Below the pieces are notes generated by a model, which was not told where the DNA came from, did not search any database, and worked only from the letters and a program-made list of their open reading frames with translations. This document shows positions 1 through 64,000 of a DNA stretch of 64,000 nt, piece after piece; positions within the stretch are counted from its first letter, which is position 1, and every line of letters starts with the position of its first letter. Origin of the DNA: Pelomonas sp. BJYL3 (GTDB lineage Bacteria; Pseudomonadota; Gammaproteobacteria; Burkholderiales; Burkholderiaceae_C); assembly GCF_027257975.1 (NCBI RefSeq), contig NZ_JANZKX010000004.1, positions 372,001 to 436,000 on the forward strand. Direction: 5' to 3'. The position numbers and the translations under genes were made by a program.

Positions 1-133
1 CCACCTCTACGGCTTCAGTGATGGATGCAGTGTGCGCCGCTGCCTGAGCGAAAGCCATCGCATCTGCGGCGCAGAAGCCCCCTGTTTCAGGGGACCGTCA
101 CCTGTTGAGGTGGCAAGGGGCGAGGGCCCGCGT

Positions 134-1135
134 TCAGGGCCGGGGTTCGACCTGGGTGGCCACGAACTCGCGGATCTGCTCGACCATGGGCTGCACCGCG
201 CGCGGGGCATCGATGTCGCCTGCCAGCACGTGCTGGCCGGGCGATTCGCTGTAGTCGACCTCGATCAGCTGCTTGCGCGGGCTGCCGATGCGCTCGAAGG
301 CCGCGCGGGCTTCGGCGACGTCGATCACGGTATCGCGCGGGGACATCAGCATCAGCGTGGGCGCCTGGATCTTGCCCAGCTCGCTGCTGCGCACGCGCTC
401 GACCAGGGCCATCATGGGGAACAGCGCCTCGGTGGGGTAGCGGTGGGTCCAGAAGCGCGCCTTGCGCTCATTGGCGGGCTGCTCCTCGTACTCGGCGCCC
501 TGCACCAGGCGGGCGATGCTGCGGCCCCAGGGCCAGTTGATGATGCCGGCCTTGGGATCGCGGGGACCGAAGTTGGGCGAGATGAGCACCCAGCCGGCCA
601 CGTCCTTGGCTTCCTCGCGCTGGGCCAGCCAGGCGGCCAGGGTGGCGCCGGTGGAGGCCCCCACCACCAGCACGCGTTCGCCGATGCGCTGGCCCACCTG
701 CAGGGCCTCCAGCGCGTCGGCCTTCCACTGGCCCAGGCTGGCCTGGGCCATGGCATCGCCAGGCAGGCCGTGGCCGGCCAGGCGGGTGTAGAAGGTGTTG
801 CCGCCCAGGGCCTGGGCCAGGCGCTCGGGCACAGGCGCCATCTCCTGGCGGGTGGCGGAGAAGCCGTGCAGGTAGACCACGGCCCAGGGCGCGCGTTTGC
901 GGCCCTGGTCGCCCCAGACGATGTGCTTCTCGGTCTGCGGCGTCAGGCCGGCGACGCGCGCCTCGCCCATGGCCAGCTGGGCCTCCAGCGCGTCCAGCTG
1001 CTCGGGCAGTTGGACGGGCGTCATGGGGGCGGGCTCCCAGGCGATCTCGCCGTTGCGGGGGCCGATGGAAAAGACCAGGCCGCAGGCCAGCAGCGCCAGC
1101 GCGCCGCCCCAGGCGATGCGGCCTGCCCGGCTCAC
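134..1135 (-). CDS. alpha/beta hydrolase, membrane-anchored or exported
   Basis: A 333-residue serine hydrolase of unknown substrate. A hydrophobic N-terminal segment (about residues 5-25) looks like an uncleaved anchor or signal peptide. The fold is recognisable from the oxyanion-hole stretch [11 protein letters not shown], the nucleophile elbow GASTG and a C-terminal GQHVLAG that carries the likely catalytic His; [14 protein letters not shown] holds the likely acidic residue. I chose the GTG at 1133-1135 because its bases overlap the TGA of the aminotransferase upstream (GTGA), the usual sign of translational coupling. A longer reading frame exists upstream but lies inside the aminotransferase. 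The family is clear; the specific reaction is not. Confidence 0.8.
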
Positions 1136-2325
1136 GCCAGCACCGCGGCCATGGCGTTGGCCACGGCTTCCACGTTCTTGGTGTTGAGGCCGGCAACGCA
1201 CATGCGGCCCGAGCGGACCAGGTAGACGCCGAACTCGTCCTTCAGGCGGTCCACCTGGGCGGGCGTGAGGCCCGTGTAGCTGAACATGCCGCGCTGGTGC
1301 AGGAAGTAGTCGAAGTTGCGGCCCGGCAGCTTGGCCGACAGCACCTGGTGCAGGGCGTTGCGCATGGCCAGGATGCGCTCGCGCATCTCCTCGACTTCGC
1401 CTTCCCACAGAGCGCGCAGGGCCGGGTCGCCCAGCACCTTGGCGACGAGCTGGCCGCCGTGCATCGGCGGGTTGGAGTAGTTGCGGCGGATGGTGGCCTT
1501 GAGCTGGCCGAGCACGTGCGTGGCCTGCTGGGCGTCTGGGCAGACGACGGAGAGGCCGCCACAGCGCTCGCCGTAGAGGCTCATGTTCTTGGAGAAGCTG
1601 TTGGCCACGAAGAAGCACAGGCCGGCATCGGCCATGGCGCGGATGGCGAAGGCGTCCTGCTCCAGGCCTTCACCATAGCCCTGGTAGGCGATGTCCAGGA
1701 AGGGCAGCAGCTCGCGCTGCTTCAGCAGGGGGATCAGGGTGTCCCACTGGGTGGGGGTCAGGTCCACGCCGGTGGGGTTGTGGCAGCAGGCGTGCAGCAG
1801 CACCACGCTCTTGGCGGGCATGGCCTGCACGGCCTCCAGCAGCTCCTTGAAGCGCACGCCGCCGGTGACCGGGTCGTAGTAGGGATAGGTCTTGACCGCG
1901 ATGCCCGAGCCTTCGAAGACGGCGCGGTGGTTGTCCCAGGTGGGGTCGGAGACGTAGATCGCGCTCTCGGGGAAGTAGCGCTTGATGAAGTCGGCGCCGA
2001 CCTTCAGGCCGCCGCTGGAACCCACGCTCTGGACGGTGGCCACGCGGCCCGCCTTCAGCACCTCGGCGTCGCGGCCAAACAGCAGCGCCTGCACCTCGGT
2101 GCGGAAGGCGGCCAGGCCTTCCATGGGCAGGTAGGGTCGCGCGCCGGCGGACTCGACGACGGCCAGCTCGGCCTTGCGGACCGAATCCATCATGGGAATG
2201 CGGCCGTCGTTGTCGAAGTAGATGCCAATGGACAGGTTGATCTTGCCGGCCCGCGGATCCTTCTGGAAGGCTTCGTTCAGGCTGAGGATGGGGTCGCCAG
2301 CGTAGGCGTCAACGTGTTGGAACAT
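1132..2325 (-). CDS. tyrB: aromatic amino acid aminotransferase (class I, PLP-dependent)
   Basis: A 397-residue fold-type I aminotransferase of the AspC/TyrB subgroup, a normal full length. It transfers amino groups between aromatic or dicarboxylic amino acids and 2-oxoglutarate in the cytoplasm. The PLP-binding lysine sits in [16 protein letters not shown], and the [11 protein letters not shown] motif and the C-terminal [11 protein letters not shown] (substrate-carboxylate arginine) are present. Burkholderiales usually label this protein TyrB, but AspC activity cannot be excluded from sequence. It is followed with a 4-base overlap by the alpha/beta hydrolase, so the two are probably cotranscribed. 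The upstream 213 bases separate it from a gene on the same strand and could hold its promoter. Confidence 0.88.
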
Positions 2326-2538
2326 GGCAGGTCACTCCGGGGTCTGAGACAGCCTGCCATTATGCGGCCGGGGGCCTGGCGCCTGGCCTCGCAGCCGGCA
2401 GCCCAGGCCCGCCAGGCCCTGGCGGGCGCCTTCGTCCCTGATGAGGGGAGGCTTGCCCCGCGCCGGCTGTGCCGCAGGGCCACTGCGCGGGAGTCTATGC
2501 CAGGGAGCCGGCCCTGTTCGCGTGCCGAAGGGCACCCG

Positions 2539-3717
2539 TCAGCGCGCGCCCGGAGCGCCCACCGCGGGCGCCAGCCAGTGCGCGAAGCGCCCATGCGGAT
2601 GCGACCAGGCCAGGGCCTGGGGCGCCTGCCCGGCCCGGCGCCATTGCCACAGCGTGGCGCTGCCCGCGGACACGCCGTCGGGCCGGGGAGCCAGCGCGGC
2701 GTCGGCGGGCCAGTCGCTGTCAGCCAGGGACTCGGCCGAGAGCCACCACAGGCCCCGCTGCGCCATCAGCCGCTCGACGCGCTGCCCATGGCGCCGGCGG
2801 TCCGCCGCCTGGAAGTAGTAGAGCACCCAGCTGTGGAAGAGCACCGGCTGCACCTCTGGGGGCAGGCCGTCCAGCCAGGCCTCGAGCCGCGCCAGGCCGT
2901 CGTCCGCCGCCTGCACCGGCCAGGCGCGCTGCCGCGCCAGGGCCAGGGCGGACTGCAGGCGCTCGCGGCGCTCCTGGTCATGCGGCCACAGGCAGGCCAG
3001 CAGCCAGCGGGCGTCCTCCGGCTCGGCGGCATGCAGCGGGCTGAGGTCCACGCCCTGCCGAAAGGCCAGCTCGAAGCCCGCCTCCGACCGGGGCAGCGCG
3101 CCCTGCCAGCGGCAGCTGATCTGCGGAGCGTCCCGGTCCGCGAGCGCGCCGGCCTCGACCGCCTGCCCATCCTCCCCGAGGTAGCGGTAGCGGTAGGCAT
3201 CCACCCCCAGGTTGAGCCCGGCGCTGCAGCCAAAGTCGAACAGGGCCAGCCGCCGCCGGCCGCCGGCCCCTGCCAGATGCTGCAGGGCGGGCCACAGCAG
3301 GGCGCAGCGGCCGATCTCGTTGGTCTGCGTGGCACGGTGGCGCAGCAGGCTGCGCAGCGCGGCTTCATGGTCGGCGACAAAGCCGGCGAGGACGGCGGCC
3401 AGGGCCTCGTCAGGCAGGCGCCGGCCGCCCACGGAGGGGAAGTAGGCGGCCAGGGCCGACTGCGGCGCCGCCATCACCCGTGCATGCAGCGCCGCCAGAT
3501 AGAGGTTGGGCTGGGCCTGCTCGGGCGGCGCCTCGTCCATCAGGGCCAGCAGGGCCGGCCGCGCCGCCAGCAGCCGGCACAGCGCCTGGTAGAGCGGATC
3601 TTCGGGGCAGTCCTCATCGGCAAAGCGCCGGAACCGGGCGGACAAGTCCGGCCGGGGCGGCCGGGGCGGCCGGGGCGGCTCGGTGGCGAAGGACGATGAA
3701 GCAGGCAGAGCGGTCAT
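2539..3717 (-). CDS. DUF2332-like protein, possible methyltransferase fold
   Basis: A 392-residue protein resembling the DUF2332 family, whose function is unknown. The segment LALFDFGCSAGLNLGVDAY resembles the glycine-rich motif of SAM-dependent methyltransferases, so a nucleotide-cofactor-binding Rossmann fold is a reasonable inference but not a demonstrated activity. The N-terminus carries the low-complexity run PPRPPRPPRP, coded by a 9-base tandem repeat, before the conserved part begins near residue 25. It is transcribed away from the Crp/Fnr gene, with 57 bases between the two starts. Confidence 0.7.
   Translation of the reverse strand: MTALPASSSFATEPPRPPRPPRPDLSARFRRFADEDCPEDPLYQALCRLLAARPALLALMDEAPPEQAQPNLYLAALHARVMAAPQSALAAYFPSVGGRRLPDEALAAVLAGFVADHEAALRSLLRHRATQTNEIGRCALLWPALQHLAGAGGRRRLALFDFGCSAGLNLGVDAYRYRYLGEDGQAVEAGALADRDAPQISCRWQGALPRSEAGFELAFRQGVDLSPLHAAEPEDARWLLACLWPHDQERRERLQSALALARQRAWPVQAADDGLARLEAWLDGLPPEVQPVLFHSWVLYYFQAADRRRHGQRVERLMAQRGLWWLSAESLADSDWPADAALAPRPDGVSAGSATLWQWRRAGQAPQALAWSHPHGRFAHWLAPAVGAPGAR
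3652..3678. repeat. 9-base GC-rich tandem repeat, three copies
   Basis: Three head-to-tail copies of a CCGGGGCGG unit lie inside the 5' end of the DUF2332-like gene and encode the Pro-Pro-Arg run. The unit length is a multiple of three, so copy-number slippage would keep the frame. Confidence 0.7.
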
Positions 3718-3774
3718 GGGAGAAGCTTAGGCGCAGGGCCGGCAGGCAATGGTCGGATACCCGACAATTTCCAC

Positions 3775-4596
3775 ATGTCCGCCCCTCGCGCCCCTCGCGC
3801 CCCTGCCCCCCGCACCTCCGCCAGGGCCCCATCCGGCCCATCCCGGGCGCGAGCTCCCCGCGTCGGCGCGGCCGCCCCCGGCCGTGTGGACCTGCGGACC
3901 GGCTTCGCCACCGTCCTCGAGAGCCTGGCGCCGGGCCTGCCCCTGGACGACACCCGCTGGCAAGCCCTGGCACCGCTGCTGCGCCTGCAGCACCTGGCGA
4001 CGGGCGAGGCGGTGCTGCTGCAGGGCCAGCAGCCCCAGGCCTTCTACGCGGTGGTGCAGGGGGAGATCGAGGCCCGATTCAGCGGCCTGGACGGCCAGGT
4101 CTCGGTGCTGGAGACCATGCGGCCGCCGCGGCTCTTCGGCCTGGCCGGCTTCGTGTGCCGTCAGCCCTCACGCTACGAGGCCGTGGCGCTGCGCCCCAGC
4201 GTGCTGATCGCCATCGGCCCGGCGGCCTATGCCCGGCTGATGGACGAGCTGCCCGGCTTTGCGCGCGCCCTGATGCAGGAATTCGCCGGCCGCTTCGCTG
4301 GCACCCTGGGGCTGCTGGCGGCCTCGCGCCATGCCACGGCGGCGGAGCGCCTGCTGCTGGGTCTGCAGCAGCTGGACCAGGAACGCGGCGAGCCGCTGCC
4401 GGGCGAGCCCGGCTGGCGGCGCCTGCGGGTCAGCCAGGCGGAGCTGGCAGCGCTGGCCAACGTCTCCCGGCAAACGGTCAATGAATGGCTGGGCCAGCAG
4501 GCCCGCGAAGGCCGGCTGCGCCAGGCCTACCGCTGCATCCTGTGGCGGCCGCCCGCCCCCGGCGCCGGGGCGGCGGCACCGTTCACAGGGTCTTGA
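3775..4596 (+). CDS. Crp/Fnr family transcriptional regulator
   Basis: A 273-residue regulator. After a Pro/Ala/Arg-rich leader of about 45 residues comes a cyclic-nucleotide-binding-like domain (about 50-165; motifs LLLQGQQPQAFYAVVQGEIEA) and a C-terminal winged helix whose recognition helix is in QAELAALANVSRQTVNEWL. No N-terminal cysteine cluster is seen, so it is not a canonical oxygen-sensing Fnr. The actual start may lie further in, past the low-complexity leader. Its 3' end overlaps that of the convergent di-heme cytochrome gene by 14 bases, which could make the two transcripts interfere. The target genes are unknown. Confidence 0.82.
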   Translation: MSAPRAPRAPAPRTSARAPSGPSRARAPRVGAAAPGRVDLRTGFATVLESLAPGLPLDDTRWQALAPLLRLQHLATGEAVLLQGQQPQAFYAVVQGEIEARFSGLDGQVSVLETMRPPRLFGLAGFVCRQPSRYEAVALRPSVLIAIGPAAYARLMDELPGFARALMQEFAGRFAGTLGLLAASRHATAAERLLLGLQQLDQERGEPLPGEPGWRRLRVSQAELAALANVSRQTVNEWLGQQAREGRLRQAYRCILWRPPAPGAGAAAPFTGS

Positions 4597-6367
4597 GGTA
4601 CTCGAGCAGGGCGCGCTTGTCCGCCTCGGGCAGGGTCGTGCCGGCCAGGTGGCCGCGATTGCTGTTGCCGGGCAGGCTGGTGTCCAGGAGCGAGGGGCCC
4701 TGCTCACTGACCTGGCCAACGCGCACCGGATCGAACTCGCGGCTGCCGACAAAGAAGCGCGCCGGCCGCTGCGCCACCGGCTGCAGCAGGGCCCAGAGAT
4801 TGGGCACCGAGCCGTTGTGCAGATAGGGCGCCGTGGCCCAGATGCCGTTGAGCGGCCGCGCCTTGTAGGTCGCCAGGCTGGGCGGCGGATCTTCGTGAGG
4901 TGCGGGTGTGGCCAGCACCTTGTTGAGCAGCTCCTCGGAGGGCTTCTCGTGCGTCCAGCCGGCCGGTGCCTTGAACTGGCCGGCGCCGCGCAGCTCGTCG
5001 GCCAGCTGGGCCTCGTACTGGATGATCAGCGCCCGCAGCGTCGCCATCCGGGCCTCCTTGGTGCTCAACATCACACCCAGCGCGCCCTGGACCACGATGG
5101 TGGCCCCGCCGTCCTTGTCACCGAAGCGCTTCGGGAGGCTGGTGATGATGGGCGTGCCCTGCAGCCGCCCGGTCAGGGCCTGGCGCATGGCGACTGCGGT
5201 GGCCATGGCCGGGTCGGTGCCGACGTCATGCATCTGCGCGGTGATCCGGCGGTAGGGATTGGTGCGCTCGATGGGCAGGTGGCACTGCGCGCACTGCTGG
5301 CCATATATCGCCTCGCCCTTGCGGGCGAGCTCGCGATCCAGCGGGCCCAGCACCTTCTCGTCCCATTGCGGCGACCACAGGCTGCGCAGCCAGCCCTCCA
5401 GGTGACCCAGCGCCACGATGTCCACAGTGCTGGGGTAGCTGCAGCCCTGGGGCTTGCAGTCCTCGATGTGCAGGCCGCCGAAGACGCCCAGCACCTCGCC
5501 CACATTGCGGGTCACCTCGCCCAGGCCCAGCGGACCGTTGGGCGCGGAGCCGTTCCATTGCACCTTGTCGTGCTGGGGGGTGTCCCACAGGAAGGGGTAG
5601 GACACCGGGGCGTTGGGCGGCCGGGCGTTGCTCGGCTGATCCAGGGCCGTCACCAGCACCTCGTTGAAGATGTTGCCGAAGGCGTCCAGGCGGGCGTGGC
5701 CGGGGTCGTAGGTCGGCCTGTTCAGGGCCAGGCGGGCGGCGGAGTCACGCGTCTGGCGGGCGAGATCATCGCGCAGGGCCTGCTGCTGGGCGGGGCTGGT
5801 CTGGCCCAGGGCGGTGGCAAAGCGCTGGAACTTGGCCTCGTCCGCCTGCGTGGCCTGCAGGGCCGCCACCAGCTCGGCGTAGAAGCGGTCGAAGCTCGAC
5901 AGGGCCGGTGCGCCGTCGATGCGCAGGCCGCGGCCCTTGTAGTTGATCTGGCCGGTGTGGCAGGCGGCGCAGCTCATGCCCATCCAGTCCTGGCCCTTGC
6001 TGCTGGCCTTGGTGAAGCCCACGGGCAGGCCGTCCGGGTTCCAGGCGCCCGGGCCCGGCGCGGCGGGCAGGTAGCCCAGCTGCTCGATGTGGGCGTCGCT
6101 GCGGAACCGCTCGGTGCTGTGGGCCTGCTCCAGCACCAGGAACCAGCGGTAGGGCACGATCTGGGAGCCCTGGGAGGTGAACCAGTAGGACATGCGCGTG
6201 AACTGGTCCCAGCCCTGGTCGAGGGTGACCACGGACATCGGGCCGACGGGGTCCGGCAGCGGCGTGTTGTCGGGCGTGGGCTTGATGGGCTGCCACAGCG
6301 CGCAGGCGGCCAGGGTCAGCGCCGCGACGGCCGCGGCCACGGGGGTTCTTGCTCTCGTCCTCGTCAT
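4583..6367 (-). CDS. RoxA-like di-heme cytochrome c lipoprotein
   Basis: A 594-residue exported cytochrome with a lipobox LAAC (Cys22), so it is probably lipid-anchored in the envelope. Two c-type haem sites are present: CAACH at residues 133-137 and CAQCH in the second half. The first is followed by TGQINYKG and RIDGAP, a pattern I associate with the RoxA/RoxB and di-heme peroxidase-like group. Members of that group include oxygenases that cleave polyisoprene, but many relatives have no known substrate, so rubber cleavage is only a possibility. Length is close to RoxA (about 650-700 with signal). A divergent small gene lies about 100 bases upstream. The symbol roxA is not assigned. Confidence 0.68.
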   Translation of the reverse strand: MTRTRARTPVAAAVAALTLAACALWQPIKPTPDNTPLPDPVGPMSVVTLDQGWDQFTRMSYWFTSQGSQIVPYRWFLVLEQAHSTERFRSDAHIEQLGYLPAAPGPGAWNPDGLPVGFTKASSKGQDWMGMSCAACHTGQINYKGRGLRIDGAPALSSFDRFYAELVAALQATQADEAKFQRFATALGQTSPAQQQALRDDLARQTRDSAARLALNRPTYDPGHARLDAFGNIFNEVLVTALDQPSNARPPNAPVSYPFLWDTPQHDKVQWNGSAPNGPLGLGEVTRNVGEVLGVFGGLHIEDCKPQGCSYPSTVDIVALGHLEGWLRSLWSPQWDEKVLGPLDRELARKGEAIYGQQCAQCHLPIERTNPYRRITAQMHDVGTDPAMATAVAMRQALTGRLQGTPIITSLPKRFGDKDGGATIVVQGALGVMLSTKEARMATLRALIIQYEAQLADELRGAGQFKAPAGWTHEKPSEELLNKVLATPAPHEDPPPSLATYKARPLNGIWATAPYLHNGSVPNLWALLQPVAQRPARFFVGSREFDPVRVGQVSEQGPSLLDTSLPGNSNRGHLAGTTLPEADKRALLEYLKTL

Positions 6368-6470
6368 GACTTGCTCCCATTTACAAAGTCATAACAACTG
6401 TAGGAGAGGGAGACAGGGGCAACGGGATCACTTCGGTTGATGTGCTAGGGATGGCGTCGACAATGAAGCC

Positions 6471-6917
6471 ATGCATTCCCCGCCTGACTCCGTGCCCCCC
6501 CAGGTGCCCGTCCAGGCCCTCGCCGACTGGCCCTCGCCCCTGACCCTGGTCCTGCAGGACTCGGAGCTGCTGCGGCTGGGGCGGGAGGGCGACGACGGCC
6601 TCATCGAGCTCTCCAGCGCCCTCGTGCACTGGCACAGCCCCAGCCAGCGCGAGCCGGTGCAGGGCTGGGTCTGGCCCCTGCGGCTGCAGTGGTCCGGCCT
6701 GGAGGTCTGGACGCTGCGGGACTTCACGCCGGGGCGCATCGCCCAGGCCCGGCTGAGCCGGGACGGGCAAGACCTGACCCCGCAGCTGCCAGCGCTCTAC
6801 GCAGGCCGGCTGGCGCTGCAGCTGGAGTTCGCGCGCGGCGGCAGCCTGCGCCTGCAGGCGCGCACCCTGCGCGTCGGCCTGGAGGGCGCGCAGCTGCGCG
6901 AATCACTGGCGTGCTGA
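6471..6917 (+). CDS. hypothetical protein
   Basis: A 148-residue soluble protein with no signal peptide, membrane helix or motif I recognise. Coding composition is typical of the host (G/C at third positions) and it fills the gap between a divergent and a convergent gene, which supports it being real. It is rich in Leu, Arg and Gln in the C-terminal half and ends 12 bases before the stop of the convergent glutathione peroxidase gene. Confidence 0.55.
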   Translation: MHSPPDSVPPQVPVQALADWPSPLTLVLQDSELLRLGREGDDGLIELSSALVHWHSPSQREPVQGWVWPLRLQWSGLEVWTLRDFTPGRIAQARLSRDGQDLTPQLPALYAGRLALQLEFARGGSLRLQARTLRVGLEGAQLRESLAC

Positions 6918-6928
6918 GGATGGCGGGG

Positions 6929-7420
6929 TCAGCCGCCGAGTGCGGCCTCGATGTCGGCGCGCAGTGATTCCGGTGTGTCGTTGGGGGCGTAGCGGCGCAG
7001 CACGCGCCCGTCACGGCCGATCAGGAACTTGGTGAAGTTCCACTTGATCGCCTGCGTGCCCAGCAGGCCCGGCTTTTCCTTCTTGAGCCACTGCCAGAGC
7101 GGATCGGCCTTCTCGCCGTTGACTTCCACCTTGGCCATCATGGGGAAGGTGACGCCGTAGTTGATTTCGCAGAAGGACGAGATTTCGTCGTTCGTGCCGG
7201 GGTCCTGCCCGCCGAACTCGTTGCTGGGGAAGCCGATGACGACCAGGCCACGGGTGCGGTAGTCGTGCCAGAGCTGCTCCAGCCCCTTGAACTGCGGCGT
7301 GAAGCCGCATTCGCTGGCCGTGTTGACGACAAGCAGCACCTTGCCGTGCTCGGCGGCCAGCGAGAAGGGCTGGCCGTCGATGGAGGTGGCGTTGAAGTCG
7401 TAGATCGTCTGTTGTGCCAT
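6929..7420 (-). CDS. glutathione peroxidase (Cys type)
   Basis: A 163-residue thioredoxin-fold peroxidase that reduces hydroperoxides with glutathione or thioredoxin. The peroxidatic cysteine is Cys38 in NTASECGFTPQF, coded TGC, so this is a cysteine and not a selenocysteine enzyme. The rest of the tetrad is visible as Gln in FPSNEFGGQDPG and Trp-Asn in KWNFTKF. There is no signal peptide, so it is cytoplasmic. It corresponds to the BtuE/Gpx family and is full length. An EamA exporter gene lies immediately upstream on the same strand, 25 bases away, suggesting a shared transcript. Confidence 0.9.
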   Translation of the reverse strand: MAQQTIYDFNATSIDGQPFSLAAEHGKVLLVVNTASECGFTPQFKGLEQLWHDYRTRGLVVIGFPSNEFGGQDPGTNDEISSFCEINYGVTFPMMAKVEVNGEKADPLWQWLKKEKPGLLGTQAIKWNFTKFLIGRDGRVLRRYAPNDTPESLRADIEAALGG

Positions 7421-7445
7421 GGCGCGCTCCTTGGGAAGCCGGATA

Positions 7446-8306
7446 TTAGCCCTGCCGCTTCTCCAGCGCAGCCAGCAGGGCCGCTCCGACGATGCACAGG
7501 CCGCCGACGGCCGTGCGCAGGCCCAGGGTCCCGCCGCCCCAGGCCAGGGACGAGAGGGCCGCGAAGGGCACCTCGCAAAGCATCACGATGGCCGTCACGT
7601 TGGCCGGCAGCCGCGCTGCCCCATATTGCAGCGACAGATTGGAGAGGAAGAACAGCACGGCCATGCCCGCCAGCGGCAGCACCCACCACGGCGAGGCCAG
7701 GGCCGGCCAGGGCGCCAGGCCCTGCGACGCCATCAGCGTGGCCGCCAGGGCCGAGACGCCCACGCCGCCGCTGAACATGGCCAGGGCGCGGGCCTCGGGG
7801 CTGCGGCCGGCCTCGCGGCGCAGCATGACGTTGTTCAGCGCAAAGGACATGCCGCCCAGCACGCCGAGCCAGTCCGAGAGGCTGGCCGGCAGGGGCAGCC
7901 CGCCGCCGGCCGGCGCCAGCACCGCCGCCGCGCCCCCCAGGGCCAGGGCCATGCGCAGCAGGGCCAGCCGGGTCAGGTGCTCGCCCAGGATCAGCCGCGC
8001 CAGCAGCACCGCCCACAGCGGCATCAGGTAGAACAGCAGCACCACCCGCACCACGTCGCCGGTGGCCACGCCCCAGTTGAAGAAGGTGTTGGTGACGCCG
8101 GCGGCCAGCATGATGGGCCACAGCGAGGGCGTGGCCAGCAACTCCCGCCAGGCCTCGCGGCGCAGCAGCAGGATCACCAGCCAGGACAGAAAGAAGAAGG
8201 AGACCGTGGCCCACAGCGGGTGGAGCCCGGCGGACTGGAACTGGCGAAAGGGCCACCAGGACAGGCCCCAGACCAGGGCGTTGAAGATCAGACCGAGGAA
8301 TGCCAT
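7446..8306 (-). CDS. EamA/DMT family transporter
   Basis: A 286-residue inner-membrane protein with about ten hydrophobic helices in two repeated halves, the layout of drug/metabolite exporters of the EamA family. No residue in the sequence tells the substrate. It begins with a clear hydrophobic helix (MAFLGLIFNALVWGLSW) and ends with the short basic tail typical of the family. It sits upstream of the glutathione peroxidase gene on the same strand. Confidence 0.82.
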   Translation of the reverse strand: MAFLGLIFNALVWGLSWWPFRQFQSAGLHPLWATVSFFFLSWLVILLLRREAWRELLATPSLWPIMLAAGVTNTFFNWGVATGDVVRVVLLFYLMPLWAVLLARLILGEHLTRLALLRMALALGGAAAVLAPAGGGLPLPASLSDWLGVLGGMSFALNNVMLRREAGRSPEARALAMFSGGVGVSALAATLMASQGLAPWPALASPWWVLPLAGMAVLFFLSNLSLQYGAARLPANVTAIVMLCEVPFAALSSLAWGGGTLGLRTAVGGLCIVGAALLAALEKRQG

Positions 8307-8605
8307 GCAGCGAGGCGTGCAAGAGCCCGGCGAATGCGAGGGCCGGGTGAAACGATGGGGTCAGGTCATGCCTCGGGGGCAGCAGGGCCGTGCGGACCAT
8401 GTCACTGCTTACAGGGCATGGGTTGGCTCGCTGCAACAACCCCTTGAAATCCATTGGGAAGCCGACACACTGCCGACCCACAATGCCCAGGGTTTATAGC
8501 ATGGTGTCCGGAAGGAGAACCGTACTCCAATCGGGACGCCGTGCGGCCAGCCTCCGGGAGGCCGGCCCCCCTCCGATGAGCCTCATGAACTAGGGAGAGC
8601 CCGAC
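8307..8605. other. divergent intergenic region
   Basis: About 300 bases between two divergently transcribed genes (EamA exporter and SGNH hydrolase). I see no further coding region with convincing composition. A ribosome-binding site AGGGAGA lies at its right edge (see next gene). It presumably holds promoters for both directions, but I cannot assign -35/-10 boxes. Confidence 0.5.
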
Positions 8606-9520
8606 TTGGACCACTTGGCCTGCTTGACCCCGGCTGATCTGCAAGCGAAACCGGCACCCGACCTCAGCGCCTTCCGCTGGCGCCTGCTGGCCCAGGGCGA
8701 TTCCTGGTTCAGCTTCACCGCCGCGCAGATGAATGCGCACGCCAATCTGCTGGAGGAGCTGGTCTTCCGGGACAAGGCCCTCGCCGTCAACTGCGCCGGC
8801 CAGAGCAATGCCCTGAGCCACATGGTGGACCTGGAATCCGCGCCCGAGTTCGTGCGCCTGCTAAGTGCCGACGACGCCCCGGTCTGGGACGGCATCCTGC
8901 TGTCGGTCGGTGGCAATGACCTGGTGAAGGCCGCCCAGACCCCGGCCCACCTGCCCGGCGGCGAGCCCGTGGCCCTGCATCTGCGCCTGCTGCGCCGCCA
9001 GACCGAATGGGGCCCGCCCTCGGCCGGCGTCGCCCGCTATTTCTCCGAACCCGGCTGGGCCACCTATGCCGACTACCTCAGCGCCAACCTGCGCCATCTG
9101 CTGAGCCTGCGCGACCAGGGCCGCTCGGCGGGCAAGCCGGTCTTCATGCACAGCTATGCCGTGCCCATGCCCCGCCCTGCCGGCGCCGAGGACGCCTCGG
9201 GCCCCTGGCTCTACCCCGCACTGAAGGCCTATGCCATCCCGGCGGCTGACTGGGCCGCGGTGAGCCGGCTGATGGTCTACCACCTCGCCCAGCTGCTCAA
9301 GCGCCTGGCCGCCGACCAGCAGCTCTACCCCGGCCTGCATGTCTTCGACTCCACCGCCGTGCCCCTGGCCCTGGCCGCGCCCGGCTCCAGCGGCAACAGC
9401 GGGGACTGGTTCAACGAGATCCACCTGAACCACAGTGGCTGCTTCAAGATCGCCCGCGCCTGGAGCGAGCACATCGAAGGCGTGCTCAACGGCAACACGG
9501 GCGGAAAGAAGAAGGCCTGA
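8606..9520 (+). CDS. SGNH-like hydrolase
   Basis: A 304-residue putative esterase/lipase of the SGNH superfamily. Block I is GDSWFSF (nucleophile Ser), block III is SVGGNDLV (oxyanion Asn), and the C-terminal catalytic His is in NEIHLNHSG. No signal peptide is visible, so it appears cytoplasmic, unlike many GDSL lipases. The start is a TTG supported by AGGGAGA 7 bases upstream; no ATG gives block I at the usual distance with a comparable site. A strong hairpin terminator follows the stop. Substrate unknown. Confidence 0.75.
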   Translation: MDHLACLTPADLQAKPAPDLSAFRWRLLAQGDSWFSFTAAQMNAHANLLEELVFRDKALAVNCAGQSNALSHMVDLESAPEFVRLLSADDAPVWDGILLSVGGNDLVKAAQTPAHLPGGEPVALHLRLLRRQTEWGPPSAGVARYFSEPGWATYADYLSANLRHLLSLRDQGRSAGKPVFMHSYAVPMPRPAGAEDASGPWLYPALKAYAIPAADWAAVSRLMVYHLAQLLKRLAADQQLYPGLHVFDSTAVPLALAAPGSSGNSGDWFNEIHLNHSGCFKIARAWSEHIEGVLNGNTGGKKKA

Positions 9521-9542
9521 GCGCTTCGGACCGACCATGAAG

Positions 9543-9567
9543 AAGGGGCGCTCGCAGCGCCCCTTTT
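9543..9567 (+). terminator. Rho-independent terminator
   Basis: A 10-base stem (AAGGGGCGCT / AGCGCCCCTT) with a 3-base loop, running into TTTT and a T-rich stretch on the + strand. It sits 22 bases after the SGNH hydrolase stop. It may also work for the convergent lplT gene, although the T tract on that strand is interrupted. Confidence 0.85.
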
Positions 9568-9592
9568 CCTTTTGCTGGTCCGCCGACCGGAC

Positions 9593-10870
9593 TCAGTGCT
9601 TGTCGCTGCGCGCGATGGCCAGCAGGCGCTGCACTTCCTCGGCGTGCTGGACGCAGTTGCTGCGGTGCCAGCGCTGGATCAGCCACATGGTGCCGGCCAC
9701 GACCAGGCCGAAGATGGTGATGGCGCCGAAGGCCGACATGCCGACGCGGGTCATGCCCGTGTACAGCGCGCCCAGGCCCAGGATGCAGGCCTGCTCGTTG
9801 AAGTTCTGCACCGCGATGGAGCGGCCGGCGCCCATGAGGTTGTGGCCCCGGTGCTGCAGCAGCGCGTTCATGGGGACGACGAGGTAACCACCGATGCCGC
9901 CGAGCAGGATCAGGAAAGGCGCAGCGATCCACACGTTGTGGATGAAGTTCATGAGGATGACCAGCAAGCCCATGACGATGCCCAGAGGCACCACGGCCGT
10001 TGCCTTGTCCAGGCGCATGACCATGGACGCCACCACAGCACCCGCAGCGGTGCCGATGGCAACGACCCCGACCAGGCTGGAGGCCTGCGTCGTGCCATAG
10101 CCCAGCGCGGCAAGAGCCCAGGCCAGCACGATGTAGCGCAAATTGCCGGAGACGCCCCAGAACAGGGTCGTGGTGGCGAGGGAGATCTGGCCCAGCTTGT
10201 CTTGCCAGAGACGCGAATTGCAGTTGGCGAAATCGCGCACCAGGTAGAGCAGGTCCCGGCCCATGGGCTGCAGGGCGCTGTCGGTGCGCGGGATGCGCAG
10301 GTTGAAGGCCGCGGCCAGCAGATAAAGGCTCACCAGAGCGGCGATGGCCGCCTCGGCAGGGGTATCGATACCGGTATCGACCAGAGGCAAGTCCAGCGCC
10401 AGCAGCCGCGGCGCGATGTGCTGCCCGACCAGCTGGCCGCCCAGCAGCACGCCAAGGATGATCGAGGTAATGGTCAGGCCCTCGATCCAACCATTGGCCT
10501 TGACCAGTTGCGACGGCGGCAACAGCTCGGTCAGGATGCCGTACTTGGCCGGCGAGTAGGCCGCTGCACCGAGGCCAACGACCGCATAGGCCAGCAGCGG
10601 GTGCAGTCCCGTCAGCATGAGCAGGCAGCCCACGACCTTGATGCTGTTCGAGACGAACATCACCCGGCCCTTGGGCACCGCATCGGCGAAGGCCCCGACA
10701 AAGGGGGCCAGCACCACGTAGAACAGCGCAAACATGGGCACAAGGGCCGCGCGCTGCCATTCCGGAGACCCGCCACTGCGCAGCAACTCCACGGCAGCGA
10801 CAAACAGCGCGTTATCAGCCAGCGAGCTGAAGAACTGCGCCGCCATGATGGTGTAGAAGCCTTTTTTCAT
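9593..10870 (-). CDS. lplT: lysophospholipid transporter LplT
   Basis: A 425-residue major facilitator protein with about 12 membrane helices that flips lysophospholipids from the outer to the inner leaflet for re-acylation. The N-terminal MKKGFYTIMAAQFFSSLADN is characteristic of LplT and fixes the start at 10868-10870; a longer frame exists but its extra 24 residues do not belong to the family. The usual partner gene aas (acyltransferase) is not adjacent here. The gene is convergent with the SGNH hydrolase and divergent from alr. Confidence 0.88.
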   Translation of the reverse strand: MKKGFYTIMAAQFFSSLADNALFVAAVELLRSGGSPEWQRAALVPMFALFYVVLAPFVGAFADAVPKGRVMFVSNSIKVVGCLLMLTGLHPLLAYAVVGLGAAAYSPAKYGILTELLPPSQLVKANGWIEGLTITSIILGVLLGGQLVGQHIAPRLLALDLPLVDTGIDTPAEAAIAALVSLYLLAAAFNLRIPRTDSALQPMGRDLLYLVRDFANCNSRLWQDKLGQISLATTTLFWGVSGNLRYIVLAWALAALGYGTTQASSLVGVVAIGTAAGAVVASMVMRLDKATAVVPLGIVMGLLVILMNFIHNVWIAAPFLILLGGIGGYLVVPMNALLQHRGHNLMGAGRSIAVQNFNEQACILGLGALYTGMTRVGMSAFGAITIFGLVVAGTMWLIQRWHRSNCVQHAEEVQRLLAIARSDKH

Positions 10871-11206
10871 GGACCCGAGCTTGTGAATGCCTGTCTTATC
10901 GAAGCAAAGGAAAGAGAAGCCGTGCCCCCGTAAACGCCTCACAAAACTTCACAAGCGGGCCATGCTGCGGCGGGTTTATAGCACGCACACCTGTGCATGC
11001 CATGACGTCAGGGGCCGGCGTCCGGGCAGGCCACTGCAATCCTTCGCAGCCGGGGCGCACGGCCGACAGGCGGCAAGCCCGGCCGGCAGCAGACCCGTAC
11101 AGGGCGCCGCCCGTGACCCAATCCAGGGCAGGCCAGCGCCCCGCCTCGTGCGGGCAAGTCCTTGCCCTAGGGCAAACCCTCGGGCTTTGCTGCCACAATG
11201 GCAGCC
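10871..11206. other. divergent intergenic region
   Basis: About 335 bases between the divergent lplT and alr genes. I find no additional gene. The stretch is likely to hold both promoters and the leader of alr, but no box stands out. Confidence 0.5.
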
Positions 11207-12325
11207 ATGCCGCGTCCCATCCAAGCCCTGATCCACCCCGCCCATCTGGCCCACAACCTGGCCCGCGCCCGCGCCTGCGCCCCGGATGCCCAAGTCTGGG
11301 CGGTGGTCAAGGCCAATGCCTACGGGCATGGCGTGGCCAACGTCTTCGAGGCCTTCCGTGCCGCTGATGGCTTCGCGCTGCTGGACCTGGACGAGGCCCA
11401 GCTGCTGCGCGAGCTGGGCTGGCGCGGCCCCATCCTGCTGCTGGAAGGCTGCTTCGAGGCGCGCGACCTCGAACTGTGCTCGCGCCTGAAGCTCTGGCAT
11501 GCCGTGCACTGCGAGCAGCAGATCGACTGGCTGGCCATGCACAAGACGCACGAGCCCCACCGCGTCTTCCTCAAGATGAACAGCGGCATGAACCGCCTGG
11601 GTTTCACCCCCCAGGCCTTCCGCGCCGCCTGGACCCGGCTCAACGCCCTGCCCCAGGTCGACGAGATCTCCCTGATGACGCACTTCTCCGACGCCGACGC
11701 CCGGCGCTTCGGCGAGGACGGCATCGCCCACCAGATGGCCGCCTGGACCGAAGCCACCCATGACCTGCCAGGTGAGCGCTCGCTTTCAAACAGCGCCGCC
11801 ACCTTGCGCTACAACCAGCGTCCGGAAGTCCGGGCCGACTGGGTGCGCGCCGGCATCATGAGCTATGGCGGCGTGCCGGACTACCCCGAGCACGACATGG
11901 CGCACTGGGACCTCAAGCCCGGCATGAGCCTGCGCGCCAAGGTCATCGCCGTGCAGCAGCTGCAGCCGGGTGACTCCGTGGGCTACGGCAGCACCTTCGT
12001 GGCGGAGCGCCCCATGCGCATCGGCACCGTGGCCTGCGGCTATGCCGACGGCTACCCCCGCCATGCCGGCAGCGGCACGCCGGTGCTGGTGGACGGCCAG
12101 CGCAGCCAGACCGTGGGCCGCGTCTCCATGGACATGCTGGCCGTGGACCTCAGCGAGCTGCCCCAGGCCGGCTTCGGTTCCGAGGTGACCCTGTGGGGCC
12201 AGAGCAGCAAGGGCGCCGTGCTCTCCATCGACGAAGTCGCCCGTGCCGCCGGCACCATCGGCTACGAGCTGATGTGCGCGGTCACCCGGCGCGTGCCGGT
12301 GCAGGTGGAATCGCTGCAGGCCTGA
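11207..12325 (+). CDS. alr: alanine racemase
   Basis: A 372-residue PLP enzyme interconverting L- and D-alanine for peptidoglycan. The PLP lysine is in [11 protein letters not shown] near the N-terminus, and the catalytic tyrosine of the second domain is in the VGYGSTF region; [11 protein letters not shown] is the usual metal/substrate-proximal block. I prefer the second ATG (11207), giving the family's MPRPI start; an in-frame ATG at 11198 would add three residues. The protein is full length. Catabolic DadX and biosynthetic Alr cannot be separated from sequence alone, and no dadA lies beside it. Confidence 0.9.
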
Positions 12326-12639
12326 GCACCCGGTCCGATCGCCCTTTGGCAGGATGCTGACTGTTGCCTGACGGCGACGATTGCCCGGCTGCAGCTTGTA
12401 AAAGAAGGTGAAGTGGCCCGGCTCTTGCAAGAGTCTGGACGCGCGCAAGTCCTTGTTTCTTCCGAATTCCGGGCATTTCTCACGGTGTGGCGCCGCTGCG
12501 CGCCTAGGCCTTACCCCAAGGCCGACGGCGCCAGAAAGGCTTGCAATGCACGGGCTCGCCACAAAGGCCGCGCCCGCTACCGTTGAGCGCTAACCGGGGC
12601 GGGCCAACGTGGCTCAACCAACACGAGGGATTCCCGCCC
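12326..12639. other. leader/intergenic region upstream of TonB receptor
   Basis: About 310 bases between alr and the TonB-dependent receptor gene. No riboswitch or Fur-box-like palindrome is evident. The start-proximal GAGGGA (12625-12630) is the receptor's ribosome-binding site. A reading frame continues upstream of the true start but lacks coding character. Confidence 0.5.
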
Positions 12640-15600
12640 ATGAAGCTTTCCATGCTCCGCCAGTCGTCGCTGGCCGCCGCCATCAGCCTGATGCTGGCCA
12701 GTTCCGCCGTCTACGCGCAATCCAACACCGTCGGCACCATCTACGGCCAGGCCGCCAACGCCAAGGGCAGCACCCTGGTGGTGGAGAACGCCGCCACCGG
12801 TGCCAAGCGCACCATCACCCTGGATGAAAGCGGCCGCTTCAACGTGACCGCCCTGCCCGCCGGCACCTACAAGGTCACCCTGATGAAGGACGGCGCCGTG
12901 GTCTCGACCCGCGACGGCGTGGAAGTCCGCATCGGCCAGGGTTCCGAGCTGCTGTTCGGCTCGACCCAGACCCTCAGCACCGTCGAGGTGACGGGCAAGG
13001 TCGCCCGCCTGGACATGGCCAACTCCAACAATGGCGCCACCTTCAGCGCCGCGCAGCTGGACCGCCTGCCCGTGGCCAAGTCCATCGACGGCATCATCCA
13101 GCTGGCCCCCAACACCACCAAGGCCGACAGCCGCTATGCCGGCGGCGCCAGCTTCGGCGGCGGTGCGGCCTCCGAGAACGCGTACTACATCAACGGCTTC
13201 CCGGTCACCAACCCGCTGACCCAGCTGGGCTCCTCCGAGCTGCCCTTCGGCGCCATCGCCAACGCGCAGATCCTGACCGGCGGCTTCGGCGCCGAGTTCG
13301 GCCGTTCCACCGGCGGCGTGGTCAACATCACCACCAAGAGCGGCGGCAACACCTGGGAAGGTGGCGTGAGCATGAGCTTCACGCCCAACAGCCTGCGTGG
13401 CACGCGCAAGGACATCTTCTATCCCAACACGGGGAAGAATCCCGGCACGGACGGCAAGATCCACACCTCGCGTCGCCACGACACCGAGAGCGAGACCTCC
13501 ATCGGCGCCTACATCGGCGGCCCGCTGATCAAGGACAAGCTGTTCATGTTTGCAGCGGTGGAGCGCCTGACGCACAACGAACGCTTTGTGACGTTGGCCT
13601 TCAACCCGGAGTCGCCTTCGTCGGCCTCCGGCGGTACCGAGGCGCACAACGTCAACAACCGCTACATGACCAAATTCGACTGGAATGTGACGGACGATCA
13701 TCACCTGGAGCTCACGCTGCTGGGCGACAGCTATCGCCGCGAAGAGCGCCTGAGCGCCTTTGACTACACCACCGACTCGCGCGGTGTAGCGGCCTCCGGT
13801 GTCTCAGTCTTCAACGATGTCGCCGGCAAGAACGACGGCGTCGGCGCCAAATCCCAGATCCTGAAGTACACGGGTAGCCTGACGCAAGACCTGACCCTGA
13901 CCGTGCTACATGGGCAGAGCAGCTCGCCGCATACCCAGTCCCTGGCCGACTATGACGTCAGCATGCCTGGCGTGATCGCCAGTGCCGAGAATCGCGCGCC
14001 TGGCGTGGTCTACAACACTGACGGCCAGCCCTTCGCGGGCGAGCGGCTGCTGGCCGCAGGTGCCAAGGACAAGGTCAAGTCCACCCGCCTGGACATCGAA
14101 TGGCAGCACGGCAAGCACACGGTGCGCGCCGGCATCGACAACAACACCCTGCGCTCCATCAACGCCGGTGAGAGCACCGCGGGTGGCATCACCTACACCT
14201 ACTTCAAGTCGGCCGCCTCGCCGGACGGCACGGTGCCGGTCACCAACCTGCGCAGCGTGGGCTCCATCATCCCGGCCGCCGGCGGCCAGCTGGGCACGCA
14301 GGGCTACTACGTGCGCGCCACGCAGTTCGACGACATCACCAACGCCGAGTCCACCCAGGCCGCGCAGTACATCGAGGACAAGTACCAGGTCACCAAGGAC
14401 CTGCTGGTGACCGCCGGCCTGCGCAACGAGACCTACGAGAACAAGAACGGCGACGGCCAGACCTTCCTGAAGAACAAGAACCTGAACCCGCGCCTGGCCT
14501 TCTCGCTGGATCCGCTGAGCGACAAGACCACGCACGTGTTCGGCAGCGTGGGCCGCTACGCCATCCAGATCCCGACGCACATCGCCGTGCGCGGTGCCAG
14601 CCGCTCCACCTACATCGACACCTACTCCACCTACTCCGGCGTCGATGCCAAGGGCGCGCCCATCAACCCGGTGCTGCTGGCCACCGGCTCGCCGGACAAC
14701 GAGTTCGGCCAGGCCAAGCTCTACCAGACCGTCGCGGCCCAGGACCTGAAGGCCGCCGCACAGGACGAGATCACCCTGGGCATCGAGCGCACGCTGACCG
14801 AGCGCCTGAACGTCGGGGCGAAGCTGACCTATCGCAAGATGATCTCGACCATCGACGATTACTGCGACCAGACGCCCTTCAACAAGTACGCCGAGGACCA
14901 CGGCATCGACGCCAGCCACTGGGGCGGCTTCACCTGCGCGTCCATCAACCCGGGCCGCAGCAACACCTTCCTGGTGAACTACTCGGGCGACGGCAAGACC
15001 TTCGTGCCGGTGACCCTCTCGGCCGCCGACATGGGCTTCGCCGACAACCCCGGCCAGCGCAAGGCGCCCAGCCGCAGCTACCTCGCCCTGGACTTCTTCG
15101 CCGAGCATCCCTTCCGTGACGGCTGGTACGGCAAGATCAACTACACCCTGTCCTACAACAAGGGCAATACCGAAGGCCAGACCCTGTCCGACGTGGGCCA
15201 GACCGATGTGTCCGCCACCCAGACCTGGGACCACTCCGGCATCATGGAGCACGCCTACGGCTACCTGCCCAACGACCGTCGCCACCAGATCAAGGCCTTC
15301 GGCTTCGTGGAGCTGAATGACCAGTGGCAGGTGGGCGGCAACGTGCTGCTGGCGGCCGGTCGTCCGACCAACTGCCTGGGCGCCTATGCCGGCAGCAACC
15401 CGACGGGTGACCAGGGCTACGGCTCGTCCTACCACTACTGCGACGGCAAGCCCTCGCCGCGCGGCACCTTCGGCCGCCTGTCCTGGGACACCCGCTTCGA
15501 CATGAACGTGGTCTACCGCCCGGCGACCGTCAAGGGCCTGACCCTGCGCATGGACGTGTTCAACCTCCTGAACCGCCAGGTCGCCCAGAACGTGGACGAG

Positions 15601-15702
15601 ACCTACCTGGATGGCGATGCCGTGTCGCCCACCTTTGGCCGCACGCTGAGCTACACCGCCCCCCGTTCGGTGAAGTTCACGCTGTCCTACGACTTCAAGT
15701 AA
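12640..15702 (+). CDS. TonB-dependent outer-membrane receptor, Oar-like
   Basis: A 1020-residue outer-membrane transporter. A 26-residue signal peptide ends SAVYAQ. Residues about 27-105 form a carboxypeptidase-regulatory-like domain (VENAATGAKRTITLDESGRF, LPAGTYKVTL), followed by a plug domain (about 110-225, ending GGVVNITTKSGG) and a long beta-barrel that ends in an aromatic residue pattern (FTLSYDFK), as expected for Bam recognition. This layout matches the Oar/large-peptide or carbohydrate TonB receptors rather than siderophore receptors. The ATG at 12640 has GAGGGA 9 bases upstream and begins the signal peptide. There is no adjacent TonB, sigma or uptake gene to show the ligand. Confidence 0.88.
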   Translation: MKLSMLRQSSLAAAISLMLASSAVYAQSNTVGTIYGQAANAKGSTLVVENAATGAKRTITLDESGRFNVTALPAGTYKVTLMKDGAVVSTRDGVEVRIGQGSELLFGSTQTLSTVEVTGKVARLDMANSNNGATFSAAQLDRLPVAKSIDGIIQLAPNTTKADSRYAGGASFGGGAASENAYYINGFPVTNPLTQLGSSELPFGAIANAQILTGGFGAEFGRSTGGVVNITTKSGGNTWEGGVSMSFTPNSLRGTRKDIFYPNTGKNPGTDGKIHTSRRHDTESETSIGAYIGGPLIKDKLFMFAAVERLTHNERFVTLAFNPESPSSASGGTEAHNVNNRYMTKFDWNVTDDHHLELTLLGDSYRREERLSAFDYTTDSRGVAASGVSVFNDVAGKNDGVGAKSQILKYTGSLTQDLTLTVLHGQSSSPHTQSLADYDVSMPGVIASAENRAPGVVYNTDGQPFAGERLLAAGAKDKVKSTRLDIEWQHGKHTVRAGIDNNTLRSINAGESTAGGITYTYFKSAASPDGTVPVTNLRSVGSIIPAAGGQLGTQGYYVRATQFDDITNAESTQAAQYIEDKYQVTKDLLVTAGLRNETYENKNGDGQTFLKNKNLNPRLAFSLDPLSDKTTHVFGSVGRYAIQIPTHIAVRGASRSTYIDTYSTYSGVDAKGAPINPVLLATGSPDNEFGQAKLYQTVAAQDLKAAAQDEITLGIERTLTERLNVGAKLTYRKMISTIDDYCDQTPFNKYAEDHGIDASHWGGFTCASINPGRSNTFLVNYSGDGKTFVPVTLSAADMGFADNPGQRKAPSRSYLALDFFAEHPFRDGWYGKINYTLSYNKGNTEGQTLSDVGQTDVSATQTWDHSGIMEHAYGYLPNDRRHQIKAFGFVELNDQWQVGGNVLLAAGRPTNCLGAYAGSNPTGDQGYGSSYHYCDGKPSPRGTFGRLSWDTRFDMNVVYRPATVKGLTLRMDVFNLLNRQVAQNVDETYLDGDAVSPTFGRTLSYTAPRSVKFTLSYDFK

Positions 15703-15734
15703 GTCCGGCGCGGGGCCTGCGCCCCGCCCCATGC

Positions 15735-15770
15735 GACCCCGCGCAGCCCCGCTGCCCGGGGTCTTTTTTT
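15735..15770 (+). terminator. Rho-independent terminator after TonB receptor
   Basis: GACCCC (15735-15740) pairs with GGGGTC (15758-15763), with an inner GCAG/CTGC pairing, and is followed directly by a run of seven Ts. It lies 32 bases after the receptor stop. Confidence 0.88.
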
Positions 15771-15910
15771 GCCCCGGTCCTGGCCCCTGTCGGCTGCCCC
15801 TGCAGTCCAGGGCCGGCGGGCTGCAGACCATCCAAGAACGCTTGGCCTGGCTCGCGGAGGGTTTAGGCTAGCGCCTGAGAACACCGGGTTCTCGATCACA
15901 AGGAGCACAC

Positions 15911-16297
15911 ATGAGCAGCATGAGCAGTGAGCTGGAACGCCTGGCGGAGCTGCATCGCCAGGGTCATTTGAGCGACGAGGAATTCGCCCGCGCCAAGGCC
16001 CGCATCCTGCAGGGCGAGGACGCCACCTCACACGGTGGCGCGCCCGGTAGCGCCTATGGCGGCGCACAAGGCGGAGCGCCTGGCACCGGCGCCCCCCCCT
16101 TTGCCGCCCCGGCCTCCGGCCAGGTCCTGCGGCGCAGCCTCAACGACCGCTGGCTGGGCGGCGTCTGCGGGGGCCTGGGCCGCATGACGAATGTGGAGTC
16201 CTGGATCTGGCGCCTGCTCTTCGTGCTGACCAGCCTGTGCGTCGGCGGCGGCCTGGTGGTCTACCTGCTGCTGTGGATCTTCGTGCCGGAGGAATGA
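15911..16297 (+). CDS. PspC domain protein with SHOCT-like N-terminus
   Basis: A 128-residue membrane protein. Residues 5-38 (LERLAELHRQGHLSDEEFARAKARIL, quoted in part) form a short SHOCT-type oligomerisation helix pair; after a Gly/Ala/Pro-rich linker the PspC domain follows (RWLGGVCGGLG, then two hydrophobic stretches ending VYLLLWIFVPEE). PspC proteins take part in envelope stress sensing, but no other psp gene is beside it. The ATG is preceded by AAGGAG (15900-15905). Confidence 0.82.
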   Translation: MSSMSSELERLAELHRQGHLSDEEFARAKARILQGEDATSHGGAPGSAYGGAQGGAPGTGAPPFAAPASGQVLRRSLNDRWLGGVCGGLGRMTNVESWIWRLLFVLTSLCVGGGLVVYLLLWIFVPEE

Positions 16298-16343
16298 GGC
16301 GCCAGGAGCGCGGGCGAGGCCAGGCGGCCTCCCCTGCGCTCCC

Positions 16344-17255
16344 TCACTGCGGCCGCGTGGCCACGTAGATGCTGCCCAGGCACAGGCCCATGCCGGCCAG
16401 GGACAGGGCCGTGGGCACCCAGCCCTCCAGCAGGGCGGAGATGGCCAGGGCGATCACCGGGATGACCACGCCCGTCAGCGCCGCCCGCGCGGCCCCCTGC
16501 CGCTGCGCCAGCTTGAAATACATCACGAAGGCCGCCACCGAGCCGGCCACGGCCAGGTACAGCAGGCTCAGCAGGTAGCTGGGCTGCCAGCTGAAATGCC
16601 AGCCGCTGCCATTGATCAGGGAAAGACTGGCCAGGAAGGCTGCGCCATAGCCCATGCTCCACGCCAGCACCGGCACCAGGGCGAGGCCGCGCCGCGTGAG
16701 GGTGAGCGTCAGCACATTGCCCACGCAGGCGCACAGTACGGCCAGCAGGCCCAGGCCCAGGCCCAGGGCGGCGGTGGGCCGGGCGCCCGTCGCCGCGATC
16801 TCGGGCCAGAAGATCATCACCACGCCGGCCACGCCGCCGCTGGCCGCCAGCAGGAAGCGGCGGCTGACGGTCTGCGCGAAGAAGAGGCGCCCGGAGAAGG
16901 CATTGCCGAAGACCATCAGGCAGAAGAGCACGGCCACCAGGCCACTGGGAATGTGGCGCTCGGCCTCGTAGACGGATACATAGTTGCCGCTGTACTGCAC
17001 GATGCCCGTGGCCAGCATCAGGCCGTGAGCCCCCAGGGGCAGGCGCAGGCTCTCGCCACGCCAGCGGGCCAGGCCGGCCAGCATCAGCGCGGCCAGCGCG
17101 AAGCGCCAGGCCACGGAGTTGAGCACCGGCACGCCACTGTCCAGCTGGTAGAGGATCACATGCCAGGTGCTGGCCCAGATCAGCGTGGGGCCCCAGAAGA
17201 GCCAGCGGGAGGACAGGCCCGGGGAGGCCGGGGCCAGGGCGGCGGTGGTGCTCAT
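16344..17255 (-). CDS. EamA/DMT family transporter
   Basis: A 303-residue inner-membrane protein with about ten helices in two EamA repeats. It differs from the exporter at 7446-8306 and is not a duplicate. Substrate is unknown. A terminator for the upstream LysE-family gene lies just in front of it, so it is probably expressed from its own promoter within that short gap. Confidence 0.82.
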   Translation of the reverse strand: MSTTAALAPASPGLSSRWLFWGPTLIWASTWHVILYQLDSGVPVLNSVAWRFALAALMLAGLARWRGESLRLPLGAHGLMLATGIVQYSGNYVSVYEAERHIPSGLVAVLFCLMVFGNAFSGRLFFAQTVSRRFLLAASGGVAGVVMIFWPEIAATGARPTAALGLGLGLLAVLCACVGNVLTLTLTRRGLALVPVLAWSMGYGAAFLASLSLINGSGWHFSWQPSYLLSLLYLAVAGSVAAFVMYFKLAQRQGAARAALTGVVIPVIALAISALLEGWVPTALSLAGMGLCLGSIYVATRPQ

Positions 17256-17267
17256 CGAGGTTCCAGG

Positions 17268-17297
17268 AAAAAAAAGAACGCGCCGGGCATGGCGCGT
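17268..17297 (-). terminator. Rho-independent terminator for LysE-family gene
   Basis: Read on the minus strand, a 7-base stem ACGCGCC/GGCGCGT with a 6-base loop is followed by a T-rich run (A tract at 17268-17275 on the + strand). It is 60 bases past the LysE-family stop and just upstream of the EamA gene start. Confidence 0.75.
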
Positions 17298-17357
17298 CTT
17301 CCGGATTTCACGCCGGGTGCGCCCGCAGGGGCGACCCGCTTCTTGCGTCGCCCGGGC

Positions 17358-17993
17358 TCAGGCGGCGCGCTTGAAGGTGGCCAGCAGGGTGCCGGCCGCA
17401 ATGAAGAGGCTGCCGAAGACACGGTTCAGCGTCTTGATGTGCTCGGCGCTGCGCAGGGCGGACAGCACCTTGGCCGCCAGGGCCGTGTAGCCCGCCATCA
17501 CCACCAGGTCGGTGAAGCACAGGGTGGCACCGATCACGGTGTACTGGGAGCTCAGGCTCTGGTGCATGTCCAGGAACTGCGGCACCACGGCCAGCAGGAA
17601 GACCGTGCCCTTGGGGTTGACCGCATTGATGGCCCATCCGCGCAGCACCAGCTGGCGCAGGCTCACGGCGCGGGCCTCGGAGGGCTCGGTGGCCGCCACC
17701 AGGGGCTTGGCCGGCGCGCGCCACTGCTGGACACCCAGGTAGACCAGGTAGGCCACGCCCAGCCACTTGACGAGGGCAAAGCCGAAGGACGAGGCCGCGA
17801 TCAGCGCGCCCAGGCCTGCGCCCACCAGCACGATCTGGGTCAGGATGCCCAGCACCAGGCCGAAAGTGGTGAAGTAGCCGCGGCGGAAGCCATGATTGAG
17901 GCCGGAGCTCATGGCGGCGATGGCGCCGGCGCCCGGCGAAAGGCTGATGGCCCAGGAAGCGGCGAAGAAGGCCAGCCAGGTCGAGAATTCCAT
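17358..17993 (-). CDS. LysE/RhtB family amino acid exporter
   Basis: A 211-residue inner-membrane exporter with about six helices and the N-terminal SLSPGAGAIAAMSSGL motif typical of LysE/RhtB proteins (homoserine, threonine, lysine or related export). The start at 17991-17993 gives the family's usual length; a longer frame upstream runs into radA antisense sequence and is not coding. It is divergent from radA. Confidence 0.85.
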   Translation of the reverse strand: MEFSTWLAFFAASWAISLSPGAGAIAAMSSGLNHGFRRGYFTTFGLVLGILTQIVLVGAGLGALIAASSFGFALVKWLGVAYLVYLGVQQWRAPAKPLVAATEPSEARAVSLRQLVLRGWAINAVNPKGTVFLLAVVPQFLDMHQSLSSQYTVIGATLCFTDLVVMAGYTALAAKVLSALRSAEHIKTLNRVFGSLFIAAGTLLATFKRAA

Positions 17994-18157
17994 GTCAAAA
18001 GCTCCGGCTTGAGCCGCGCCCTTGAAACAGCGGTGGGCAGCGGCGAACCGTGGTTGTAGCACTTTGTCCGGGTTTTTGCTGAGGGCGAGGGACGCACGGC
18101 GGCAAGAAGCCCGCAAAGCGCCGGGAAGCGGGCCCCAGCCACGCCACAATCCCGGCC

Positions 18158-19519
18158 ATGGCCAAGGAAAAAACCGTCTACAGCTGCAGCGAATGCGGCG
18201 GCAGCAGCCCCAAGTGGCTGGGCAAGTGCCCGCACTGCGGCGCCTGGAACACCCTGATCGAGACCGTCGCGGAGCCCACGGGCGGCAAGAACCGCTTCCA
18301 GGCCCTGGCGCGCAGCCAGCCTGTGGCCACGCTGTCCGAGATCGAGGCCAGCGACTACGAACGCACCCCCACCGGCCAGGAGGAACTGGACCGGGTGCTG
18401 GGCGGCGGCATCGTGGCCGGCGGCGTGGTGCTGATCGGCGGGGACCCCGGCATCGGCAAGTCCACCCTGCTGCTGCAGGCGGTGGATGCCCTGAGCCAGC
18501 AATGCAAGGTGCTCTACGTGACCGGCGAGGAATCCGGCGCCCAGGTCGCGATGCGGGCAAGGCGCCTGGGCCTCTCGGGCGCCCAGGTGCGGGTGCTGGC
18601 CGAGATCAACCTGGAGAAGATCCTGGCCACCCTCGAGACCGAGGCGCCGGCCTTCTGCGTGATCGACTCCATCCAGACGCTCTACTCCGACCAGCTCTCC
18701 TCCGCCCCCGGCTCGGTGGCCCAGGTGCGCGAGTGCGCCGCGCAGCTGACCCGCACCGCCAAGGCCGGAGGCTGTGCCATGGTGCTGGTGGGCCACGTCA
18801 CCAAGGAAGGCGCGCTGGCCGGCCCGCGGGTGCTGGAGCACATCGTGGACACGGTGCTCTATTTCGAGGGCGACACCCACAGCAGCTTCCGCCTGGTGCG
18901 GGCCATCAAGAACCGCTTCGGCGCGGTCAACGAGATCGGCGTCTTCGCGATGACCGACAAGGGCCTCAAGGGCGTGGCCAATCCCAGCGCCATCTTCCTC
19001 TCCACCCATGGCGAGCCGGTGCCGGGCTCCTGCGTGCTGGTCACGCTGGAGGGCACGCGGCCGCTGCTGGTGGAGCTGCAGGCCCTGGTCGACAGCGGCG
19101 GCCCCAGCCCGCGCCGGCTCTCGGTGGGCCTGGACCGCGACCGCCTGGCCATGCTGCTGGCCGTGCTGCACCGGCATGCCGGCGTCTCCACGGGCGACCA
19201 GGACGTCTTCGTGAACGCGGTGGGCGGCGTGCGCATCAGCGAACCCGCGGCTGACCTGGCCGTGCTGCTGGCCATCCAGAGCAGCCTGCGCGGCCGGGCG
19301 CTGCCGCGCGGCTTCATCGCCTTTGGCGAGGTGGGGCTGGCCGGCGAGGTGCGTCCGGCGCCGCGCGGGCAGGAGCGTCTCAAGGAGGCGGCCAAGCTGG
19401 GCTTCAGCGTCGCCGTGGTACCCAAGGCCAATGCGCCCAAGAAGGACATCGAGGGCCTGACGGTGCACGCGGTGGACCGCATCGAGGACGCCATCGCCGT
19501 GCTGCGCGGCCTGGATTGA
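18158..19519 (+). CDS. radA: DNA repair protein RadA
   Basis: A 453-residue RecA-like ATPase that helps process recombination intermediates (branch migration). A four-cysteine zinc finger opens the protein (C10, C13, C24, C27 in YSCSEC and GKCPHC). The RecA core has Walker A GDPGIGKST and the RadA-specific KNRFG motif; the C-terminal third is the Lon-protease-like domain (GFIAFGEVGLAGEVR). Full length. It is divergent from the LysE-family gene, with a PilZ-like gene downstream. Confidence 0.95.
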   Translation: MAKEKTVYSCSECGGSSPKWLGKCPHCGAWNTLIETVAEPTGGKNRFQALARSQPVATLSEIEASDYERTPTGQEELDRVLGGGIVAGGVVLIGGDPGIGKSTLLLQAVDALSQQCKVLYVTGEESGAQVAMRARRLGLSGAQVRVLAEINLEKILATLETEAPAFCVIDSIQTLYSDQLSSAPGSVAQVRECAAQLTRTAKAGGCAMVLVGHVTKEGALAGPRVLEHIVDTVLYFEGDTHSSFRLVRAIKNRFGAVNEIGVFAMTDKGLKGVANPSAIFLSTHGEPVPGSCVLVTLEGTRPLLVELQALVDSGGPSPRRLSVGLDRDRLAMLLAVLHRHAGVSTGDQDVFVNAVGGVRISEPAADLAVLLAIQSSLRGRALPRGFIAFGEVGLAGEVRPAPRGQERLKEAAKLGFSVAVVPKANAPKKDIEGLTVHAVDRIEDAIAVLRGLD

Positions 19520-19592
19520 AACCCGCTGGTCCTCCAGCCCAAGTCTGCTTACGATGCACCGCACGGCCAAGCCGGCCAGCAAGGAGCCCCTC

Positions 19593-20033
19593 ATGACCGA
19601 CTCTGCCTCCGAGCAGCGCCAGCACACGCGCTTCGACCTGCCCGCCGCCCAGCAGGACGTCGCCACGCTGCCGGGCTGGATCTTCAAGCCCGTGCAATTC
19701 ACCCGCGGCCCGGCCGGCCTGGTGCTCAACATCAGCAATGGCGGCCTGCAGGTGCTCACCAGTGCCACCGAGATGCTGGACCACGGCCCCTACGAGGTCG
19801 TGCTGCTGCTGGGCCAGCCCGATGCCAATGCGGGCGAGGACGAGCAGGTGTCCTGGTTCAACGGCGTGCTGGAGCGCGCCTGGACCCGGCCCCTGCCTGG
19901 CATGGGCCATCTGCACGGCATGCGCTTCCTCTCGGCCAACTCCACCGCCGAGAAATTCCTGGCCGGGCACCGCGAGGATCTGGCCGCCGGGCACTGGGTG
20001 CGCTGCGTGCTGCTGCAGGCCAAGGCGGGCTAG
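19593..20033 (+). CDS. PilZ-like domain protein
   Basis: A 146-residue cytoplasmic protein with the two halves of a PilZ signature: an RQHTRFDLP arginine-rich motif near the N-terminus and the LNISNGGLQV strand (the family's D/NxSxxG). PilZ domains bind cyclic-di-GMP, and a diguanylate cyclase gene lies convergently next door, which fits. The start chosen is the ATG at 19593 with AAGGAG six bases upstream; an ATG at 19554 would add 13 residues but has no such site. The arginine motif is not the canonical RxxxR, so c-di-GMP binding needs testing. Confidence 0.6.
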   Translation: MTDSASEQRQHTRFDLPAAQQDVATLPGWIFKPVQFTRGPAGLVLNISNGGLQVLTSATEMLDHGPYEVVLLLGQPDANAGEDEQVSWFNGVLERAWTRPLPGMGHLHGMRFLSANSTAEKFLAGHREDLAAGHWVRCVLLQAKAG

Positions 20034-20045
20034 GCACAAGGCGGC

Positions 20046-21947
20046 TCAGCCGCCGGTGGTGCCCAGCAGCAGGCGGCCCGCGCGCTTGCTGGCATACATG
20101 GCGTCGTCAGCGGCCTTCTTGAGGCTGTGCTCGTCCTCGCCATCCTCGGGGTACATGGCCAGGCCCACGGAGCAGGTCAGCTCCAGGCTCAGATCGCCCA
20201 GCTGCAGGGGCTGGGCAACGAGGTTGTAGATCTTCTCGGCCACATGCCGGGCACTCTCGCGGCTGACCGGGCCGCACAGCAGCACCAGGAACTCGTCTCC
20301 GCCGATGCGCCCGACCACATCGGTCTCGCGCACCGCAGCCTTCAGGCGGCGGGCCATGGCCTGCAGCAGCTCGTCGCCCACCGCATGGCCGTGGATGTCA
20401 TTGACGGGCTTGAAACGGTCCAGGTCGACCAGGATCAGGCCCAGGCTCTCGCGGTAGCGCCGGGCATGGGCCAGGGCCTGCTGCAGGCGCTCGGAGAAAT
20501 GCGCGCGGTTGGCCAGCTCGGTCAGGGGATCGTGCCGCGCCAGGAAATGGATCTGGGCCTCGGACTGGCGGCGGGCATCGATGTCGGACAGGGTGCCGAT
20601 CATCCGCAGGGGATCGCCGCCCTCGTCGCGCTCGACGATGCGGCCGCGCGCCAGCAGCCAGCGCCAGCCACCGCCCTCGGCCCGCACGCGGTACTCGACC
20701 TCAAAGGTGCCGGGGCCGCCCTGGATGCAGTCGCGCAGGCGCTGCCGCAGCTGGACGTGGTCGTCCGGATGGACCAGGGGCAGCATCTGCACCAGACGGG
20801 GTTCGCCGGCGGCCAGGGACCAGCCCATCAGCGCCTTCCAGCGTGCGGTCGTGACCAGGGCGTCGGCCCGCATGTCCCAGTCCCAGACACCATCGCCCGC
20901 CCCCTCCAGGGCAAAGGCCCAGCGCTGCTCGCTCTCGCGCAGGGCCCGCGTCATGCGCTGCGCCAGGGCCTGGGCACGCTCGCGGGAGCCCGCCAGGGCC
21001 CAGGCCAGGAGGGCCAGCAGCAGGCTGCCCAGGCCGCCCAGCAGGCCCAGGATGAGGGGCTCGCCCAGGCGGGTCAGGGGTGCGTAGTCGGGCTGGACCA
21101 GCAGCTGCAGGGTCCAGGCCTGGCCGCCGCGATGCAGGCGCTCCTCGCGATGGCGCTGGCCCCTGGCCGGCACCATTGCCGCCGGATAGAGCTGCGGCGG
21201 GTCCTGGAGGCCCTCACCGTCGAAGAGCCGCAGGCTCAGGCCGCGCGGCATCTGGGCCTGCAGGGGATCCATCAGGGCGGCCAGCGCCACCGGCGCCAGC
21301 ACCCAGGATTCGAGGCGACGACCGCCATCCGGGAACGGGCGGAACAAGGGCTGGGCCAGCACGAAGCCCAGGCTGCGCCCGAGGCGCCAGCTGCGCAGGT
21401 CCAGGGCGGGGCTCAGCGCGACCTGGCCGCTCTCCCAGGCTCGCTGCAGGGTCGGCCGCAGCAGGGTCTCGCGCCAGAGGTCGGGCGGCTGCCCCAGCTG
21501 GCCGGGCCCCGGCAGCAGCGGTCCCAGCAGGGCGCGCGGGCTGGCCTTGTCGTCCACCGCGCGGCCCGGCATCCAGCGCACCAGGGCCAGACCCTCCAGG
21601 CCCGCGTGCTCCGCCCCCAGGGGCATGGCCTCCATGAATCGCCCCAGCCGTGCTTCATCCAGGCTCCGCCCGTTGAGGACCGGCTCCTGCGTCTGGGCCA
21701 GGGCATGGACGGCGGACAGGACCTGCTGCAGGGCATCGAGGCGGTGGGACAGGCGCTGGCCGGCGGCGTGCAGGGCGGCGTCGAGGTCGCGCTGCAAGGC
21801 CTGCTCCGCTTCCTGGCGCTCGTGGGACCACAGGCCCAGGCTCAGCATCAGGCCCAGCAGCAGGATGGCCCAGGGCAGGCCCTGCGCCAGGTGCGGCCCC
21901 CGGCGCCAGCGCGCACGCCAGCGCAGCAGACGCCGCCGCAGGCTCAT
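20046..21947 (-). CDS. diguanylate cyclase with CHASE-like and PAS domains
   Basis: A 633-residue membrane sensor enzyme making cyclic-di-GMP. Order: a helix near residues 20-40, a periplasmic CHASE-like sensor (about 70-250), a second helix (about 290-320), a PAS fold with PAC (about 335-450), and a GGDEF domain. The active-site motif is intact (RIGGDEFLVLL), and RETD five residues before it forms the RxxD inhibitory I-site, so product feedback inhibition is predicted. The ATG at 21947 begins a basic stretch before the first helix; a longer start at 21995 is possible. A hairpin GGCGGC-tca-GCCGCC spans its stop codon. Confidence 0.85.
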   Translation of the reverse strand: MSLRRRLLRWRARWRRGPHLAQGLPWAILLLGLMLSLGLWSHERQEAEQALQRDLDAALHAAGQRLSHRLDALQQVLSAVHALAQTQEPVLNGRSLDEARLGRFMEAMPLGAEHAGLEGLALVRWMPGRAVDDKASPRALLGPLLPGPGQLGQPPDLWRETLLRPTLQRAWESGQVALSPALDLRSWRLGRSLGFVLAQPLFRPFPDGGRRLESWVLAPVALAALMDPLQAQMPRGLSLRLFDGEGLQDPPQLYPAAMVPARGQRHREERLHRGGQAWTLQLLVQPDYAPLTRLGEPLILGLLGGLGSLLLALLAWALAGSRERAQALAQRMTRALRESEQRWAFALEGAGDGVWDWDMRADALVTTARWKALMGWSLAAGEPRLVQMLPLVHPDDHVQLRQRLRDCIQGGPGTFEVEYRVRAEGGGWRWLLARGRIVERDEGGDPLRMIGTLSDIDARRQSEAQIHFLARHDPLTELANRAHFSERLQQALAHARRYRESLGLILVDLDRFKPVNDIHGHAVGDELLQAMARRLKAAVRETDVVGRIGGDEFLVLLCGPVSRESARHVAEKIYNLVAQPLQLGDLSLELTCSVGLAMYPEDGEDEHSLKKAADDAMYASKRAGRLLLGTTGG

Positions 21948-22157
21948 GCGGCACCCCGCCGGCGCCGCGACTGCGCGTCCTGATCCCGCCCGCACTGCTC
22001 AGCCATGCCTCACCTCCGACGTCGTGCCGCGGGCCGGCGCCCGGGCTCTCGGAATCACGCCCTGACCACCACGCCCCGAGCCTGAAGCCCTGACAGCCGC
22101 GTGGAGCAGGCACGGTCGCACAGAATACGCCTGTCTCCGACACAACCCAAGCTGACG

Positions 22158-22562
22158 ATGATCAAGCCCGCGCAGCCCGATGCCCGCCCCTCCGAGCCCC
22201 CGCCCGCAGGCTTTGCCGGACGGTTTCCAACGCCTTACGTCGCGGTGATCTTCACCAGCCAGCGCAGCGCGCCGGACGCAGCCTATGACGCCATGGCCAC
22301 GGCCATGGTGGAACTCGCCGCCCGCCAGCCGGGCTATCTGGGCGCCGAGAGCGCGCGAGGCGCCGACGGTCTGGGCATCACCGTCTCGTACTGGACGGAC
22401 GAAGCCGCCATCGCCGCCTGGCGTGCCGAGCTCCGCCACCAGGCCGCCCGCGACACCGGACGCCTGCGCTGGTACCGTCATTACGAGCTGCGTGTGGCCC
22501 GCGTGGAGCGCGCCTACGGCTGGGATGCCGACGAAGGGCCGGCAGACCCGCTGCTGGGCTGA
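22158..22562 (+). CDS. antibiotic biosynthesis monooxygenase (ABM)-like protein
   Basis: A 134-residue small protein with the ABM dimeric alpha+beta barrel pattern: YVAVIFTSQ strand, MAELAARQPGYLG-type helix (MVELAARQPGYLG here) and VSYWTDEAAIAAWRA, which is the recognisable YqjZ-like signature. Such proteins are usually small monooxygenases or of unknown function. The ATG at 22158 gives the normal N-terminus; an upstream ATG would add 19 residues. Confidence 0.75.
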   Translation: MIKPAQPDARPSEPPPAGFAGRFPTPYVAVIFTSQRSAPDAAYDAMATAMVELAARQPGYLGAESARGADGLGITVSYWTDEAAIAAWRAELRHQAARDTGRLRWYRHYELRVARVERAYGWDADEGPADPLLG

Positions 22563-22660
22563 GCAGGCCGCGAAGCGCCGAAAGGCGGCTCGGGCCCGGC
22601 GCGGCGCCCTGGGGTCAGGTCGTGCCCCCCCGGAGCAGGCCCGTCGGCTCGGGCGCTTGC

Positions 22661-23278
22661 TCAGTCCTGGCAGCTGAGCGGACCCGCCTCGATGGCGTAG
22701 TCCAGCGGCAGGTACCAGCGGGTGCGGGCCAGGCTGTGCAGGTCCAGGGTGTCGATGCGCAGGCCTTCGGTGGCCAGGCAGTAGCGCAGGCGCAGCACCG
22801 GGCCGTCGGCGGGCCAGAGCATCACCAGCTGCTGCGGCCCGAGGGCCTGCACGCGCACCGGAGCGTCGGTCCACAGGCCGATGAAGGGGGTCTTCAGCGC
22901 GGCGACATCCAGCTGGGCCAGAGGCTGAACCGCCTGGCCCGGCACGGTCAGCTCGGCGGGTTCCTCATCCCCGGACGCCAGCAGCGGCACCGAAAGCTCG
23001 CCCTGCGCTTGCGACGGCCTTGCGGCCCGGGCCTGCCAGCAGCAGGCGGCCTGCGGGCCGTCCAGCTGCGGCAGCAGGCGCAGGGCGTGGCCGCGCTGGG
23101 GCGCCGTGCCGGGCTGCGCCGACTGCGAATAGCGCAGCCATCCGCCGCCCACGCGCCCGTCCAGCAGGCCCCATTCGGCACTCCAGGCCGGCAGGGCCAG
23201 CCCCAGGGAAAGGCCCAGTGCCAGGGCCCCGCGGGCGATGGCGTGGGCCGCCTTGCGGCCGTGATCAATGACCATCAT
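22661..23278 (-). CDS. exported protein of unknown function
   Basis: A 205-residue protein with a Sec signal peptide (ALALGLSLGLALPAWSAEW). The mature part is Gln/Leu/Pro-rich with several cysteines (ACCWQ, RYCLATEG, PLSCQD). I recognise no family. Its start overlaps the stop of the M15-like peptidase gene by 11-14 bases (ATGs at 23275 and 23278), so the two are translationally coupled and probably act together. One option is a periplasmic immunity or inhibitor protein for that peptidase, inferred from arrangement only. Confidence 0.6.
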   Translation of the reverse strand: MMVIDHGRKAAHAIARGALALGLSLGLALPAWSAEWGLLDGRVGGGWLRYSQSAQPGTAPQRGHALRLLPQLDGPQAACCWQARAARPSQAQGELSVPLLASGDEEPAELTVPGQAVQPLAQLDVAALKTPFIGLWTDAPVRVQALGPQQLVMLWPADGPVLRLRYCLATEGLRIDTLDLHSLARTRWYLPLDYAIEAGPLSCQD

Positions 23279-23807
23279 CGGACCAGTGCGGCGGGTCGGA
23301 GGCCAGCTTGTGCACGCCGTAGCCGGCCCCCAGGGCGTGGAGCTGGGCGGCCGTGGTGAGCGTCTGCGCCTGGCCGCTGGCATTGTTGACGCTCTTGTTC
23401 AGGTACTGGGTGATGTTCATGTCGATGGCGCGCCCCTCCGTGTGGCGGGAGCTCAGCGCAGGCCGGTAGACGATGCCATAGCCTGTCACCATCTGGGCCG
23501 CTGCCTGCCGCGCCTGCTGCAGCTGCGTCTGGCCCTGGGAATTGCGGTGGGTCCAGTCGATGTCCACGCCGTCCATGGCCGGCACGGTGGCCGGGTCGAG
23601 CTGCTCCTGGGCGATGCGCCAGGCATAGTGCATCAGATAAGCCCGCTCGGGCGGCCGCAGCGTGGCCGCGATGCTCACCTGGGCGCCGGCATCCCGAAGT
23701 GCGGCGATGAAACGGCTGACCGCTGCGCTGAAATCGGCGCTCAGGTCACCCACGCTGGTGCTGGTCGGGAACTGCTGCACCCATGTCGGGCCACTGACCG
23801 TGCTCAT
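23265..23807 (-). CDS. M15-like peptidoglycan peptidase
   Basis: A 180-residue protein resembling D-Ala-D-Ala/VanY-type M15 metallopeptidases. The zinc-site pattern is visible as SSRHTEGRAIDMNI (H and D ligands) and a C-terminal DPPHWSDDGH (third ligand and catalytic region). The N-terminal part has the arrangement of YLMHYAWRIA helix before the catalytic fold. There is no signal peptide. The ATG at 23807 has GGAGGAGAG in front, a strong site. A cytoplasmically made cell-wall enzyme without its own export signal, coupled to an exported protein, is the layout of some effector/immunity pairs. It could also be a prophage-derived endolysin. Confidence 0.65.
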   Translation of the reverse strand: MSTVSGPTWVQQFPTSTSVGDLSADFSAAVSRFIAALRDAGAQVSIAATLRPPERAYLMHYAWRIAQEQLDPATVPAMDGVDIDWTHRNSQGQTQLQQARQAAAQMVTGYGIVYRPALSSRHTEGRAIDMNITQYLNKSVNNASGQAQTLTTAAQLHALGAGYGVHKLASDPPHWSDDGH

Positions 23808-23960
23808 GACTCTCCTCCCCGTCTTGTGAGAATCCCTGTCCGCCACACCGTGGTGGCCTTCAAGGCCTGCCGCGCACTCTAGCGGGTAAGTACGGATGGC
23901 AGCCGTCCATTTTGTGAGCAGAGGTAAACCCACCCTGGCGCCAGGCGCTAGCATCGCGGC

Positions 23961-24377
23961 ATGAATGCATGGATTGGATCGGCCCTGGCCCTGGCGGCCC
24001 TGGTCATGGGTGGGGTGCTGATGGGCTGGCAGGGCGTGATCCTGGCCCTGACGGTGATCGTGTTCTGGCTGCTGCTGCAGTTCAGCCGCCTGATGCGGGT
24101 GATGCAGGCGGCCAACGGCGCGCCGCTGGGCCGCATCGACAGCGCCGTCATGGTGCAGTCCCGCCTGCACGAGGGCATGAAGCTGGTGGATGTGCTGCCG
24201 CTGACCCGCAGCCTGGGCACCAAGGTCGAAGGCCGCGAGGAGGCCTGGGCCTGGACGGACGCCGGCGGCATCCGCCTGGTGCTGCAGTTCAGCCAGGGCG
24301 CGCTGCAGCAATGGGAACTGCTGCGGCCGCCTGAACAGGGCACGCCGGCCGGTGATGCGGGGGCGGGGGCGACATAG
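23961..24377 (+). CDS. small inner-membrane protein
   Basis: A 138-residue protein with two N-terminal membrane helices (about residues 5-22 and 25-42) and a soluble C-terminal domain. Family unknown to me; similar small proteins sit upstream of ilvE in related Burkholderiales, but that is from memory of gene order. Its stop is 44 bases before the ilvE start on the same strand. Confidence 0.6.
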   Translation: MNAWIGSALALAALVMGGVLMGWQGVILALTVIVFWLLLQFSRLMRVMQAANGAPLGRIDSAVMVQSRLHEGMKLVDVLPLTRSLGTKVEGREEAWAWTDAGGIRLVLQFSQGALQQWELLRPPEQGTPAGDAGAGAT

Positions 24378-24421
24378 AATCCCCGGGTCAACCCTCAAGT
24401 CCCCCCGAGCAAGGAGCCCCC

Positions 24422-25345
24422 ATGTCCATGGACGATCGCGACGGCAAGATCTGGATGGATGGCCAGCTGGTCGACTGGCGCGATGCCAAGATCCATGTGC
24501 TGAGCCACACCCTGCACTACGGCTGCGGCGCCTTCGAGGGCGTGCGCGCCTACAAGACGCCCCAGGGCACGGCCATCTTCCGCCTGCGCGAGCACACCGA
24601 GCGGCTGTTCAACAGCGCCAAGATCCTGCGCATGAAGATCCCCTTCACGCTGGAGCAGGTCGAGGACGCCCAGAAGGCGGTGGTGCGCGAGAACGCGCTC
24701 GAGAGCTGCTACCTGCGCCCGCTCACCTGGATCGGCTCCGAGAAGCTGGGTGTCAGCCCCAAGGGCAACCGCATCCACCTGATGGTCGCCGCCTGGTCCT
24801 GGGGTGCCTACCTGGGCGAGGATGGCCTGAAGCGCGGCATCCGCGTCAAGACCAGCTCCTACACCCGCCACCACGTCAACATCACGATGACGCAGGCCAA
24901 GGCGGTGTCCAACTACACCAACAGCATCCTGGCCAATATGGAAGCCACGGACGACGGCTACGACGAGGCCCTGCTGCTGGACGCCTCGGGCTTCGTCTCC
25001 GAGGGCGCGGGCGAGAACCTCTTCGTGATCAAGAACGGCGTGGTCTACACCCCCGACCTCTCGGCCGGCGCGCTCAACGGCATCACCCGCAACACCATCT
25101 TCCACATCTGCCAGGACCTGGGCCTGAAGCTGGTGGAGAAGCGCATCACCCGCGACGAGGTCTACATCTGCGACGAGGCCTTCTTCACGGGCACCGCCGC
25201 GGAAGTGACGCCCATCCGCGAGCTGGACCGCATCGAGCTGGGCGCTGGCTCCCGCGGGCCCATCACCGAGAAGATCCAGTCGGCCTTCTTCGACATCGTC
25301 AACGGCCGCAACCCCAAGTACGCGCATTGGCTGAGCCTGGTCTGA
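24422..25345 (+). CDS. ilvE: branched-chain amino acid aminotransferase
   Basis: A 307-residue class IV aminotransferase catalysing the last step of leucine, isoleucine and valine synthesis. The PLP lysine is in QAKAVSNYTNS; the substrate-side SEGAGENLFVIK and FTGTAAEVTPI blocks are intact. The start is preceded by AAGGAG. A small zinc-finger protein gene follows on the same strand after 42 bases, a conserved neighbour in this group. Confidence 0.94.
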   Translation: MSMDDRDGKIWMDGQLVDWRDAKIHVLSHTLHYGCGAFEGVRAYKTPQGTAIFRLREHTERLFNSAKILRMKIPFTLEQVEDAQKAVVRENALESCYLRPLTWIGSEKLGVSPKGNRIHLMVAAWSWGAYLGEDGLKRGIRVKTSSYTRHHVNITMTQAKAVSNYTNSILANMEATDDGYDEALLLDASGFVSEGAGENLFVIKNGVVYTPDLSAGALNGITRNTIFHICQDLGLKLVEKRITRDEVYICDEAFFTGTAAEVTPIRELDRIELGAGSRGPITEKIQSAFFDIVNGRNPKYAHWLSLV

Positions 25346-25387
25346 GTCCAGGCCCCATCGCGTCACAAGCAAAGAAGAGAAGTTCCC

Positions 25388-25609
25388 ATGAGCGACGTCA
25401 AATCCAGCGAAGCCAAGTCCATCGTCGAAGTCCTGGCCAAGGACGTGCAGGGCCCCGGCGTGGTCGCCTGCCCCAATCCCAAGATGCCGCTGTGGAGCAA
25501 CCACCCGCGCGTCTTCATCGACGTGAGCCATGACGAAGGCGGCAAGTGCCCCTACTGCGGCACCGTCTATCGCCTCAAGGACGGCGAGCACCTGCACGCC
25601 GCCCACTGA
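25388..25609 (+). CDS. zinc-finger domain protein (zf-CHCC type)
   Basis: A 73-residue protein of the family related to mitochondrial NDUFS6. Likely zinc ligands: Cys in VACPNP, His in SNHPRVFI, and CPYC in GGKCPYCGTVYRL. Bacterial members are small, conserved, and often beside ilvE; their function is unknown, although the eukaryotic relative assembles complex I. Confidence 0.82.
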   Translation: MSDVKSSEAKSIVEVLAKDVQGPGVVACPNPKMPLWSNHPRVFIDVSHDEGGKCPYCGTVYRLKDGEHLHAAH

Positions 25610-25619
25610 AGGCCGCGCG

Positions 25620-26069
25620 ATGCAACGCCCCAAGGCGCAGACCGCCGCGCTGATGGCCTCTCCCGAGGACATCGAGCAGCAGTTCTACGAAGCCCTGCAG
25701 CACGGCGAGCTCGACCGGCTGATGGACATCTGGGCGGACGAGGACGAAGTCTCCTGCGTCCATCCCGGCGGCCCGCGCGTGGTGGGCCTTGCGGCCATCC
25801 GCACGGCCTTCGAGACGGTGTTCCAGCAGGGCCCCATCGCCGTCACGCCAGAGCGCGTGCGGCGCCTGCACACGGGCGACACCGCCATCCATCAGGTGCT
25901 GGAGCGCGTGCAGGTGGAAGGGGCCGACGGCGTGCAGAGCGCCTGGGTGATCGCCACCAACGTCTACCTCAAGACCTCCCAAGGCTGGCGCATGGTGCTG
26001 CACCATGCCAGCCCCGGCACCGGCCACGACATCCAGGAAGTCGTGCAGGAGCCGACCATCCTTCACTGA
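25620..26069 (+). CDS. SnoaL-like/nuclear transport factor 2 fold protein
   Basis: A 149-residue protein with the cone-like NTF2 fold pattern (YEALQHGELDRLMDIWADED, VSCVHPGGPRVVGLAAIR). Enzymatic role unknown. The ATG at 25620 is downstream of the zinc-finger stop; a longer frame overlapping that gene is not expected to be used. Its TGA shares a base with the ATG of the following hydrolase (TGATG), so the two are coupled. Confidence 0.78.
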   Translation: MQRPKAQTAALMASPEDIEQQFYEALQHGELDRLMDIWADEDEVSCVHPGGPRVVGLAAIRTAFETVFQQGPIAVTPERVRRLHTGDTAIHQVLERVQVEGADGVQSAWVIATNVYLKTSQGWRMVLHHASPGTGHDIQEVVQEPTILH

Positions 26070-27082
26070 TGGACTTCCGCGCGCCCTGGTGGCAGCCCGG
26101 CGGACAGGTCCAGACCATCTGGCCGGCCCTGTTCTCGCGCCGGCATTTCGGCAAGCCCCTGGCCTTCCAGCGTCAGCGCTGGACCACGCCCGACGGCGAC
26201 TTCATCGACGCCGACTTCCTGCTGGAGCCGCCTCCGCCGAGCCGCCATCCCCGCGCCGAGCCGCCCGCCCCGCCCCGCGACGAAGGGACCATGCTGGTGC
26301 TCTTCCATGGCCTGGAGGGCAGCTCGCAGAGCCACTACGCCCAGGCCTTCGCCGACGCCGCGCGGCGCCGCGGCTGGCGCTTCGTGATCCCGCATTTCCG
26401 TGGCTGCTCGGGCGAGCTGAACCTGGCGCCGCGGGCCTACCACTCCGGTGACTACGCCGAGGTCGGCTGGATGCTGGAGCAGGTGCGCCGCCAGCACCAC
26501 GGGCCACTGATCGCCGCGGGCGTGTCCCTGGGCGGCAATGCCCTGCTGCGCTGGGCGCAGGAAGCCGGCGAGACGGCCCGCCAGACCGCCAGCGCGGTGG
26601 CCGCCATCTGCTCGCCCATCGACCTGGCCGCCTCGGGCCGCGCCATCGGCTGCGGCTTCAACCGGCACGTCTACACCCGCATGTTCCTGCGCACCATGGT
26701 GCCCAAGGCCCTGCGCAAGCTGCAGCAGCATCCCGGACTCTTCAACGGCCAGGCCCTGCGCGAGGTGCGCGACCTCTACGAGTTCGACAACCTCTTCACC
26801 GCGCCCCTGCACGGCTTCCGCAACACCGAGGACTACTGGGCGCGCGCCTCGGCCAAGCCCCAGCTGCCGCGCATCCGCCTGCCGGCCCTGGTGCTCAATG
26901 CCCGCAACGACCCCTTCGTGCCGGCGGCCTCCCTGCCCGCCGTGCAGGACGCCGGCCCCTTCGTGACGCTCTGGCAGCCCGCGCACGGCGGCCATGTCGG
27001 CTTCCCCGGCGGCCGCTTCCCGGGCCATGTGCTGGCCATGCCGGAGATGGTCTGCCACTGGCTGGGCCAACGCCTGGCCTGA
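26069..27082 (+). CDS. YheT-like alpha/beta hydrolase
   Basis: A 337-residue hydrolase of the YheT/EMB8 group. The nucleophile serine is in the elbow GVSLGGNAL; the oxyanion-side HGLEGSSQSHY and FRGCSGE segments are typical of the family, as is the C-terminal HGGHVGFPGG with the catalytic His. Substrate unknown. It overlaps the preceding gene by one base. Confidence 0.88.
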   Translation: MDFRAPWWQPGGQVQTIWPALFSRRHFGKPLAFQRQRWTTPDGDFIDADFLLEPPPPSRHPRAEPPAPPRDEGTMLVLFHGLEGSSQSHYAQAFADAARRRGWRFVIPHFRGCSGELNLAPRAYHSGDYAEVGWMLEQVRRQHHGPLIAAGVSLGGNALLRWAQEAGETARQTASAVAAICSPIDLAASGRAIGCGFNRHVYTRMFLRTMVPKALRKLQQHPGLFNGQALREVRDLYEFDNLFTAPLHGFRNTEDYWARASAKPQLPRIRLPALVLNARNDPFVPAASLPAVQDAGPFVTLWQPAHGGHVGFPGGRFPGHVLAMPEMVCHWLGQRLA

Positions 27083-27222
27083 GAGCAGGCGCCCGGCCTT
27101 GCCGCCCATCCGACGGACGGATCGGCCGTTCATGCCGCGATGACCGCCGTCCACCCGCTTGCGCATGCGCCCATCACCTGGCGCGGCTAGCATGGCCCCG
27201 CCTTGGAACGAGGAGGGCAGAC

Positions 27223-28212
27223 ATGAGCGGGACAGCGATCCCACAGGACGGCAGGGCCACGCCCCTGCTGCAACTGGCGCAGGCCAGCAAGCGCTATCGC
27301 CGCGGCGACACCACGGTGCAGGCCCTGGAGGACTTCGAACTGCACCTGCAGCCCGGCGAGGTGCTGGGCCTGCTGGGCCCCAATGGTTCGGGCAAGACCA
27401 CCCTGGTCAAGCTGCTGACCGGCCTGTGCGGCGCCGACCACGGCACCCTGCGCTGGCGCGGCGGCCCGCCCCGGCCAGCAGGGCAGGGCGGCCCGCAGCT
27501 GCGCGAGATCGGCGTGCTGCTGGAGGGGCGCGGCGCGGCCTACGAGCGGCTCAGCACCCTGGAGAACGCGCGCTACTTCTGCGAGCTGCGCGAGACCCGC
27601 TTCGACCCCGGCCACTTCCGCCGCATGGCCGAGGCCCTGGGCCTGGACGATGTGCGCGCCCCCATCCGCCAGCTCTCCACCGGCAACAGGCTGCGGGCCG
27701 CGCTGATCGGCGCGCTGATCCACCGCCCCGCCCTGGCTCTGCTGGACGAGCCCACCCTGGGCCTGGACCTCGAAGGCGTGGAGCGCCTGCAGGCGCTGGT
27801 GCGCCAGGGCACACGCGAGGGTCAGACCTTCCTGATCAGCTCGCATGACCTGCACTTCATCGAGCGACTGTGCCCGCGCATCGTCTGCATTCACCAGGGC
27901 CGCAAGCGCTTTGACGGCCCGCGCGAGGCCTTCACCCACCTGCCCCACCCCTACCGGCTGCAGGTCCGCCACCCGGCGCCCTGCCCCGCCCTGCCCGACT
28001 GGCTGGCCGGGCGCCGCTGGGAGCGCCAGGACGAGGACTGGACCCTGCCCTTGAAGGATCCGGCCGAAGTCATGCGCCTGGCAGCGCTGTGGCCCGACTG
28101 GCTGGCCGCCAGCGAACAGCTGCAGCTGCGCCGCATCGACCTGCGCGAGCACTACCTCGACTACCTGGAACAGGGCCGCGAGAACGTCGTGGCCCCGGAG
28201 GCCCGGCCATGA
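27223..28212 (+). CDS. ABC transporter ATP-binding protein
   Basis: A 329-residue ATPase of an ABC-2 type exporter. Walker A GPNGSGKTT, an atypical signature LSTGNRLRAAL in place of LSGGQ, Walker B LALLDEPTLGLD and the SSHD switch histidine are all visible. A 90-residue C-terminal extension of unknown role follows. The start has GAGGAG upstream. Its stop overlaps the permease ATG by four bases. Substrate unknown. Confidence 0.88.
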   Translation: MSGTAIPQDGRATPLLQLAQASKRYRRGDTTVQALEDFELHLQPGEVLGLLGPNGSGKTTLVKLLTGLCGADHGTLRWRGGPPRPAGQGGPQLREIGVLLEGRGAAYERLSTLENARYFCELRETRFDPGHFRRMAEALGLDDVRAPIRQLSTGNRLRAALIGALIHRPALALLDEPTLGLDLEGVERLQALVRQGTREGQTFLISSHDLHFIERLCPRIVCIHQGRKRFDGPREAFTHLPHPYRLQVRHPAPCPALPDWLAGRRWERQDEDWTLPLKDPAEVMRLAALWPDWLAASEQLQLRRIDLREHYLDYLEQGRENVVAPEARP

Positions 28213-28953
28213 CACGACTGTGGAGACACCTCCTCAACGAGGCCCGCCGCGACCTTTGGCTGGCGCGGCGCTACTGGGTCGAGACCGTGCTGGGTCTGGG
28301 CTTCGTGGTCAGCCTCTTCGGCGGACTGGTCTATGCGGTGCTCAAGGCCAGCGGGCAGAGCCTGGCCTCGGGCCAGGCGGACGGCCTGATCGCCGGCTTC
28401 GCGCTGTGGCTGTTCGCCAGCGGCGCGGCCCATGCGGCGTCCAAGGAGATCGTCGAGGAAACACGCCAGCGCACCCTGGAGCAGCTGAACCTGGCGCCGC
28501 TGAGCCTCGCAGGCCTGCTGGGTCTTCGCCTGGCGCTGGGTCTGGCCACGGGCCTGGTCCTGCTGGTGCTGACGCTGATGCTCATCGGCGTGCTCACGGA
28601 CGGGCGCGTGCAGGTGTCGCCCGCGCTGCTGGGCCTGGCCGTGCTGGGCTGCCCCTCGCTGGCTGGCATCGGCTACGCCATCGGGGGCTTGAGCCTGCTG
28701 GTCAAACGGGGCGAGCTGCTGATGGTGGCCGCCTACCCCGTGGTGATCGCCCTGGTGTCCCTGCCGGCCTACCCGGTCTCAGAGCTGGCCTGGCTGCCCT
28801 ATGCCCTGGCGGCGGCGGCGGCCCGGGCGGCGAGCACCGGCACCGCGCTGTCCGCCGATGTGTGGCCCTGGGTGGCGCTCAACAGTGCCGCCTGGCTGGC
28901 CCTGGGCCTGCCTGGCCCGTGCCCGGCGCCTGGGCGTGCTGGGACACCTCTGA
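28209..28953 (+). CDS. ABC-2 type transporter permease, frameshifted near 3' end
   Basis: Permease partner of the ATPase upstream, with about six membrane helices (FVVSLFGGLVYAVL, GLIAGFALWLFASG and so on) and starting at the coupled ATG at 28209. The frame is open for 234 residues, then past 28910 the amino acids turn into Pro/Gly/Arg-rich nonsense that runs to 29264 across the next gene. Skipping one C near 28911 restores a plausible ending (LARARRLGVLGHL, stop 28951-28953), giving about 247 residues. This is either a sequencing error or a real one-base insertion. The coordinates given are those of the repaired frame. Confidence 0.75.
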
Positions 28954-29002
28954 GGAAGGGGGCATCGCCGCCGGCCGCGGGCGGGGGTCCTACACTGCCG
29001 CC

Positions 29003-29551
29003 ATGGATGACATCGTCAAGGCGGCCCTCAAGAAGTGGCCCAACGTGCCTCACTGCTACGACTGGCTGGCCCTGGACGCCCGCGGCGACTGGTACATGCG
29101 CGACGAGCGCATCCAGGCCGCCGGCCCCTTCCCCCAGGTCAAGGGCAGCCGCATCACCCATGACAAGCTGCGCGAGTTCATCCACCGCAACTACCTGCCC
29201 GACGAGCGCGGCGCCTGGTTCTTCCAGAACGGGCCGCAGCGGGTCTACGTCACCCTGGAGCTGACGCCGCACATCTGGCGCCTGCACGGGCAGGCAGACG
29301 GCGGCGGCCCCCGCATCTACAGCCACACGGGCCCGGAGGCCACGCTGCTGCACAGTTGGCTGGATGAGCAGGACCGCCTGCTGCTGAGCGCACGCCTGCC
29401 CGGGCTGGAGGCGCCGGTGCTGGGCCTGGTGCACAGCCTGGACATGGGCCTGGCGGCCGAGGCGGTGGAGCAATCGGCGTGGGCACCGGCCAGCGCGTCC
29501 TTCGAAGCCCTGTGCCGGGAGCACGGCGTGGTGCGGCACCCGCAGCCCTGA
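29003..29551 (+). CDS. conserved protein of unknown function
   Basis: A 182-residue soluble protein starting MDDIVKAALKKWPNVPHCYD, a widely conserved Burkholderiales protein family that I know only as a domain of unknown function (I am not sure of the DUF number). Aromatic and His residues (PHCYDW, RDERIQ, FIHRNYLP) dominate the conserved N-terminal half; no catalytic motif. It follows the ABC permease, 50 bases after the repaired stop. Confidence 0.7.
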   Translation: MDDIVKAALKKWPNVPHCYDWLALDARGDWYMRDERIQAAGPFPQVKGSRITHDKLREFIHRNYLPDERGAWFFQNGPQRVYVTLELTPHIWRLHGQADGGGPRIYSHTGPEATLLHSWLDEQDRLLLSARLPGLEAPVLGLVHSLDMGLAAEAVEQSAWAPASASFEALCREHGVVRHPQP

Positions 29552-29619
29552 GCGGCCGCGCCCTCCGCCACGCGCTCCTCGCGCTAGACTCCGCCGCACC
29601 CCCACCTGCCGCAGCATCA

Positions 29620-30402
29620 ATGGCCGCCTCACCAGGCTCCAGGACAAGACCCGGATGGCATTGGCAGGCCCTGGCCGGCCTGGCCTGCGCCCAGAGCGCC
29701 GCGGCGCTGCAGGTCTGCGTGGGCGATGTCGCCGTGCCGCCCTTCCTCAGCGGCGACGCCAGGAATCCCGGCATCACCGAGCGGCTCATGATGGACGCCG
29801 GCCGCCAACTGGGCATGCAGGTGGAACTGCTGCGCTGGCCTGCCCGGCGCTGCTTCGAGCAGATGCGCCTGGGCACCGTGGAAGCAGGCGTGGGCGCCGC
29901 CATCCCCGCCAATCAGCAGGAGTTCGATTTCCCGGGCGGCACCTCCGTCGATCCGCAGATGCGCATCGCCCGGGCCGCGATCGTGCTGGTCAGACGCCAG
30001 GACCAGGCCATCGGCTGGGACGGCAGGCTTCTGGAGCGGCCCGCCAGCGGCCCCTTGCGTGTCGGCGCCCGGGCGGGCTTCCGTGCAGCGGTCGAAGCCA
30101 TCCGCCGGCTGGGCCTGGAGCCGAGCCCCGGGCCCAACCAGACCCTGCAGGTCCTGCGCATGCTGCAGCTGGGGCGCCTGGATCTGGCCGTCCTGGTGCA
30201 GGACGAGGCCGACATCCTGCTGGCCCGGCCCGAGTTCCGCAGCCTGGTCCAGATGGACCCACCCCTGCTGGTCAGCGACTTCTACGTCATGACCATCCGC
30301 CAGCTGCCCGAGTCGCAACGCCAGCAGGTGCAGCGCTGGTGGGAGCTGATGGCCCAGTGGCGGGAGCTGCCCGCCTACCGGGCCCCCTCCGCCAGCCCAT
30401 GA
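29620..30402 (+). CDS. periplasmic substrate-binding-like protein
   Basis: A 260-residue exported protein of the bacterial extracellular solute-binding family 3 type: signal peptide (GLACAQSAAA), then the fold pattern with MDAGRQLGMQVELLRWP and ERCFEQM-like (RRCFEQMRLGTV) blocks. No transporter genes sit beside it, so it could be a binding protein without partner or a sensor. The ATG at 29620 begins the signal peptide; upstream in-frame sequence has no such character. Confidence 0.72.
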   Translation: MAASPGSRTRPGWHWQALAGLACAQSAAALQVCVGDVAVPPFLSGDARNPGITERLMMDAGRQLGMQVELLRWPARRCFEQMRLGTVEAGVGAAIPANQQEFDFPGGTSVDPQMRIARAAIVLVRRQDQAIGWDGRLLERPASGPLRVGARAGFRAAVEAIRRLGLEPSPGPNQTLQVLRMLQLGRLDLAVLVQDEADILLARPEFRSLVQMDPPLLVSDFYVMTIRQLPESQRQQVQRWWELMAQWRELPAYRAPSASP

Positions 30403-30431
30403 AAAAAGCCGCCGGTCTCGCGACGGGCGGC
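30402..30431 (-). terminator. Rho-independent terminator for cytochrome c gene
   Basis: On the minus strand GCCGCC/GGCGGC (30426-30431 with 30408-30413) forms a stem closed by six Ts (A run at 30402-30407 on the + strand), 21 bases past the cytochrome stop. It overlaps the last bases of the convergent binding-protein gene. Confidence 0.8.
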
Positions 30432-30451
30432 TTCTCGGAAAGCGCGGGGCT

Positions 30452-30997
30452 TCAGTTCGCGGCCGAGGCGGCGGGCGCCGGAGCCTTGGGCTCCTCGAAC
30501 TTGGCGCCGGCGCTGTTGGCCATGTAGACCACGGCGCGGGCGATCTCGACATCGCTGTGCTCGCCACCGCCTTGGGGGCTCATGGCGTTCTTGCCCTTCA
30601 GGGCGGAGTTCAGCAGGGCTTCGAAGCCGGTCTTGATGCGCGGGGCCCAGGCGGCGGCATCGCCGAACTTGGGAGCGCCCATGGCACCGGTGCCATGGCA
30701 GGCCGCGCACTGGGCCTGGAAGACCTGCTCACCCGTCTTCAGCGCGCCGGCGCTGGAGGCGTCCTTGAGCTCGATGCTGCCGACGGGCTGGATGCGAGCG
30801 GCGATGGCCTGCTCTTCCAGGCCGACGCTGCCTGCGGCCGGCTTGGTGTCCGTCGTGACGTAGTTGGCCAGCAGCACGATCACGAAGATGGGCACGACGA
30901 AGGCAAAGAACACGGCCCAGGCCAGTTGCTTGGGGGTCTTGATCGGACCTTCGTGGCTGTCGGCGTGGCCGTGGTCTTGATCCTGGTGTCCGCTCAT
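30452..30997 (-). CDS. membrane-anchored cytochrome c5
   Basis: A 181-residue c-type cytochrome with one haem site, CAACHG, and an axial Met in KNAMSPQGG. An N-terminal membrane helix (VFFAFVVPIFVIVLLANYV) after a His/Asp-rich head (HQDQDHGHADSH) anchors it to the periplasmic face. Cytochrome c5 proteins carry electrons to terminal oxidases. The Ala/Pro-rich tail is typical for the family in this order. Confidence 0.88.
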   Translation of the reverse strand: MSGHQDQDHGHADSHEGPIKTPKQLAWAVFFAFVVPIFVIVLLANYVTTDTKPAAGSVGLEEQAIAARIQPVGSIELKDASSAGALKTGEQVFQAQCAACHGTGAMGAPKFGDAAAWAPRIKTGFEALLNSALKGKNAMSPQGGGEHSDVEIARAVVYMANSAGAKFEEPKAPAPAASAAN

Positions 30998-31182
30998 GAA
31001 ATCCTCGTTGACGTCGGCAATTTGGAAAGTGCTTGGGGCAAGGCCTTATCAGGCGCAAAGCCGCGGGATTATAGGCCGCACCCTTCCGGCACAGAGCTTT
31101 ACCGGCGCGACAAATGCCGCGAACGCCACAAGCCCATGATGAGAACCCGTATGGTCAGCTTCCACACTTTGTGTCTCCACCC

Positions 31183-32760
31183 ATGAAGTCCCGCCTGTCG
31201 GATCCACGCCGCCGCCATCTGCTGCTGGGCTGCGGCGCCCTGCCCCTGATGGCCGCCCTGCCCCGCCCCGCTCGCGCCCAGGCCCTCCCGGGCACCCCTG
31301 CTGCGCGCCAGGAGCCCCTCGGCGACGAAGAACGCGCCCACCACGCCCTCAAGCGCCTCGCCTATGGGCCGCGCCCGCAGGACGTGCAGGACATCCAGCG
31401 CCTGGGCGCCGCGCGCTGGCTGGAGGGCTTCCTCCAGGCCCAGCTGCAGCCCCAGCCGCTGCCGCCCGCGCTGGAGCAGCGCCTGGCCGGCCTGGCCACC
31501 TGGCAGGAAAGCCAGGGCGAGCTGGGCGAGCGCTTCCGCCGGGCGCAGCAGCTGCAGCGCGAGGCCAAGGCCGCCGGGCCTGCCGCCTCTGCCGCGGACT
31601 CCGGCCCTGGCGCCCGCCGCGAACTGGTCCGCCCCGTGCTGCTGGAAGCCCAATCCCAGCGCCTGTGGCGGGCCCTGGAGAGCCCGGCCCAGCTGCAGGA
31701 GCGCCTGGTCGAGTTCTGGTTCAACCATTTCAACGTCTATGCCGGCAAGAATGCCGTGAGCGTCTATGCCGGCGCCTATGAGCGCGAGGCCATACGCCCG
31801 CACCTGCTCGGCCGCTTCCGCGACATGCTGGGGGCCACGGCCAAGCACCCGGCCATGCTGATCTACCTGGACAACCACCTCAGCGTGGCCCCCGGCTTCC
31901 AGCCCCGGCGCGCCAACGCGCGCAGCCAGGGCCTCAACGAGAACTACGCCCGCGAGCTGATGGAGCTGCACACCCTGGGCGTGGACGGCGGCTACACCCA
32001 GGCGGATGTCACCGAGCTGGCGCGCATGCTCACCGGCTGGACCCTGGACCCCCGCGGCCTGGGCCGCAGCCGCGATCTCTTCGCCTTCGACCCCCGCCGC
32101 CATGACCATGGCGAGAAGCAGTGGCTGGGCCGGCGCATCCGCGCCAGCAGCCCGCGCGAGGGGCAGGCCGAGGGTGAGCAGGCGCTGGACATCCTCGCCC
32201 GCCACCCGTCCACCGCCCGCCACCTGAGCCGCAAACTGGCCCAGTTCTTCGTGGCCGACGAGCCGCCCGCGGCGCTGGTCGAGCGCCTCGCCCAGGTCTT
32301 TCTGCGCACCGACGGCGACCTCCGCCAGTGGACCGAGGCCCTGGTCCAGGCCCCCGAGTTCTGGAGCCCCGCGCAGTGGCAGGCCCAGTTCAAGACGCCC
32401 TACCGCTACCTGCTGTCCGCCCTGCGCGCCGTGAATGCGCAGGTGGACGAGCCCGCGCTGCTGCTGCCCCTGCTGGCCCAGGCCGGCCAGCCGCTCTATG
32501 GCTGGCAGACGCCCGACGGCTACAAGCCCACCGCTGCCGCCTGGCGCGGTCCCGAGACTCTGACCCAGCGCGTGCAGTTCGCCAGCAGCCTGGCCGAGGG
32601 CCGCCTGGGCCGGCGCTGGGGTGCGGACACCCGCCCGCAAGCCCTGCTGGCCACCCTGGGCCCCAGCCTGCAGGCACCGACCCGCGCCGCCTTGCAGGGC
32701 GAGTCCCCGAGCGCCCAGGCCGCCCTGCTGCTGGCCAGCCCCGATTTCATGCAGTGCTGA
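31183..32760 (+). CDS. DUF1800 family protein, Tat-exported
   Basis: A 525-residue exported protein of the DUF1800 family. A Tat-type signal (DPRRRHLLLGCGALPL, ending ARAQA) opens it; WFNHFNVYAGK, YARELMELHTLGV and the C-terminal QRVQFASSLAEG are characteristic of the family. Its function is unknown, but it is almost always paired with a DUF1501 protein, as here (next gene 9 bases on). The ATG at 31183 begins the signal peptide. Confidence 0.88.
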   Translation: MKSRLSDPRRRHLLLGCGALPLMAALPRPARAQALPGTPAARQEPLGDEERAHHALKRLAYGPRPQDVQDIQRLGAARWLEGFLQAQLQPQPLPPALEQRLAGLATWQESQGELGERFRRAQQLQREAKAAGPAASAADSGPGARRELVRPVLLEAQSQRLWRALESPAQLQERLVEFWFNHFNVYAGKNAVSVYAGAYEREAIRPHLLGRFRDMLGATAKHPAMLIYLDNHLSVAPGFQPRRANARSQGLNENYARELMELHTLGVDGGYTQADVTELARMLTGWTLDPRGLGRSRDLFAFDPRRHDHGEKQWLGRRIRASSPREGQAEGEQALDILARHPSTARHLSRKLAQFFVADEPPAALVERLAQVFLRTDGDLRQWTEALVQAPEFWSPAQWQAQFKTPYRYLLSALRAVNAQVDEPALLLPLLAQAGQPLYGWQTPDGYKPTAAAWRGPETLTQRVQFASSLAEGRLGRRWGADTRPQALLATLGPSLQAPTRAALQGESPSAQAALLLASPDFMQC

Positions 32761-32769
32761 GGTGATGAC

Positions 32770-34083
32770 ATGACTCTGCCCCCTTCTTTCCCGACCGGCC
32801 TGCATCGACGCGATTGGCTGCTGCGCAGCGCGGCCGCTCTGGGCGGCCTGGGCGGCCTGGCCCTGCCCGCGCGAGCGCAGAACGCGGCCGACGGCCGCCG
32901 CCCCCGTCTGGTGGTGGTGATGCTGCGCGGCGCCATCGACGGCCTCAACGTCGTCGTGCCCCATGGCGACCCAGCCTATGCGCGCGCCCGGCCGCGCCTG
33001 GCCATCGCCCGCCCTGGCGAGGACGGCGGCGCCCTTGCCCTGGACCGCCTCTTCGGCCTGCATCCGGCCGCCAGCCCGCTGATGGCCTACTGGCAGCGCG
33101 GCCTGCTGGGCTTCGTCCATGCCAGCGGCTCGCCCGACCCCACGCGCTCGCACTTCGATGCGCAGGACTATCTGGAATCCGGCACCCCCGGCCGCAAGGG
33201 CACGCCAGACGGCTGGATGAACCGCCTGCTGGCCGGCCTGCCCGGGCCGCACAGCGCCAGCCGCGCCCTGAGCCTGGGCAACACGCCGCCGCGCATCTTC
33301 GCCGGCAGCGCGCCCGTCGCCTTCCTGGGCACCGGGCCCAAGGCCCTGGATCCCAAGGCCATCGACCAAGCCCGGCTGCAGCGCGGCCTGGCCAAGCTCT
33401 ACGCCGGGCAGGATGCGCTCTCGCAGGACTACCGCGACGCCACCCAGTCCCGCCAGGACATGCGCCGCAGCCTCGCACAGGCCCGGCAGCGCCCGGGCGG
33501 CATGCAGGACGACGCCCCCAGCCGCGACCCCAGCGCCGACGCCGGCGCCCCGTCCGCGCGCAGCTTCGCGGCCGATGCCCGCCGCCTGGGCGAGCTGATC
33601 CGCGCGGACGCCCAGACCCAGCTGGCTTTCACCTCCGTGGGCGGCTGGGACACCCACGTCAACCAGGGCGGCGCCAGCGGCCAGCTGGCCAGCCGCCTGG
33701 GCGCTCTCTGTGAAGGCCTGGACGCCCTGGCCCAGGGCCTGGGCGACAGCCTGCAGGACACCGTGATCGTGGTGATGAGCGAATTCGGCCGCACCGTGCA
33801 CGAGAACGGCACCGGCGGCACCGACCACGGCCGCGGCAATGCCATGTGGTTGCTGGGCGGCCCCCTCCAGGGCGTTGCCGGCGGCCGCGTGCTGGGCGAA
33901 TGGCCGGGCCTGGAGGACCGCGCCCTGGCCGATGGTCGCGACCTCGCCATCAGCACCGATTTCCGCCACGTCCTGGCCCCGCTGCTGCAGGGCCATCTGG
34001 GACTGGACGACGAGTCCCTGGCCCGCGTATTCCCCGCGCTGCCGGCACGCAGCGCACCGGCCCTGAAGCTCTTGCGCAGCTGA
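32770..34083 (+). CDS. DUF1501 family protein, Tat-exported
   Basis: A 437-residue protein related to sulfatases/alkaline phosphatases in fold. A Tat signal (HRRDWLLRSAAALGG) precedes the mature protein. RLVVVMLRGAIDGLNVVVPHGD, SEFGRTVHENGTGGTDHGRGN and the TSVGGWDTH block are the usual conserved segments, with likely metal-binding His/Asp. Substrate unknown. It forms a two-gene operon with the DUF1800 protein. Confidence 0.88.
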   Translation: MTLPPSFPTGLHRRDWLLRSAAALGGLGGLALPARAQNAADGRRPRLVVVMLRGAIDGLNVVVPHGDPAYARARPRLAIARPGEDGGALALDRLFGLHPAASPLMAYWQRGLLGFVHASGSPDPTRSHFDAQDYLESGTPGRKGTPDGWMNRLLAGLPGPHSASRALSLGNTPPRIFAGSAPVAFLGTGPKALDPKAIDQARLQRGLAKLYAGQDALSQDYRDATQSRQDMRRSLAQARQRPGGMQDDAPSRDPSADAGAPSARSFAADARRLGELIRADAQTQLAFTSVGGWDTHVNQGGASGQLASRLGALCEGLDALAQGLGDSLQDTVIVVMSEFGRTVHENGTGGTDHGRGNAMWLLGGPLQGVAGGRVLGEWPGLEDRALADGRDLAISTDFRHVLAPLLQGHLGLDDESLARVFPALPARSAPALKLLRS

Positions 34084-34120
34084 ATCGGCCACAGTCATCG
34101 GGCAGACCCGCAAGCCGGGT

Positions 34121-34126
34121 TAGAAT
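34121..34126 (+). promoter_or_regulatory. candidate -10 element of tRNA-Arg
   Basis: TAGAAT lies 14 bases before the tRNA 5' end. No convincing -35 box is found at the expected distance, so this is a weak call. Confidence 0.35.
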
Positions 34127-34139
34127 CCGCGGCTGGCGT

Positions 34140-34214
34140 GCGACCGTGGTGAAGTGGATATCATGGAGCCCTCCGAAGGCTTCGTCGCAAGTTCGATTCT
34201 TGCCGGTCGCGCCA
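34140..34214 (+). tRNA. tRNA-Arg (anticodon CCG)
   Basis: A complete cloverleaf: acceptor GCGACCG pairs with CGGTCGC, D stem GTGA/TCAT, anticodon stem GAGCC/GGCTT with loop CTCCGAA (anticodon CCG at 34173-34175, reading CGG), T stem GCAAG/CTTGC with loop TTCGATT, discriminator G and an encoded CCA. Base composition and gene type change right after its 3' end, marking it as the left edge of the mobile island. Confidence 0.93.
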
Positions 34215-34749
34215 CTTCGATAGTGGGTCTGTTTTGCTGTTGTGACTTAGCCCATAAGTTGGCCGGGATGGCCAAGGTTAAGTTAATTTCACTCTGGGCC
34301 AAGCTTTGCTTAACTGCGGAGCTGGAGCGGTCAGGCCTCTGTTGCGGGCGCTGACGGATCGCTGGTCATCACCCCTGGATATCCGCAAGCAAGGCTGCTG
34401 GCCTGATAAGGCTATGCGTGAGCGCCAAAGCAGGCGCCGGCCGACTATTAGTCTTAGCCTAGAAGCGATCGGCCAAGGTGAGTCGCCCGACCGCAATCGC
34501 TGCACGGCTGCGCCAATCGCTACAGCGCTGTTGGCTTCAAGCTGCTTTGAGTCATTCGGAGGCTACTGCCCGAACGTAAGCAATCGTGCGCACCGACCGT
34601 TGAACGTTCCCCGCCCAGACGGCATCACCCCAGGAACCTGCGGCATGCCAGCAAGGCGGACGCCAGCCCAAAGGCAAGCCTCGTTTCCTTCTGCAGAACT
34701 GGGGAATGCGGCACTTAGGGCTAACATGCTGTGCAAGGAGTGAGGCTGA
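34215..34749. other. left end region of the Tn7-like element
   Basis: About 535 bases with no convincing gene, lower in GC than the chromosome to its left. It contains the candidate left-end motifs (34256-34316) 40-100 bases after the tRNA, and ends with the ribosome-binding site AAGGAG of the kinase-helicase gene. TGT trinucleotides that could start the transposon occur at 34230, 34238 and 34241. Confidence 0.55.
34256..34316 (+). repeat. left-end candidate TnsB-binding motifs
   Basis: Three sites: A AAGTTGGCCGG (34256-34266), B GTTAAGTTAATTTC (34277-34290), C AAGCTTTGCTTAACTG (34301-34316). Each has a counterpart, reverse-complemented, at the right end. TTAA-containing words are uncommon in this high-GC genome. 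That these bind TnsB is inference. Confidence 0.5.
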
Positions 34750-37700
34750 ATGAACAGCGATAGTCTGGGAGGACAAGTCCTGTGCGGGCGCTATAGGGTC
34801 CTGGAGACCCTGAAACCTGGCGGCATGGCACGGGTCTACAAGGTTGTCGACAACACGTCCAATCGGACCCTTGCGCTCAAAGTTCCCACCTCATCCTCAA
34901 ATGAAGCGTTGGCGGTCTTGGCATTCGACCGAGAACGAGAGGCCCTGGAGAACCTTCGGCATCCAAGCATTGTTGAGCTTGTCGAGGTTGGCGAGACTGA
35001 GCAGCAGGATCGCTATCTAGCCCTCGAATGGCTCCCGGGCTGCCTCAACGAGCAGCTGACGGCAGGGAGTCGTTGGACCTGGGAAGACTTCTACGCGGAC
35101 GTGGGAGCGCCACTCGTCTCCGCGCTAGCCGCTGCGCACAGACGTGACATAGCGCATCGTGACATCAAGCCGGAGAACCTGCGGTTCGATGATTTCGGAC
35201 GCCTCAAGGTAACTGACTTTGGAATCGCGAAGGCACGGTCGGGCATTCAACTCGGGCAGACATTCAAATCTTCCGGCACGCCTCCGTACACACCGCCGGA
35301 GGAGGATGACGGAACCAATTCATACGCTCGCGACACCTTCTCGTGGGCAACGGTGGCACTTGCCTGCCTGTCCGGCAGAACCTTCGCGAATCTTGGAGAG
35401 GTCAAGGACAGCCTTGCCGCGCTACCGCAAGACGCGGCGCCTATCTCACTGTTGGAAAGCTGCCTCTCGCTATCCCCCAGGGACAGACCTGCGAACGGCA
35501 CCGACTTACAGGTTCAAGTCGAAGCATTTCATCGGAAATACGTAGACCGCAGACCACTCCAAATCACGGTCCAACTCAGCACTCAGGCTCTGTCCGAGCT
35601 TGCGCAGAAGCTCGGTGACCGCCGTCCCGAGGATTGCGTCAGTTTTCTGCAGGCCGACCTCAGCACGTCGCTTCACGGCTACATCGTCAACGAGCAGGAC
35701 CGGTCCGTCCGCTTTATTGGCGCGACCTTGGACATTACCTGCAAGGCAGTCGACAACAGTGAGCTCTTCCGGGTGATGAGTGCGCGCGTACTAGAGCTCG
35801 AGCGTGCGGAGAACGAACGCAGACAAGCATCGGAGCTGCACGCAATCACATTGAATGTTTTGGCCCCCTTGGCGCCAGCGCGCGGAGCAGCGAATCAGCG
35901 CGCCTTCTGGCTTCGCCTAGAGACCGAAGAGGCACATCGTCAGCGAGAAATCGACAAAGCTGAACGAGAGCGGTGGTTCGACTGCTGGGCAGCGGTGTTG
36001 CGCGAGAAGGACCGCATCCAGCGTACGCGCAAGCTCAACATTCCCTTTGTGACCATGCGCGCCAGAAACGAGAAGGCTGTGGCGGTTTGCGAAGGCGAGC
36101 TCTCTGAGGACCGACTCCCTGACCGCCTAGTATTCCGACCAGCGTCCGGCAGGCCCTTCCTGTTTGAAGTGCTGGACGTTTTTGGCGACGAGATAACGCT
36201 GAAGCCGCTGAATCTGGATGTCGCCGAGCTTCCAACGGGCTCAGGGGTCCTCGAATCAAATGAATATGGCCAAAGCCAGCCCGTGGCAAGGCAACGGATT
36301 GCTCTGGAGACAGTCCGACGAGAACGGGCCGCCTCCCCCGCCCTGAAGTCGCTGGTTTGCGCGCCCGAGAACGCACGGCTCCCAGAACCAGGCGGTATAC
36401 CGCCGGGCTACGCCAAGGACCTAAATGGGGAGAAGCGAGAACTCATCGAGCGTGCGTTGGGACTAAATAGCATCCTGATGGTTGAGGGGCCGCCGGGCAC
36501 TGGAAAGACCACGTTCATTGCGGAGCTCATCGCCCTGTACCTATACGTGTTTCCTACTGCTCGGGTGTTGCTTTCATCGCAGACCCATACGGCCCTTGAC
36601 CATGTGCTTATCAAGCTCATCGAAAAGGACCTCGGCCATGACGTTGTTCGCATCCATGGGGAACGAATTGAGAAGATTGACAGCCTCGCACGTCCCCTCA
36701 TCCTCGACCTGAAGACTAGGTCATGGATCGAGCGGGTCGAGGAGCGCGCTCGCAAGTACGTCAAGGACAGGGCCGAGCAGCTCGGACTCGACACCACGGA
36801 AGTCGAAGTGGTCGTTCTTGGAGAGCAGCGACACATCCTCCTAGAGGAGCTGCGGTCCTATGAGAGAGAACTTGCCGCAGTCCTCAGTGACGGCCCGGCC
36901 GTATCTGTCGCTGAAGGCGAGGCCAGCGACGAAGAGGCCGTCAACAAGACATCCACGCTGATAGACGAGCGCGAGCATCTGGGCGACCAAATCAAGGCCA
37001 TCAAGCGACGCCTGACCAAGGTCGAAGGCAAACTGAGAGCGTTAGGGGACTTCGGCGAAGCGATTGCCTCATCGTCCGACGAAATGAGCAGGGAGTGGAT
37101 GGATGCCTTGAGCAAGTCGCACGTCGACGGGGCCGAGTTCTTGAAGAGCCAGGTCGGACTCCAGCTTGAATGGTTCGCGCGCTTAGGCGTGTCGCGCGAC
37201 TTCCATGGTGCGGTACTTGGCGAGGCTCGCGTGGTTGCGGGGACCTGCGTGGGACTCGCGAGCGTGCCGGCTTTCAGCGAACTGGAGTTCGATCTCTGCA
37301 TCGTTGACGAAGTTTCAAAAGCCACCCCCACTGAGACGCTCATACCGATGAGCAGAAGCAAACGCTGGGTGCTAGTGGGCGATCCACAGCAGCTTCCGCC
37401 CTATTCCGAGCTGGACAGGAAGAAGGTGCTCGACCAGCGCTATCCAATTGAGCAGGCGGAGGCGACGCTCCTCGATATCCTGACACCACGGCTGCCTGAC
37501 GCATGCAAAGCACAGCTCACAGAGCAACGCCGCATGGTCACAGGCATCGGCAATCTGGTAAGCGACGTCTTCTACGACAGCAAGCTCGTCACCATCCGAA
37601 AGGCCGAAGACCGAGACACGGTCACGGCGAAGCTGCATCCACTGGCGGTCGAGTGGCACACCACATCGGCCATTGCCAAGCGGAGAGAGCAGGAAATGAC

Positions 37701-38154
37701 CGGCCGGACGTATCGGAACGCCTGCGAGGCCGTCATAGTCCACCAGGTTTTGGAGCGGCTCAATGCAGGCAATCGCGGGCGCAAGCCTCTGAATGTCGCG
37801 GTGATTGCGGGCTACTCGGCCCAAGTCAACGAACTCGGGCAGCGCATTCAAGGTGCAGCGAAGCCTCTTCAGAACTTGGAGATTGTCATTAACACCGTTG
37901 ATGCGTTTCAAGGCAAGGACGCCGACATCTGCATCTACAGCGTGACGAGGTCCAACGGTGAGCACAGGCTCGGATTCCAGCGAGAAGTTCAGCGGCTAAA
38001 CGTCGCGCTATCGCGAGGACGGGACTCGCTCATCATCGTCGGCGACGACATGTTCTGCCGAGGCGTCACCTCAAAGAATCCTTTCCTCAAGGTGCTCGCG
38101 CACATTGATAACCACCCTGACGAATGCGGGTTCGTTCGCTATGACCGAATTTGA
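34750..38154 (+). CDS. Ser/Thr protein kinase - superfamily 1 helicase fusion
   Basis: A 1134-residue two-enzyme protein. Residues about 14-270 form a Hanks-type kinase with all key residues: VAIK-type lysine (LALKVP, Lys44), HRDIKPEN (136-143), DFG (156-158) and an activation loop SSGTPPYTPPE. A middle region (about 270-560) of unknown fold is charged and partly coiled. The C-terminal half is a UPF1/DNA2-like helicase: GPPGTGKT (580-587), a DEVS variant of DEAD (about 852), GDPQQLPP (about 877) and the C-terminal VDAFQGKDADI and NVALSRGRDSLIIVGD motifs. A coiled-coil insert lies between motif I and II. The next gene overlaps by 14 bases. AAGGAG lies 9 bases upstream of the start. No known system with exactly this fusion comes to mind. 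Confidence 0.85.
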   Translation: MNSDSLGGQVLCGRYRVLETLKPGGMARVYKVVDNTSNRTLALKVPTSSSNEALAVLAFDREREALENLRHPSIVELVEVGETEQQDRYLALEWLPGCLNEQLTAGSRWTWEDFYADVGAPLVSALAAAHRRDIAHRDIKPENLRFDDFGRLKVTDFGIAKARSGIQLGQTFKSSGTPPYTPPEEDDGTNSYARDTFSWATVALACLSGRTFANLGEVKDSLAALPQDAAPISLLESCLSLSPRDRPANGTDLQVQVEAFHRKYVDRRPLQITVQLSTQALSELAQKLGDRRPEDCVSFLQADLSTSLHGYIVNEQDRSVRFIGATLDITCKAVDNSELFRVMSARVLELERAENERRQASELHAITLNVLAPLAPARGAANQRAFWLRLETEEAHRQREIDKAERERWFDCWAAVLREKDRIQRTRKLNIPFVTMRARNEKAVAVCEGELSEDRLPDRLVFRPASGRPFLFEVLDVFGDEITLKPLNLDVAELPTGSGVLESNEYGQSQPVARQRIALETVRRERAASPALKSLVCAPENARLPEPGGIPPGYAKDLNGEKRELIERALGLNSILMVEGPPGTGKTTFIAELIALYLYVFPTARVLLSSQTHTALDHVLIKLIEKDLGHDVVRIHGERIEKIDSLARPLILDLKTRSWIERVEERARKYVKDRAEQLGLDTTEVEVVVLGEQRHILLEELRSYERELAAVLSDGPAVSVAEGEASDEEAVNKTSTLIDEREHLGDQIKAIKRRLTKVEGKLRALGDFGEAIASSSDEMSREWMDALSKSHVDGAEFLKSQVGLQLEWFARLGVSRDFHGAVLGEARVVAGTCVGLASVPAFSELEFDLCIVDEVSKATPTETLIPMSRSKRWVLVGDPQQLPPYSELDRKKVLDQRYPIEQAEATLLDILTPRLPDACKAQLTEQRRMVTGIGNLVSDVFYDSKLVTIRKAEDRDTVTAKLHPLAVEWHTTSAIAKRREQEMTGRTYRNACEAVIVHQVLERLNAGNRGRKPLNVAVIAGYSAQVNELGQRIQGAAKPLQNLEIVINTVDAFQGKDADICIYSVTRSNGEHRLGFQREVQRLNVALSRGRDSLIIVGDDMFCRGVTSKNPFLKVLAHIDNHPDECGFVRYDRI

Positions 38155-39607
38155 TGCGGTAGCCGAGCATCACCAGACGATGGATGGGATGTCGCTGGTC
38201 GACTACCTCCCTATCGCCCTGCCCATCTACCTGTTGCAGATTGAGGCGCTAGTCGCGGAGAAACGCGAACTCATGCCGGTGGAGGAGTTCGTTCTTAAAG
38301 CCATCAGCATGGGCGTTCGCTCAGGCCCAGACGTTCTGGGGACCTTGGGGCTTGGCTCCGGATACGGCGAGAAGGTTCTTCAGTCCCTAGCTGATGACGA
38401 GTACATCGCTCAGAAGCCGGAGTTGGTGATTCGTCCCAAAGGGGTCAACGTACTGTCCGAAGCCGGCGAGCGCAGGATTTATGAGAAGGTGCTTACCGTA
38501 GCTTGGAATCCGGTGACGCAGCAGGTCATGCGCGACAAGCACCTGTTGAAGAAGTCCGGTGAGCTGAAGCTTGCCAGAGTGGTGCGGGTCGTTCCGCCAA
38601 GCACAAAACTTCCCCCCCTTATAGAGCTACCGCTGGAGCGCCTTCCCACGTGGCAGCTCGAAAAGGGTGAGCAGGTAATCCGGTTCTTGGAGGTTCAACG
38701 CCGGTCGCTTCTTTACGTACCCGCAGTGCTGCTCATCTACGGTCGGGGCAAGGGCGAGCCTCTCGCACGCGTCGCAATTGACGGGGTCATAGACTCAAAC
38801 AGCAGCGTCGCAATTGCTCGGCATGAAATCCTGCCACGCCTGGGCGTCGACGGGCTGTTTGCGAGGCGCATGGGCGCGACGGCTGTCGAACCCCGTGTCA
38901 AGCCGCTCGGCGTACTGCCTGGGAACGAATCTCTCGCCGACCTTCTGAGGCTCAAAAGCACGCTACAGGTTGGTATCTCCGGGCTGGAACGCAAAGATTC
39001 CCCCGACGCGGCCGTTAAGCTTGATGCGAAGAAGGCTGAACTGGCGACAGTGCAGCTAAAGCTTACGCAGATTCCTGTGCGCGCACTGCTGCCCTTCGAG
39101 GTTCCCCAGCTTGTCGACGTGGCGCTTCAAAAAGCCAAGAACGACATCGTCATCACAACGACGCTGCCTATCGGTGAGCGGCTCACGTCGCTGCGGCTTC
39201 TGCTCCTTGACCAGGTGCTGCGTAAAGGCGTCAAGGTGCGAATCCTCATCTCTGACCGCCCGACCGAGGACGAGTTTGCAGTGAACGAAGGGCCGGGTCC
39301 CCTTCTTCGGACACTCAACGACATGATGACGGTGCACACCAACCTCGACGTGTCATTCCTACGGGACACGGACCGGGTTGTGTTTGAGGTACGGATAGAC
39401 GACACCCTTGTCGGCGTCTCGAACGAGCCTCCCCTTGGCGCCCGGTCTCGGGACCCTCTTGCGCGAGTCTTTTCTGGGTATCAGCTATCCGGCACAAAGC
39501 CCGTGCGAGCCTACGTAGAAAGCCATATGTCTGCGCAGCACCTCGCCGTGGTCGGAAAGATTAGGTTGCCTGCGCCAGTTCGCAAGGCATCCGGAAGAGC
39601 CAAGTAG
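38141..39607 (+). CDS. winged-helix protein with degenerate PLD-like C-terminal domain
   Basis: A 488-residue protein of unrecognised family, coupled to the kinase-helicase gene (ATG at 38141 lies 14 bases inside it). Residues about 40-115 look like a winged helix (LGSGYGEKVLQSLADDEYIAQ). The C-terminal third (QLVDVALQKAKNDIVITTTL, KGVKVRILIS, FEVRIDDTLVGVSNEPPLG) follows the order of a phospholipase D-like fold, but the His-x-Lys catalytic motif appears as QHLAVVG, so nuclease activity is doubtful. The role is probably nucleic-acid recognition or a partner for the helicase. The fold assignment is from pattern only. Confidence 0.6.
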   Translation: MTEFDAVAEHHQTMDGMSLVDYLPIALPIYLLQIEALVAEKRELMPVEEFVLKAISMGVRSGPDVLGTLGLGSGYGEKVLQSLADDEYIAQKPELVIRPKGVNVLSEAGERRIYEKVLTVAWNPVTQQVMRDKHLLKKSGELKLARVVRVVPPSTKLPPLIELPLERLPTWQLEKGEQVIRFLEVQRRSLLYVPAVLLIYGRGKGEPLARVAIDGVIDSNSSVAIARHEILPRLGVDGLFARRMGATAVEPRVKPLGVLPGNESLADLLRLKSTLQVGISGLERKDSPDAAVKLDAKKAELATVQLKLTQIPVRALLPFEVPQLVDVALQKAKNDIVITTTLPIGERLTSLRLLLLDQVLRKGVKVRILISDRPTEDEFAVNEGPGPLLRTLNDMMTVHTNLDVSFLRDTDRVVFEVRIDDTLVGVSNEPPLGARSRDPLARVFSGYQLSGTKPVRAYVESHMSAQHLAVVGKIRLPAPVRKASGRAK

Positions 39608-39659
39608 GTTCTGCGAGTTTGAGCTCGAGCTCATTAGCTTGGCGGTGCGCGGATAGCGA

Positions 39660-41369
39660 CTAGAGGAACTGGCAGCCATCGCGCTGGGGTGTCACGATCG
39701 TCGTGCGACGGATAGCGCGCGTGACCGCGACCCGCAGTGCCAGCCGCGATTGCGCGATGCGCCTGGCATCGGCGTTCGCCGCCACGATGCGCCCAGAGAA
39801 GATGCCCTCATAGATGACGACCTCGTCGAACTCCTTCCCCTTGGCCTTGTGGATGGTCATCAAGTGCAGCCCACGCCATTCCTTCTGCGCGGCGACGAAG
39901 TGCTCTTGAAGCAGGGCGTCGCCAAGCGCTGCCTCTGCACCGGCATAGTCGCCCTGCGCCCTCCACATCTCGCTGAGCGCCGTGCGCAACGCGGAACCCC
40001 TGTGCAACAGCCGGAGGAAACGAGCATCGTCAGCCACCCGGGCTACCTGGGGCGCGATGGACGAGGAGATCAGCCCTCGCATCGCAGCCCAGTCTTCCTC
40101 GGGGTTTCCTGTGAGCCTCAGATCTGCGCGTTCGGCCGCGATCCTCTGGCACTCATTGACGACAAGCTCCCTGTTCTTGCCGCGGATCTTTCCCGTCGAC
40201 ATGTAATTGCCGATCGCGCCTGCGAGGTCCATCTCGGCCTGCGCAGGAGCCTTATTGCCACCGCGGCCACGGATATGAGTGTGCAGCGTGGCGACCAACC
40301 GTGACGCCAGCGCCGCGGCAGGGCCGCCTGCCAGCAGCACAGCAATGACATTTGCAGCCAAAGACGGCGATTCCGCGTCCATCGCCACGTCGTGCCGAAG
40401 TGCGGGCAGGCCATCCAGGTCCGAGGACAGGTACTGCGAGAACTGCAGCATGAATGCCCTTGACGGCACGAGGACGACCACCGAAGTGTTTGGCTGGTCG
40501 CGCACACGCCGGAGAGCGGCCAGCACCTCCGTCTTCGCCCGGAAATGCGGGCTCTGGTTTCTGCGGAAGCCGTAGCGCACGATCTTCACGTGCGTGTACT
40601 CCTTGCCGCGGTTCCGATCCGTCAACAAATCGTTGCCGAAGGCGGTGATGTCCGTCCCGTTGCTTCGATGGTTCTCGCCAGAGAAATCGAAACTCCCAGG
40701 CTGGAACGCCTCGACGAATTCACCCAGGCGGCGGGGATCGGCACCCCGGAACTCGTAGATACGTTGCTCGGGGTCGCCGAGTGCGATTAGGCGGCTATGT
40801 CGACCCAACTCGCGGATCAGGGCCCACTCGTCGGCATTGGTGTCCTGGAATTCGTCGAGGATCACCATGGGATAGGCATCGCAGTAGATGTTCGCCAACC
40901 GGACGCTGCGCCGGAAGAGTTGCGCAACCAACCGGGCGAACAGGTCGAAATGCAGCCGCCCTTCCTCTTCGAACAGGCGAAGCATCTCCTGGTCTCGGGC
41001 GCTTGCGTCCACGTCAGCAAAGTGGGCCGCGGCCTCCGGCGGAGGCAGGAGGGTAATCGCCTTCACAGCGTTCAACAGATAGCCGTGGCTGCGCAGGATG
41101 CTCCATGCGAACCCGTGATACGTGTTGATCTCAAGGTGCTTGAGCTCCTCCGGAGAGATGAGCTCCGCCGCCTTCTCGAGGATGCGCGCGACCGTCGGCC
41201 TCGCAAAGCTCAGGAACAGCACCTTCTGGCCCGGCTTCAGCGCTCCGCCGGCAACCTGCTGCTGGGCCTTCACGAGCGCCACGTGGGTCTTGCCAGCCCC
41301 CGGGCCGGCGAGGGCCAACGCGTGTCCGGGGCAGGCCAGGAAGGCAAGCTTCTGCGAACTCCAGGCCAT
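39660..41369 (-). CDS. gajB: UvrD-like helicase, Gabija GajB-like
   Basis: A 569-residue superfamily 1A helicase, longer than the roughly 500 residues of the original GajB. Motifs: GPGAGKTHV (Walker A), ILDEFQDTN (Walker B), ALGDPEQRIYEFRGAD, a C-terminal MTIHKAKGKEFDEV and VAVTRAIRRT. It follows the OLD nuclease gene with a gap of 5 bases; in Gabija the helicase senses DNA ends and nucleotide depletion with GajA. The ATG at 41369 begins MAWSSQKLAFL, placing the Walker A near residue 26; an upstream frame start would overlap gajA by 64 bases. Confidence 0.75.
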   Translation of the reverse strand: MAWSSQKLAFLACPGHALALAGPGAGKTHVALVKAQQQVAGGALKPGQKVLFLSFARPTVARILEKAAELISPEELKHLEINTYHGFAWSILRSHGYLLNAVKAITLLPPPEAAAHFADVDASARDQEMLRLFEEEGRLHFDLFARLVAQLFRRSVRLANIYCDAYPMVILDEFQDTNADEWALIRELGRHSRLIALGDPEQRIYEFRGADPRRLGEFVEAFQPGSFDFSGENHRSNGTDITAFGNDLLTDRNRGKEYTHVKIVRYGFRRNQSPHFRAKTEVLAALRRVRDQPNTSVVVLVPSRAFMLQFSQYLSSDLDGLPALRHDVAMDAESPSLAANVIAVLLAGGPAAALASRLVATLHTHIRGRGGNKAPAQAEMDLAGAIGNYMSTGKIRGKNRELVVNECQRIAAERADLRLTGNPEEDWAAMRGLISSSIAPQVARVADDARFLRLLHRGSALRTALSEMWRAQGDYAGAEAALGDALLQEHFVAAQKEWRGLHLMTIHKAKGKEFDEVVIYEGIFSGRIVAANADARRIAQSRLALRVAVTRAIRRTTIVTPQRDGCQFL

Positions 41370-41374
41370 GGGCT

Positions 41375-43153
41375 TCAGGCCGCGGTGGGTTCGACTGGAG
41401 GCGCAGGCTCGATGACCTGGAATATGCCGTGCAGGCATTGGGCAATGTATTCAGGCATCTCCTGCCAGCCCTGGCAAGACGCCAGCAGGTCGGCCGCTTG
41501 CCCACTGCCTTTGCCCCAGGCGAAGTATTGCGAGAGCGCGTTCCTCAGGGTGGCCAGATCGGACTCTGCCCGCGGTACCACAGGCAACAGGTGCTGCGGC
41601 CAGTCGCCCTCCGCCACCACACCCAGCGCGTAACGCCGGATCGCGGTCTCGTTGGTCCCCTGCAGCACCAGCGACTCAAATCCTTTCATCTTTGATTCGT
41701 ACGGATGGTCGACGGCGGCACGAATGAGGGCGAGTTGTGCTTCGTCCTGCTTGTCGAACACCGCAAAGACGATCTTGCCTAGGGCCCTGAAGAAGTGACC
41801 GAGCGGTGCAACTTGGGAGTCCGTCTTGGCATCGATGACCGCCACGCCGAGCGCCTCCAGCGATTTGAAATACTGTGGATCGGTCTTGCTGAGCGTGCGT
41901 GCGGCCGCCGGCAGCGCGTCGAACTCCGTCCGCCCTTCGACGATAAGGACATACTTGGCGAGCAATGCCTCGCAGAAGCGCGCCCGGAACTCCGCCTTGT
42001 AAGCCTTCGGCTTGATCGTTGGCGGCAGGCTGGTGGAGACGGAAGTCAGCACGCCGCTCGCGCGCTTGAGCACCTTGATCTGGGCTGGCTCGAACTCCTC
42101 GAGCACGTACGGCGAGTGCGACGTGAAGAGGGCCTGGGCTGACTTCTCGCGCACGCTGTTGACGATGCGCTTCTGCGTGTGCGGAGGCAGCGCCGTCTCG
42201 GGCTCCTCCATGGCGAAGATGACGTTCTGCTTGAGCTCGGCAATGATGGACAGCAACGCGAGCACCAGCGTATTGATGGTGCCCGTTCCTTGGTGCTGGT
42301 ACGGCGCCGCGTAGGTGCTGCCGTCCGCACGCCTGGCGCCCGTTCCCATGAAGACCGTCAGAGTTCGACGCAGGGTCTCACGGGTGAGATCCGAGACGCG
42401 CATGTGCGGATCCTCCGCCCAGTCAGACGGGACAAACTTCTTGATCGAGGCATGCACTGCGGCTAGCAGCGTGGTGACGCCGAGTTCAGGTTTGTCGGCG
42501 ACCGGCAGGACGCGCAGCGAAGCCAGCAGTTCCTCCCACATCTTGAGGCGCGAGTCCTGAAGGCGCAGGATCACGTCCAGCAGCGACCCGCGCTCCAGGC
42601 TGAGCGCGCGCGAACCGGTGCGCACCGTTCGCAGGTACAGGAAGCCGCACTTGCGCTTATCGGAGGCACGGAACGTTTGGTACTCGCCTGCTCCGATTGG
42701 GACGGGCAGCGCGAAGAACGTATTGCCCAGGAAATCGTCTTCCTCCGCGTCGTAGGCGCCACGGAAGAAGACGCGCAGCGCTGGCCGAACCCCGGCGGCG
42801 TCGGTGCCCTCGACCGGCGGGCCGGCTAGCAGCGTCTTCGCATTCGTGTCCCACCATTCCAGGTGCTCGCGGAAGTGCCGGAGTTGCTCCTCGTTGAGGT
42901 CGGCGACGATGACCTCGACTCCCAGAAGGATCGGCTGCCCTTCAGCGCTGAGGTACTGGCCCGCGTAGAAGTCATGCTCGTCGACGACCGGGCGACGGGA
43001 GAGCCGCTCTGGGCCCAGTACGAGGTCAATCGCCTCAAGCAGCGTGGACTTGCCTGCGTTGTTGTCGCCAACGAGCACGCTGTGTCCATCGAAGTGAACG
43101 GTGCCCTGCGCGATCCCTCGGAAGTTCGCGACCCTGACCTGAACAATCTTCAT
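41375..43153 (-). CDS. gajA: OLD-family ATPase/TOPRIM nuclease, Gabija GajA-like
   Basis: A 592-residue ABC-type ATPase fused to a TOPRIM nuclease, close to the roughly 580 residues of GajA. Walker A GDNNAGKST (29-37), Walker B IFAMEEPETALPP, then the TOPRIM motifs VLIVEGRTEFDALP and FAVFDKQDE carrying the acidic metal ligands. A UvrD-like helicase follows directly, which is what separates Gabija-like class 2 OLD proteins from solitary OLDs. Expected role: sequence-specific DNA nicking and cleavage released when nucleotides fall during phage infection. Cargo of the transposon. Confidence 0.78.
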   Translation of the reverse strand: MKIVQVRVANFRGIAQGTVHFDGHSVLVGDNNAGKSTLLEAIDLVLGPERLSRRPVVDEHDFYAGQYLSAEGQPILLGVEVIVADLNEEQLRHFREHLEWWDTNAKTLLAGPPVEGTDAAGVRPALRVFFRGAYDAEEDDFLGNTFFALPVPIGAGEYQTFRASDKRKCGFLYLRTVRTGSRALSLERGSLLDVILRLQDSRLKMWEELLASLRVLPVADKPELGVTTLLAAVHASIKKFVPSDWAEDPHMRVSDLTRETLRRTLTVFMGTGARRADGSTYAAPYQHQGTGTINTLVLALLSIIAELKQNVIFAMEEPETALPPHTQKRIVNSVREKSAQALFTSHSPYVLEEFEPAQIKVLKRASGVLTSVSTSLPPTIKPKAYKAEFRARFCEALLAKYVLIVEGRTEFDALPAAARTLSKTDPQYFKSLEALGVAVIDAKTDSQVAPLGHFFRALGKIVFAVFDKQDEAQLALIRAAVDHPYESKMKGFESLVLQGTNETAIRRYALGVVAEGDWPQHLLPVVPRAESDLATLRNALSQYFAWGKGSGQAADLLASCQGWQEMPEYIAQCLHGIFQVIEPAPPVEPTAA

Positions 43154-43556
43154 GGAAGCCTCCCTCTTGGTGGCTCGTTAGCGCGACCACTTACATTCGA
43201 TTATGCATACGCACTCTGCGGCAATGGAGTCAAAGGTAGGTCGCTTCCGGCGTCGGCGCTGCACCGGAATGGCTGCCTTGCCAGCGAGAGCTGGCCTGCC
43301 ACGGGAACGCGCCGGTTGGCCGCTTCCGGCGCATTTCTGTCATGTGATCCCCATTTGATGTGGATCCGACACCTCCTTCAAAAGTGCTGCAGGTTCGTTC
43401 GGGCTACCCAGAAAAGGAATGGAACGACCCCGTCCGCGCCCCATAAGCCGAGCCCCCGCACAGGCAGTGCAACGCCAGCAAGCGCAAACCCAGCCGCCCC
43501 CTAGGTCTTGGCTGGGCTTGCCAACATGCCGCGCGACGCACGGCCTGCTCCTGGGG
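43154..43556. other. intergenic region between Gabija-like genes and tniQ
   Basis: About 400 bases holding the gajA promoter region and the end of the transposition operon. It contains a perfect 11-base direct repeat CGCTTCCGGCG (43242-43252 and 43321-43331) and a hairpin GCCAGC-gaga-GCTGGC (43280-43295) without a T tract. No gene is convincing here. Confidence 0.5.
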
Positions 43557-44498
43557 CTAGTACAGCTCCGGCTCACCCATGAACCGGCTCCGACATTTCC
43601 CCGCCTTCAGCACTTCCAAGATCGGCACCCCCGCCGCCGCGGCGAACTTGATCACGGCTCCAAGGCTGATGACTTGGCGCTCCCACTCTGGCCGCCTAGA
43701 TCGACTGAGGTAGACGGAGTTGGTCCGCAGTTGGCGGACCACATCCATCTGGAACTCAAGGCCCGTCCGCAACTTGGCCAGCTCATAGGCCCACTCAAGA
43801 TCCGGCCAGCGCGGTTCATTGCCAAGCGCCGGCATGTCGCGCACCAGGTCGGCAAACAGCTCAGCGTGATGGGCATCCCAGGCAGCTGAAGGGGTCTGCC
43901 CCTCTTGGTGCTCGTCCGCGGGAGTCGTTGCGCGCATGAGAGGGCTCCCACACTGCCGGCACCCCACTGGGGGAGCCCAGCCGTCGGGTCCACGCTGCTC
44001 TGTACTGCCGCATCGTGGGCACGCGCCTTCAAGCAAGGTGCCGTGCCTGTGGCAACGCTCATGAAAGCAGAAATTCCAGACCAATCGGTGATAGGTCGGG
44101 CGCCCGGCCTCAATGTCCTCCTGCCAACACGCCGAGCACCAGACAGGGGACTTCCTGACGTACCGCCGCAGAGCAATCGTGTGGTCACCCCACGGCATCC
44201 CCAGCACCGCGACCGAAGGAACCCCCGTCAGCCGGGCCAGGCGAAGGCCCGTCAGCCCTGGGGCGGTGCCCCAGTACGGTTGCAGGCTGCCGTCACTCTT
44301 ATAGCGTTCCCCTTCCATGCGGGGCAGCGACCGCACGTAGTCCGACAACTCCCGCTCGGTGACCCCGTGGACAGCGGCCAAGCGGTTGATATAGCCGTTG
44401 AGCGACTCGCAGTCGGACGTGCCCACGCCAATCGGCTCGAGGCTGGACAGGATGACCCGCGAAGGAATCGGGGGATGCAGCGACTCACGCATGTGCAC
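43557..44498 (-). CDS. tniQ: TniQ family target-site protein
   Basis: A 313-residue TniQ/TnsD-type protein. The conserved head (SLNGYINRLA, WGTAPGLTGLRLARLTG) is followed by paired zinc sites: CSACW and CFHERC, then CPRC and CRQC. TniQ proteins bind target DNA and recruit TnsC. It is short compared with TnsD of Tn7 (about 500 residues), but a C-terminal helical part of about 100 residues remains. Insertion beside tRNA-Arg suggests that this protein recognises the tRNA gene. Its start overlaps the tnsC stop by 14 bases. Confidence 0.85.
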   Translation of the reverse strand: MHMRESLHPPIPSRVILSSLEPIGVGTSDCESLNGYINRLAAVHGVTERELSDYVRSLPRMEGERYKSDGSLQPYWGTAPGLTGLRLARLTGVPSVAVLGMPWGDHTIALRRYVRKSPVWCSACWQEDIEAGRPTYHRLVWNFCFHERCHRHGTLLEGACPRCGSTEQRGPDGWAPPVGCRQCGSPLMRATTPADEHQEGQTPSAAWDAHHAELFADLVRDMPALGNEPRWPDLEWAYELAKLRTGLEFQMDVVRQLRTNSVYLSRSRRPEWERQVISLGAVIKFAAAAGVPILEVLKAGKCRSRFMGEPELY

Positions 44499-45636
44499 CT
44501 CCGCTCAGGCCACCAGCCACAGGAGGAACGGAATCGCGCGTCGGGCTTCGAACACCGACCTTGCCAGGCCTTCCTCCCTTGCCGGACCCTTCCTTCGGCG
44601 TCGTCGATGAGCTGCCAGAGGCCGGAGCGCCCAGCACCATGACTTCGATGCGGCGATCCGTGTCCGGTGAGGCCAGATCTTCGCCATCATGGATGTCCTT
44701 GACGATGCGCGTAATGGCTCGGCCCGACAGGCGCGTTCGCCGGAAGTCCTCGATCGTCAGGTGGGACCGCACCTCCATGCGTGCACGCGACATGGCGCGT
44801 GCACACCAATCCTTCAAGATGCCGATGCATCCCACCGAGCCGGCATAGAAGAAGTCGAACTCGGCCTCGACATTCGGAAAGACCTCGGCGCCGCTGCGCG
44901 AGAGAAAGGTCTGCACACAGCTGGCAAACGCATTCCTGTCGTCGACTTCACCATGCCTGTAGCGCCCGAAGTGAACCACCTCCGTGCGGCGGGCCAGTTG
45001 AGCGGAGACCTGCAGGTGCACAAGCAGCTGGTAGGTGCCAACAAGCACGAGCTTGACCCCACAGCTCTGGGCCACGGACTTGAGCACGTCGTACTGGTCC
45101 CCAATGCCGCCAGCGCGCGCGCCCATGAGGATGTGCTGCGCCTCATCGATGAACCAGTACTTCAACCGACGCCGCTTCATTTCCCGGCTCAGCCGCAGGC
45201 GCAGCGTGGCCGCGGTGAGCGACTCGCCGACACGCTTGTGCTGCTGCTCCCGCGCCTCGGGCGTGGGCCGCCGGTCGTCCACGAAGGGATCGCCGAGCGC
45301 GAGCAGGGCGTCGTGGTAGAGCACCTTCCAGTCGAAAGCACGAAAGCCGCTGGCTACGGCCGTGGTCGATATGAAAGGAACGAACTCGCGGTCGCTCATC
45401 ATCCGTGACTGCTCAGCCTGCAGGAGGTCCTTCATCAGCCGAGCAGCCAGCGTCGACTTGCCCACACCGGTGGGTCCGACCAGGCAGATAAGCTCGTAGC
45501 CCACACCATGGTTGAGGAGGAACTTCAGCTGCTCCAGGGCTTCGTGCTGCTGGTCATGCTTGATCACGAGCGAGGCGAAGCTGCTTGCGGAATCGGCGGC
45601 CGTAGCCGCCCCAGTCAAGTTGAGGCGGTGGCTCAT
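44485..45636 (-). CDS. tnsC: TnsC/TniB AAA+ ATPase
   Basis: A 383-residue ATPase that links the target protein to the transposase. Walker A GPTGVGKST (54-62) and Walker B YWFIDEAQHIL are clear, and the C-terminal part has the winged-helix-like stretch of TnsC proteins followed by a Ser/Gly/Thr-rich tail. The ATG shares one base with the tnsAB stop (TGATG), so the operon is translationally coupled. Confidence 0.87.
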   Translation of the reverse strand: MSHRLNLTGAATAADSASSFASLVIKHDQQHEALEQLKFLLNHGVGYELICLVGPTGVGKSTLAARLMKDLLQAEQSRMMSDREFVPFISTTAVASGFRAFDWKVLYHDALLALGDPFVDDRRPTPEAREQQHKRVGESLTAATLRLRLSREMKRRRLKYWFIDEAQHILMGARAGGIGDQYDVLKSVAQSCGVKLVLVGTYQLLVHLQVSAQLARRTEVVHFGRYRHGEVDDRNAFASCVQTFLSRSGAEVFPNVEAEFDFFYAGSVGCIGILKDWCARAMSRARMEVRSHLTIEDFRRTRLSGRAITRIVKDIHDGEDLASPDTDRRIEVMVLGAPASGSSSTTPKEGSGKGGRPGKVGVRSPTRDSVPPVAGGLSGGAHA

Positions 45637-48380
45637 CAGTAGGCCTCCAGCGTTTGGATCTTCATGGACGGCTTGGCGGCCTCGACGGTGGGCGCATAGG
45701 CGTCAGCGGCGGTCACGTCGGAGCTGCCCAGAAGGACCGTGCCTGCAGGTTCGTCCCAGTCCTCCCAGTCGGCCGGGTAGACATTGGCCTCCATCAAACG
45801 CTTGCGCTCCTCTGCGGCCTGGCGGCGTCGAAGCAGCATGAGTTGCTCAGCGTTGACCTCCTTGAGGAACTTGATGAGCGCAGCATCGGTCAGGCGGGTC
45901 TTCTCGACAGCAGAACGGCGGCGGCGCCACTCCGTGCTCGCCTCCAGCAGCTCCTTTTCGGTGAGACCCCATACGGTTTTGGCGTGACGGGTGCAGGTCA
46001 GTCGAACCCATTCACGGTCGATGTAGGCGAAGGCCACACCCATGTTGCCGGGGTCATAGCGGACCTCGACATCTTTGCCAAAGTGAGCCTGCAGCTGCGC
46101 AGCGTTGTAGTACAGGTAGTGCACCTTGACGCCGTCTGCCTGCACCCGAGCTGTGCCCTTCCTCGGCGACGGGCAGGTGGCGAGGATGAAGTGCCGGTCG
46201 TAGGGGATGACGTGCATCGGACGGTGACCAGACTGGGCCACGGACGTCTCGAAGCACGCACGCGGGCTCATCAACAGCTCGCGATGCTGAAGGTTGTCGT
46301 AGACCTGAAAGAGGTACTTTTCGAGCAAGTCGCACAACTCAGGGAACGTCCAGACTGCGAAATTGTCGGGATCGACTGCATTGGTCATCTGGCGCACGTT
46401 CTTGCGCAGCTGCGTGTTGCCCTTCAGTACGTGAATAAGGTTCGTGTTCAGCGTGCCGAAGATGCGCTCCATCTGTGACCCATAGCGGGGCTTGGCAGCT
46501 GGCCTGTAAATGAGGGTGACGTGGTACCGGGCGCACAGGGTCTGGGTCCAAACACACTGGAATTCCTTGCCCCCATCGAGCACCAGGCTCTCAGGCAGGC
46601 GCCCCCACCGTCGCACACAGTCCCGAATCACCGCCATGACCGAGCGATAGCTCGGCGCCTCGTAGCTTAGCGTCACTGCAAGGGTCCTTCGGCTGAAGTG
46701 ATCTATAGCCAGCGTCGCCCAGACCCTCCCTGCCTTCTCTGGGCTGTTGGAGAAGATGGTCTCCAGATCGATGAGCGTGTGGTCTATGTGCGCGCGCTGC
46801 CATGCCCTGTCCGGCGCCATAGCCAGGGCCAGATCTGTCGACTCAACGCGCGGCTCCAAGGCATAGGCAAGTTTGTCACCGCCGCGCGCCCTGGCGACCT
46901 GGTAGGCCGGCATCCTCTTCACAAACTTGTTGAACCAGGGGTAGCTTGGCGTGGGCAGGCCTCGCTCTTCACACCGGTCGCGCAGAAAGCCCCACCCAAT
47001 CTTGACCCGGACGTTGTCCGGGTTCAGTAGGTGCTCGTTCGCGACGTCAAGGGCCAGCTGGAGCACCGCCTTCAACAAGCGCTTCTGACGATTCCCTGCT
47101 TGCGAAGTCTTAGGCAGCAGGCCGATGAAGCCGTTCCCGTGCTTCCGCTGTGCAGTCCTGTAGTCCGACAGATACCGACGCAGGGTGCGGTGTTTCGGAT
47201 TGACGCGGCGGGCCTGCAGGTAAGGCCGAATCTGTTCCATCCGGCGGTTAGCCTCTTCCAGCTCCGTTCGGCGTGCTCTGCGCAGGATGGCGTCGATAGG
47301 GCTCTCGACACCTTTGTCCGCCTCTGCCGTACCGAGAGCCTCGAGCTGGCCAGCATGGGCCAGCCCCTGCAGCGTAGCCAAGGGCATCGTCTGGGTACGC
47401 CCCTCACACTCAATCACCGCCTGGCTAGCGCCGACGGTGAGGATCTTCCACGTCTGACCGTCCCACCGCAGCTGCTCTTGCGCGGCGAGTCGGACCAGGT
47501 TCACCGGCGGCCCTTGCCGCCGGTCCTTCGACAGCGCACAAGCCAGGTAGGCGTGCAGCGTTGCCATGTCCCTGTAGAGCCAGCAGGCTTCGGCGTCAAC
47601 AATTCGGCAAGCCTGCCAATCGATCGCCACGTCCCCGCAGCCGATGGCCCGGTAGATGTGGTCCAGCGTGACCGTCGCTCCACATTTGTCGAGGACTGAT
47701 CGGATGGTGGCGCGCGCCAAGCAGCCGAGAATGTTGGTGATCGCCACCAATGCGACGTCGTACCCAGGCAGGTTCAGATCTGCGCGCAGGTACTCGCCCA
47801 GGAACAGTTGGTTGCTCAGCACAAGGGCGTCAAAGTTGGCCTCCGTCCAAACCACGTGTGACATGTCCAACTCTTGAGCCGCCCGCACCGCTGGCGGGCA
47901 GGTCCAGCGCCCCTCCTGGAGCACGAATAGTTCGGGGTCATCGATTGCCCGCTTCTCGACGGCCGCGAGTCGCTTCCCTTCGATCAACTCGATCCCGCTC
48001 TTGTTGATCGAGAGGAAGTCCGGAGTTTGCAAATAGCTCCGCATCCGACCGCCGATTCGGTAGGTCAGTTTGATTGGCGGGGGCTGATCGACATACAGCA
48101 AAACATCAGGGTCCCGCTCCAACGCGAGGATGATGGGCAACTCAAGCGTTGCGCTTTCGAAGCCGATGGTGACCCCTACCTTCTTGCTTGGGTACCGGCC
48201 GCACATGCTCCGCGGCGTGCTCCGTACCTGCCGTGATGGAGCCTCGAGGGCCGCCTTGATGTAGGCCCGACACTCGGGCGAGACGTTGAGATGGTCCAGG
48301 TGAGCCCAGATCTCTGCCACCAGGCCTGGCCTGAAGCTCTGACCCTCGCTGCCCTCGGCGCTGGAGTGAACGATATTCAT
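45636..48380 (-). CDS. tnsAB: TnsA-TnsB fusion transposase
   Basis: A 914-residue natural fusion. Residues 1 to about 220 are TnsA-like: the active-site pattern FESATLE (Glu75/80), TPDF (Asp121) and IEGK (Lys136) matches the TnsA endonuclease, with a helical C-terminal part. The remainder is TnsB-like with an rve fold and DDE triad: Asp534 (HIDHT), Asp603 (LDGGKEF), Glu639 (QMERIFG), then a Mu-type C-terminal barrel and TnsC-binding tail. One chain would cut both strands at the ends (cut-and-paste). TnsA-TnsB fusions are known from some Tn7-like elements, including certain CRISPR-associated ones; no cas gene occurs here. Confidence 0.87.
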   Translation of the reverse strand: MNIVHSSAEGSEGQSFRPGLVAEIWAHLDHLNVSPECRAYIKAALEAPSRQVRSTPRSMCGRYPSKKVGVTIGFESATLELPIILALERDPDVLLYVDQPPPIKLTYRIGGRMRSYLQTPDFLSINKSGIELIEGKRLAAVEKRAIDDPELFVLQEGRWTCPPAVRAAQELDMSHVVWTEANFDALVLSNQLFLGEYLRADLNLPGYDVALVAITNILGCLARATIRSVLDKCGATVTLDHIYRAIGCGDVAIDWQACRIVDAEACWLYRDMATLHAYLACALSKDRRQGPPVNLVRLAAQEQLRWDGQTWKILTVGASQAVIECEGRTQTMPLATLQGLAHAGQLEALGTAEADKGVESPIDAILRRARRTELEEANRRMEQIRPYLQARRVNPKHRTLRRYLSDYRTAQRKHGNGFIGLLPKTSQAGNRQKRLLKAVLQLALDVANEHLLNPDNVRVKIGWGFLRDRCEERGLPTPSYPWFNKFVKRMPAYQVARARGGDKLAYALEPRVESTDLALAMAPDRAWQRAHIDHTLIDLETIFSNSPEKAGRVWATLAIDHFSRRTLAVTLSYEAPSYRSVMAVIRDCVRRWGRLPESLVLDGGKEFQCVWTQTLCARYHVTLIYRPAAKPRYGSQMERIFGTLNTNLIHVLKGNTQLRKNVRQMTNAVDPDNFAVWTFPELCDLLEKYLFQVYDNLQHRELLMSPRACFETSVAQSGHRPMHVIPYDRHFILATCPSPRKGTARVQADGVKVHYLYYNAAQLQAHFGKDVEVRYDPGNMGVAFAYIDREWVRLTCTRHAKTVWGLTEKELLEASTEWRRRRSAVEKTRLTDAALIKFLKEVNAEQLMLLRRRQAAEERKRLMEANVYPADWEDWDEPAGTVLLGSSDVTAADAYAPTVEAAKPSMKIQTLEAY

Positions 48381-48702
48381 GATTGCCTTTCTTCCGCGTT
48401 GCTATGCCCGTTGTCGGGCGTGATTGCGCAAAGCGGGCGGCAGCACCGCGCCCTCAGCTTGGCCGCCGTGCGTTGCCCAAGGGCAACGGCGTAAGGCCAA
48501 CTGATGGCAACTGGAAAGGACAGCGGTAGGAAAGGCATCCCCGCGGGGCCCATGGATACAGGCCCCGCTTGCGTGAAGCGAGGTGGGGGGCTAGAGTCTG
48601 GGTTACCGGTTCAGCAATCGGCGGCAGACTCAGGGGCCCTTGCACGAGTAACGATCGTGTTTGGGCTCTCTGCCTTTCTGGGGTCTGTCAGCGGCGCTGC
48701 TA

Positions 48703-49005
48703 CTACACCTTGCGCTCCTTTCTCTGGATCACGTGCTGATCCAGGGAATCCAGGTAGTCGACCAAGTCACTGGTGCGAGCGAAGAGACCCTGCCGGTGCG
48801 GCAGGCGGATGACCTTCAGCCCCAACTGGCCGCGCTCCACGCTGCGCTCCAGCGCTTCCGCTGTGCGGAAGCCAAGGAACTGCACGAGCTGGTCGCGGTT
48901 CAACAGTGGGCCGTAGACCTTGACGAGCTGACGGCACACCACGTCGCGGGCGGATTCAATTTCCACCACTGCTGGGCTCGCTTCTGGCTGCGTCTTTTCG
49001 TCCAT
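48703..49005 (-). CDS. small helix-turn-helix-like protein
   Basis: A 100-residue protein, likely DNA-binding: LVQFLGFRTAEALERSVERG-type helix-turn-helix pattern as seen in excisionase/MerR-like regulators. It is encoded just upstream of tnsAB on the same strand and inside the candidate right end, so it may regulate the transposition operon. The ATG at 49005 starts MDEKTQPEAS; an upstream ATG at 49080 would add 25 basic residues. Confidence 0.55.
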   Translation of the reverse strand: MDEKTQPEASPAVVEIESARDVVCRQLVKVYGPLLNRDQLVQFLGFRTAEALERSVERGQLGLKVIRLPHRQGLFARTSDLVDYLDSLDQHVIQRKERKV

Positions 49006-49147
49006 TCCAGCAGTCTGCTGACCGGCGCGCAGACGAGCAAGAAGAATTCGACAGCGCAATCTAGCTGAGGCAATGCGCACCCCGTAGTTGCACGGTGCAG
49101 AGTTTCATTGCGTGCAGTTTCAACGTACGAAACTAAACCCCTTCTGT

Positions 49148-49231
49148 CGGTTAAGCTGAGCTTCCGGTCTGCCAAAAATGGCAGAAACTAAACGTCAAAT
49201 ATTGCCTCTCAGGCCTCTTTCCGGCGAACTT
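49148..49231 (-). repeat. right-end candidate TnsB-binding motifs
   Basis: Reverse-complement partners of the left-end motifs: A CCGGCGAACTT (49221-49231), B GAAACTAAAC (49184-49193, with a second copy at 49129-49138) and C CGGTTAAGCTGAGCTT (49148-49163). Order from outside in is the same as at the left end. A palindrome TGCCA-aaaa-TGGCA (49170-49183) lies between B and C. Confidence 0.5.
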
Positions 49232-49293
49232 AAAGGTCCCTCCCATCGCGTTGCTGCGGGGCCACACATCGGCACTGGTCGAAACACGTCACC

Positions 49294-49770
49294 ATGAACC
49301 TGCTCCTCGCGCACTTGCGGCTGGCGAACCTCATCGAGCGCGAACTCAGCGCAGGGCTCGCGCACGTGCGGTACTCGTTCAGAGATGGGTCCGAGGTGAA
49401 GCGGAAGGCACTCACGCCGATTCAAGCTCTGACGCTCGCGCAAATGCTCGAGCACTCAAGGAGCAGGGGAGGCCCGGAGCCCCACCCCATGAGGGCCACG
49501 GAGCTCGCCCTTCCGCTTGGCGGTGGCGGGCTGCGCACGACCGTACAGGCGTGCTTGGCGCCGCTGATCAAGGCAGGCTTGGTGGAGCAGTTCCCTGACG
49601 CTTCAGACAAGCGTCTGGTGGGCTATGCCCTTACCGAGGCAGGGCACCAGGTCGCCATAGGGGCGATCATCGCAATCGGACGATGCGACAGCAATTTGAG
49701 AGGGGCGCTCAGGGACAAGGAGCTGTCGTGGGCGTGGCGTGTGCTCTCAGAGATTTGCTTGGAGGCTTAA
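49294..49770 (+). CDS. winged-helix (MarR-like) protein
   Basis: A 158-residue protein with a winged-helix pattern (LAQMLEHSRS, ATELALPLG, LAPLIKAGLVEQFPDASDKRLVGYALTEAG), the beta-hairpin wing signature of MarR-type regulators. Ligand and targets unknown. It lies just beyond the candidate right end of the Tn7-like element. Confidence 0.6.
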   Translation: MNLLLAHLRLANLIERELSAGLAHVRYSFRDGSEVKRKALTPIQALTLAQMLEHSRSRGGPEPHPMRATELALPLGGGGLRTTVQACLAPLIKAGLVEQFPDASDKRLVGYALTEAGHQVAIGAIIAIGRCDSNLRGALRDKELSWAWRVLSEICLEA

Positions 49771-50026
49771 GCCGCCGTCCGTGCCGGCACGACATGGGCA
49801 GTCCACCAATGGCTCAATGATGTCTAGGGAATCTGGGGCGCTTCGACACGCCGAGCCAGCGACGAAGTTTGCAACCATAAGCACTGTTAGCACAGCGCAT
49901 TGAGCATCAGATCAATCTCAGTGGAACGCTGCGTCAGGACAGGTGTCTCAAGCAGCTCGGCTCGGGCGACGGGTGAGCAATAGACTCGCTACTGTCTAGG
50001 CCACTTCACCCGGATTGGGCAATGCC
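49771..50026. other. intergenic region upstream of the KAP NTPase gene
   Basis: 256 bases with no gene. It probably carries the promoter for the KAP NTPase/partner operon. No terminator or clear box is seen. Confidence 0.4.
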
Positions 50027-52813
50027 ATGGTTGAAAGCGAAGGTCAGGAGCCTGTGACTCCTGCCAAAGACACGACGAAGGGGGTCGAGTCATTTATCGA
50101 GAGTTCGCCCCACAAGATATTTCCAGCGGCTATTGAAAGTCAGTCGGCCGTCGGTGTGCCGACAGTGCAGGGCGGGTCCGACTTGGATCAGGATGTCGCT
50201 TCTACTAAACCCCAGACAGCACCGGTGACAAGCGATCTAGAGATTCAACACGCCGTCCATGGGTTGAATGCTGGATCTGCTTCCAGCATAGCTCCGGTTG
50301 CCATGCAGGCAACGTTCCAGCCGATCACAGGGGTTCTTAATGCCAAAGAAGTGGGGCAGGACACGATGTCTGCCTACGGCACTGCTGGGCCGAAACCTGA
50401 TGAGGATCCAACATCGGTGTTGAGGCCGCCAAGTCGAGGGATATTTGAAGTCCTCGACGATCATCGCCTCGACTCCGGGCTAGGAGCGGAGGACGATCGA
50501 TCTCGCGATAACCAGACGACTGCCGGTGCTAAGACGCCAATAGAGGCATTGGAAGCGACAGGGGCGAGCATCGTTCCCGGCTATAGCAACGATGAGCCTT
50601 CTTCCGTCAATCGCGTGGATAGCCTGGACATGACCGCTGACGCAACTGCGTTTGCACAGATTGCCATATCGAAGAGTTCAGCGCCTCCCCTCGCAGTGGG
50701 AATCTTTGGCCACTGGGGTTCCGGAAAGTCCTTTTTCATGGACCTTGTGCATAGCCAGGTCACTGAGATCGCCAAACAGGCGCGTTCAGAAGCGCCAGAC
50801 TCCGGTAGCCGGCGTGAGTTTCATGACAAAGTGATCCAGATCCGCTTCAACGCTTGGCATTACGCCGAGACAAATCTCTGGGCCAGTTTGGTTGGGCACA
50901 TCTTCCAAGAGATGTCTGACGCAACTGGTCCTGAGGAGCGTTCCGAGATCTTCGGCAGGCTGAATACTGCGCGACACCTGACCCTTGAAGCAGCTGAGTC
51001 GCTTGTGCAAGCGCGGAAGGAGCACGAGCGTACGAAAAAGGGGCTGCTGAAGGCCACGGAGGCTCTAGCTCTTGCTAAATCCAAACCTGTACGGACCTTG
51101 AATCTATACGCAGATCTGGTGGCAAGTGCGTTCAGCGATGCCGATAGCGCTGACCTTGCCGGGGCTCGAGTTCAGCTGGACGAGGCCGCCGAAGAGCTTG
51201 GAATTGGAAAGGCTATTGCGTCGACCAAGGCGCTTACGGCCGAAGGCGCATCTCTGTTGCGGAATGGTATTCAAGCAAGGGATTTGATCCCTGCCATTGT
51301 GCGGAACATTGGCACCCCTCGCACTGCAGCTGTCTATGTGGCGGCCACCATCTTCGTTCCGTTCATTGCGGTTGGCCTCGTGCGACTGCTTGGGAAGTAC
51401 TTTGCCGCCCCGCCCCAATGGTTGCTTGAGATGCTGGCTTCGGGTGCTGCGCTCTCTGGTGTTTTCGCCTTTTGGGTAAGGCAGACAGCCGGCCCCGTCC
51501 TGATTGCCATTAACAAACTCAAGTCAGCCAAGAAAAGCATTGATGCCCACATCGCAAAGAACTTGCAAAGGTATGAGGCGGCGATAGTGACAAACGAGGC
51601 CAACGTCGCCAAGGCCTACGCAGATGTTGAGTCCGCAAGTGACATGCTGAAGGCAAGCTCATCTCGCCTGGCCGATATGCACGAGGAGCTGAACGGTCAA
51701 TCTGCGGCCAACCGACTCATCGCCTTTGTGCGCGCTCGCGCGGCTGACGGCGACTATGCAAAGCACTTGGGGATCGTATCGACAATTCGACGGGACTTTG
51801 AACAACTCTCTGACCTAGTAAGCGGTCTGGCAGTCGACTCCACGCAGGAAGACAGGCAAGAACGCGAGACGTTCCGCCACCAGGTCGACAGGATTCTTAT
51901 TGATGCCAACGATGGAGGGCTGCTCAATGACGAAGAGAGGAAGTCATTGGAGGCCCTTGTGCACGGGCGCAAGGCCACCAAGATGCCCTTTGAGCGCATC
52001 GTCTTGTACATCGACGATGTGGATCGGTGCCCACCCGCCAAAGTTGTTGAGGTCTTGCAGGCGGTCCATATGCTGTTGGCCTTCCGACTCTTTGTCGTCT
52101 TCGTTGCCGTGGATGTGCGATGGGTCGAGAGCTCGTTGGAGCAGCAGTACAGCGGGATGCTGACGGCAAGTCGAGCCACATCTCCGCTGACATCGGCATC
52201 GGACTATCTGGAAAAGATATTTCAGATCCCATATTGGGTTCCGTCGATAACGCCAGAATCCAGCAGGGCATTGATAGTTGCGCGTTTACACGCGCCTTCT
52301 GACCGATCTCATATCGATCATGCAAGACTAGGTGAGGTGAAGGCTGAAAGGCCATCAACCAATCCCGAAACTACCGTTAGGCCGCTTAAGTTTGTGCCTG
52401 CAGTCTTTAGCACAGAAGAGCAGGAGCTGCTCCAACAACTTGCTGGGATACTTGATAGTCCAAGAAAGGTCATTCGCTTCATGAACCTTGCGCGCTTCCT
52501 GAAGGCACGTGGCCAACTTGGCCGTGATGAAGAATCCAATCGAGCACTACTGATAAGACTTGCTTTGGCCACCGGAGCGCCTCACCAGTACAGTGCGCTG
52601 CAGTCTGTATTGACACTTATGAGTGTCCATCAAGGGGCATTCTGGGGGGAATTATTGACCGACGAACAGCGTGCCCAAATGCCAAAAATCCAGGCAATGC
52701 TGAAAGCCTGTGACGATCTTGGTATCTCCAAGGGACCAGGACTAGACTTCAATATCGGGGCCCAATGGGCGAGTCGTCTTTCCTTCTCAGTGCCACGTCA
52801 AGACACTATGTGA
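50027..52813 (+). CDS. KAP family P-loop NTPase, membrane-anchored
   Basis: A 928-residue ATPase. A 200-residue disordered leader rich in Ser, Thr and Pro precedes the KAP domain: Walker A GHWGSGKSFF (about 225-235) and Walker B VLYIDDVDRCPP (about residue 660), the two far apart because a membrane insert lies between them. That insert has two helices (about 430-455 and 467-485) flanked by long coiled-coil stretches, as in PifA-type KAP NTPases. PifA excludes phage T7, so a role in phage defence is plausible. The ATG at 50027 is preceded by no strong site; a TTG at 50015 is an alternative. Cotranscribed with the next gene (44-base gap). Confidence 0.78.
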   Translation: MVESEGQEPVTPAKDTTKGVESFIESSPHKIFPAAIESQSAVGVPTVQGGSDLDQDVASTKPQTAPVTSDLEIQHAVHGLNAGSASSIAPVAMQATFQPITGVLNAKEVGQDTMSAYGTAGPKPDEDPTSVLRPPSRGIFEVLDDHRLDSGLGAEDDRSRDNQTTAGAKTPIEALEATGASIVPGYSNDEPSSVNRVDSLDMTADATAFAQIAISKSSAPPLAVGIFGHWGSGKSFFMDLVHSQVTEIAKQARSEAPDSGSRREFHDKVIQIRFNAWHYAETNLWASLVGHIFQEMSDATGPEERSEIFGRLNTARHLTLEAAESLVQARKEHERTKKGLLKATEALALAKSKPVRTLNLYADLVASAFSDADSADLAGARVQLDEAAEELGIGKAIASTKALTAEGASLLRNGIQARDLIPAIVRNIGTPRTAAVYVAATIFVPFIAVGLVRLLGKYFAAPPQWLLEMLASGAALSGVFAFWVRQTAGPVLIAINKLKSAKKSIDAHIAKNLQRYEAAIVTNEANVAKAYADVESASDMLKASSSRLADMHEELNGQSAANRLIAFVRARAADGDYAKHLGIVSTIRRDFEQLSDLVSGLAVDSTQEDRQERETFRHQVDRILIDANDGGLLNDEERKSLEALVHGRKATKMPFERIVLYIDDVDRCPPAKVVEVLQAVHMLLAFRLFVVFVAVDVRWVESSLEQQYSGMLTASRATSPLTSASDYLEKIFQIPYWVPSITPESSRALIVARLHAPSDRSHIDHARLGEVKAERPSTNPETTVRPLKFVPAVFSTEEQELLQQLAGILDSPRKVIRFMNLARFLKARGQLGRDEESNRALLIRLALATGAPHQYSALQSVLTLMSVHQGAFWGELLTDEQRAQMPKIQAMLKACDDLGISKGPGLDFNIGAQWASRLSFSVPRQDTM

Positions 52814-52857
52814 CTCGTTTCGATTCGATATGACGAATAAATTCCCATGGGAGGAAC

Positions 52858-53694
52858 ATGTCAAAGCTATTGCCCGCGGATCGGAGGGAGCGAGATCCTA
52901 CGCGTCCAGAAGTTTGGAATTTCCGCGACCACAAGACATGGCGCGGTACTGTCTGGGCGTTAGTCGAGGACTTCGCTGACAGCCACATACGCGACGCATT
53001 TTTGCGCGCGCCTCCGAAGTATGTAGTAGGTGACGACTTAGGGTGGCTGGATAACCTCGTGCGTGAGGTGCACGGGCATGTGCTTGATTCCAAGGCATTG
53101 GTTGCTGAGCGGCTTTGCCAGAAGTACGTCGCTATCAGAGCGGTGCATGGAACTAGAACAATCGATATTAATTCCTTTTATGAGAACGGCCTGATACCAC
53201 TGGATCTAAATCAGCAACAAAAACGCGCTCGCGAGATTTTTCTGAGTGGTGCGTTTCCTGAGCTATCCGAGGAAAATTTGCGGACCGCCATAGCTTCCTT
53301 TGGCGACCATCAGCGGGAGGGGCGTGTTTACTTCGAGGCAAATGAGGATCTTCTGATCGACCTCGCCGGCCATTACATGCTGTATGGAAGCGAGTATCTG
53401 TCAGGACTTGCCGGCCACTTGGGATATGCGAGGAAGTATCAGAGAGTACTCAAGCAGCACGGGGCACCAACTCTCTTTGTCTGCGATGTTCCTCTCTCGA
53501 TGCTTAGCCCCGGCACGCTTCTCGAATTCGCTGGAGAAGCACTTGAGACTCTATTTCAAGAGCTTTTGGACGGCGAGTCGTTCATTCGGAATCGATACCG
53601 TGGAGCCGGCTTTTGCATCCGTCAACGACTGCCACCTGAATGCATCGTTGGTCATTGTCATCCAAGCGTGAAGCGTGACCCCAGTGGGCGATGA
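52858..53694 (+). CDS. uncharacterised partner of the KAP NTPase
   Basis: A 278-residue soluble protein with no recognised domain. Notable runs: NFRDHKTWRGTVWALVEDF, PKYVVGDDLGWLDNLV and YFEANEDLLIDLAGHYMLYG, of a helical protein; a GSEYLSGLAGHLGY segment and KYQRVLKQHGAPTLFVCDVPL look like a conserved core. The ATG follows GGGAGGA. Its stop is 60 bases before the GIY-YIG gene. It probably supplies the effector or sensor for the KAP protein, inferred from pairing alone. Confidence 0.6.
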   Translation: MSKLLPADRRERDPTRPEVWNFRDHKTWRGTVWALVEDFADSHIRDAFLRAPPKYVVGDDLGWLDNLVREVHGHVLDSKALVAERLCQKYVAIRAVHGTRTIDINSFYENGLIPLDLNQQQKRAREIFLSGAFPELSEENLRTAIASFGDHQREGRVYFEANEDLLIDLAGHYMLYGSEYLSGLAGHLGYARKYQRVLKQHGAPTLFVCDVPLSMLSPGTLLEFAGEALETLFQELLDGESFIRNRYRGAGFCIRQRLPPECIVGHCHPSVKRDPSGR

Positions 53695-53754
53695 GCATTT
53701 CGAATGTATAAGCTCCTCTACAGGTAAGGGAAAGTCAATTAGAAAGGTCCGCTC

Positions 53755-55386
53755 ATGCGGAGGTTTGCACACCGGGGGAGGTCATCCGGCGGCTACGACC
53801 AAAACGTTGGCAAGGCGGGGGTCATCTACATCCTCGAGAACGATGGCCTTCGGTCAGGCTGGCTGAAGATCGGCTGTAGCAGTCGCTCGGGAGCGATTCG
53901 CGCAACCGAGCTCAATATGGATGCGAACACCGGCACGCCTGCGGCGTTTAGGTGCGTCTTCGAGGTCCATACCGTCGACTGCGGTCTCGCTGAGCGAGTA
54001 GTCTTCAAGGAACTGTCTGGCCATCGTCGGGGTAAATGGGGACAGGAATTCTTTGAAGTTGACCTTAGTCACGCCCGGACAGTCATTCGACGTGTTTGCT
54101 CGGAAATCGATGGGACCAGGGCACCGCCTCCACTGACGCCTCAAAAGCCGCGTCAGTCGGCGCCGTCTCCTCGACCACAGCTTGCCCCGCCGGTCTTCCG
54201 ACAAGCCAGCCCTTCGCTTGCAGCCGCGACGCCAGCACCAGTGCCGGCACCGATTCCACAGAGCCCAATCAAGCTTCGATGGGTGTTTGCGCTGCTTTTC
54301 TTCGGCATATTCGTTTGGGTCAAGTTGAAGCCCGAAGCGAAGCGGACGGCGGCTCCCCCACCCGCCATACACCCTGCCAACCCGTCACCGGCGCCTCGAC
54401 CACCCAAGGCCACCCAGAAGCGTTCTACCACGTTGGCGCCTGCTCACACCGCAATCGACGAGGCCCACGCTGCGCCCCGTGGATTCGCCGATCCCGTACT
54501 CGCAAGTTCGCCATCCGGTTCCATTGAGAGCGGCCGCGATCAGGCTCCCACCTCGGCTGGCGAGCCAGCTCCCACAGCCGGTACGTCGATGCCAAATTAC
54601 TTTGAAGACTCAACGTCGCCGAACGTCAAAGGAGAGCGCTCGAAGCGTCGGATTGAGGCGGATTCATCGTCTCCATCGACTGGACTGACTCGTGCCGACC
54701 TCACCGTCGACGAGCGCGTATCTTTGGAGTCCATTTGCTCGTCAGCCAAGTTCAACCACGGAGCCCTGGCCTATCAACAGTGCGCAGATCGACAACTATT
54801 GGAGCTCGCTCAGGTCTCACGGAAGCATGACTTGTCTGGAATGGACATGAGCGAGCGCCAATCGCTGAGTTCTGCCTGCACCACGGCTCAATTCAACCAA
54901 GGTCCCGCTGCGTACCACCTCTGCATTGAGCGCCAGCTACAGATGCTTCGCGACGCTCCCCGCGCGCCTGACCTGTCCGGACTGAATCATGAGGAACGGT
55001 CATCGCTTGACCTTGCCTGCAGTAGCGCCAAGCTTACTCTCGGCCCTGCGGCCTACAACCAGTGCCGCGCTAGTCAACTGGCGCAAATGAGTAGTGCCCC
55101 GGGACCGATAAACCTGTCCAGATTGAATCAAGCGGAGCGCGTTTCCATATATTCGACCTGTTCGCAAGCGAGACTCAGCCTAGGACCTGCAGCACTCAGA
55201 AAGTGCCTTGCAAAGCAGATGCAGTTGCTTAGCGAGGCTCCAGCTGCGATTGACCTACGCAGGTTCCCTCGGGAAATGCGTACGGCAATCGAGTCAGCAT
55301 GCACGCAGGCGATGCTCATGCTGGGCCCTGCTGAATACAACCGCTGCATTGCCAAGCAGGTCAGCCAGCTTGAGGGCACACCCTAG
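53755..55386 (+). CDS. membrane-anchored GIY-YIG (T5orf172-like) protein with Cys-pair repeats
   Basis: A 543-residue protein. Residues about 22-115 form a T5orf172/MUG113-like GIY-YIG nuclease domain (GVIYILEN, WLKIGCSS, LAERVVFKELSGH, WGQEFFEVDL). A Pro/Ala-rich linker, one membrane helix (LRWVFALLFFGIFVWVKL, about 175-190), a second Pro-rich linker and five 47-residue repeats follow. If the nuclease is cytoplasmic, the repeats lie in the periplasm, where their cysteine pairs could form disulfides. The layout recalls membrane nucleases that attack incoming phage DNA, but the repeat domain is new to me. The start is the ATG with AAAGG upstream. Confidence 0.65.
   Translation: MRRFAHRGRSSGGYDQNVGKAGVIYILENDGLRSGWLKIGCSSRSGAIRATELNMDANTGTPAAFRCVFEVHTVDCGLAERVVFKELSGHRRGKWGQEFFEVDLSHARTVIRRVCSEIDGTRAPPPLTPQKPRQSAPSPRPQLAPPVFRQASPSLAAATPAPVPAPIPQSPIKLRWVFALLFFGIFVWVKLKPEAKRTAAPPPAIHPANPSPAPRPPKATQKRSTTLAPAHTAIDEAHAAPRGFADPVLASSPSGSIESGRDQAPTSAGEPAPTAGTSMPNYFEDSTSPNVKGERSKRRIEADSSSPSTGLTRADLTVDERVSLESICSSAKFNHGALAYQQCADRQLLELAQVSRKHDLSGMDMSERQSLSSACTTAQFNQGPAAYHLCIERQLQMLRDAPRAPDLSGLNHEERSSLDLACSSAKLTLGPAAYNQCRASQLAQMSSAPGPINLSRLNQAERVSIYSTCSQARLSLGPAALRKCLAKQMQLLSEAPAAIDLRRFPREMRTAIESACTQAMLMLGPAEYNRCIAKQVSQLEGTP
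54690..55383 (+). repeat. five degenerate repeats of about 141 bases (47 residues)
   Basis: Repeats begin LTVDERVSLESICSSA, MDMSERQSLSSACTTA, LNHEERSSLDLACSSA, LNQAERVSIYSTCSQA and FPREMRTAIESACTQA. Each has a second cysteine 15 residues later (AAYQQC, AAYHLC, AAYNQC, AALRKC, AEYNRC type), giving a C-x14-C pair in every unit. Confidence 0.8.
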
Positions 55387-55483
55387 TGCGAAAGATGGAT
55401 TCTTGCGGTGGCCAAGCAGCAGCGCCCGCTGGCACCTAGCCAGCACGCCCCTGCAGCGCAACAGCAACAAGCAGCGGCGTGAA

Positions 55484-55738
55484 CTAAGCGCGCTTCGGCG
55501 ACGTCAATAGCTCGCCAACAGACACCCCAAGCGTCAGCGCAATGCGCTCCACGTTGTCGATAGAAATGTTCCGAGCTTGCCGCTCGACATGCCCGATGAA
55601 GGTCCGGTGTAGCCCGCATTCAAGGGCCAGGGCCTCCTGGCTATAGCCTCGTGCCGCTCTCAGGCGAATCATGTTCACGGCCAGGATCTCCCGGGCGCTC
55701 ATGAACTTCTTTTCGCTGTTGGCTTTTGCTGACGACAC
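55484..55738 (-). CDS. XRE family transcriptional regulator
   Basis: An 84-residue helix-turn-helix repressor with the full XRE motif (RAARGYSQEALALECGLHRTFIGHVERQ, quoted in parts). Single domain, no sensor part. It is transcribed toward the GIY-YIG gene and away from a membrane protein gene; three spaced copies of a TTTA..GTC word sit just upstream of its start and are possible operators. Confidence 0.85.
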   Translation of the reverse strand: MSSAKANSEKKFMSAREILAVNMIRLRAARGYSQEALALECGLHRTFIGHVERQARNISIDNVERIALTLGVSVGELLTSPKRA

Positions 55739-55748
55739 GCCTAGCAGT

Positions 55749-55787
55749 GTTTATGTCGTCCGCTTTAGAGTCACCCGCGTTTAAGTC
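55749..55787. promoter_or_regulatory. candidate XRE operator repeats
   Basis: GTTTATGTC (55749-55757), CTTTAGAGTC (55763-55772) and GTTTAAGTC (55779-55787) recur at about 14-16 base spacing, and an inverted CTAAAC follows at 55793-55798. The spacing suits binding on alternate faces or one and a half turns. This is inference. Confidence 0.4.
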
Positions 55788-55871
55788 TCAATCTAAACAG
55801 CAAGGGTCGGCGTCAGAAGTGGTGGGGAACCTCCCTGTCTTTGCCAGATCGACCCCGCCAGGGAGTTCACT

Positions 55872-56525
55872 TTGACCGCATCGTTGCCCATCGTCCTCTT
55901 GTGCTACGCGCTGCTCTGCATTCCGATCCTCAATCTGCTCTTCGGCGCTCTCATTGGTTGGATGCTTGCAATGCGCCTCCTAAGGGAGCGGCGTATCGGC
56001 CGGCTGTTGCTTGGGCTGCCTCTGGCTGCCCTTTGGACGCTCTCCGCGTGCGTCCTGCTCGCAGCCTTCACCAGCAGCCGGTCTGTGCAATCAGGGCCAC
56101 TGCCAGAATGGACTTGGGGGGCCGTTTGGATGGTCGTGCACCTCGGCCTGACACATGGAATCTTCGTGTACGCCAACGCCGGCGGGCGCGCAGGCTATGC
56201 AAAGCAGCTCGCGCTCGCGAATGCCGTCGGACGAGGCCACTTCACCATAGGCTGCGGTTGCCAAGGCTTGCTGCCTCAGCTCTATGTCGACCCAGCCGCG
56301 AAGACCCTCGCATTCGTCGCGGAGAAGTGGTTTCGCATCGAGCCGGCTTCGTTCGTCAGCGCGACGGACATCAGCTACGTCGCCATGAGTGATGGGTCGA
56401 CGAGGGAAGTGGTGCTTCAGCTTAGAACGAATGACTTCAGCACGCCGCTGATCGCCATCGAGATGACAAGCCTTACGCAAGCCCAGGCGTGGCAGCAGCG
56501 GCTGCAGCTGCTTTCCGAGGGGTAG
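55872..56525 (+). CDS. membrane protein of unknown function
   Basis: A 217-residue protein with three to four hydrophobic helices in the first half and a soluble C-terminal domain beginning near residue 105. No family recognised. The start is a TTG with AGGGAG five bases upstream; composition is intermediate between host and island. It is divergent from the XRE gene. Confidence 0.6.
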   Translation: MTASLPIVLLCYALLCIPILNLLFGALIGWMLAMRLLRERRIGRLLLGLPLAALWTLSACVLLAAFTSSRSVQSGPLPEWTWGAVWMVVHLGLTHGIFVYANAGGRAGYAKQLALANAVGRGHFTIGCGCQGLLPQLYVDPAAKTLAFVAEKWFRIEPASFVSATDISYVAMSDGSTREVVLQLRTNDFSTPLIAIEMTSLTQAQAWQQRLQLLSEG

Positions 56526-56928
56526 AGCAAAAGGCTTGGCTCATGTATGCCTTCAAGCTCGGAATTCACGCCTCTTTGAACCCCCTCGCAAAGGCGCGCA
56601 GCAAGCTGCTCGTTCACGACGGCTTCCCACGTAATTCAGCGAGCGGATCGAGGAAGTGCTGGCGCATCGGTGCTGCACGGCAGTGGCTGAAGAGCCGCAC
56701 GCTGTGGCCGGAGAAAGCTCGGAGCGAGGCCCAGCTGCTGCGGAGTGCAAGCGCCGACGGCACATTGAGTGCCATGAGCTCCTAAACCGGCATGTCGTCC
56801 GGCTTCCGTGGCGAGACTTCCGCAGATGCGGGCATTCCGCCATCGTGGCATTCCAGGTCGAGGCGGTCGATCAGCCCACCGGACAAGAAGACGTCGCCGG
56901 CCCTCACGTTGCTCGACAGGAACGTAAA
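56526..56928. other. no gene recognised
   Basis: About 400 bases in which short open frames occur on both strands but none has coding composition, a ribosome-binding site or a recognisable domain. It could be decayed sequence. Confidence 0.4.
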
Positions 56929-57183
56929 TCAATCATTAGGGAGAGCAGCTGCCTTCTCGTCGGCGACGACGCGCAACCACTGCCCAAGCAGTTCCTTGAC
57001 GCAGTGCTGGCAGAGATCGATCTGCACTTGATTGCCATCGCCGAAGACTGACGCGTAGCCCGCCTTGTGATCAACGCTGACGAACTCTTCGAACTCTGTC
57101 TCGCCGAGCTCCGACAGGCGTTCGCAACGGTCACACCTGATCTGCTTCACGAAGCTCTGTGGCCGGACGTCTTTGATGCGCAT
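56929..57183 (-). CDS. small CxxC zinc-binding-like protein
   Basis: An 84-residue protein with IRCDRCERL near residue 15 and LCQHCVKELLGQWLR near residue 57, two CxxC knuckles typical of a zinc ribbon. The rest is acidic and soluble. I recognise the type (small conserved hypothetical, often in accessory DNA), not a function. Confidence 0.6.
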   Translation of the reverse strand: MRIKDVRPQSFVKQIRCDRCERLSELGETEFEEFVSVDHKAGYASVFGDGNQVQIDLCQHCVKELLGQWLRVVADEKAAALPND

Positions 57184-57292
57184 GGTTCACTCCGTTCGCA
57201 GCGCCCAACAGCGATTCGAGCTGGGGCCTGCTTTCACATTACCTGAACAGCGTGCAAGATCGCTCGTTGGTGACCTGAATTGAGGTGCCCTG

Positions 57293-57823
57293 ATGTCAAA
57301 GCCAAGCCACCGCCACTGGAACTACCGTGCGATCCGCTTCGAGCACGGGGAGGACTCTCACATTGCCATCCACGAGGTTCACTACCAAGACGGCATGCCG
57401 GTGGCCTACTCTGAAACCCCGGCCGTAGTGCTCTGGTCAATTGAAGAGCCTGACGGGGCAGGCCTGGCGATCCTGGATCGTATGCGAGAGGCCCTTGTGA
57501 AGCCGGTCCTGCTGGAGTCAGAGTTTCAGGCTTCCCGTCGCGAGTTCGGACTTCTGCCAGGTCGCCAGGTGCCGGAGAACTTTGATGATCCGCTGCCAGA
57601 GGAAGTGGTCCAGGCATTCGAAGACCACCACGTGGAACTGCGGGTGCAACGCACTTCCATGGGTACCGAATACGTTGCTCTTGCAGATGTTCCCTCTGAG
57701 TATCGCGAGGAGTTCTGGGAGCACCTCGGTTCGGTACGCGGCCGCTTGCTAGTCGATGGCTTCTGTGAGGCTGGCCTTCTTTCCGACTGGCTCGCTTGGA
57801 AAACGGTCCCGCTCCGGAACTAG
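57293..57823 (+). CDS. hypothetical protein with WNYR-type N-terminal domain
   Basis: A 176-residue soluble acidic protein. Its first half (HWNYRAIRFEHGEDSHIAIHEV, quoted in part; DGMPVAYSETP) follows a small widespread family of unknown function that is usually found as a stand-alone protein of about 80 residues. Here an extra 95-residue C-terminal part is fused to it. GAGGTG lies in front of the ATG. Confidence 0.6.
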   Translation: MSKPSHRHWNYRAIRFEHGEDSHIAIHEVHYQDGMPVAYSETPAVVLWSIEEPDGAGLAILDRMREALVKPVLLESEFQASRREFGLLPGRQVPENFDDPLPEEVVQAFEDHHVELRVQRTSMGTEYVALADVPSEYREEFWEHLGSVRGRLLVDGFCEAGLLSDWLAWKTVPLRN

Positions 57824-57906
57824 CCCATATGAACCTGATGTGTGTCTTCAGCGCTCAATGTGAAGGCGCCCGCGTATGGCGAGCGTCTTCACATGGCATC
57901 AAGTCA

Positions 57907-58299
57907 CTAGTCCGGAACGTACTGATACGCGAGTTGTTTGCAGACGTAGAGCGCGATCAGCCTGGCGGATTTGATCTCCTCGAAGTGCTCCAAGAAGGTC
58001 GGCAGCTCCATTGACAGGAAGTAGTCGATATCCCAACGCTGTTCACTCGCTTCGTCCAACGGCAGGTTGTGGACCAAGTTCAAGATCCGTCCCGCGCTAA
58101 CGAAGTCGCCGTCCTTGATCTGATCGATCGCCTCCGCAGCACAACGCTCAACGATCTTCCTTGTGCTTGAGACCGCTATCGAATCGAGATCCACCAGGAC
58201 CTTCTGGAGGCATGGCAGAACGTGCTCGTTTGTGCGCCCACCCAGCAGGATGTTCCTGCAGGAGATCAAGCCTTCGGCAATCGGCTGTCTTGTGGTCAT
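57907..58299 (-). CDS. probable immunity protein for Rhs toxin
   Basis: A 130-residue helical protein of no recognised family. Its ATG shares one base with the TGA of the Rhs gene (TGATG), the tight coupling seen for toxin/immunity pairs, and it has lower GC than the Rhs core. No signal peptide, so it would act in the cytoplasm, which fits a nuclease-like toxin. The role is inferred from position. Confidence 0.65.
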   Translation of the reverse strand: MTTRQPIAEGLISCRNILLGGRTNEHVLPCLQKVLVDLDSIAVSSTRKIVERCAAEAIDQIKDGDFVSAGRILNLVHNLPLDEASEQRWDIDYFLSMELPTFLEHFEEIKSARLIALYVCKQLAYQYVPD

Positions 58300-61200
58300 C
58301 AGTACCCCCCGGGTGTAAAGGTCAAGTCATCAGGCGTCTTGTAAGCACCGAAGGGCAGTTCAACCCTCTTGATCGGAACCTCCGCAACACCTGCACGTGG
58401 TGCCGCGAGTGCCCGATGGTGACCATCGAGGATGTACAACTTGCCCTGATGCTCAGTCACGGTGAGCGGCTCTTTGATCCCTTCTGCGCGGATGTTTTTG
58501 ACGAGCCTATCGAGCTGCTTGTTGCTCATCGTCTTGCCGTGCGTGGCGATCAGTTCTCCAACCCTGACTGTCTCCGCTGCCCCCTTTGCGGCAGGCAAGA
58601 AAGCCATAGCAAGCACGAACCCATCGCCTTTACTCGCATGTCCCTCTAAAACGTTGGCCAAGGAGTCAAAGGTGCCCATTGTTCCCTCCCAAGCCATTGA
58701 GGGCAGCATCAGGGCAGGCAGGAACAACTTCGCAGTATCAGGGAAACTCGGGAAATCGGCGGCCAAAGCTCGGCCTTCACTGGCCGCAGCACGGAACACC
58801 GACCTAGAGGCTCCAGTTGTCGATGTCCCCAATGCGCGGGCATCAGAAGTCCCCCGCATCCTGACACAAGCTTCGGAACATTCAGCGGGCTCACGCCCGT
58901 CCGGATCAATCTTGGCGTACGGGTTGTTGTCGACGTAGGTATAGAGCCCGAAGCCCTTGCCCGTATTGGCGTCGGTAACGATGGGATCGACGCTGAGGAA
59001 TCTGCCGACGATGGGATCGTAATACCGCTGCTGCATGTACACGAGCTCAGTCTCCGCATCCTGCACATGCCCCGTGTAGCCCATCAGGCTGGTCGCCGGC
59101 CCGGGCTTGGTGCCGGCCGCCACATAGCCGTAGGGCTCGTAGCGCGTGCGGTTCAGCAACGTGCCCGTGGGCCCGGTATGGGCCACCGGGCTGCCCAGGA
59201 CGTCGGTGTGCACGTATTGCGTGCCACTGGCGCTGTTGACCTCGGCAATCGCCTTGCCGGCCAGGTAGATGTAGGCCGTGGTGCTGGCCGGGCGTGAGCC
59301 GCCGCTGCTGGTGCTCCACAGCAGCTGGCCGGCCTGGCTGTAGAGCGAGAGGCGCGTGCTGCCGTCGCCCCCGCCGCTGACCTGGATGCGCCGGCCCAGG
59401 CCGTCGTACACATAGCTCCCGCCAGGCACCGCGGACTGCAGGCGGTTGCCCTGGTCGAAGAAGTACTGCTGGGCGCCCTTGCGCTTGATGTTCCCGTACG
59501 GGTCGTAGTCGTAGAGCTGCTGCGTGCCGTTGACGTCCACCCGGTTCAGCCGGTTCGTGCCGTCCAGGTAGTTCAGCGTGACGTTGCGGCTGCCCACATT
59601 GGCGGTCTTGAGGTTGTCCGCCGCGTCGTAGGTGTAGGCCGCAGTGCCCCAGACGCCAGGGGCGCTGACGGTCTTGAGGCGGTCCAGGTCGTCATAGACC
59701 ATGCTGCGGCTGAAGACGTTCTCCTGCCGGTCACTGATGCTGTTGACGTTGCCGTTGGCGTCGTAGACATAGACGTCATTGAGCACGCCCGCATCTTGCT
59801 TGCTTTCCGGCAGACCGCGCAGGTTCAGCCCCTGCGTGTGCTGGATGCCGTTGCCGAAGCGGAAGCTGTTGACCGCCCCGTTGGGATGGAAGCTCAGGCC
59901 CGTGGCGAAGCTGCCCACCTGGCTGGGCTCGCCCAGGGCATTAGGCACATAGCTGACACCTGGGCCGCCGGTGGGGTAGCTCAGGCTGGCCAGGTGGCCG
60001 TTGGGGCTGTAGCCCCAGCTGAAGATCCAGCTCTGGCCGCCGTAGCTGAGTGTCTCAGTGCTGATCAGGCGCAGGCTGTTGTAGACATAGCTCCAGGTGC
60101 TGCCGTTGCTGCTCACGGTCTTGAGCTTGCCGTCAGGCCAGTATTCGCGCGTGATGCCCGGGCTGGTGTCCCCGTAGCTCGTGCTCTTGAGCCGGTTCAT
60201 GGGGTCGTAGCCGTAGCTGATCTTGGCTGTGCTGGCGACGGCCGCCGTGTCGCAGCTGCCCGTGCCCGTCAGGGGCTGACCGGGTGCGCGCCACAAGACG
60301 TTGCCCGCGGCGTCGTAGTCCTGGACCGTCGCATTGATCTCGGGCTCCACGGTCTTGCACAGGCGCTGGCCGGCGTCGTACACATAGCGGCGCGTCACCC
60401 CGCCCCGGCTGATGGCCGTGGGCTTGCCAAGGGCATCCCGTTCGATGCGCACGCTCACCCCCTCCGGCGCATCCAAGCCAGCCAGCTGCGCCTCTTCCGG
60501 CTTGTCCAGCGCCCAGAAGGTTTGCGTCGTACTCTTGCCCCGTGGATTGCTCAGCACCGTCTTGAAGCCATCCTGGTAGTCCCAGCTGGAGACCAGCACG
60601 CCCAGCTCGCTGTCCGCCTCCGTGCGCTTGAGTCGGCCCAGCGCGTCGTAACTCATGCGCTTGCCCGGGCTGGTGATGCTGACGCTGGTGGCGTCGCGCT
60701 GCGCATAGCTCTCAAACGCCAGCTGCCCTGCCGCGTCATAGCTCTTGACCAACACCTTGCGCGTGCTCGCCTCCTGGCTTGCGTCGAAGGTCCTGACCAT
60801 CACCGGGCGCCAGAAACCGTCGTAGTAGGTGACCGTGCGGGCATCGCCCTGGCTGATAGTCTGGCGCCAATGACCGGCCGCCAGGCCGTACTCCGGGCTG
60901 CCGACCGGCTCGAAGACCAGGCTCGTTGCCGTCCAGCCGCTGGGCGGTGTGATGCTGGACAGGCGGCCGGCCGCGTCGTAGCCGTAGTCCGTGCTGGCTC
61001 CGGTGGGGTCGGTGTGCCGGGTGATCAGACCCAGATCATTGACCGACGCTGACTCGCTGCTGCCATCGGCATAGCGGACGGTTCGGGGCACGCCGCGCTT
61101 GTAGCTATCGTAAGAGGTGCGATGGCCGGCGCCGTCCTCGTGCCAGGCCAGCGTGCCGTCAGCGTTGTAGCCCTGCTGCCTCTGAAGGACCCCATACCTG

Positions 61201-63101
61201 CTGACCGTCTTGAGCTGCCCAAATTCATTGAACTCGTTCCCGACAGCAAGCCAGCTGCCTATCTGCAACTTGCTCAGCTGCCCCAATACCCAAAGGGAAC
61301 GTTTGTCTTCATAGCTGATCGTTTCTGTCTGGCTCCCAGCCGGCCCTGTCTTCACGACAGTCGTCGGCCTAGCCCATTCGTCAAACGCCGTGGCTTCCCA
61401 AGTGAACGTTCTCCCTTGCTGGGTTACTACTTTTTTGTCCAGTGGGAAATGCCGCAGCGACATAGCACCGTCCCCACGAATGTTGTAGGGCCCGTTGGCC
61501 ACCTTGCTTGGATAGGGGCCGGCGTCCGGGCTGCGGTATCGATAGTCAGTGACGCGCAGCGCTGCACTACCGTCCCAACCTTCCTCCGATTTCAGCAGCA
61601 GACCTTCGTTAACCGACCAGCGTGTGCCAAAGGTCAGGCGTGTTTTTGCTCCAGACGGGAACGTCTGAATCACCGTCTTGCTTCCTGCACAGGCGGGACA
61701 TAATTCATTTGACCCTACGGCTGCGGGGTATTCATATTGCCAAATCAATGGCTTCAAAAGGCCTGCGGCCGTAATTTTCTTTTGTGTTAGTGATTTTACG
61801 CCAATATAGACGGATGGATAGATCGATGTGAACATCGACGTATTCAAAAATGGCTTGCACTGGGTCACGTCCGTGCGCGCGTGTTCGGTGTCGGTGAGTG
61901 TGAACTCGGCTACAGCGCCAGAGGGGTGCGTCATCGTCTTCTTATACGCCCCCCCGATCCCGTAGAAATGACTCGAACAATCCGACGGGGCCGACAATGA
62001 GACCACACCGACCTGAAGGTTGTCGCCTCCAAATGTCCAGGCCGTGGCGTCAGGCAGTACAACTCTTGACAGCAGCGGCGCGGCACCGGATATCCCACTG
62101 TATTCATAGCTCCATGTCCGCATGCCATCGGAGACAGTAGAGATGAGGTTCGTATTGGGGTGATAGCTTATGCGTAGACTACGCTGGTCACTGGCATCAA
62201 TCGACAACAGCCTCCATGGGGCGTTTTTGTCATACGAATACGTCACCGTATTTCCGTGGCGATCCTTTATTTTCGTCGGAAGAATCAATACCTCGCTACG
62301 GGGCATGAATAGAACATTTACGTTCGCTGCGGGATCCATCCCTTGGCGCAAAGATTGAATGGCGCCCGTCTTTTTCGATCCAAGGTAGGCCGGGTAGGAG
62401 CGCGCCACCATCCAATTGAATGTGTACTCCACACCATCCGGCGACAGCGCTATAAATCCCTCGCCATCGAACGCACTATCGGCGTGCAGGCTGTTTGTGC
62501 ATCGAAATTGCCACCCTTGCTTCGTTACTACTCCATAGACATTTCCATCGGTCGGGGCGCTTTTGTTTTCTGGTGCCCGGGACAGCATATCCTGCTCGCC
62601 GATTCCAGGAACGTAGATTTGATAGCCATGCCAAAACTCGCGTGACGGTATGGTCATGGTATGCGTTTGATTCCATCCTGTCGCAGCGTCGAGAAATATT
62701 GAGCATCTTTTCAGCGGCTCTACGCCAGATGTCTGCCAACCGGAACGCTCGTCAAATACACCTTTGAGATGGGGAATCTCAAGTTCCCATTCACCAAAAT
62801 GGTGCTGATAGGATCCAGCCGACCCCGTCGTCAACCGGCGCCCGATCGCAACCGGCAACGCAAAGTTGCCGGGTAGTGACACGTCTGTTTGCGAAAAGCT
62901 CAATGCGCCGGTATAGGCGCTGACGCGCTCTCCGAACAGGTCGGTGCCCAGTTGCGTCAGCTGTCCTCGAACCAGTTTGCCGTTCTCCTGATAGCCTTCT
63001 TCGGCCAGCACGTTTGCGGCCCCACTCACCAGTAGCAGGGCCATAGGAATAACGCTGACGCTTCGCAGCAAGGAACGTGTCCACCCAAATGCTTTATTCA
63101 T
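58299..63101 (-). CDS. secreted Rhs repeat protein with ParB/sulfiredoxin-like toxin tail
   Basis: A 1600-residue polymorphic toxin. A Sec signal peptide (MALLLVSGAANVLAEE region) opens the protein at the ATG at 63101, which has a GGAATTGAG context. A long array of YD/RHS repeats follows to about residue 1300, with the RHS-associated core at about 1360-1410 (YYDPIVGRFLSVDP, YTYVDNNPYAKIDPDG). The variable tail (from about 1420) contains a ParB/Srx-like domain at about 1514-1590 (IRAEGIKEPLTVTEHQGK, DGHHRALAAP), which can act as a nuclease or NTP-binding toxin. The tail is lower in GC than the core, as expected for tail exchange. It is Sec-exported rather than PAAR-linked, so no type VI secretion link is visible. 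An earlier ATG at 63140 is possible. Confidence 0.85.
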   Translation of the reverse strand: MNKAFGWTRSLLRSVSVIPMALLLVSGAANVLAEEGYQENGKLVRGQLTQLGTDLFGERVSAYTGALSFSQTDVSLPGNFALPVAIGRRLTTGSAGSYQHHFGEWELEIPHLKGVFDERSGWQTSGVEPLKRCSIFLDAATGWNQTHTMTIPSREFWHGYQIYVPGIGEQDMLSRAPENKSAPTDGNVYGVVTKQGWQFRCTNSLHADSAFDGEGFIALSPDGVEYTFNWMVARSYPAYLGSKKTGAIQSLRQGMDPAANVNVLFMPRSEVLILPTKIKDRHGNTVTYSYDKNAPWRLLSIDASDQRSLRISYHPNTNLISTVSDGMRTWSYEYSGISGAAPLLSRVVLPDATAWTFGGDNLQVGVVSLSAPSDCSSHFYGIGGAYKKTMTHPSGAVAEFTLTDTEHARTDVTQCKPFLNTSMFTSIYPSVYIGVKSLTQKKITAAGLLKPLIWQYEYPAAVGSNELCPACAGSKTVIQTFPSGAKTRLTFGTRWSVNEGLLLKSEEGWDGSAALRVTDYRYRSPDAGPYPSKVANGPYNIRGDGAMSLRHFPLDKKVVTQQGRTFTWEATAFDEWARPTTVVKTGPAGSQTETISYEDKRSLWVLGQLSKLQIGSWLAVGNEFNEFGQLKTVSRYGVLQRQQGYNADGTLAWHEDGAGHRTSYDSYKRGVPRTVRYADGSSESASVNDLGLITRHTDPTGASTDYGYDAAGRLSSITPPSGWTATSLVFEPVGSPEYGLAAGHWRQTISQGDARTVTYYDGFWRPVMVRTFDASQEASTRKVLVKSYDAAGQLAFESYAQRDATSVSITSPGKRMSYDALGRLKRTEADSELGVLVSSWDYQDGFKTVLSNPRGKSTTQTFWALDKPEEAQLAGLDAPEGVSVRIERDALGKPTAISRGGVTRRYVYDAGQRLCKTVEPEINATVQDYDAAGNVLWRAPGQPLTGTGSCDTAAVASTAKISYGYDPMNRLKSTSYGDTSPGITREYWPDGKLKTVSSNGSTWSYVYNSLRLISTETLSYGGQSWIFSWGYSPNGHLASLSYPTGGPGVSYVPNALGEPSQVGSFATGLSFHPNGAVNSFRFGNGIQHTQGLNLRGLPESKQDAGVLNDVYVYDANGNVNSISDRQENVFSRSMVYDDLDRLKTVSAPGVWGTAAYTYDAADNLKTANVGSRNVTLNYLDGTNRLNRVDVNGTQQLYDYDPYGNIKRKGAQQYFFDQGNRLQSAVPGGSYVYDGLGRRIQVSGGGDGSTRLSLYSQAGQLLWSTSSGGSRPASTTAYIYLAGKAIAEVNSASGTQYVHTDVLGSPVAHTGPTGTLLNRTRYEPYGYVAAGTKPGPATSLMGYTGHVQDAETELVYMQQRYYDPIVGRFLSVDPIVTDANTGKGFGLYTYVDNNPYAKIDPDGREPAECSEACVRMRGTSDARALGTSTTGASRSVFRAAASEGRALAADFPSFPDTAKLFLPALMLPSMAWEGTMGTFDSLANVLEGHASKGDGFVLAMAFLPAAKGAAETVRVGELIATHGKTMSNKQLDRLVKNIRAEGIKEPLTVTEHQGKLYILDGHHRALAAPRAGVAEVPIKRVELPFGAYKTPDDLTFTPGGY

Positions 63102-63136
63102 CTCAATTCCCTGAATCTTGATCAATGCCTGTCCGC

Positions 63137-63771
63137 TCATCGGAGCGGCTTGACTCTTGCAACTTCAGCCCACCATCTGTCGGCTGGCCAGCCAATCAAA
63201 GCGATGGCCGCCGTCAATGCCGTACCCTCAAAGCCCTCACCCTTCCCGATCGAGATGCCCCGCACAGTCATGCAACGCAAGGCCCCGCTGGAGTTGGCTG
63301 CCGTCTGGAGCATCGTTCCGCGGGATGGCTCGATACGTGGTCCACAGCAGTGCGCGGAAACTGCCTCTCGCACACCCGGGCCACTGGCATTGAAGGCAGT
63401 GCTGCCCAGCCTTCCCATCGATGGGCGGCCAGCAGTTCCTCGCCGCTGCGACTGCGGCGACTCATGGATCCCGGCTCACCTGAGGACAGCGCCACTTGCC
63501 CGCCTTCGGCAGCCGTGATCAGCTAATGCTGAATGAGCTCCCATTCGCAATGGCCGGACAGGCTGGGGCCCAGCACTGTCGGGCTGTGAGCGCCGCGCAC
63601 CAGGCCACCGTTCTCGAAATGCTGTTGCACCGCCTATGCGGGTCCCTGCACCATGCCCAGCGGCGAAGCGCCGATGAGGGCGCACGCGGCCTCCTGCCGC
63701 CAGCGATGCCAGCTGTCCGTCCTGTTCACGGTCTTCCCTCCCGTTGAAGCCGCCATCTCTAGTGCAGCCAT
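63137..63771 (-). pseudogene. possible decayed gene upstream of the Rhs gene
   Basis: On the minus strand a frame starting ATG at 63771 reads MAALEMAASTGGKTV, WHRWRQEAACALIGASPLGM, then an in-frame TAG (63634-63636) and a further protein-like stretch (HFENGGLVRGAHSPTVLGPS) before another TAG (63523-63525). Beyond that the frame stays open (ITAAEGGQVALSSGEPGS), and the next frame reads GKGEGFEGTALTAAIALIGW until 63137. Two in-frame stops and a frame change suggest a remnant, but no family is recognised and it may simply be non-coding. Confidence 0.25.
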
Positions 63772-64000
63772 TTTGTTGATTGACCCACGTCGTATCGCCC
63801 GGGGCCACACGCAAGCGCTTTATCAATTCCCCCCGATGTCTCAACCGGGTGCCATTGACCGATAGATGTGCCCAGACACGGATCGGTGATGCTTTGAAAA
63901 GGTCCGGGCGCGGCGATTCTCCTTGGTCGCCCCCTACTTCAACCCTGTCAGCTCTGACAGCGTCTTCGCAGCAAGGGGCGGCATTCGAACAACTGCGGCA
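63772..64000. other. right edge of the window, no gene recognised
   Basis: Sequence after the possible pseudogene has no convincing open frame or RNA gene. Any gene crossing the right boundary cannot be recognised from what is present. Confidence 0.4.

Follow-up and report, generated by a model that had tools for sequence, protein, structure and literature searches.

The mkoA–mkoB pair and its surroundings

The analysed stretch of Pelomonas sp. BJYL3 DNA (64,000 nucleotides, hereafter the window) carries two overlapping genes on the forward strand. The first gene, mkoA (34750..38154, +), encodes a 1134-aa protein in which a Ser/Thr (Hanks) kinase is fused to an SF1 UPF1-like helicase, as identified with PADLOC, Pfam, and AlphaFold 2 modeling followed by Foldseek. 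The kinase domain covers residues 15–214 (34792..35391, +; Pfam PF00069, E = 1.1e-26), and its catalytic residues K44, E62, H136-R137-D138, K140, N143, and D156-F157-G158 are all present. The helicase part, AAA_11/AAA_12, covers residues 558–1099 (36421..38046, +; Pfam E = 6.1e-37 and 1.1e-37) and keeps both Walker motifs, A (GPPGTGKT) and B (DE). Modeled with AlphaFold (mean pLDDT 80), MkoA matched SETX/UPF1/DNA2 helicases and PknA-type kinases. An earlier study places MkoA in SF1_Upf1 (PMC10925250).

The second gene, mkoB (38141..39607, +), encodes a 488-aa protein with a predicted winged helix, a helical linker, and a putative PLD-like domain without the HKD motif. Its frame gives 500 aa from a TTG at 38105 and 488 aa from the ATG at 38141. 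Counted from the ATG, mkoB shares 14 bases with mkoA (38141..38154, +). The same 14-base overlap was found at bases 9162–9175 of L127, a locus from a different genus of the same family, whose MkoA is 68% identical to that of the window.

PADLOC-DB of 2023, the source of the system names, identified the 1134-aa protein as MkoA (PDLC03920, E = 5.5e-194, residues 10–1126) and the 488-aa protein as MkoB (PDLC03922, E = 5e-25, residues 20–376, profile positions 3–366 of 610). Of the two MkoA models in PADLOC (1112 and 1607), the shorter is the one that the window protein fits. Judged by these profile matches, the pair looks like the known anti-phage system Mokosh type I, not an undescribed one. A preliminary description of this DNA, made from the sequence alone, had assigned the 488-aa protein to no recognised family, which was wrong. 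It had also taken the pair for a candidate undescribed system; a PADLOC match to a described system was the refuting result named beforehand, and it was obtained for both proteins, ruling out the undescribed reading at the family level. A new type of defence system is now very improbable, even with the point in its favour that no Pfam model (PLD included) or NCBIfam model matched MkoB at E = 0.01.

Downstream of mkoB lies the Gabija pair on the opposite strand: gajB (39660..41438, −; PADLOC E = 2.7e-229), encoding a UvrD-like helicase, and gajA (41375..43153, −; PADLOC E = 1.7e-262), encoding an OLD-like nuclease. A Tn7-like gene set follows, with tniQ (43557..44498, −; Pfam TniQ, E = 1.5e-13), a tnsC/tniB-like ATPase gene (44485..45636, −; Pfam TniB, E = 1.1e-11), and a large transposase gene (45636..48380, −; Pfam Mu-transpos_C, with rve just below the cut-off). 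Read by eye, the transposase may carry a fused TnsA as its N-terminal part. On its left side, the island is bordered by tRNA-Arg(ccg) (34140..34214, +; ARAGORN), and GC is about 0.75 at 32001–34000 and 0.60 at 34001–36000. A search for transposon ends found no inverted pair of at least 18/20 between 34210–34760 and 48381–64000 (best 17/20, at two scattered places), and a repeat search of 34100–34800 found none. The Mokosh type I pair shares this place beside tRNA-Arg with Gabija and the Tn7-like transposition genes. The preliminary description had anticipated the Gabija-like neighbour and the transposon-type surroundings, as well as the kinase–helicase fusion, its intact kinase (Lys44, HRD, DFG) and ATPase motifs, and the 14-base overlap, and all of these were borne out.

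An MkoB without the HKD site

The MarR-like winged-helix region of the window MkoB spans approximately residues 46–97 (38276..38431, +). The A1 profile searched against PDB chains gave MarR-type rows from E = 0.0042, and helices and strands were seen for this region in the AlphaFold 2 model. The putative PLD-like domain spans about residues 318–427 (39092..39421, +), as delimited by the secondary structure of the model and by Foldseek. The Foldseek matches included human PLD1/PLD2 (best E = 7.8e-4, to PLD1), NucT, FAM83, and Zucchini, with small TM-scores. Confidence in the model is low (pLDDT 65, pTM 0.39). As far as it shows, the window MkoB keeps a winged helix and a PLD-like fold, which lends modest, fold-level support to the winged-helix and PLD-like labels first given to the protein.

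The place of HxKx4D is at residues 413–420 (39377..39400, +). Alignments and a residue check showed that V413 and F415 replace the His and the Lys, whereas D420 is kept, with an Asp in the same column in L127. HKD chemistry requires the catalytic His. With the HKD active site lost, PLD-type nuclease activity is unlikely for the window MkoB. What appears new here is a branch of Mokosh whose second protein has lost its usual nuclease active site.

We aligned 31 MkoB partners, whose MkoA neighbours came from a search with full-length MkoA; no experimentally tested MkoB is among them. HxKx4D was kept in 19 of the 31 and not in 12, two of which, from Clostridia (L061 and L042), were too distant to judge and were left out of the second MkoA tree, the MkoB trees, and the downstream-gene count below. 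The MkoB of L033 is split over two frames with the HKD in the second; it was counted among the 19 and not used in the MkoB trees. L030 was absent from the full-length MkoB tree and included in the N-terminal one. Three loci (L041, L099, and L100) went through an ORF scan only and were not used further, and at L123 the contig edge is reached before mkoB. Of 24 plasmid matches, 16 were read; the rest include H2, H13–H15, H18, and H21 (which share a species or organism name with loci that were read), H23, and H24. No MkoA relative was found at E = 1e-30 in 50,697 phage records, and Foldseek against viral proteins gave nothing at E = 0.001. Viral contigs gave one MkoA–MkoB locus (L115), with HKD intact.

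In the MkoA tree, the window grouped with L127, six alphaproteobacterial loci, and L039 at 100/99. L039 has a truncated MkoA, and MkoB was not found there; the other seven loci are all HKD-less. In the eight clade members with MkoB, the His place is occupied by V, V, N, D, G, G, E, and S, and none of the eight has the Lys. Across the whole MkoA tree, the HKD site was lost in at least three places. A single origin of the loss in the clade was supported by this MkoA grouping and by the full-length MkoB tree, with the HKD columns included (95/99). In the tree of MkoB N-terminal parts, the window was not placed with the alphaproteobacterial rows; a single clade is compatible with that alignment but not established by it (AU p = 0.116). 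In both MkoB trees, a very long branch leads to the window and L127 (3.1 and 2.5 changes per column). These trees suggest one or two events for the window and the alphaproteobacterial loci, and the site may have been lost twice.

The pattern bears on whether MkoB is still a nuclease. In an ordinary Mokosh system, MkoB would degrade phage transcripts, here through other residues of its divergent PLD-like domain. The PADLOC match to MkoB, the PLD-like fold of the model, and the conserved Asp of the window and L127 agree with this reading, as do four of the six alphaproteobacterial proteins (L023, L025, L026, and L032), which lack the Lys but have a His one position ahead of the HKD place. Published accounts describe Mokosh type I as a helicase-kinase with a PLD nuclease (PMC11672841) and Mokosh as degrading viral transcripts (PMC11291487). 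However, the His and Lys are missing from their places throughout the clade, and in the window, L127, L024, and L027 the 15 residues preceding the Asp contain no His. We consider a still active nuclease unlikely.

Another explanation is a decaying, non-functional Mokosh locus that has lost its nuclease. It could account for the missing HKD and for the last 43 residues of MkoB, which are poorly conserved (46% identity between the window and L127). Against it, both frames are open, and their dN/dS values between the window and L127 are about 0.09 (mkoA) and 0.14 (mkoB), with dS near saturation; the value for mkoB indicates purifying selection, its PLD-like part included. The two MkoB proteins are 66% identical overall, 72% in the PLD-like part, and 76% over a 41-residue block around the dead site. 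The same dead site thus occurs in a different genus at 66–68% identity, beside another defence system. Decay is therefore highly improbable. Since both frames are conserved between the window and L127, the gene pair with its overlap is beyond chance.

The kinase and its phosphatase gene in relatives

The kinase K, E, HRD, N, and D were all present in 31 of 33 MkoA rows, a constancy partly built into the sample, as the search for relatives used the whole of MkoA with its kinase. In the frame used for the other two rows (L022 and L033), the N-terminus is incomplete, and the residues that can be read are kept. In the alphaproteobacterial kinases, Asn replaces the Lys of HRDxK in five of six and DYG replaces DFG in all six; these replacements may lower kinase activity.

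Of the 33 rows, 31 carry Walker A GPPGTGKT and 32 carry DE. When the MkoA proteins of the window and L127 are compared, conservation is highest in the helicase, at 71% identity and a dN/dS of about 0.05 (dS is beyond saturation). This conservation, together with the UPF1/SETX-like fold, would also suit a helicase that is itself the effector: MkoA alone would strip or block phage RNA or DNA, MkoB would steer it through the winged helix, and the kinase would tune it. However, the core kinase residues are equally constant in the same set, and the phosphatase partner of the relatives described below points to phospho-signalling. A helicase effector is improbable, about as much so as a still active nuclease.

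A PP2C phosphatase gene is the third overlapping gene in all six alphaproteobacterial plasmid loci read, and its motifs are intact in all six. A profile built from these six relatives found none among all window ORFs of at least 60 aa at E = 0.01, ruling out a PP2C partner in the window, and L127 has no PP2C. The phosphatase argument therefore does not reach the window itself. PP2C was found in 6 of 10 HKD-less loci with a readable flank and in none of 18 HKD-intact loci with 2.2 kb or more of downstream sequence (Fisher p = 5.6e-4). The six PP2C loci are one clade, however, so the co-occurrence may reflect a single event and does not count as a statistical association. The sequence after mkoB is 62 bases long in L022 and 328 in L042. 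In the openly readable passages searched, no description of a PP2C-bearing or HKD-less Mokosh was found.

Proposed mechanism and relation to known systems

We give a probability of about 0.5 to the reading that the window encodes a Mokosh type I system of an HKD-less branch, in which MkoB is not a PLD-type nuclease and the output would come from the kinase. Such a kinase-based output is plausible. The UPF1-like helicase of MkoA would engage invading nucleic acid, probably RNA, given its kinship with UPF1 and SETX. MkoB would read nucleic acid and act as a scaffold. Engagement by the helicase would activate the MkoA kinase, and the output would be phosphorylated host or phage proteins. In the alphaproteobacterial relatives, the PP2C encoded alongside the kinase would hold it inactive before infection; the window, without PP2C, would need another brake.

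A bolder version is more tentative. This branch of Mokosh may have swapped its nuclease for phosphorylation, with a pseudo-PLD MkoB tying the helicase sensor to a toxic kinase. Some lineages would then have recruited the PP2C of the operon as an antidote, giving a sensor–kinase–phosphatase toxin–antitoxin form of Mokosh.

In the usual account of Mokosh, the helicase finds foreign transcripts, the PLD nuclease cuts them, and the kinase is an extra. The HKD-less branch raises the question of how it would defend the cell. Within the sample, the core kinase residues were always kept, whereas the HKD was lost in several places of the MkoA tree. This makes the role of the Mokosh kinase directly testable with natural HKD-free systems, and makes the idea of the kinase as a switch, raised in the preliminary description, more worth testing. 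Should the output come from the kinase, the nucleic-acid-cutting reading of Mokosh would fail for this branch, and PP2C would be a third component left out of the two-gene description.

Compared with Mokosh type I, the window has the same kinase joined to a COG1112/UPF1-type helicase and the same gene order, mkoA then mkoB, and nearly full-length MkoA and about three quarters of MkoB match the PADLOC models. It differs in the missing His and Lys of MkoB. The MkoB proteins of the window and L127 match the MkoB model in one stretch with no MkoC match, whereas the HKD-intact MkoB proteins of L128 and L129 match it in two stretches and also match MkoC. A NERD domain, listed for type I in one review table (PMC10952713), is a further difference, as Pfam gave no match to it in MkoA or MkoB at E = 0.01. 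Type II is described as one gene that fuses helicase and PLD nuclease (PMC11672841); the window MkoA helicase resembles MkoC (E = 4.4e-31), but the window has two genes. Gabija is the direct neighbour of mkoAB but is a separate, oppositely oriented gene pair.

KKP and the FAM83 proteins offer precedents for the proposed mechanism. In KKP, a kinase–kinase–phosphatase antiphage module, two kinases are described to occur with a phosphatase, the PP2C PfpC, which is the antitoxin to the defence kinases (PMC11341870). The alphaproteobacterial relatives alone share this joint occurrence of Ser/Thr kinase and PP2C genes, and the window differs in having no PP2C. FAM83 proteins are from vertebrates, and kinase anchoring by MkoB would be an analogy only. 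The likeness lies in a PLD-like fold without PLD activity, with a Foldseek match to the window MkoB at E = 2.5e-2, and FAM83 pseudo-PLDs are described as anchoring CK1 (PMC6008594).

Identity of the kinase-helicase pair

Both ORFs of the preliminary description, mkoA (34750–38154, + strand, 1134 aa) and mkoB (38141–39607, + strand, 488 aa), were found where it placed them in the ORF listing of the window (G000:C23:372001-436000 in the 5.24-Mb host genome). Their 14-base overlap is real and recurs in L127, a relative locus. The residue table contained all the kinase and helicase motifs that had been called intact: K44, HRD136–138, N143, DFG156–158, GPPGTGKT, and DE. Pfam placed the kinase at residues 15–214 and the AAA_11/AAA_12 helicase at 558–1099.

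PADLOC-DB identified the two products as MkoA (E 5.5e-194, residues 10–1126) and MkoB (E 5e-25, residues 20–376; profile positions 3–366 of 610) of Mokosh type I. In a passage of PMC11672841, this type encodes its RNA helicase and its PLD nuclease in different genes and has a Ser/Thr kinase domain in addition. The best Foldseek matches of the MkoA model were SETX, UPF1, DNA2, and IGHMBP2, with PknA-type kinases lower in the ranking, in agreement with the placement of MkoA among SF1 UPF1 helicases in a passage of PMC10925250. The kinase-helicase fusion is therefore a hallmark of a described system, and the undescribed defence module that had been proposed was not upheld. One review table (PMC10952713) attributes a NERD domain to type I, whereas none was detected in MkoA or MkoB by Pfam at E 0.01. 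We put the probability that the pair is Mokosh at about 95%; it is a variant of type I.

MkoB fold and loss of the HKD site

Neither Pfam nor NCBIfam detected a domain in MkoB (E 0.01). Among PDB chains, a profile of 11 MkoB proteins picked up winged helices of the MarR type (best E 0.0042); a 'CAP REPEAT' chain ranked above them (1.1e-5) without a passing stretch. The AF2 model (pLDDT 65, pTM 0.39) combined a winged helix and long helices with an alpha/beta unit at the C-terminus. In Foldseek, this unit matched human PLD1/PLD2 (best E 7.8e-4; four matches at E 0.001 or better), NucT, FAM83, Zucchini, and also TrmB-type regulators. The matches to PLD1/PLD2, NucT, FAM83, and Zucchini suggested, with modest confidence, a PLD-like fold. 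Two mycobacterial MkoB proteins (L118:7724-9577 and L030:7408-9177) carried a C-terminal S1 RNA-binding domain, by record annotation and by Pfam, respectively.

We aligned 31 MkoB partners: the window, 16 plasmid loci, nine genome-contig loci, four whole-genome loci, and one viral contig. HxKx4D, the PLD catalytic motif, was kept in 19 and missing in 12, namely the window, L127, six alphaproteobacterial plasmid loci, L037 (Lentzea; A, N, D), L118 (M. marinum pRAW; V, K, D, the catalytic His replaced by Val), and the clostridial L061 and L042, which are too distant to judge. The window has V413, F415, and D420. No His was present within 15 residues before D420, nor in the same stretch of L127 or the alphaproteobacterial L024 and L027; in the other four (L023, L025, L026, and L032), a His lies one residue ahead of the HKD place and the Lys is missing. 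HKD is intact in L128 and L129, two loci of the host family, so this family has both forms. Loss of HKD in the window MkoB is very probable.

The kinase K, E, HRD, N, and D were complete in 31 of 33 MkoA rows; L022 (without K and E) and L033 (without K, E, and HRD) lack them because the frame used begins later. In place of DFG, seven rows had DYG, two DFA, and one DFS, and six had Asn for the Lys of HRDxK (five alphaproteobacterial and L061). Walker A was GPPGTGKT in 31/33 (GPPGAGKT in L022, GPPGTSKT in L024), and Walker B DE was present in all but the truncated L039 (32/33). Within the sampled MkoA/MkoB set, in which kinase-less forms would be under-sampled, as rows were gathered by likeness to full-length MkoA, the HKD site is the part that disappears.

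Between the window and L127, identity was 68% for MkoA and 66% for MkoB, and dN/dS was about 0.09 and 0.14 (rough values; dS, 2.0–2.6, is near saturation). In MkoB, the PLD-like part was 72% identical and the dead-site block 76% (41 residues), with the remainder somewhat lower (67–68%) and the last 43 residues drifting (46%). The HKD-less PLD-like domain is under constraint.

In the MkoA tree (31 proteins), the window, L127, L039 (a truncated MkoA for which MkoB was not found), and the six rows from alphaproteobacteria formed one clade (100/99), and the HKD label required three changes. The full-length MkoB tree (27 rows) grouped the window, L127, and the six at 95/99. Support was weak for the different position of the window pair in the MkoB N-terminal tree (28 rows, roughly residues 1–300), and a single clade was not rejected (AU p 0.116). 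HKD loss in this part of the family may therefore have been one event or two.

Rarity and genomic surroundings

MkoA relatives were rare: 2/399 genomes in the order draw, 1/369 in the class, 2/299 in the phylum, 4/250 in the host family, and 1/397 in the order of G864. Each count includes its centre genome (the window's own or G864), the draws overlap, and thresholds differed (1e-60 with protein, 1e-100 with profile). A match to MkoA at E 1e-40 was present in 24 of 72,556 plasmid records; 11 of these 24 plasmids are typed as conjugative. The MkoA profile had nine further matches in the host genome (eight kinase-region, one helicase-region) and matched in 13/14 control genomes; it is not specific unless full-length coverage and the partner gene are required.

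The Gabija system reported beside the pair was confirmed by PADLOC-DB (GajB, E 2.7e-229; GajA, E 1.7e-262), on the opposite strand after mkoB. PADLOC-named genes lie near Mokosh at all four host-family loci: Gabija in the window, Olokun OloAB and a PifA-like protein at L127, HEC-05 and PDC-S39 candidates at L128, and type IV restriction and a CBASS cyclase with phospholipase effector at L129. For the proposed transposon, genes for TniQ, a TnsC/TniB-like protein, and a large transposase lie at 43557–48380, near tRNA-Arg (34140–34214); transposon ends were not found. A passage of PMC10293859 describes a tRNA-linked TnsAB element for CAST I-D and likens I-B2 to it. The window also encodes a KAP-family P-loop NTPase (50015–52813, + strand, 932 aa) with partial QatA/PifA similarity, a T5orf172-domain protein (53755–55386, + strand) whose translation, on visual inspection, has a segment repeated in its C-terminal part, and an RHS-repeat protein (58299–63140, − strand, 1613 aa) of polymorphic-toxin-like architecture, whose end resembles the N-terminal domain of ParB at a sub-threshold Pfam score.

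PP2C gene of relatives and possible mechanism

A gene annotated as PP2C phosphatase overlaps the mkoB end in all six fetched alphaproteobacterial loci; three (L023, L025, and L032) add a DUF3800 gene. Pfam matched PP2C in both products scanned, and all six contain NED, ADGxGGH, GDSR, SDG, and GG[ED]DN, which we take to be PP2C motifs. The five plasmid matches that ranked next in tblastn with the Microvirga PP2C were Mokosh-linked (41–42% identity). The Aminobacter Mokosh-linked PP2C was 35% identical to it, no closer than some unlinked Streptomyces PP2Cs; these and the total of 121 matching records indicate a general family. A six-PP2C profile found none in the remaining 26 loci of the first scan (L022 and L042 being too short downstream to judge), in L127–L129, or in the whole window, whose Mokosh is the plain two-gene form. 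Either PP2C was ancestral and then lost in the window lineage, or it is a later acquisition of the alphaproteobacterial branch.

A passage of a 2026 review (PMC12926258) counts Mokosh as one of the systems whose mechanism is not known; in a passage of another paper (PMC11291487), Mokosh degrades viral transcripts. For the window pair, the MkoA helicase would sense nucleic acid, the HKD-less MkoB would be an adaptor whose winged helix reads nucleic acid, and the MkoA kinase would be the output. Such a kinase output is a tentative reading and somewhat doubtful. Two points count against our reading, the shifted His in four relatives and the sampling bias towards kinase-bearing MkoA; as neither touches the site in the window itself, the odds given here are not lowered by them. 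The worth of the finding lies in a natural HKD loss with the kinase retained, plus the PP2C gene in relatives. Two papers offer precedents: FAM83 proteins are pseudo-PLDs that anchor CK1 (PMC6008594), and KKP has toxic kinases that a PP2C holds back up to the point at which this PP2C is inhibited by a phage protein (PMC11341870).
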